Part shown: positions 1 to 26,026 of the stretch, piece after piece
Position numbering within the stretch: the first letter of the stretch is position 1
Layout of the letters: every line of letters begins with the position of its first letter
Translations under genes and position numbers: made by a program
The notes under the pieces: generated by a model
What the model was told of the DNA's origin: nothing
What the model saw: only the letters and a program-made list of their open reading frames with translations
The model's database searches: none
IMG/VR virus record: IMGVR_UViG_3300025849_000189
Location: 1 to 26,026 of that record
Reading direction: 5' to 3' (one strand)
Length of the DNA: 26,026 bases
DNA from: a virus

Positions 1-3000
1 CAGAACTTAATGTTGTTTGTTTTGCAGTTTCAATAACTGTACTCTCGTATGTGTTATACTGTTCCCAGATATTCATACGGAACGAACGTGTATCAGTAGT
101 TTCTGTAGATCCACTAGCGTTAGTTTGTACTAGTACACTGATATTTTCATGTACATCCATTGGTAAAAATTCTTCGTTCCAACCTTCTTTAACTGACTGT
201 TGGAATACATTAGCATCATAAATGTACGCTATATCCCCATCTACTGTTGTAAATGTTATTTCATCCACATGTTCAGGTGCTGTAGTAAATGTTCCACCAG
301 TTAGTATAGTATCTCCAGCCCATGTTCTTTCAAATCCAATATCTTCATATTTCATTGTAATAATACTATTACGGCTTATTTCATCAATTTGACTTTCCAC
401 TGATTCAATATGCGTATTGCGATCTGCTGTGCTATGTAATTTAGTATGGAATGGCTTAATACTGTTAAAGAAATCTTCAACTACATTTACATTATACTTA
501 CCATATTTTTCTTTGCTTGTAAGTAATGGGTGCTCAACATTTAGTTTTACAAACGTAGTTTTAAATGCAAAATCATCTGCTGTATTATCAGAAATTGCTT
601 GATACAAACATTTAAACCATAGTTTGTTATATTTAACTTGATGCCTACCTACAAATATATAAGACCTTAGTCCATCAAATATGTTTCCTAATATACCATC
701 AACTGAATTATCATATCCGTCTGTATCAAAGCCACTAATGTCGTAACCAATTCCAAACTTTTCAGTGTTCCAAAGCTCTTCACTTAATTGTATTGTGCCT
801 TTAACTTTGTGTTCAAGAACCCATTCGTCATTAATACGACTGTAAATTTCAGGTCTATTAATACCATCACTGTGAACAACTGTTGTTATTTTTAATGTAT
901 CACCATTGACATAAGAGAATGGAACACCAAGATCAGGATTTAGCTCGTCTTTACTAGTTGCTGTATACTTTGGAGGAATACTAGTATTGTATTCATATGT
1001 TAAACTATCATTATTGTCATATGTTCTTCTAATGTAGTCAGTGTAATTCCAATAAGGTGATACATCATATGTTATAATACCTTCAACATAAGTTTTGTTC
1101 ATAGCAGTTTCCCATCCATTAACACCATCAGTTAATGGAATATCAGCAAGTAACTTGTTGACAGTTTCAACAAAGTTTTGTCTTGCAACAGGAATTTCTC
1201 TTACTAAACTTTGTCTTGGACGAATTAAATGTCCAAAACGATTGTAAGGGTGTAGGTTTAAGTCTGGCAATGCATGTGGTCGACTAATATCAATATCAGA
1301 TTCTGGTGTACCATCTGGTAAACTATAATCATATACTCTACTCCAATGACTCTGATCTGTGTCAGTGCTTGGTTGGATATTAGTATTACCTTGTACTAAG
1401 TTAATATAAAAGTTATCGCCTTCTTGTACAACGACATCTTTATTATAAACTGCTGAATTATTCCATGTTGTATATGTATATCTTTCAGTATGTCTATTAT
1501 AACCAGTTAAACTATCACGCATTTTAATATGCAACTGCTCTGGAATAATGCTTGTGGGATCATTCTCTGACAACAGTGTCCATTCGCTGAGCGGAAGTGC
1601 ATTACTGTCTATACGTTGATTAACTTGTACTACTGTGTTATTTGTAATGGACAGATCAATATTTGATAGTAATAGTTCGTTTGCTCCTGCGGCTGCAGCC
1701 CAACTAATATCAAATGCACTTGGATTTTCTAGAAGTCTAGCTAATTGATATGTGTTGTAGTTGCGTTGGCTAAGAGTATTTTGCTTTCCTTTAACCCAAA
1801 AGAAGTAACTCTTTTCTGTACGTTTTGTGTTACTGTTATAACTTTTTTCTTCTGTCCAATTATAAACAGTTTCATTATCAATTTCAACACTTAGTGGAGT
1901 TCCAGTTGCTAGAGTACCGTCAATAAAACCGCCTCGCTGAACAAGATCCAGCCACTCTTCAGGAGGAACACTACTACGAGTCCACTCATATACATCAATA
2001 CTAGCACCATCAAATAGTCTGGCCCAGTATGCTTGTTTATAATCAATACTACTTTGTTCATAATCAATATATACGGCAGTATTAATATCCCACCAACGTA
2101 GCCCAACTTGCTCTGATGTCCAAGATTTTGTATTTTCATTAAATCCATTAATTGTATTGTAGTTATAACTTGCAATATCAGCAGTTAGTATAAAGTCTAT
2201 TTCTTTTTCAATAAACCCAGGAATAATACCCTTGGCTGGATCAAATATTTCAAGTTGTGTAATAGTGCTTCTTGTATATGCATCATAAAGTTTTACACTT
2301 TCAATAAGATCGTTACGTGCTTGAACACTACTTTGTCTAACTTTAACCCATCCATTTCCAGTATGTCCAGTATTGTTAGTATAGTTTCCATCCCATTTAT
2401 AAACAGCTGGATTGCCATTTCCATCATTGTCAACAAAAGCATACTTTGGTGTTTGTTGACTATTTTGTCTATAACCATTGAAGTTATATTTGAAAACACC
2501 ATTTACTGTACTGTTAGTATTATTATTAAGTGTAGCATAATCAGCAAATCTAACATTTCTTAGTGGATAGATATTACCAACTGTGCCGGTTTCTTGAATA
2601 TACTCATCAATATAAAATTTAAGTATACTGCTTGATGATACTTCAGTAACACGATGTATTCCATCAATGCTGGGTAATGTATTACTGCCTACAATAAGCA
2701 CATAGTCATTTTCAACAAGGTTATGTGCTTGAATATTGCTACTACTAAGTTTAACTGTAATTTCTGCATCATCTGCATCGTTAATACCAGCGCATGCTTT
2801 GGTAATACTCATACCAAAATCCATTGTTTGATACACTGCATATCCACTACTACTGTCGTCATCACCAACGTTATCCGCAACCCAAATACTAAAAACATGT
2901 GGATCATTGGTCATCTCTTGGAAAATTTGATTACCATCACTTCCAACAAATGCGTTAAAGACGTTGCTTACTGTTGTTTGTGTAGCACTAAGTGTTTGTG

Positions 3001-6000
3001 CAGTTAATCCTAATGTAGTATTAGCAGTACCAGAACCAAGAATTAATGTAGAATTAGTACTGGTTAATTTTAGTCTGTTGTTGCTGTTGCTAGCACCTAT
3101 TCCACTGATTGCTGCATTATTAATAATGTTGATTATTGAATTAAGATCAACAGTGGCTGAAACTTGTGTTACGGTTGTAGGTGCATTGGTAACGCCACTA
3201 CTTAATCCAATTACACTATTTGCTGACCCACTACCAATATAAAGGGTTTCATTATTACTATTGAGTTGTAACACATTATTATTGGCACCGCCTAATTGTG
3301 CAGTGACTCCAGTAATATTTGCATTGTTAATTTGATCTACTACTTGTGCAATAGTTAAGTTTGGACTATTTGACACAATTGTACCACTACTTGTTTCAGT
3401 TGTAGTACCAACTGTACTAAATCCAACTTCAGCGTTAGCAGTACCAACACTAATAGTTAATGTAAACAATGTGTTTGGTGTAGTTGTTGTTTTTACAATA
3501 GCAAGTCTATCATTACTATTGATTGCTGTTGTATTTGTAATACTTGCTAAATTAATTTTATCAATGATTTCTGCTAAAGTGTATGATTTAAATACTGTAG
3601 CAGTGGTCGATAGTACTATTGTACTTGAACTAAATGTAGTTGTTGGGTTAGCTATTAACCAGTTTTTAGTTGCAGTAATATACTGACCGGCTGCTATTGA
3701 ACTTTGCGCACTACTAATATCTCCAGGAGTTATAGTTTCAGTACCTGATGCAACAGCGGCACCATCATATGTTCTATTCAAAGTATTATTAATAATAGTT
3801 ACATCGTTTAGAAGGAGGCTAGTAAGCTCTGCTTCCCAAGCTGGTGTTGTAGCAATTTCATTAACAAGTTTAGTTATGTTTAACCCTGCATTGCTTGCAC
3901 TAAAGTAATCATTTAACCAAGAAACCCATGCTGAACTACTATTACCATTAATATATGCAACTCGTAAGTTGTTAATAGCAGTACATCTACTAGTTGATGT
4001 TGCAGCGATAGTTGATAAGTTTGCAGTCCAACTGTTTGTAAATGCATTTGTAAATGCTGTATTAGCAACTATGTTAGAAGTAATAGTTTCAGTTTCGTCA
4101 AAGTCAACAGTTTGGTTATCAATAATTAACGTCTTAGTTGCACTTCCTTGAATTTGTGGATTTATAATATCACCAACAATAGTAATATTATTATACACTG
4201 TACTTGTAGTTGTACTATTAAATGTAACTGTTCGAGCATCAGCACTAGTTGAACCTAGTATAATTGTTGAGTTATCAGTAACAACGTTAGTGTCGCCGAT
4301 GTTATTTTGCCCTGTAATATTAATGGTACCAAATGTTGTAGTGTCTGTTGTTTGCTGTAGGTTGACTGTGATGCCATCAATAATAACAGTTTGCCCAGTG
4401 TTTGGAATAACTGGAAGTGTAACTGTAGCTGTTGTCTCAATTGGATCGTTTGGTTTTGTTAACCCACTTGTACCGTCAGGGTCAAGCATTTCCCATACTT
4501 TACCATCATATATAACACGGTCTTTGTATTTGTATGCTGTTTTGTTGTCCCACTGTTTGATGTCTTTCCAATCGCCATTAAAGCTATATGCTTCTTTTAC
4601 TTCGTTAGGGAATTGTAAAAAATCATTTTTGTTTAGTACACGGTAATCAGTTTCCGTTAGTAACGGAAGACCTGCTGTAACAAAGTCATTTGCATATAAG
4701 TTTTCTTCTGCTATAGTTGTATAATTAAACGTTTTAGAAGGTCTGGTTGTAAAGTTATTTCCTGGCTCACCTTCAACTAGTAGCGGACTATTAAAGTCTA
4801 CATCAATAACAATATCACTCAAGACATCGTTCAGCTCCGTGGAGCTAAAGCGAACTGGTTGTGGATTTGTTTTTATTAAATCGTTTGTTAGTTGAAATTC
4901 TAGCGTGTTTCTACTACGTGTATCACCATAGTCTGCTGTGCGGATTGCCCACTCTTCGTGTACTGTTGCAGTTGCCATTGTACCAAATAATGAAGTATTA
5001 CGCATAAATGCATTTAAGGCATGTCGTGTACCTCTGTACTTACGGGTGCCTTTTACAAAGTTAAACAATGTATCATCATCTAGTCCAACAATATCATTCC
5101 AGGCTGGCTTATTATATCCAGTATTAAATCTTGCAGTATCAACTTGTTGTTGATTACTTAGTGTATTGCCTGGACCGTAGTATTGATCAATTTCATTAGC
5201 TACTGTGTCAAAGTTAGGCACAACACTATTACCATTTACAATGTAACCTGGTGCAAATAATTTACCATTCCAATTTTTACTACGGCTACCTCTCCATATA
5301 ACTCTTTTATGACGCATACCAAGTGCTGGATTGTAAATTAAGTCATCAAAGTTTGATTCATTATCAACAACCATTACATGTTCTATCTCAACACGATATA
5401 AACGGACACCATATATTTCTGTGCCAGTTGTAGCTTCTATTGTAGTCATAGCGCCATCATTACCAATAACGTCACGAGTAATAATAAGTTTATTGTTTAG
5501 TAGTTGTAGTCCGGCTTTGCCCACTACATTGTATTGACCATCAAACTTGTTATTGATATTGCTAAAATATCCGTTTGATTTTTCATTGATTTCTATTTTA
5601 GTAACACTTGGTATAGCATAATGTATAGCATTTAATTTTGCTGTTTCAGACCAAATAACTGTGCTACTTGCAACACTGTTCCAAGATAAATTCCAGCCTT
5701 TGCTTTCCAAATACAACCCATATCCAATTATAAATTCATATAAATCTTGAATACTGTCAAACACTGTGTTATAATCTAGTGTGCTATTTGTACTGCTATG
5801 GTGTTTGTATTTGCTAACTGTTGTATCACCAGCGGTAACTGTGAGTGCTCCAGCATCTTTATTTGGTTTAAAGTATACGAAGTTTTGCTTAGTAGTATCG
5901 TAACCTGTTACTTTATAACCAGTAGATACTTTTGTTATTTTAACAGCACCAAAAAATAGTTCTTCTTTTGGTTGACTTGTATACAATACTGTGTTAATGT

Positions 6001-9000
6001 TTTCTTCTGGTATATTAACACGGCCTTTGTCTTGGCTACTCTCAAGAATAATTTCTTGGTTACTGTTAATAAATCCACCAGCTTTAATTATTGGATTGGT
6101 AGTGTAATTTTCAAAACGCTTACTAACAGTTGATACTGTAGTGTTGTTATAATGCGCAAAGTTAATCAATGCATTGTTTAGTCCAGCAATATAACGGTTG
6201 GCACCAGCAGCTAGTATTACACTAAATGTTGCAGATCCAGTGTCAGGAAAAACTGATGGTACTGTTTGATAATTGCCACCTGGATCAGTTACTGCAACTG
6301 ATGTAATTACTCCACCACTTACGGTTGATTGTAGTTTTCCACCACTACCAAAGTTACTAAACACACTAAGTTCAGGGGCGCTTGAGTATCCACTACCGCC
6401 GTTTTTAACGTTAACTAGTTCTATAATGTTATCGTTGTATGTTGAATTAGACAACGGCACTAACTTATTATTTCCTAGCATCAGTGTATCTGCATACATG
6501 CGGTGTAATGTGTTAAAACTTCTTGATGTTCTTTCTTTACTACGGAAATATAAATTTGATATTTGCAATGGACGTAATTTAAGTAGCGCATAAAATAATG
6601 CAAGTTTATAATTACTTGTTTGGCGCCATTTGTTTTCAATAGTGCCCCAATCACCAAATACAATCTCAGCCATTGCTTGTGATGATGTTGGTGATGTAAC
6701 AACATTTGCAGTTACTGGATCATTTAACACTCCACCTGTAGTTACAAGTGTGTTTGTTTGCCAATCGTAAGCACTATAACTGTATGTTAAGTTATATTTT
6801 TTTGGACTTAATGCTGGGTCGTTTGAGTGACCAGATTCTAATGCAGCAATCAATGCTGTGCGTTTAGTTGGATCTGACCAACTATAATTTGTATCCCACC
6901 AAGTTGGCTTTTGGGTGTATCCAAACATTTCCCAAGGATGTGTATGTGGACGGTCTGTGTTAAAATAATAATTATACAACCCTCTCCATCCACCGATCTT
7001 TGGACCTACTGCACTATAATTCCAAGTGAACTTGTCACTAACATTATATTCAGCGGCATCATGTACGCTAGTAATGTTGTTTTTAGTTTTCCATTTATTA
7101 AAGCTACTGCGCAATGCATTAGTTAAATCAGTCCAGTTATATCTGTTTGGACGGCTTGCTAATGGCAAATACATATTATGCGATGGTACTGATTTATCAT
7201 CTAAGTTATTAAACACTCGAGACTCAAGCTCAAATAATACAGCATCTTCAATATTAAACCCTGATACATTTCTATTATATAATTCAGTACCCTTACGAGC
7301 AGTTATTGATCCATCATGTCCGTATATTGAAGTTGCGTCTACTTTGACATCGTACTTGCTTAACAATCCTAGCTTAACTGCACTAGGCGGAGCAAAACTA
7401 GGACTTGTTAATGGATACCATCTAATTTTAATTAAGGCTTCACCGTTACTATCAAAAGTTACACTACTAGTAACAGTTAATTGGTTTTGTGTAACTGTGT
7501 AATCTTGACCGTTTAGTAACGATCTCCAACGATGGTTACCAGAACCATCAGCATCACGTACACTTACATGTATGTGGTTAGATGTATCATCATATGTGTT
7601 AATAGTTTGTGGTAATTTAAAAACAGGACTCATTGATGCTGTCCATTGCCCACTAAATTCTTCATACTCTTTATACTTTATCATTTCACTGTTAGCAAAC
7701 AAATCGTTACGATTTTTTCCAACGTTTATGCTAGTCAACGCTTGGTCCACTAGTGAAATAACACTAAATGTACTATCAAGTGTGTTGTGTAATTGCATAC
7801 ACTTCTGTATAAATTGTTGTTTAAAGTTACTATAACTATCCATCGCAAACTTTAAACTATTAAACATATTGCTATCAACAAACATTGATGTTTGATTTAA
7901 CAATTCTGTCGAGTATGGCTGTTGACGGATAGTACCGCCAAATTCATGTATGTGTGGTAAAGTTCTGTAGCTGTTAACTCCAAAGAAACTGCCAGTGAAG
8001 CCAGGGATGCCTTCCATTTGTTGTTTCATATGTGTTATTATATCACCAAAACTAACATCAGTTAATAGTTCATTTTGTGGATTTAATACGTGCGTATCAG
8101 CTGGAAGGTTAGTACCTTGTAAAATATTGTCGTTAGTATGCCAGACAATGTCAAACAGATCATTAATATTAAACCCACTAGGAATAGTTATTTTATTGTT
8201 GGCTAGCGTATATACTGTAAATGGTTTTCCATTTCTAGTAACTGTTAGATTGTTTGGTATTGAATCGCTGTTTACATATATCAATCCACTTACACTGTTA
8301 TCACTAACAAGTCTATACATAATTGCTTCAGTAAGAAAGCTGTTACTTACAGTTAGTGTACGAGTGTTTCCTACAGGTGTACCAAGAGTGACATTAGCTA
8401 ATGCTGTACCGTCAGGTTGTAAAAACTCCAAGTCTGTGATATCAAAGATTGTTGATATATTATATGTTTTAGTTCTATCAATGAACAATGATGGATTCAA
8501 TCCATTTATGCGTTCTGGGTCTGCTGTAGTATTTGTACTGTTCCACTGGAATACTTGTATTTTATCATTACGTTTTGATATCTTAAATGTATCAGGTGCA
8601 TCAATGTTAGTTGTACCAATGTCAATTACAATTGGATCAGTATTAGTTACTACTTTTTGTATATGTTTTTTAACAGGCTGATGGTTTCTAATTGTTACCC
8701 AACCGTTATTAAAAGAACTATCACTAAGTTTTTTATAATAATAGTATCCTTGTATTTCAGAAACATTAGACGCATCACTGTTTGATGGAGTATCTGCTGT
8801 GTTTAATTGAAGATAGTTATATCTCTTACTGCCAAGTTCAATATCAAAACTTAGTCCTGGTGTGTTGCCATAATCTACATATCTTGGACTAAATCCAAGA
8901 GCAGTGTCAACAGTTGTATCACCAGTGCCATAATTAAAAATGTAATCACCGGAAAAATCACTGTTTGGATATGTTGCAGCATTGTTGAGTAATGTGCTGT

Positions 9001-10645
9001 TACTGTCATATAAGTTAAACTTAATACCTTGACTGCGATAACTTTTCTGTTGAGCATACACCCAAGCAGATCCATCCCAATACCATTCGCTTCCACTATA
9101 AATGTTGTTAGGGTATGATTCACCAAATACATTGTTGTATCCAATACGAACGTTTATGCCAGCACCAGTAACTAACGGTGTTGAGCTAGGTCCGTATATC
9201 TGTGTAAGTGCAGTAACAACATTACTTGCATCTACAGAGACTCTGTAGATATTATTATTATAAGGCGCTGTTGCGTTTAGGAATAATATAGTATCATTGT
9301 CTTGTAAATTACGTGCTTGTACTTGTTTCCAATAAACTGCGTTCTCAGAATAACTTGGGTTTTTACTTGTAGTGTGTGTCTTAATACAATTCCAATAAGT
9401 TGATACACCATTGCTTAATAATCGAACACTTGATCCGTATTCATATCCTTGTTCGTTCCAGAACAAGTTAATTGATTGTTCTGCTAAATTCCAATTAGTA
9501 GCAACACCAACTGGAATTTGATTCAGTGGGTCAGCAATATTGTCAATGACATATGTTATACTACCTAAACTACTTTTAGCAAAGTTATATTTCTCAATGC
9601 CAGCTCTAAACGCAATAATTGGTCGAACTCCACGGAAATTTTCTTGTAAATAAGTTTCTGCTGTTAAGTTTGGATATTGATAATCAGTATACTCTGCAAT
9701 AACCTTAACTACTTCTTCATGTATCCAAAGGTTACGTCTACTCCAAATACTTTGATCTGGACTATGTCTTTCTTCTACTACATAATCTCTACTTAACACA
9801 TCATATGATGTAAAGTCATATGATGGATATATAAAATCAGTATCTGATGCATCCCATTGGCTTGGCTCTTCTGCCCCATATACAGTGTCATTAAACCAAA
9901 CACGTTTTCCAAATCCATTTGCACCAGGACCTTCGAACTGCTTTGTTAAACTAATTGCAGTACCAACACCATCAACAATGTAAGTGTGGTCTTTATTGTA
10001 TAGTGAATTACCAGTTGTATTTGCGCCAGTAAATCGTACACGCATACCATTTTGAAACCCAAGTTGTTTTCCATTTGCCAAGGTTGGTGTTTTATAGTAT
10101 GGTAACCCAACAATATCAGAAACAGAAATCGGATCTGCTGCAGTCGCTGGTATATTACATATTGGTAAAAAGTCTACTAACCAAAAATAATGATGGTAGT
10201 TGATAAACATATCATAATCAATTGGTAAGTCTAACGTATAACCTGTTTCGTTAAAAATGCGGCTTGTGTTAGTAGTATCAACTTCATTATATTTTAGCAA
10301 ATCAATTAAATCATCATACGTCATTGCTTCAGTTATATTTTGATCTTGATCTCGAACTACTCCGCCAGGAACAAATTGATAGTTAGTTGCAAAACGGTTG
10401 TCTGATATAAATCTATCATTGCTTATATTTTTGTTTTGTATATCACCTAAGTAATAGTTGACTGCTTCCATACTACCACTTGACATCAACTGTTCAAGTG
10501 TGCTGTTTAAAAATTTCTTATTAACAGGTGTTTGGAAAATTGCAGGAAGTAAATCTACTGTACTCCGAGTACCAACGTATTCGGAACTTTCACCAGGTCT
10601 AGTAGATTGTTTTGCTACAATTGGTTTAGCATGGAACTTGCTCAT
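1..10645 (-). CDS. Giant baseplate-linked virion structural protein (partial, 3' end beyond window)
   Basis: Reading codon by codon from the ATG at 10645-10643, I find one frame open to base 2: 3548 codons and no stop, so the protein is longer than 3548 residues. The start is supported by a 4-base ATGA overlap with the gp6 stop. The N-terminus (about 1-140) is a compact, repeat-free domain with the motifs LLPAIFQTPVNKKFLN and DYDMFINYHHYFWL. Further on are W/Y-rich modules resembling carbohydrate-binding repeats (about 386-446, 2022-2069, 3057-3106), an RPHTHPWEMFGYTQKPTWW segment (about 1230), a GSGY-type beta segment (about 1407-1480), and three flagellin-IN-like repeats (about 2336-2562). 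A VNVVEDFFNSIKPFHTK segment lies near 3460. I see no signal peptide or membrane segment. The position directly after gp6 is that of T4 gene 7 (1032 residues), so I infer a baseplate wedge or tail-fibre-network protein made in large amounts late in infection. The homology to gp7 is not proven. Confidence 0.85.
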   Translation of the reverse strand, partial: MSKFHAKPIVAKQSTRPGESSEYVGTRSTVDLLPAIFQTPVNKKFLNSTLEQLMSSGSMEAVNYYLGDIQNKNISNDRFISDNRFATNYQFVPGGVVRDQDQNITEAMTYDDLIDLLKYNEVDTTNTSRIFNETGYTLDLPIDYDMFINYHHYFWLVDFLPICNIPATAADPISVSDIVGLPYYKTPTLANGKQLGFQNGMRVRFTGANTTGNSLYNKDHTYIVDGVGTAISLTKQFEGPGANGFGKRVWFNDTVYGAEEPSQWDASDTDFIYPSYDFTSYDVLSRDYVVEERHSPDQSIWSRRNLWIHEEVVKVIAEYTDYQYPNLTAETYLQENFRGVRPIIAFRAGIEKYNFAKSSLGSITYVIDNIADPLNQIPVGVATNWNLAEQSINLFWNEQGYEYGSSVRLLSNGVSTYWNCIKTHTTSKNPSYSENAVYWKQVQARNLQDNDTILFLNATAPYNNNIYRVSVDASNVVTALTQIYGPSSTPLVTGAGINVRIGYNNVFGESYPNNIYSGSEWYWDGSAWVYAQQKSYRSQGIKFNLYDSNSTLLNNAATYPNSDFSGDYIFNYGTGDTTVDTALGFSPRYVDYGNTPGLSFDIELGSKRYNYLQLNTADTPSNSDASNVSEIQGYYYYKKLSDSSFNNGWVTIRNHQPVKKHIQKVVTNTDPIVIDIGTTNIDAPDTFKISKRNDKIQVFQWNSTNTTADPERINGLNPSLFIDRTKTYNISTIFDITDLEFLQPDGTALANVTLGTPVGNTRTLTVSNSFLTEAIMYRLVSDNSVSGLIYVNSDSIPNNLTVTRNGKPFTVYTLANNKITIPSGFNINDLFDIVWHTNDNILQGTNLPADTHVLNPQNELLTDVSFGDIITHMKQQMEGIPGFTGSFFGVNSYRTLPHIHEFGGTIRQQPYSTELLNQTSMFVDSNMFNSLKFAMDSYSNFKQQFIQKCMQLHNTLDSTFSVISLVDQALTSINVGKNRNDLFANSEMIKYKEYEEFSGQWTASMSPVFKLPQTINTYDDTSNHIHVSVRDADGSGNHRWRSLLNGQDYTVTQNQLTVTSSVTFDSNGEALIKIRWYPLTSPSFAPPSAVKLGLLSKYDVKVDATSIYGHDGSITARKGTELYNRNVSGFNIEDAVLFELESRVFNNLDDKSVPSHNMYLPLASRPNRYNWTDLTNALRSSFNKWKTKNNITSVHDAAEYNVSDKFTWNYSAVGPKIGGWRGLYNYYFNTDRPHTHPWEMFGYTQKPTWWDTNYSWSDPTKRTALIAALESGHSNDPALSPKKYNLTYSYSAYDWQTNTLVTTGGVLNDPVTANVVTSPTSSQAMAEIVFGDWGTIENKWRQTSNYKLALFYALLKLRPLQISNLYFRSKERTSRSFNTLHRMYADTLMLGNNKLVPLSNSTYNDNIIELVNVKNGGSGYSSAPELSVFSNFGSGGKLQSTVSGGVITSVAVTDPGGNYQTVPSVFPDTGSATFSVILAAGANRYIAGLNNALINFAHYNNTTVSTVSKRFENYTTNPIIKAGGFINSNQEIILESSQDKGRVNIPEENINTVLYTSQPKEELFFGAVKITKVSTGYKVTGYDTTKQNFVYFKPNKDAGALTVTAGDTTVSKYKHHSSTNSTLDYNTVFDSIQDLYEFIIGYGLYLESKGWNLSWNSVASSTVIWSETAKLNAIHYAIPSVTKIEINEKSNGYFSNINNKFDGQYNVVGKAGLQLLNNKLIITRDVIGNDGAMTTIEATTGTEIYGVRLYRVEIEHVMVVDNESNFDDLIYNPALGMRHKRVIWRGSRSKNWNGKLFAPGYIVNGNSVVPNFDTVANEIDQYYGPGNTLSNQQQVDTARFNTGYNKPAWNDIVGLDDDTLFNFVKGTRKYRGTRHALNAFMRNTSLFGTMATATVHEEWAIRTADYGDTRSRNTLEFQLTNDLIKTNPQPVRFSSTELNDVLSDIVIDVDFNSPLLVEGEPGNNFTTRPSKTFNYTTIAEENLYANDFVTAGLPLLTETDYRVLNKNDFLQFPNEVKEAYSFNGDWKDIKQWDNKTAYKYKDRVIYDGKVWEMLDPDGTSGLTKPNDPIETTATVTLPVIPNTGQTVIIDGITVNLQQTTDTTTFGTINITGQNNIGDTNVVTDNSTIILGSTSADARTVTFNSTTTSTVYNNITIVGDIINPQIQGSATKTLIIDNQTVDFDETETITSNIVANTAFTNAFTNSWTANLSTIAATSTSRCTAINNLRVAYINGNSSSAWVSWLNDYFSASNAGLNITKLVNEIATTPAWEAELTSLLLNDVTIINNTLNRTYDGAAVASGTETITPGDISSAQSSIAAGQYITATKNWLIANPTTTFSSSTIVLSTTATVFKSYTLAEIIDKINLASITNTTAINSNDRLAIVKTTTTPNTLFTLTISVGTANAEVGFSTVGTTTETSSGTIVSNSPNLTIAQVVDQINNANITGVTAQLGGANNNVLQLNSNNETLYIGSGSANSVIGLSSGVTNAPTTVTQVSATVDLNSIINIINNAAISGIGASNSNNRLKLTSTNSTLILGSGTANTTLGLTAQTLSATQTTVSNVFNAFVGSDGNQIFQEMTNDPHVFSIWVADNVGDDDSSSGYAVYQTMDFGMSITKACAGINDADDAEITVKLSSSNIQAHNLVENDYVLIVGSNTLPSIDGIHRVTEVSSSSILKFYIDEYIQETGTVGNIYPLRNVRFADYATLNNNTNSTVNGVFKYNFNGYRQNSQQTPKYAFVDNDGNGNPAVYKWDGNYTNNTGHTGNGWVKVRQSSVQARNDLIESVKLYDAYTRSTITQLEIFDPAKGIIPGFIEKEIDFILTADIASYNYNTINGFNENTKSWTSEQVGLRWWDINTAVYIDYEQSSIDYKQAYWARLFDGASIDVYEWTRSSVPPEEWLDLVQRGGFIDGTLATGTPLSVEIDNETVYNWTEEKSYNSNTKRTEKSYFFWVKGKQNTLSQRNYNTYQLARLLENPSAFDISWAAAAGANELLLSNIDLSITNNTVVQVNQRIDSNALPLSEWTLLSENDPTSIIPEQLHIKMRDSLTGYNRHTERYTYTTWNNSAVYNKDVVVQEGDNFYINLVQGNTNIQPSTDTDQSHWSRVYDYSLPDGTPESDIDISRPHALPDLNLHPYNRFGHLIRPRQSLVREIPVARQNFVETVNKLLADIPLTDGVNGWETAMNKTYVEGIITYDVSPYWNYTDYIRRTYDNNDSLTYEYNTSIPPKYTATSKDELNPDLGVPFSYVNGDTLKITTVVHSDGINRPEIYSRINDEWVLEHKVKGTIQLSEELWNTEKFGIGYDISGFDTDGYDNSVDGILGNIFDGLRSYIFVGRHQVKYNKLWFKCLYQAISDNTADDFAFKTTFVKLNVEHPLLTSKEKYGKYNVNVVEDFFNSIKPFHTKLHSTADRNTHIESVESQIDEISRNSIITMKYEDIGFERTWAGDTILTGGTFTTAPEHVDEITFTTVDGDIAYIYDANVFQQSVKEGWNEEFLPMDVHENISVLVQTNASGSTETTDTRSFRMNIWEQYNTYESTVIETAKQTTLSS
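2960..3640 (-). repeat. Three tandem flagellin-IN-like repeats inside the giant protein
   Basis: At about residues 2336-2562 of the giant protein, a unit of about 65-78 residues recurs three times. Each unit has a hydrophobic helix (TLAEIIDKINLASIT, TIAQVVDQINNANIT, DLNSIINIINNAAIS), then a short strand after N or NN (DRLAIV, NVLQLN, NRLKLT), then a glycine turn (SVGTANAEVGF, GSGSANSVIGL, GSGTANTTLGL). This is the general pattern of the flagellin hook IN motif found in FliD, FlgK and many phage tail proteins. The copies are diverged at DNA level, so this is an old duplication and not an assembly artefact. The assignment to that family is from pattern only. Confidence 0.7.
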
Positions 10646-13600
10646 GTAATGTTTACTCCGCTATTTGCTGCAATTGATGTAGGTGTATAAACTGTACTCT
10701 TGTTTACTATGATGTCACTAGTTGATATAACTGGCAAAAACAATTCATCACTATCACTAATTATTTCAAATAATGCGTTTGGATTTGCTTGATTATCTAC
10801 TGATTCGATATTAATCTGCGCTATTTGACCAACTGTATTGTTGTGGATAAAGGCCGCTAGTTCAGTAAAGTAAAATGTATCTCCAAAATCCCAACTGTCA
10901 ATACTAAAATATAGATTGATCAATCGTATTATTTCTTGTTTAATTTCAGTATCACTTAGTGTACTATTTGCAGTTTTGGTTACATTAAATTTTGCTTGTA
11001 GTTCACTACTTGCCAAGTTACCAAAAAGTATTTTGTACTTAACTGGTCTATATATAACTTGATCACTGATTGACTTTTTGTTGTCTAAACTTTTAAACAA
11101 GTCATTCAACGAAGATATAGTAGGAGGATTTGGTTTAGTATATGCTCTACCATCAAATCTTGCCCATGTTCTAAAACTGTTCTCATAAGATGTTAACAGT
11201 ACATATGTATCAATAATGTTAGTTGTTGCTGGATCAATAACTTGATTAGCATCAGCAATACGTGTATATTTGCTTGATAGTCCACTACGTCCAGTTACTG
11301 ATGTGCCGCTACTAGTATTATGTACTGTATACGTAAACCCATTAACAACTTTTGTATTAAGTTTGATTGTTTCGTCTCCAACAATATCATGGAATGCACT
11401 TGGATTTACTGGAAACCCATCATTTTTAGGACTTGACAATGTTAGTCTAATTTTGTTAGGATCAGTATAACCATCTGGATATACAAAATATCCAAATGCA
11501 TTCATAATATAATCTGAACCAATTGGTAAACTGTTTGATTTGCTTTTACTATTAATTCCTAGTATCTTGATATTGTCCATACTTGGTTTTAGTGTCTCAC
11601 TACTAAATGTTTCAGCAAAGTTTAAGTTAGCAAATTTAACTTGCTCATCACTACCAAACACATAACGAGTTTTGCGGGTTATAATTTCCCACTGTGATGA
11701 AGTATAATTTAGTCTTATAATCCAACTGTTGTCAAGACCTGTACCGTTTGTATCACCTTCATATGTTCTACTCCAACTACTTGGATTGTTATTTGTAATT
11801 GAACTAGTGACTAAGTCACTACTATCAACTATTGCCCATGCTTGTGTTGCAGCATCATAACGTAAACCAAAGCTGTTTTTGTTTGTAATACGAGTAAGCA
11901 CATTTGTTTTAATTGCACTGGTTAAATCATTAGCCCAACTTGGCAAAATACGTTTAATGCGAGCACCACTTGGAATAACTCCGCTTAATACAATACTACC
12001 ACGGCCAATCATATCAATACCAGTTGGTGTACCAATACTATTATCGATCCCTAGTCCGTCATTGTAAATTCCAGTTACTCTTACCCATTTTGTATCTGCA
12101 TTTGAAATTACGGCTGTTGCACTTGCACCGCTACCGCCACCACCACTAAGTGTAATACTTGTAGCACTGTCATAACTTAATCCGCTATTTGTAATAGTAA
12201 TACTAACTAACGCTCCACTACCATCAATATTTGCAACACCAGTAGCACCTGTTCCAGCGCCTGCTATTGTAACTGTTGGTGCTGATGTGTATCCACTACC
12301 AGCACTGGTTATTTTGATACTGCTAATGTATCCTATTTTATATGGAGGAGTTACAAACTCAATGATTGAATTTATATCAATTTTATCCATTGGTGCAACG
12401 CCGTTTGACTTAACTCGTTGTATAGTACTAGTGTCGTTAGTTAAGTATCCAGTACTTGTGTTTGCACCCTTAGTAACTTGATTCCAACGGAATGCATTTG
12501 TTGCACTACCGTTTGCATTATAGTAAACAATATTAGCAGTTGTGTTAGTATATTGACTAGCTGGAGCATATGCTCCATCTGGACCATAATACTGCCTATC
12601 ATAAAAGAAGTTTTTAACTTCTGGATTATCCAATAGTGGCTTAATAAACCTACTGTATGTTTGTTCACTGTTTAAATTAGTTGGTAGACTAACTACACTA
12701 CGTGCCGCAATATCTTCTCTGTACAAATATCCATCGTCTAAGAACTGTATAGCGTCACTATAACTGCCAGTTGGATCGTTAAAATCTCTAAAGCGACTGT
12801 GTCCACTATGTACACGGTTAACACTTTTAATTTTGCGTATGTTTTCACTTACTGTTAATGGAAATATACTGTAATCTTCTGCTGTTACTAATCTATCTTG
12901 TGTACTAAAGAAACGTCCAGCATTGTCTTTAATGCTTTGTAAACTTTCACGTTCACTAGCATTGCTTATTCTAGTTTTTAAACTAGCACTAAACACTGCA
13001 CGATATGTATTTCCATCACTACCTGCGTAATCAAACGAATATGAAGTTGATCCAAAACTTTCTGGATTTAGTGCATAACTACGGTTTAATCCAGTTCTAT
13101 ACCACACACGGATAATACCACGTGGTACGTTCCCAAATAGTCCGTCACCAAACACAATACTAATTTTATCATCTTCTCTACTTGATACAGTATAAATGTT
13201 TCTAAAGTTATTGTCAAGATTATTATATATTGCATTTAGTCCGAAGATTCGATCAACTTGATTCCAATTAGATGATACTTGTCCAATTTCATCAATAGTC
13301 TGTACCCAAATATTTCCGTTTGCTACATTAGTGTCATCAATATCAAGTACAAGATTTGGCAATCCGTCAGTAATGTTAAAGTCTTTGAAGTTTAATGTGC
13401 CTTGTTTAAATCCTAAAAAGAATCCAGTGTTTGGACTACTAAACCCACCATTGTCATTTTTGTATAATATATCAAGTGCACCAAATGGATCAGGTGTTTT
13501 TTCTTGTATACGATTTGAGTTAGTATTATAATACAAACTATGTGCACCAAATACTGCTCGTGTTCCAGAAATATTTGCGTTAAACTCGTACGATGGTTCA

Positions 13601-14181
13601 GCACCTATACTTGTTGTTCTGTAAATTTCGTTTGAGATGCCGTCACGCACACTCCTACTAAAAGGTGTACCAAATTGGTTACTGCCGGCAAAGATGCTGT
13701 TCATTACTGTAATAAAGTTTTGATAAAAAACTGGATCAGTTACATCTTCAAACTGCAAGTCCACATTTGCAAGACTGTTTCCGTCTACATCATAAACTGT
13801 TTCACTTGTTTTTACACTATCAATTTTTAAATAACCACTAGCTACTACATTACGTGTTGGGTTATACCCCAAAAACTCAGCAATACGGAGGGCGCTGTCT
13901 CTACGTTCTGCTGTACTTAAATAATTTTCACGTGAGTTAAGATCATTACGGAATGCTAAGTTGTGTCCCAGAAATGCCATAAGTTCTAGTAAACTTGTAA
14001 ACTCACTTGAGCTGATCCAGTCATTAAAATTTTCTGGGTAGTTGGTATCTATGTACTCTACCATTGCATTTTTAATAGTGTCAAAGTCGTATGCTTGGAA
14101 GTTTGCTTGCGCAAAACTTTCATACACTACACTAAAATCTTCAGCTGCAAATAAACTGCTCTGTCTTGCGCCTTGTGCCAT
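10642..14181 (-). CDS. 6: Baseplate wedge subunit gp6 (enlarged)
   Basis: T4 gp6 joins neighbouring wedges into the ring of the contractile-tail baseplate and carries a Baseplate_J-type core. The N-terminus here (about 20-125) has the family hallmarks FQAYDFDTIKNAMVEYI, NYPENFNDWISSSEF, GHNLAFRNDLNSRENYLST and AEFLGYNPTRN. The C-terminus (about 1010-1160) has the wedge dimerisation-like region with YKILFGN, INLYFSIDSWDFGDTFYF and IAQINIESVDNQ. At 1179 residues it is nearly twice T4 gp6 (660). The extra length lies mostly in the middle and includes glycine-rich GSGYTSAPTVTIAG segments at about 620-692. The ATG forms a TAATG overlap with the gp25 stop, and its own stop overlaps the next start as ATGA, so translation is probably coupled through the operon. 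Confidence 0.93.
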   Translation of the reverse strand: MAQGARQSSLFAAEDFSVVYESFAQANFQAYDFDTIKNAMVEYIDTNYPENFNDWISSSEFTSLLELMAFLGHNLAFRNDLNSRENYLSTAERRDSALRIAEFLGYNPTRNVVASGYLKIDSVKTSETVYDVDGNSLANVDLQFEDVTDPVFYQNFITVMNSIFAGSNQFGTPFSRSVRDGISNEIYRTTSIGAEPSYEFNANISGTRAVFGAHSLYYNTNSNRIQEKTPDPFGALDILYKNDNGGFSSPNTGFFLGFKQGTLNFKDFNITDGLPNLVLDIDDTNVANGNIWVQTIDEIGQVSSNWNQVDRIFGLNAIYNNLDNNFRNIYTVSSREDDKISIVFGDGLFGNVPRGIIRVWYRTGLNRSYALNPESFGSTSYSFDYAGSDGNTYRAVFSASLKTRISNASERESLQSIKDNAGRFFSTQDRLVTAEDYSIFPLTVSENIRKIKSVNRVHSGHSRFRDFNDPTGSYSDAIQFLDDGYLYREDIAARSVVSLPTNLNSEQTYSRFIKPLLDNPEVKNFFYDRQYYGPDGAYAPASQYTNTTANIVYYNANGSATNAFRWNQVTKGANTSTGYLTNDTSTIQRVKSNGVAPMDKIDINSIIEFVTPPYKIGYISSIKITSAGSGYTSAPTVTIAGAGTGATGVANIDGSGALVSITITNSGLSYDSATSITLSGGGGSGASATAVISNADTKWVRVTGIYNDGLGIDNSIGTPTGIDMIGRGSIVLSGVIPSGARIKRILPSWANDLTSAIKTNVLTRITNKNSFGLRYDAATQAWAIVDSSDLVTSSITNNNPSSWSRTYEGDTNGTGLDNSWIIRLNYTSSQWEIITRKTRYVFGSDEQVKFANLNFAETFSSETLKPSMDNIKILGINSKSKSNSLPIGSDYIMNAFGYFVYPDGYTDPNKIRLTLSSPKNDGFPVNPSAFHDIVGDETIKLNTKVVNGFTYTVHNTSSGTSVTGRSGLSSKYTRIADANQVIDPATTNIIDTYVLLTSYENSFRTWARFDGRAYTKPNPPTISSLNDLFKSLDNKKSISDQVIYRPVKYKILFGNLASSELQAKFNVTKTANSTLSDTEIKQEIIRLINLYFSIDSWDFGDTFYFTELAAFIHNNTVGQIAQINIESVDNQANPNALFEIISDSDELFLPVISTSDIIVNKSTVYTPTSIAANSGVNIT

Positions 14182-14546
14182 TATGTTGTCTCACTTGTGT
14201 ATGTTAAATATAGTTCTTCAGCCAGCCCAGTATCATCATAAACAACACGTACTCGTATATCTAATTGATGATCTGAAGGTTTAGTTAAATTTAATTCACT
14301 AAAAATCCATCTTGGGTCACTGTCAATAATATTTTGTACATCTTCAGTTGCCAAATTTTCTGTAGCTTCGTCTAGAGGTTCAAAAATTAAATCATGTAGT
14401 ATTGACCCAAAGTTTGGGTTCATTACTCTTTCACCTTTACGAGTGTAAAAGTGGTTTAGCAAGTCACGCAGTGCTAAATCCTTGTCTGTAAGGATTGAGT
14501 TAATGCTTTTGCTATCAATTGTGCTATATCCAACGTATGTAACCAT
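14181..14546 (-). CDS. 25: Baseplate wedge subunit gp25
   Basis: gp25 is the small, conserved wedge protein of contractile tails (TssE in type VI secretion), where it helps nucleate sheath assembly. The 121-residue product has the typical core DLALRDLLNHFYTRKGERVM, then NPNFGSILHDLIFEPLDE, and a C-terminal half of alternating strands (LDIRVRVVYDDT, AEELYLTYTS). Its length is close to T4 gp25 (132). The stop overlaps the gp6 start (TAATG). No Shine-Dalgarno sequence is visible before the ATG. Instead, a perfect late promoter box ends five bases upstream, so the mRNA may start at or next to the start codon. The 33-base gap before it is the longest space between genes in this operon. Confidence 0.95.
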   Translation of the reverse strand: MVTYVGYSTIDSKSINSILTDKDLALRDLLNHFYTRKGERVMNPNFGSILHDLIFEPLDEATENLATEDVQNIIDSDPRWIFSELNLTKPSDHQLDIRVRVVYDDTGLAEELYLTYTSETT

Positions 14547-14551
14547 ACTGA

Positions 14552-14559
14552 TATTTATA
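14552..14559 (-). promoter_or_regulatory. T4-type late promoter box before gp25
   Basis: The minus strand reads TATAAATA, an exact match to the T4 late promoter consensus recognised by RNA polymerase with gp55. It lies in the only sizeable gap of the structural operon (14547-14579) and on the right strand. Its last base is five bases before the gp25 ATG, which would put the transcript start at about the A of the ATG. It could be chance in AT-rich DNA, but I found only one other perfect copy on this strand, also in an intergenic position. Confidence 0.6.
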
Positions 14560-14579
14560 GCAAAATTAACTGCTACTTT

Positions 14580-15467
14580 TTAAATTTTAGTAGTAAATCG
14601 GACAATATCACCAGTATTCAGTGTTTTTGTTATAGTAATAACATTGTTAAGCAAAGTAAAGTCAAAAAAGTGTTGAATTACCTCTCCGTTAATTTCCACT
14701 TTAAGTTTTTCTACTGGTTCCATACTAGGAGTAGTTGAGATTGTAAACACACTACTACCACTGTATGTGAATTGATCAACGACTAATTTACTGTCATACT
14801 GCTTTGCAATAGTACGTTTAATACCCTCTGGTGTTTTTGAAAGGAATTTTAGTGTTTCTGCATAGTATGCAAATCTTGCTCTTTCTAAGTCGTCCTCACC
14901 TAGCGCATCGATATCATTTTTATCACGCATTTCATATATACCAGTTTGTCTATGCCAACTACGTGATTTTGTTTTTCCATAGTCACTTAATCTTATAATT
15001 GATGCTGCTTGTGAGCAAAAATTTCGATTAAAGTTGCTACGTTTAATTGCACTTGCAAGTGAATCCCAATCACTATTAACAATGTAATCTCGTAATTCAT
15101 ATACACCTTCATTGGCAGTTACTTGCAAAATGTCGCCATTAATAATATAGTAAAGTATTAACCCATCATACACACATTGTGGTATACTAGGTAATCCAAA
15201 GTCTTTTAGTTGTCTAATGAGAGTACGCTGATTGTTTTGAAAATCTTGTATCCAAATATTATATGCTTCTTGCTCAGTGATTCCACGATCAAAACCAGGA
15301 ATACTGTAACCAGTTTGGTTATATCCAACATATGTTGACATATTAAGAGTTACAAGAATTACTTTGTCACTAGCAGTTATTGTATTAATGTCTAACCTGG
15401 TATTCCAGTTTTCGTCTTTAACAATAAATTCTTCCCAATTTGTCTTAAATTTAGATAAAATAGTCAT
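14580..15467 (-). CDS. Baseplate-region protein with lysozyme-like domain (inferred)
   Basis: A 295-residue protein between gp5 and gp25; I do not recognise a T4 counterpart by sequence. Residues about 50-180 follow the layout of a T4-lysozyme-like fold: a GYSIPG turn, ITEQEAYNIWIQDFQN (compare the ITKDEAEKLFNQDV segment of T4 lysozyme), a hydrophobic core helix VYDGLILYYIINGD, then SDWDSLASAIKRSNFNRNF. The usual catalytic glutamate before the glycine turn is not visible, so the domain may be structural only. The C-terminal 70 residues look like a small beta domain (VFTISTTPSMEPVEKLKVEI and following). It starts two bases after the gp5 stop with AGAAGG upstream as a likely ribosome site. The fold call is inference; that the gene is real and part of the baseplate operon is secure. 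Confidence 0.85.
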   Translation of the reverse strand: MTILSKFKTNWEEFIVKDENWNTRLDINTITASDKVILVTLNMSTYVGYNQTGYSIPGFDRGITEQEAYNIWIQDFQNNQRTLIRQLKDFGLPSIPQCVYDGLILYYIINGDILQVTANEGVYELRDYIVNSDWDSLASAIKRSNFNRNFCSQAASIIRLSDYGKTKSRSWHRQTGIYEMRDKNDIDALGEDDLERARFAYYAETLKFLSKTPEGIKRTIAKQYDSKLVVDQFTYSGSSVFTISTTPSMEPVEKLKVEINGEVIQHFFDFTLLNNVITITKTLNTGDIVRFTTKI

Positions 15468-15469
15468 AA

Positions 15470-16924
15470 TTATTGCCTTCTGCCTGAACGAATATTTTTA
15501 GCTTTGGCTCTGCGTTCCAGTTCTTTTTCAAAAGCAGATTTTCGTTGTTCATTTTCACCAGCAAAAGGACTCGGAGCTGAATTAGTTTTTCCTACGTCAC
15601 TTTGTTCATAATCCACTGGAGATGACTTTGGATAGTCGAATTTCGATACATCATAATCAGTTGCTGATGTTTGTGCACTTGATGGTGCTTGTGCAGCAAT
15701 TTTATTACCTTGTGCACTATGTCCGCCCCATGGTTCATGTTCAGGTACTCTTGGATTAATGCTTTCTATTACTGCACGATTTACATTTAAACTTCCGCTT
15801 GTTGGTCCAACTGCACCCAATGCTGAAGGACCGTTTAAGTCTAACATACCATCTGTACTAATTCTACCATATCCTTTAGCTTTAAGTTGTAAATTTAAAT
15901 CAGTTGTTAGTCGTATGTCTTTATTTGCTTTAAGTTGTATTGGCCCTGTTGCAGTTTCTGCTTGTATACCTGCGGCACCACGAGCTTTAATATTAAATGA
16001 ATCAGCATCCATGTTAATATCACCGCCAGCATAAAAGTTAAAGTCTTTTTCTGCATGATAACTTACACTACCTTTTGCATAAACATCAACATTTCCATCA
16101 GCATCCATTTGCATCCAACTAGTGCCTTTTTGGTTTGTTATATATACAATACCAGCAGTGTCATTGAAAAGCATTTGTGCTCCGCCTGCACTACGTAAAC
16201 GTACTAAGTTATTTTGACCTTCTTCACGTGATTGGTCTGGTACATAATTTACTCCTTCTCTATGAGCAACTGTACCGTCATCCATTACAAAACTATGTCC
16301 TGCAGGAGTTACAAATCCTGATACATTAATCGGTGACTCACGTCGTGAACCACTACTACCAATCCCACGTATTGGGTCTAATGCAGTACCTTGCTCAGCA
16401 ATTGCATTGCTAACTGGATGTCTACTTCTAGTATTTCCTGATTGCTTAACTCCTGGGTCAACTGATGCGCCGATGGTATTTTCATTTGTTATTTCACTAA
16501 CTGGTAATCCAGGTATTGAACCGTTACGTCCAACTGTTGGCAGTACGCCAATTAAAAACCCAATGGGATCGTCTCCAGTAAACGCAACTAAAACTTCAGT
16601 GCCAGGACCAGGCGGAGGGAAGCATGCACCGTATGCAACTGATGTATTTTCACCAGTAATTGATCCACCAAATGGAGATACTGTTCTAACTTTAGTAAAT
16701 TTATGTCTTTCTTCACGGGTATCTTGGTTTCCCCATCTTTCATTATTAACTAATTTAACATATATTGCTTGTCCATAATCAGGGTCAGCTACATCAACAA
16801 CATTACCCACAAACACTCCGTTAGGCATTGCAAATCCAACACGATCACCACTAGAATACACTGATGGTATTCCAATCGAATCTCTATTTGTATTTGTTGC
16901 TCTATTTTGTTCTTTATTTGACAT
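15470..16924 (-). CDS. 5: Baseplate central spike gp5-like, without lysozyme domain
   Basis: T4 gp5 is the needle under the baseplate hub: an OB-fold domain, a lysozyme domain, and a triple-stranded beta-helix. Here residues about 25-130 form the OB-like part (VGFAMPNGVFVGNVVDVADP, YGACFPPPGPGTEVLVAFTGDDP, GFLIGVLPT). Residues about 210-370 form a VgrG-like beta-helix with short repeating turns (VDVYAKGSVSYHAEKDFNF, INMDADSFNIKARG, IQLKANKDIRLTTD). The 80 or so residues between are a glycine/serine linker with no glycoside hydrolase motif, so the lysozyme of T4 gp5 is absent. After the helix comes an RVPEHEPWGGH segment and a charged, probably disordered tail of about 85 residues. AAGGAA precedes the ATG, and the upstream gene ends eight bases earlier. 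At 484 residues it is shorter than T4 gp5 (575). Confidence 0.88.
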   Translation of the reverse strand: MSNKEQNRATNTNRDSIGIPSVYSSGDRVGFAMPNGVFVGNVVDVADPDYGQAIYVKLVNNERWGNQDTREERHKFTKVRTVSPFGGSITGENTSVAYGACFPPPGPGTEVLVAFTGDDPIGFLIGVLPTVGRNGSIPGLPVSEITNENTIGASVDPGVKQSGNTRSRHPVSNAIAEQGTALDPIRGIGSSGSRRESPINVSGFVTPAGHSFVMDDGTVAHREGVNYVPDQSREEGQNNLVRLRSAGGAQMLFNDTAGIVYITNQKGTSWMQMDADGNVDVYAKGSVSYHAEKDFNFYAGGDINMDADSFNIKARGAAGIQAETATGPIQLKANKDIRLTTDLNLQLKAKGYGRISTDGMLDLNGPSALGAVGPTSGSLNVNRAVIESINPRVPEHEPWGGHSAQGNKIAAQAPSSAQTSATDYDVSKFDYPKSSPVDYEQSDVGKTNSAPSPFAGENEQRKSAFEKELERRAKAKNIRSGRRQ

Positions 16925-16932
16925 AATGTTCC

Positions 16933-19698
16933 TTAACTATTATTATACATATTTACAAGCCAAGTTGGTGGGCGGTGGTGTTTGGTACGTTCACCCGAAC
17001 CGCCCCAATATGGTGCTGCATTCGGACTTAGGTTTGCACCAATACCAGGTGTCATTGCAATATCATAATGATGTGCAACGCCAGACATATATAATCCTGA
17101 CCCAGATCCATACGCTGGGTTAGCTATACCAACACTTGGTACTAACCCTGCACTTCGAGTTTCTGTTAAAAACGCTGATGTGTAGTTTTGTATAAGGGCA
17201 AGATCTTGCGGATTTTCTACACTTAATAATCTATTACCATCATAAAGTTGAACATCAGCAGCATAGCCATTGTGTCTGCCGCTTCCTCCTGGTCCTCGGT
17301 TTCCACCCCTAGGTGTTATAACACCAGTTAGTCCAGTTGATGACGCAGCACTTTCCATAGCAGTCAATAATCTACCGTCTACTCCAGTTCTAGGACCAGT
17401 TATAGTACCATTGCCACTTCCGGTTGCTGATGGATCTAGTGTACTACTTGTATCATTAACAACATTACCATTGGTGTCTGGCTGTGGGTCTGTATCATCA
17501 TTTGTATTATGATAGTTTGACTTTAACGAGCTTGGCTGGTCACCAATTGTTTTTCCTTCTAATAATTGATTAATCAACATGGTATTATTAGTATTAGTGT
17601 CTCTTATTGAATCAAGAGTTTGTTTAAATTCACCCATCATGTATTGTGAGGTAACACTTTTAACACGGTATAATGCTGTTACGTTAAATATTTCCTCAGG
17701 CATTAACCCATCTTCACTTTCAAGGACTGGTAATCTCATATTAAAAAAGTACCCTAATCCGCCAAACTCATAATCGGCCTGATTGTCATTAGTTGCGGCG
17801 GCGCCTTTGGGTTTTCCTAACCAATAAGGATCTCCTCTAATATTTAATCTCTGCTCTACTAATTCACCAGTAGCATTAAGATTAATTTCTAATGCACCCA
17901 ACATTGCAGTTCCAGGATCATCGTTAGTATCAGCACCGCTTGATGCTAAACTATCATTAACACTTCTATAATCAAACTGCATTGATGTTTGATCTGATTC
18001 AAATTCTTTACTAAAACGTGTATTTCCATCATAAAGATCACTTTGTGTTATGTATTTGAACGTAGCGGGTTTAAATCTGACTGACTCCGTATTTGTATTT
18101 TCAAAAAGTTGTCTATTACTTTCTTCAAGTGTTTGCTCTTTAAGTTCAAGATTACGTTGTGCTTCGTCTATCGCCGCAGTGTTAGCTTCGTATTCACGAT
18201 TGGTTCGTGCAAGTTGTCCATCTTCATTTCTTGGGTCTACTTGGCTTAGTTTTGCTTCCAATCTTGTTCGTTCTGTTTCAAGTCTTCTTACGGCTGATAC
18301 AGCGGTTGCATACTGTTGTCTTGCATTATATGCAGCAGATTCTGCTGTCGTTAACCCTGGAAACTGCTGGTTGGCACCCAGCTGGCCACCAGCAATGGCT
18401 TGAGTAACAAAAAATATAGTGTTTAATGATAAGTCAACATCAAGTACTTCAGTGTTGAGTCCAGTATATGTATAATCATATCTTTTGCGTAATAGTCCAT
18501 TGCGTAATATATTATTCATACGAGCTTGTTGAGCACTGCTATCACCTGCTAGCTGTTTAAAACTTATAGGATCATGAACTCCCTGTGGCGCAGCATATGC
18601 TTTTATGTTGTAGATAAATTTTCTCACATATTGCTTTGCAACTGAGTCATAAGGCTCCTTGTATTCTACTTTTGTTGAAAACATAAACCACTGCATAAGT
18701 TCACTTAATCTGTTAAAGTCAGCAACTGCATCATCTGTATTATCTTTAGCAAACCTGTTTTTTCCAACTAGGGGTATTTTTTTAAATTCTTTAGTTTGTA
18801 ATATTGCTGCAGCAATCGCCGCTGTCATACTTGTACCTTCAGCAAGTGTAAATGTGACTACTCCACCAGCTGACGTCACACTAACGTTGCGACCTTCTTG
18901 TAAGTTTTCGCCACGTACAGCATCAAACTTCCAATTTTTCCATTCGTCAGCCGCTCCTTCTGTACCAAATTCATATATGTTTGGATATAGCCTTGTGACT
19001 GTAGTTTCAACTAGTCTTTCTGTTTCTTTATTAATTTCGTCAGTAAAATTAGTTAAAAACTCTCCAAAGGTACTGGCTGATACAGATAAATCAGTTTTTA
19101 GATGGTAGTCCATTCGACGATACGCATTAGATTCAGTTTCTACAAACGCAACTTGGTAATTAGTTGCACTATCTTGATGCTTTATTTGAAAGTCTGTTAT
19201 TGATGCAACATACCAAAATGGACCAATCTCTTCATCTTTTATTGAAGTATTGTCTTGTTTCCATCCTCGAAATTTAAGCTCAAGTAGATAACTTGCTTCG
19301 ATATGATTTCTAATACCAAGTTCTCTAGCTGCTAACATGATTCGATTTAGAAATGTCATACCGTTTGCTTCTTGAAAGGTAATATCCCAAGTGTTAGCAA
19401 CTGCATTTCTATTGTCTCTTACAAATCCTAATGTTGTATTTTGTATTACTGTTTCAAGACTAATTTCATTTTCAACACCAGTCTCTGCTAATGTAATATA
19501 TGTGCCGTCTGTTATGTTTGTTTCAAATTCTTGAGCACGAGTTGGATTAATCATATGTATCGCCCAACTGTAAGTATAAGTTTCATATTCGTTTAAAATA
19601 TTATCTTTATAAAAGCTAGCAGAGTTATTAACAAATTGTCTGTTATTACTAATTCTTGCAGCTTCCCTGGCGTCTGCAATCTCGTCTAAAGTACCCAT
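16933..19698 (-). CDS. Hub-like baseplate protein with C-terminal M15-type peptidase domain
   Basis: A 921-residue protein just upstream of gp5, the place expected for a tail-hub partner. The N-terminal 440 residues are mixed alpha/beta with no named motif (NEYETYTYSWAIHMINP, FRGWKQDN, RKRYDYTYTGLNTEVLDVDL). Residues about 449-531 are a coiled coil rich in E, R, Q and A. A second structured part (about 540-720) is followed by a D/N/T/S/G-rich linker. The last 150 residues carry GRHNGYAAD (H809, D815) and HHYD (876-879), the spacing and residues of the zinc site in D-Ala-D-Ala carboxypeptidase-like (M15/LAS) peptidases; the first motif is one residue shorter than the textbook HxxGxAxD. I infer that it cuts cell-wall peptide bonds during DNA entry. 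Start and stop of neighbours overlap as TAATG. The hub role (gp27-like) is positional inference. Confidence 0.88.
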   Translation of the reverse strand: MGTLDEIADAREAARISNNRQFVNNSASFYKDNILNEYETYTYSWAIHMINPTRAQEFETNITDGTYITLAETGVENEISLETVIQNTTLGFVRDNRNAVANTWDITFQEANGMTFLNRIMLAARELGIRNHIEASYLLELKFRGWKQDNTSIKDEEIGPFWYVASITDFQIKHQDSATNYQVAFVETESNAYRRMDYHLKTDLSVSASTFGEFLTNFTDEINKETERLVETTVTRLYPNIYEFGTEGAADEWKNWKFDAVRGENLQEGRNVSVTSAGGVVTFTLAEGTSMTAAIAAAILQTKEFKKIPLVGKNRFAKDNTDDAVADFNRLSELMQWFMFSTKVEYKEPYDSVAKQYVRKFIYNIKAYAAPQGVHDPISFKQLAGDSSAQQARMNNILRNGLLRKRYDYTYTGLNTEVLDVDLSLNTIFFVTQAIAGGQLGANQQFPGLTTAESAAYNARQQYATAVSAVRRLETERTRLEAKLSQVDPRNEDGQLARTNREYEANTAAIDEAQRNLELKEQTLEESNRQLFENTNTESVRFKPATFKYITQSDLYDGNTRFSKEFESDQTSMQFDYRSVNDSLASSGADTNDDPGTAMLGALEINLNATGELVEQRLNIRGDPYWLGKPKGAAATNDNQADYEFGGLGYFFNMRLPVLESEDGLMPEEIFNVTALYRVKSVTSQYMMGEFKQTLDSIRDTNTNNTMLINQLLEGKTIGDQPSSLKSNYHNTNDDTDPQPDTNGNVVNDTSSTLDPSATGSGNGTITGPRTGVDGRLLTAMESAASSTGLTGVITPRGGNRGPGGSGRHNGYAADVQLYDGNRLLSVENPQDLALIQNYTSAFLTETRSAGLVPSVGIANPAYGSGSGLYMSGVAHHYDIAMTPGIGANLSPNAAPYWGGSGERTKHHRPPTWLVNMYNNS
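16990..17330 (-). other. Putative zinc peptidase domain (M15-like) of the 921-residue protein
   Basis: This stretch codes for about residues 790-903. The possible zinc ligands are H809 and D815 in GRHNGYAADVQLYD and H876 or H877 with D879 in GVAHHYDIA, about 60 residues apart. Between them is a helix-rich stretch (QDLALIQNYTSAFLTE) and a glycine-rich loop, as in small tail-associated endopeptidases. The family call rests on these motifs only. Confidence 0.6.
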
Positions 19699-19997
19699 TA
19701 GCTCGCTCCAAAAGAACTTGACTTAGCAGGGACTTTAATTTCTAATCCCGCAACAAAATCATTGATTGGATCTCTAAGTTTGTCTCTATTATAATGAACA
19801 AACACCCACCAAAATCTTGGATTTCCATACATATCAAATGCAAGTAAGTCTGGACGACGGTGGTATCGATTTCCAATGCGTACTAGCGTTGCATTTTCTG
19901 ACAAACTAGCATTGGTTAGTTTTGGCTGATAGATATCTAAATACTTTAAATTTTGAGAAGTTATTGCATAGTTACTGGAGTTAGAATATTTTGCCAT
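19698..19997 (-). CDS. 53: Baseplate wedge gp53-like, short LysM-type protein
   Basis: T4 gp53 clamps neighbouring wedges in the inner baseplate and has a LysM-like fold. The 99-residue product here has the matching core: RRPDLLAFDMYGNPRFWWVF, then HYNRDKLRDP and FVAGLEIKVP, comparable with the RPEELANAIYGNPQLYWVL segment of T4 gp53. It is only half the length of T4 gp53 (196), lacking its C-terminal half. The start codon overlaps the stop of the upstream gene and its stop overlaps the next start, both as TAATG, so it is translated within the coupled operon. The identity is good at the level of the LysM-like wedge family; the exact T4 equivalence is an inference. Confidence 0.8.
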   Translation of the reverse strand: MAKYSNSSNYAITSQNLKYLDIYQPKLTNASLSENATLVRIGNRYHRRPDLLAFDMYGNPRFWWVFVHYNRDKLRDPINDFVAGLEIKVPAKSSSFGAS

Positions 19998-20611
19998 TAG
20001 ATAAACCCTTGTCCATATAACTTACCATTAATAAACTGGTGTTTACTAAATTCACGCTTTTGTTTAGCTGGATTTATACTAACAAGTAAATCAAGTGCAA
20101 TCGTTTGTACTGCTGGCAACGCTTGTGGTTTACCGTTTTCGTCCACCACTTCAACTAAGTCAGTATCACTTTGATAAGGAATACTTACATTGCCAACAAA
20201 AACTGGAACATTATTAAATTGATTTGATCCAAAACTAGAAAACCTCAATTTAGGCGGCGGTGTACCTGCTATTGGTGATGTTGTCGTATCTTGTATACCA
20301 TAAAACATTTTTGTCACAGAACGTAAGAAATGTATTACCCCTTGTGTATATAGATGTTCGTCTCGAGTAACATTACTAAATTGTGCTGTTATTTGTATAG
20401 TTGGACTTGGTGTTCCAGCATATGCATGTGTTGTATAATTAGTATGTGTTAAATTATACTGATTGTAATTGACAGATTGGTTGTACACAATATCTGGTTG
20501 TACAGGAAATACTAACCCGCCAGTATCTCGTAGCACTGCCGCTGGACCAGCATAATATATATCTGGCGCCATGCAACTGATTTTTGTTCTAGCTGAATTA
20601 CTTATTGCCAT
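19997..20611 (-). CDS. Baseplate tail-tube protein, gp48/gp54-like
   Basis: A 204-residue protein whose middle carries motifs I associate with the T4-like baseplate tail-tube proteins gp48/gp54 of marine myoviruses: LTHTNYTTHAYAGTPSPTIQ, QFSNVTRDEHLYTQGVIHFL, RSVTKMFYG, GTPPPKLRF and, near the end, INPAKQKREFSKHQFINGKL. Such proteins cap the central hub and start tube polymerisation. T4 gp48 (364) and gp54 (320) are longer, so which of the two this replaces cannot be told from sequence reading. The gene overlaps the end of the nucleotidyltransferase gene by 14 bases and is followed at once by gp53. Confidence 0.75.
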   Translation of the reverse strand: MAISNSARTKISCMAPDIYYAGPAAVLRDTGGLVFPVQPDIVYNQSVNYNQYNLTHTNYTTHAYAGTPSPTIQITAQFSNVTRDEHLYTQGVIHFLRSVTKMFYGIQDTTTSPIAGTPPPKLRFSSFGSNQFNNVPVFVGNVSIPYQSDTDLVEVVDENGKPQALPAVQTIALDLLVSINPAKQKREFSKHQFINGKLYGQGFI

Positions 20612-21188
20612 TTAATTTACCTTTTACAAAATTGTAAACTTTGGGATTAAACTTTCCAAAAAAGTCCTCGAACGCTTCACGCTTTTTCTTTTCTTCAATG
20701 CCATCCATACGCATTACATTTCTAAATGTAGTAGCACTACGACCATCGTCTTTAACAGGCACAGTATAAATGTATCCTGCTTCGTCACTTGAAGTTAATT
20801 GTTCGCCGTCTTTATACATTCTAAGATATCCGCCTGTCTTCAATCGTCCTGCATCTTTTTCACTGAATACTAGCAACAACGCTGTGTTGTTGGGATCCTT
20901 GCCAGTTGCACTTACATCAGGTTGATACGGGCTAGTGCGGATAATTTTATCTGCAGGTATACCAAACATAGTAGTCATAATACCAATTTTCTCTTCGTAA
21001 CTAAACGGATCTTTTTCTGGCTGTGCATTCTTAGCTATTGTAGTAGCGATAAATACATTTGAAGAACCAAACTTGCGAACTAAGTCCATATAAACTTTAT
21101 GATGGCCACTATGCATAGGTTGAAATCTTCCACCATAGAATACAGCAATGTCAGTTGCTTCAGCTTCAGTAAGTTGTGAGTATCTCAT
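20598..21188 (-). CDS. Nucleotidyltransferase-like protein (HxGH cytidylyltransferase fold)
   Basis: First gene of the structural operon, 196 residues. The N-terminal half shows the nucleotidyltransferase signature: FYGGRFQPMHSGHHKVY with H26-S-G-H29 as the HxGH nucleotide-binding motif. SATTFR at 151-156 resembles the second, C-terminal STxxR-type motif. This fold is used by NMN adenylyltransferase, glycerol-3-phosphate cytidylyltransferase and coenzyme A enzymes; the substrate here cannot be told. The first ten residues, MRYSQLTEAE, contain LTE followed by A, which fits the T4 prohead protease cleavage rule and resembles capsid-targeting peptides. AGGAGA six bases before the ATG and a TATAAATA box further upstream support this start and late expression. 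Such enzymes are seen in other marine T4-like phages, but no function is established. Confidence 0.88.
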   Translation of the reverse strand: MRYSQLTEAEATDIAVFYGGRFQPMHSGHHKVYMDLVRKFGSSNVFIATTIAKNAQPEKDPFSYEEKIGIMTTMFGIPADKIIRTSPYQPDVSATGKDPNNTALLLVFSEKDAGRLKTGGYLRMYKDGEQLTSSDEAGYIYTVPVKDDGRSATTFRNVMRMDGIEEKKKREAFEDFFGKFNPKVYNFVKGKLNGNK

Positions 21189-21193
21189 GTCGT

Positions 21194-21199
21194 TCTCCT
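21194..21199 (-). promoter_or_regulatory. Strong ribosome binding site of the first structural gene
   Basis: The minus strand reads AGGAGA, six bases before the ATG at 21188. It is the best Shine-Dalgarno sequence in the window and decides the start of the nucleotidyltransferase-like gene. Confidence 0.8.
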
Positions 21200-21206
21200 A
21201 TAATAC

Positions 21207-21214
21207 TATTTATA
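21207..21214 (-). promoter_or_regulatory. T4-type late promoter box heading the structural operon
   Basis: The minus strand reads TATAAATA, identical to the T4 late consensus, 18 bases upstream of the ATG at 21188. Between box and start lies AGGAGA, so the layout of promoter, leader and ribosome site is complete. No -35 element is needed for gp55-type promoters and none is seen. It would drive the whole leftward block of baseplate genes. Confidence 0.82.
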
Positions 21215-21246
21215 GCACGAATAAGTACTAGTATAATTAGAAGAAC

Positions 21247-21275
21247 TTGACAACACTAAAAATATGTGTTATATT
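21247..21275 (+). promoter_or_regulatory. Sigma70-type early/middle promoter before gp55
   Basis: The plus strand has a perfect TTGACA at 21247-21252 and TATATT at 21270-21275, 17 bases apart, with TGT directly before the -10 box (an extended -10). The predicted transcript would start near 21282, just before the ribosome site AAGGAAAG at 21287-21294 and the ATG at 21299. This points to transcription by unmodified host polymerase. Confidence 0.8.
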
Positions 21276-21298
21276 CACATTAATTTAAGGAAAGATCA

Positions 21299-22177
21299 AT
21301 GAGAAAACAAAATTATCTTAATAACAAGGATATGTTAAAAGAAATTCACAAGAGTAAACTAACATATTGTCATATGTTAGATGACGAATATGAAAGATTT
21401 GATATTATTGTAAATTCATACGAAGATATTTTTGATCCTGATGTAATTCAACAGGCAAGAGAAAATAGAGCAAGTGTGTTGAGTTCACAAGGATATGAAG
21501 AATCTTATAGAAAATGGCAAGCAAGTGGGAAACGAGTTAAAGATAAACCAAAGCAAGCTGACACAAGAGTTATTGCAGATGAGATTAATCCTGACGAACT
21601 AATATTTAGATTAATGACATTTGAACATGTACCGGGCGATGCTAAACGTAAAACTAATCCAAAAACAGAAGCAGACCGCCATGTTAAGGTTAACTTTCCA
21701 CCATTTAAACATTATGCTAAACGCAATGGCGAAATACAAGAGGTTGTACGTAGTCACTGGGAAGGCGGACTTGATAATGGAGCATTTAGCACAACACATG
21801 GTTATACAACAAATGAATTAGCAAAAATGTATATCAAACTGTGTGAGCGTTACAGTATGCGTAGCAATTGGCGTGGGTATACTTACGTAGATGAAATGCG
21901 TAGCCATGCACTTATGCAATTATCCCAGATAGGGTTAAAATTTAACGAAGACAAAAGTCAAAATCCTTTTGCATACTATACCGCAGTTGTTACTAATAGC
22001 TTTACAAGAGTACTTAACCTTGAAAAACGTAATCAAAACATACGTGATGATTTACTACAAGAAAATGGGTTCAATCCTAGTTTTAGCAGACAACTTGACC
22101 ACGAAGCCGCTGAAAAGGCCAAATGGGACGAAAAAAGCGAAAAAGAACGTAAAGAAGCTACTGGTACAAACTTCTAG
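21299..22177 (+). CDS. 55: Late-transcription sigma factor gp55
   Basis: T4 gp55 replaces sigma70 on the host RNA polymerase and recognises TATAAATA late promoters, working with gp33 and the sliding clamp gp45. The conserved core lies at about 170-250: SMRSNWRGYTYVDEM, then KFNEDKSQNPFAYYTAVVTN and LEKRNQNIRDDLL, matching the region-2-like part of the family. The product is 292 residues against 185 in T4; the added length is at the N-terminus (about 130 residues, charged, without recognisable domain). The C-terminus is a K/E-rich helix-like tail. AAGGAAAG precedes the ATG at good distance. The gene stands divergently next to a late promoter it should itself activate. Confidence 0.9.
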   Translation: MRKQNYLNNKDMLKEIHKSKLTYCHMLDDEYERFDIIVNSYEDIFDPDVIQQARENRASVLSSQGYEESYRKWQASGKRVKDKPKQADTRVIADEINPDELIFRLMTFEHVPGDAKRKTNPKTEADRHVKVNFPPFKHYAKRNGEIQEVVRSHWEGGLDNGAFSTTHGYTTNELAKMYIKLCERYSMRSNWRGYTYVDEMRSHALMQLSQIGLKFNEDKSQNPFAYYTAVVTNSFTRVLNLEKRNQNIRDDLLQENGFNPSFSRQLDHEAAEKAKWDEKSEKERKEATGTNF

Positions 22178-22206
22178 TTGACAATCTTCAATATAAAGTA
22201 TATCAT
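22178..22206 (+). promoter_or_regulatory. Sigma70-type promoter directly before gp47
   Basis: TTGACA at 22178-22183 and TATCAT at 22201-22206, 17 bases apart. The -35 box begins just after the gp55 stop codon. Counting seven bases from the end of the -10 box puts the transcript start at 22213, the A of the gp47 ATG, so the mRNA would have no leader. Confidence 0.65.
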
Positions 22207-22212
22207 CAACAC

Positions 22213-23220
22213 ATGACATTTTTTAATAGAGCGGCTTGCTTTGCTGATATTCACTTCGGCAATAAGAATAACAGCAAACAACACAACAAAGACTGCGACG
22301 AATTCGTAGATTGGTTTATTGCGAATAGCAATGACTGCGAAACATGCATTTTTTTAGGAGATTGGCACCACCATAGGGCTGGTGTTAACGTTAGTACACT
22401 TAATTATAGCGTAAACAATGTTCGAAAGTTAAGTGAAAACTTTGAAAAGGTGTATATGATTATGGGCAACCATGATTTATACTATCGTGAAAAGCGAGAA
22501 CTTAATAGTTTGCCATATGCAGACTTATTTCACAATGTTACACTAGTGGAAGATGTAATAACACAAGATGATGTTGCATTAGTACCTTGGCTAGTAGGAG
22601 ATGAGTGGAAACAAATACACAAAGTACCAGCTCGCTATATGTTTGGACACTTTGAACTACCACATTTTAAAATGAACGCAATGGTAGAAATGCCAGACCA
22701 TGGTGGTATAAATGTAGAGCATTTGTCAGGTCCTGAATACGTATTCAGTGGTCACTTCCATAAACGTCAGCATAAAGGTAATATCCATTACCTTGGATCT
22801 CCGTTTCCTCATAACTATGCAGATGCATGGGATGATGATAGAGGCATGATGAAGTTAACTTGGGGCGGCAAGCCAGAGTATTTTGAGTTTGATGGACCAA
22901 GATACCGCACAGTACCATTAAGTAGACTAATTGATGATGCTGATAGTATATTAAACAATAAGACTTATTGTAGAGCAGTACTAGATGTAAACATTACATA
23001 TGAAGAAGCAAACTTTATTAAAGAAACCTTTGCATCACAATATCAATTACGTGATATTACACTAATGCCCAGTAAAAAAGAAGAACACGCACAAGATTGG
23101 CGGCAAGTTGATGATTTAGAGGTTGAAAATGTAGACCAGATAGTGTATAATAGCTTAAATGCTGTTGACAGTGAAATGATTGATCGAAAGTTACTAGTGG
23201 ATATATATAACAACCTATGA
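22213..23220 (+). CDS. 47: Recombination endonuclease subunit gp47 (SbcD/Mre11-like)
   Basis: gp47 is the nuclease half of the gp46-gp47 complex, which resects DNA ends for recombination-dependent replication and host DNA breakdown. The 335-residue product has all metallophosphoesterase motifs: ADIHFG (D12, H14), FLGDWHHH (D50), MGNHD (N86, H87, D88), FGHFELPHF (H146) and SGHFHKR (H181, H183). T4 gp47 is 339 residues, so it is full length. The ATG must be at or very near this place because the first metal motif begins at residue 11. No ribosome site is seen, while a promoter ends six bases upstream. The stop overlaps the gp46 start (ATGA), fitting a two-subunit complex. Confidence 0.93.
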   Translation: MTFFNRAACFADIHFGNKNNSKQHNKDCDEFVDWFIANSNDCETCIFLGDWHHHRAGVNVSTLNYSVNNVRKLSENFEKVYMIMGNHDLYYREKRELNSLPYADLFHNVTLVEDVITQDDVALVPWLVGDEWKQIHKVPARYMFGHFELPHFKMNAMVEMPDHGGINVEHLSGPEYVFSGHFHKRQHKGNIHYLGSPFPHNYADAWDDDRGMMKLTWGGKPEYFEFDGPRYRTVPLSRLIDDADSILNNKTYCRAVLDVNITYEEANFIKETFASQYQLRDITLMPSKKEEHAQDWRQVDDLEVENVDQIVYNSLNAVDSEMIDRKLLVDIYNNL

Positions 23221-24992
23221 TTATTATCAAAGATATTACAATTAAGAATTTTATGAGTGTTGGTAACGTTACACAAGCTGTACGTTTTAATGACAACGGC
23301 CTTACTCTTGTATTGGGCAATAATGTTGACTTAGGCGGAGACGGCAGTCGTAATGGTACAGGTAAAACTACTATCATTAATGCACTTAGCTACGCTATGT
23401 ACGGTAATGCATTAACAAACATACGTAAAGATAATCTAATTAACAAAACTAACGGCAAGGGCATGTTAGTTACACTTGATTTTGAAAAAGATGGTATACA
23501 ATATAGAATTGAGCGTGGTCGTAAACCTAACATCTTTAAATTTTATGTTGACAACATAGATACAGACAGTGGTAACGAAGCACAGGGTGAAAATCGTCAA
23601 ACGCAATCTCAAGTAGATAAATTGTTTGAAATGAGTCACGATATGTTTAAACATATTGTCGCCTTAAATACATATACAGAACCCTTCCTTAGTATGCGAG
23701 CAAATGATCAACGAGCGATTATTGAACAGCTACTTGGCATCACTATGTTAAGTGAGAAAGCAGAAGGTCTTAAAGAGCAACAAAGGTTGAATAAAGATGC
23801 AATCAAAGAAGAAGAGTATAGAATTAAAGCAGTTGAAGATGCAAATCAAACAATTGCAAAGAGTATTAGTGATCTTGAACGTCGACAAACTCTCTGGCAA
23901 ACCAAAAAACAAGAAACCTTGCAAGAACTAGAAGTAGCTATTAACGTATTAGACAAAGTTGATATTGAAGACGAAATACAAAAACACAAACAACTATCCG
24001 ATTACTTGGAAAAGAAACGTCGAGTAGACGAAGCAAATCGCTGGATCTCCAGAATAGATGCTGATAACAAAAAACTAGATAAACTTATTATCAAACTAGA
24101 TAAAGAGATAGTACTGCTACATGATCATAAGTGTCATGCATGTGGACAAGATTTACATGATAACAGTCATGAAGAATTGCTACGTAATAAAGAAGACCAA
24201 CTAGCTGAAGCACGTATGCAAATTTTGTCTAACGGTACACAAGAACAAGAACACCAAGAAGTTGTTGTTGAAATTGGAGATCTAGGGCAACTGCCAAGTA
24301 CATTGTATAACACAGAGCAAGAAGCATACCAACATCAAAATCAAGTTGATAAGTTACTTACAGAATACTCAAACAAGCAAGCAGAAACAGATACATACCA
24401 AGAACAGATTAACAGTCTAAAGGAAACTGCACTACAAGAAGTTAGTTGGGATAAGATGAATGAACTCGTGCGTGTAAAGGAACACCAAGACTTCCTGTAC
24501 AAACTGTTAACTAATAAAGATAGCTTTATACGTAAACGTATTATTGAGCAAAACTTACAGTATCTAAATTCTAGACTTGCATACTATTTGACTAAGCTAG
24601 GGTTACCACACGAAGTACAATTCCAACCAGATCTGAATGTAGAAATTACAGAACTAGGTAGAGAACTAGACTTTGATAATCTAAGTAGAGGCGAACGTAA
24701 CAGACTTATACTTGGTCTTAGCTGGAGTTTTAGAGATGTATTTGAAACTATGAACACACCTCTTAACTTTATGGCTATTGACGAGCTTGTAGACAGTGGA
24801 ATGGATACTAACGGTGTTGATAGTGCACTCAGTGTACTTAAAAAGATAGAAAGAGAAAGAGGAAAGAACATTTTTCTCATATCTCACCGTGATGAATTAC
24901 AAGGTCGTGTTAATACTATCTTGCAAGTTATTAAAGAAAATGGATTTACGTCATTTAGTGTAGACACGGAGATTGTAGACATTGGTGGATGA
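23217..24992 (+). CDS. 46: Recombination endonuclease subunit gp46 (SbcC/Rad50-like ATPase)
   Basis: gp46 is the ATPase partner of gp47. In the 591 residues: N-terminal Walker A SRNGTGKTT (44-52), a Q-loop region around residue 145 (HIVALNTYTEPFLSM), coiled-coil arms (about 165-295 and 315-440), the zinc hook C306-H-A-C309 between them, ABC signature LSRGE (489-493), Walker B FMAIDE (D522, E523) and the H-loop histidine H557 in LISHRDE. All elements for ATP binding and dimerisation through zinc are present. T4 gp46 is 560 residues. The usual glycine at the start of the Walker A motif is a serine. The gene overlaps gp47 by four bases and the next small gene overlaps its stop. Confidence 0.94.
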   Translation: MIIIKDITIKNFMSVGNVTQAVRFNDNGLTLVLGNNVDLGGDGSRNGTGKTTIINALSYAMYGNALTNIRKDNLINKTNGKGMLVTLDFEKDGIQYRIERGRKPNIFKFYVDNIDTDSGNEAQGENRQTQSQVDKLFEMSHDMFKHIVALNTYTEPFLSMRANDQRAIIEQLLGITMLSEKAEGLKEQQRLNKDAIKEEEYRIKAVEDANQTIAKSISDLERRQTLWQTKKQETLQELEVAINVLDKVDIEDEIQKHKQLSDYLEKKRRVDEANRWISRIDADNKKLDKLIIKLDKEIVLLHDHKCHACGQDLHDNSHEELLRNKEDQLAEARMQILSNGTQEQEHQEVVVEIGDLGQLPSTLYNTEQEAYQHQNQVDKLLTEYSNKQAETDTYQEQINSLKETALQEVSWDKMNELVRVKEHQDFLYKLLTNKDSFIRKRIIEQNLQYLNSRLAYYLTKLGLPHEVQFQPDLNVEITELGRELDFDNLSRGERNRLILGLSWSFRDVFETMNTPLNFMAIDELVDSGMDTNGVDSALSVLKKIERERGKNIFLISHRDELQGRVNTILQVIKENGFTSFSVDTEIVDIGG

Positions 24993-25155
24993 TATTGATG
25001 ATGATTTACTACAAAAACTAGGTGGAATGATATTTGAGTCTCCAGACAAAGGTAAAACTGTACGTAGTAGACCAAGTCCAGAGCATCCAATTTTTTTACT
25101 TTCTAACGGTATACTACCATATGATATTTGGTACAAAATATATGGAAACGGATAA
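24985..25155 (+). CDS. Small protein with LPxDIW motif (first of a tandem pair)
   Basis: A 56-residue frame beginning with GTG at 24985 (TTG at 24982 is also possible; the first in-frame ATG is at 25027 and would give 42 residues). I prefer GTG because it overlaps the gp46 stop, as expected for coupled genes. The N-terminus is acidic (VDDIDDDLLQKLG), the middle basic, and the protein ends with ILPYDIWYKIYGNG. The stop overlaps the next start as TAATG. The ending is nearly the same as in the following gene, which argues that both are real. Function unknown. Confidence 0.65.
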   Translation: MDDIDDDLLQKLGGMIFESPDKGKTVRSRPSPEHPIFLLSNGILPYDIWYKIYGNG

Positions 25156-25397
25156 TGAACGATACAATTACAATTACAACAACAGATACTACTAGCATAG
25201 TTGATAGCGATTTAGACTGGAGCACACTAAATGTATCATCTATAAGTACACCAACGTACTCAGGTTCAACTACTACAATTTCGTTAGACGATTTAGTTAT
25301 TACTGATGAAAAACGCACATCAGTTCGTGATAGTGGTGAATTACCGATTGACATATGGGCAAAGATGTATAATAATGGAGTTATAGATGACGAATGA
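25155..25397 (+). CDS. Small acidic protein with LPxDIW motif (second of a tandem pair)
   Basis: An 80-residue product starting at the ATG that overlaps the previous stop (TAATG); an upstream in-frame ATG at 25128 would lie inside the neighbour and is less likely. The N-terminal 45 residues are rich in T, S, D and I and probably disordered. The C-terminus reads LPIDIWAKMYNNGVIDDE, sharing LPxDIWxKxYxNG with the preceding protein. Net charge is clearly negative. It overlaps the phosphomannomutase gene by 11 bases. No function is known to me; a short conserved end on a disordered body suggests a peptide that docks on a partner. Confidence 0.8.
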   Translation: MNDTITITTTDTTSIVDSDLDWSTLNVSSISTPTYSGSTTTISLDDLVITDEKRTSVRDSGELPIDIWAKMYNNGVIDDE

Positions 25398-26026
25398 TTT
25401 TATATTTGATCTCGATGGCACATTAACTAATGCTAGAGAGTACATTGACCCACAGTTTGAAGAATTTATGCATGAGTTTACTGAAAAGTACTCATGTAGT
25501 ATCTGTACGGGAAGTGACTATATAAAAGTTGAAAAGCAACTAGGTAAAGAACTAACTGATAAATTTTCTACACTATTTTTAAGTAGTGGTAACCATATTA
25601 TACAAGACAACAATGAAGTTTACAAAAGTGAATGGAAGTTGTCACATGACGAACACTGGTTTTTTATGGAAAAAATACAGTTATCCAAATACTTTAACAA
25701 AGTTGCTAACCAAAACGACAGTATTGAACATCGTATTGGTTGTGCTAACTTTAGTGTTATTGGAATAGATGCTAGTACACAAGATCGTCACGAATACAGT
25801 ATGTGGGATTCACAACATCATGAAAGAAAACACATAGCAAAACACTTTAACGAATTATTTGGATACCGATCATCTGCAGTGATTGGTGGGAAAGTAAGTA
25901 TAGACATTATACAAAAAGGCAAAGATAAGGCACAAATACTAGAATACTATGAGGCATCAGACAACATACACTTTTTTGGCGATAAAACTAAACCTGGCGG
26001 CAACGATTACACACTAGCAATGGCAG
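25387..26026 (+). CDS. Eukaryote-type phosphomannomutase-like HAD phosphatase (partial, 3' end beyond window)
   Basis: The frame opens at ATG 25387 and runs 213 codons to the edge. HAD motif I is FDLDGTLT (nucleophile and acid/base aspartates D8 and D10). Later come CTGSDYIKVEKQLGKEL, NFSVIG, GGKVSIDI and, near the edge, HFFGDKTKPGGNDYT. The last motif and its neighbours follow human-type phosphomannomutase (PMM2: FFGDKTxPGGND, GGSDFxKVxEQLG, GGQISFDV), which turns mannose-6-phosphate into mannose-1-phosphate for GDP-mannose. It belongs to this HAD-IIB family rather than to the bacterial ManB family. The complete enzyme should be about 240-250 residues, so only about 30 are missing. It overlaps the preceding small gene by 11 bases. 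Confidence 0.88.
   Translation, partial: MTNDFIFDLDGTLTNAREYIDPQFEEFMHEFTEKYSCSICTGSDYIKVEKQLGKELTDKFSTLFLSSGNHIIQDNNEVYKSEWKLSHDEHWFFMEKIQLSKYFNKVANQNDSIEHRIGCANFSVIGIDASTQDRHEYSMWDSQHHERKHIAKHFNELFGYRSSAVIGGKVSIDIIQKGKDKAQILEYYEASDNIHFFGDKTKPGGNDYTLAMA

Follow-up and report, generated by a model that had tools for sequence, protein, structure and literature searches.

A virus contig of 26,026 bp (IMG/VR record IMGVR_UViG_3300025849_000189), referred to here as the window, carries on its minus strand an open reading frame that starts at ATG 10645, directly after a gene resembling phage T4 gp6, and continues for 3,548 codons (10645 to 2) without a stop until it exits the left end of the record. 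An earlier note on this DNA had suggested that the frame, which occupies the place of gp7 in T4, may encode a baseplate wedge protein fused with fibre or adhesin modules. The locus raises the question of whether so long a frame is a gene and, if so, what kind of protein it encodes.

The long frame is a protein-coding gene

Re-reading of the sequence confirmed the ATG start and the open frame to the window edge; the five alternative frames over this interval contain between 125 and 562 stops. Under a simple base-composition model, an open run of 3,548 codons at 35% GC would arise by chance with a probability of ~1e-113. Comparison with the homologue in contig L007 revealed differences of 0.16, 0.10 and 0.34 at codon positions 1, 2 and 3, respectively, a protein-coding pattern that identifies the frame as a real gene. 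An assembly artefact or chance frame has a negligible probability: the window is a metagenome contig open at its end and two related contigs contain single in-frame stops, but the chance estimate and the concentration of divergence at third codon positions speak against it, and many independent complete homologues (3,079–4,022 aa, isolates among them) rule it out. The two stops, one in gp6 of the near-identical contig L046 (at L046 7462; 7 differences in 15,221 bp) and one in the giant gene of the related contig L016 (around 3983), are likely single-base contig errors.

Because the window is the entire virus record, with no leftward extension in place, the stop position of the giant was taken from homologues in other contigs. 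The closest complete homologues, in L007 and L006, are 3,656 aa and 3,662 aa long, and the window covers their first 3,542 and 3,548 residues, respectively. Judged by this alignment, about 97% of the giant would lie inside the window, with the C-terminal ~110–120 residues beyond the record and a full length of ~3,660 aa. This estimate is ~3.5 times the length of T4 gp7 (1,032 aa), and the factor of at least 3.4 given in the earlier note is correct as a minimum.

The giant belongs to a known family of jumbo-phage virion proteins

The giant matches PHROG 10938, annotated as 'virion structural protein', in four stretches (E 1.1e-224). By sequence, it is a member of this known family of giant jumbo-phage tail-baseplate proteins, which includes PA5oct gp355, RaK2 ORF070w, CBB_236, SCTP-2 gp140 and a protein of Atu_ph07. 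Searches with tblastn found the giant in 56–60 phage records, nearly all of them 285–490 kb. All 15 related records that were searched contain a match with the long frame uninterrupted; the stops listed for SCTP-2 in that search fall in joined match ranges, and the annotated SCTP-2 frame is 3,807 aa long. Identity to the named family members is ~22–30%. The window giant shares with the phages of this family five blocks along the whole length, a size of 3.3–3.9 thousand aa, the late sigma factor, SbcCD and baseplate gene order and, except in SCTP-2, the slot after gp6. The window lineage differs in having an insert of ~830 residues where the RaK2 giant has ~185.

Two family members have been detected by mass spectrometry. 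CBB_236 is listed in the virion mass-spectrometry table of CBB with values of 21 and 7.72, read here as peptides and per cent coverage (PMC5259590), and the PA5oct record carries an ESI-MS/MS note for gp355. The virion mass spectrometry of a relative that the earlier note had proposed was thus in effect already available, and it bears out, together with the family match, a virion structural protein. The gene is an additional member of a known family of giant virion proteins, and the suggestion that it had gone unrecognised does not hold.

A conserved baseplate gene order places the giant after gp6

The giant gene overlaps the gp6-like gene by 4 nt (ATGA), as gp6 and gp7 overlap by 4 nt in T4. 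Read along the minus strand, the order is a cytidylyltransferase-like gene, two structural protein genes, a gp5-like hub gene, a gene for a 295-aa protein, gp25, gp6 and the giant (Table 1), so that the described position directly after gp6 stands as part of a gp25–gp6–giant baseplate cluster. In cyanophages, a cytidylyltransferase has been reported among the structural proteins of the virion (PMC3037559). The plus strand of the window encodes a late sigma factor and SbcD/SbcC-like proteins. The gp6-like protein is also enlarged, with 1,179 aa compared with 660 in T4, and has a GGSGYTSAP-type repeat at residue 628; the whole wedge therefore seems expanded.

PA5oct has nearly the same order, with sigma factor, SbcD and SbcC genes and, on the opposite strand, genes for structural proteins, hub, wedge, gp6 and a giant of 3,857 aa, and in RaK2 and CBB gp6 is followed by giants of 3,326 aa and 3,340 aa. 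The giant directly follows gp6 in the window, in these three phages and in dozens of IMG/VR contigs; in metagenomic relatives the preceding gp6-like protein has 1,175–1,391 aa, with the 4-nt overlap in the close ones. In Salicola phage SCTP-2 (L003), the giant is preceded by a 3,096-aa protein (8624–17914) with no detectable gp6 similarity, a second giant gene in the place expected for gp6, so the adjacency is not universal. Downstream of the giant, L006 encodes a PHROG 11259 protein and then fibre-like proteins (12801–15486), and a PHROG 11259 protein also follows the giant directly in PA5oct, indicating that the downstream order is conserved as well. Searches for DNA tandem repeats and tRNAs returned none.

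Table 1 Features of the giant gene and its surroundings (window coordinates; residues are those of the giant).
Feature	Position	Strand	Basis
Giant ORF, first 3,548 residues of ~3,660	2–10645	−	ORF and homologue alignment; PHROG 10938, E 1.1e-224
Conserved block, residues 16–370	9536–10600	−	Matches to PA5oct, RaK2 and SCTP-2 proteins; conservation profile
Conserved block, residues 518–650	8696–9094	−	Matches to relatives; conservation profile
Predicted beta-sandwich domain, residues 683–796 (approximate)	8258–8599	−	AF2, pLDDT about 80–89
Conserved block, residues 855–1365	6551–8083	−	Matches to relatives; conservation profile
GGxGYxxAP-type repeat, residues about 1405–1475 (~1417)	6221–6433	−	Common to cyanophage giants and the window's gp6
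Conserved block, residues 1545–1934	4844–6013	−	Matches to relatives; conservation profile
KGT-type motif RKYRGTRHALNAFMRN, residues 1868–1883, candidate gp7/P2 gpI core motif	4997–5044	−	hhalign, rank 1 of ~58 slices with three templates
Lineage-variable insert, residues 1935–2770, Ser/Thr/Asn-rich	2336–4843	−	~835 residues here, ~185 in RaK2
CBM_5_12-like segment, residues 2031–2054	4484–4555	−	E 2.7e-4, below Pfam cut-off
Flagellin/FliD D2–D3-like region with helical insertion, residues ~2151–2420 (lead only)	3386–4195	−	AF2, pLDDT about 85–94
Three diverged ~70-aa repeats, residues about 2344–2552	2990–3616	−	Self-alignment
Conserved Trp-rich C-terminal block, residues 2770–3404	434–2338	−	Matches to distant relatives
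gp6-like baseplate wedge protein, 1,179 aa	10642–14181	−	PHROG 10646, E 4e-262; hhalign to T4 gp6 82%, E 1e-5
gp25-like baseplate wedge protein	14181–14546	−	PF04965, E 6e-10; PHROG 43
295-aa protein between gp5-like and gp25 genes	14580–15467	−	Fibre-type matches weak, E about 0.01
gp5-like hub protein	15470–16924	−	
Virion structural protein	16933–19698	−	
Virion structural protein	19997–20611	−	
Cytidylyltransferase-like gene, first in baseplate operon	20598–21188	−	PF01467, E 6e-8

A short motif points to a possible gp7-like role

In T4, gp7 (PHROG 964) is a wedge monomer present in six copies per tail (PMC3004832). The giant resembles it in gene slot, in the 4-nt overlap with gp6 and possibly in a KGT-type motif (T4 residues ~735–760), and differs in its length, in lacking full-length similarity and in the N-terminal helix of the gp7 core, which is not recognised in the giant. 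Profile comparison of T4 gp7 with the giant by hhalign, full-length and sliced, gave less than 2% for all slices, although the same method recognises the window gp6 against T4 gp6 (82%). Extension of the full-length and sliced comparison to T4 gp5–gp12, gp53 (a single-sequence profile) and wac returned no match. The PF09684 (Tail_P2_I) model did not match the giant, and a PDB sequence search with the whole giant and three profiles identified no relatives. Among the PDB matches listed for AF2 models of the giant there was no gp7, gp6 or TssG chain; these models have a mean pLDDT of 64–65, and such a fold may still be present. A fusion of gp8 into the giant was rejected, as PF09215 had no match in related genomes and none among the slices. 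In six jumbo genomes, no gp7 (PHROG 964), gp8 or gpI match was found elsewhere.

The slot after gp6 holds proteins of very different size. Among relatives of T4, gp6 is followed by the gene for gp7 or a likely gp7 counterpart, whose length ranges from 283 aa in Menlow (annotated otherwise) through 767 aa in Cr30, 1,006 aa in phiM7 (77% to T4 gp7 by hhalign) and 1,032 aa in T4 to 3,007 aa and 3,515 aa in the cyanophages S-SSM6a and S-RSM4. The P2 protein gpI and TssG are regarded as the gp7 counterparts in P2 and in the T6SS (PMC6300606). The most conserved gp7 piece, T4 residues 729–759, which matches residues 192–222 of the S-SSM6a protein (96%, E 1.7e-9; obtained without using the giant), holds a KGT-type motif that is also found in phiM7, Cr30, S-RSM4, Menlow and P2 gpI.

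In the giant, a KGT-type site ("RGT..AL..FMR") lies at residues 1868–1883, with the sequence IRQKGTKQALEKLFRST in the distant relative L063. After the motif had been spotted by eye, ~58 overlapping slices of the giant were compared with profiles of the gp7 segment, of gpI and of both combined. Slices with the site ranked first for all three templates, and the best place was residues 1867–1887. The combined template gave 17% with the window-centred and 46% with the L063-centred alignment, compared with at most about 1–3% for slices lacking the site. The gp7-only template gave 6% and P2 gpI gave 17% (P 0.0014–0.0015, rank 1); the motif match is short (16–23 columns) and weak, and the gp7 and gpI templates match each other at only 1.5%. 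Sequence-to-profile HMMER searches with the KGT models gave null-level scores, and the site was separated only by profile–profile comparison. The N-terminal helix, the second gp7 core element, was not supported, and AF2 did not fold residues ~1755–2066 around the motif. Identity with gp7 is weakly supported by gene order, the absence of another gp7 or gpI candidate and one short motif; the full-length comparison did not bear it out. On balance, this evidence favours a gp7-like role for the giant, although we do not assign it to the gp7 family.

Cyanophages provide annotated precedents for giant proteins in the gp7 slot, the PHROG 2885 'baseplate wedge subunit' of S-SSM6a and S-RSM4, and size in this slot is therefore not itself new. 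These proteins resemble the window giant in lying directly after gp6, in having a GGxGYxxAP repeat and possibly in a KGT-type motif, but their sequences appear otherwise unrelated: hhalign aligned the window giant with them only in the repeat region (residues ~1400–1550), and hmmscan of the giant yielded no PHROG 2885 match. The bulk of the S-SSM6a protein follows the KGT motif, whereas about half of the window giant precedes it. The 3,007-aa S-SSM6a protein (L166 19846–28869) matches T4 gp7 729–759 near its start and 814–888 near residue 2,400, an arrangement that resembles an insertion of ~2,150 residues between adjacent pieces of gp7. P2 gpI and TssG share with the giant the position after the gp6 counterpart and possibly the KGT motif, after which some relatives have an EEW segment, and differ in having only 176–200 aa.

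Conserved blocks alternate with putative surface modules

The conserved blocks of the giant (Table 1) were defined by matches to PA5oct, RaK2, SCTP-2 or metagenomic distant relatives and by the conservation profile; residues 2760–3060 are 28–34% identical to PA5oct, RaK2, SCTP-2 and other distant relatives. Searches of Pfam and NCBIfam gave no match in the giant except a CBM_5_12 match of 21.4 bits, below the Pfam gathering cut-off of 26.2, and the orthologue in vB_Pa-PAC2 is annotated as 'chitin-binding type-3 domain-containing'. The ~70-aa repeats have a self-alignment score of 114 compared with a shuffled maximum of 49. Across residues 1–1000 and 1480–2679 the AF2 models have the mean pLDDT given above, and that of residues ~2069–2560 is confident. 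In the PDB, this last model is matched best by flagellin and by FliD/FlgK domains, with several flagellar proteins at the top of the list (FlaB, FliD, FliC and FlgK at Z 7.5, 7.1, 6.3 and 5.3); Z values of 5–7.5 are at noise level and are rated uncertain by the tool itself. VIA-align matched the beta-sandwich region to generic folds with Z up to 7.7. BFVD matches of the N-terminal model include a cyanophage 'baseplate wedge tail fiber connector' (E 2.6e-4) as well as proximal tail-fibre models.

The CBM-like, repeat, flagellin-like and beta-sandwich regions, as predicted, would fit stalk- or surface-like modules, and none of them is proof of adhesion or binding. The proposed fibre or adhesin modules are partly supported by the sub-threshold CBM_5_12 segment, the ~70-aa repeats, the noise-level flagellin/FliD-like models and the fibre-connector-like beta-sandwich. 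Among close relatives, the insert is about 40–67% identical and the conserved blocks 33–73%; the insert is about as conserved as the rest, and this argues against a part that binds receptors and evolves fast. Such an insert had been predicted, and the conservation profile did not bear it out.

Discussion

Taken together, these results argue that the giant is a structural component of the tail baseplate in a jumbo-phage-like myovirus, probably in the wedge position of T4 gp7. From this reading we infer a copy number, a contact with gp6, a peripheral location and a function for the insert. One copy of the giant would be present per wedge, and a small domain surrounding the KGT-type motif would join it to the gp6 dimer; T4 gp7 forms a heterotrimer with two gp6 chains. 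The long extensions towards both termini would make up the periphery of an enlarged baseplate, and the variable insert, with its repeats and possibly carbohydrate-binding modules, may protrude and hold or help the fibres.

Alternatively, the giant could be a baseplate or tail protein that surrounds the wedge or anchors fibres, the gp7/gpI role being filled by another small, unrecognised protein. The lack of full-length gp7 or gpI similarity, the negative N-helix test and the resemblance of part of the N-terminal model to cyanophage fibre-connector and proximal tail-fibre models are in keeping with such an arrangement. We consider it a serious but less likely competitor: in most relatives it is the giant that comes immediately after gp6, in the gp7/gpI slot, and gp7 and gpI templates alike align best with the giant at its KGT site. 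Far less probable is a protein that serves mainly in receptor binding or as an adhesin, in which case the gene following gp6 would encode a giant fibre that binds the host surface through its variable modules. Ser/Thr/Asn-rich repeats, the CBM_5_12 segment and a gain and loss of modules that takes the total length among close relatives from 3,589 to 4,022 aa would suit it, but the insert does not evolve much faster than the conserved blocks, and most of the length of the giant is conserved across very different hosts.

If the giant does hold the wedge position of gp7, a more tentative proposal is that very large additions around a tiny conserved core brought the jumbo gp7/gpI/TssG subunit to over 3,600 residues, the first helix and the KGT domain of the core perhaps lying ~1,800 residues apart, and that this growth was independent of the cyanophage giant gp7, whose added mass sits elsewhere in the chain. 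Should the gp7 reading prove wrong, the giant would still be a conserved virion component. If it is right, much of the baseplate mass of jumbo phages could be placed on the known wedge plan, and the 'virion structural' or 'hypothetical protein' of dozens of jumbo phages would gain a defined place and, in gp6, a partner that can be tested. The same wedge slot would then have become giant twice, with different sequence.
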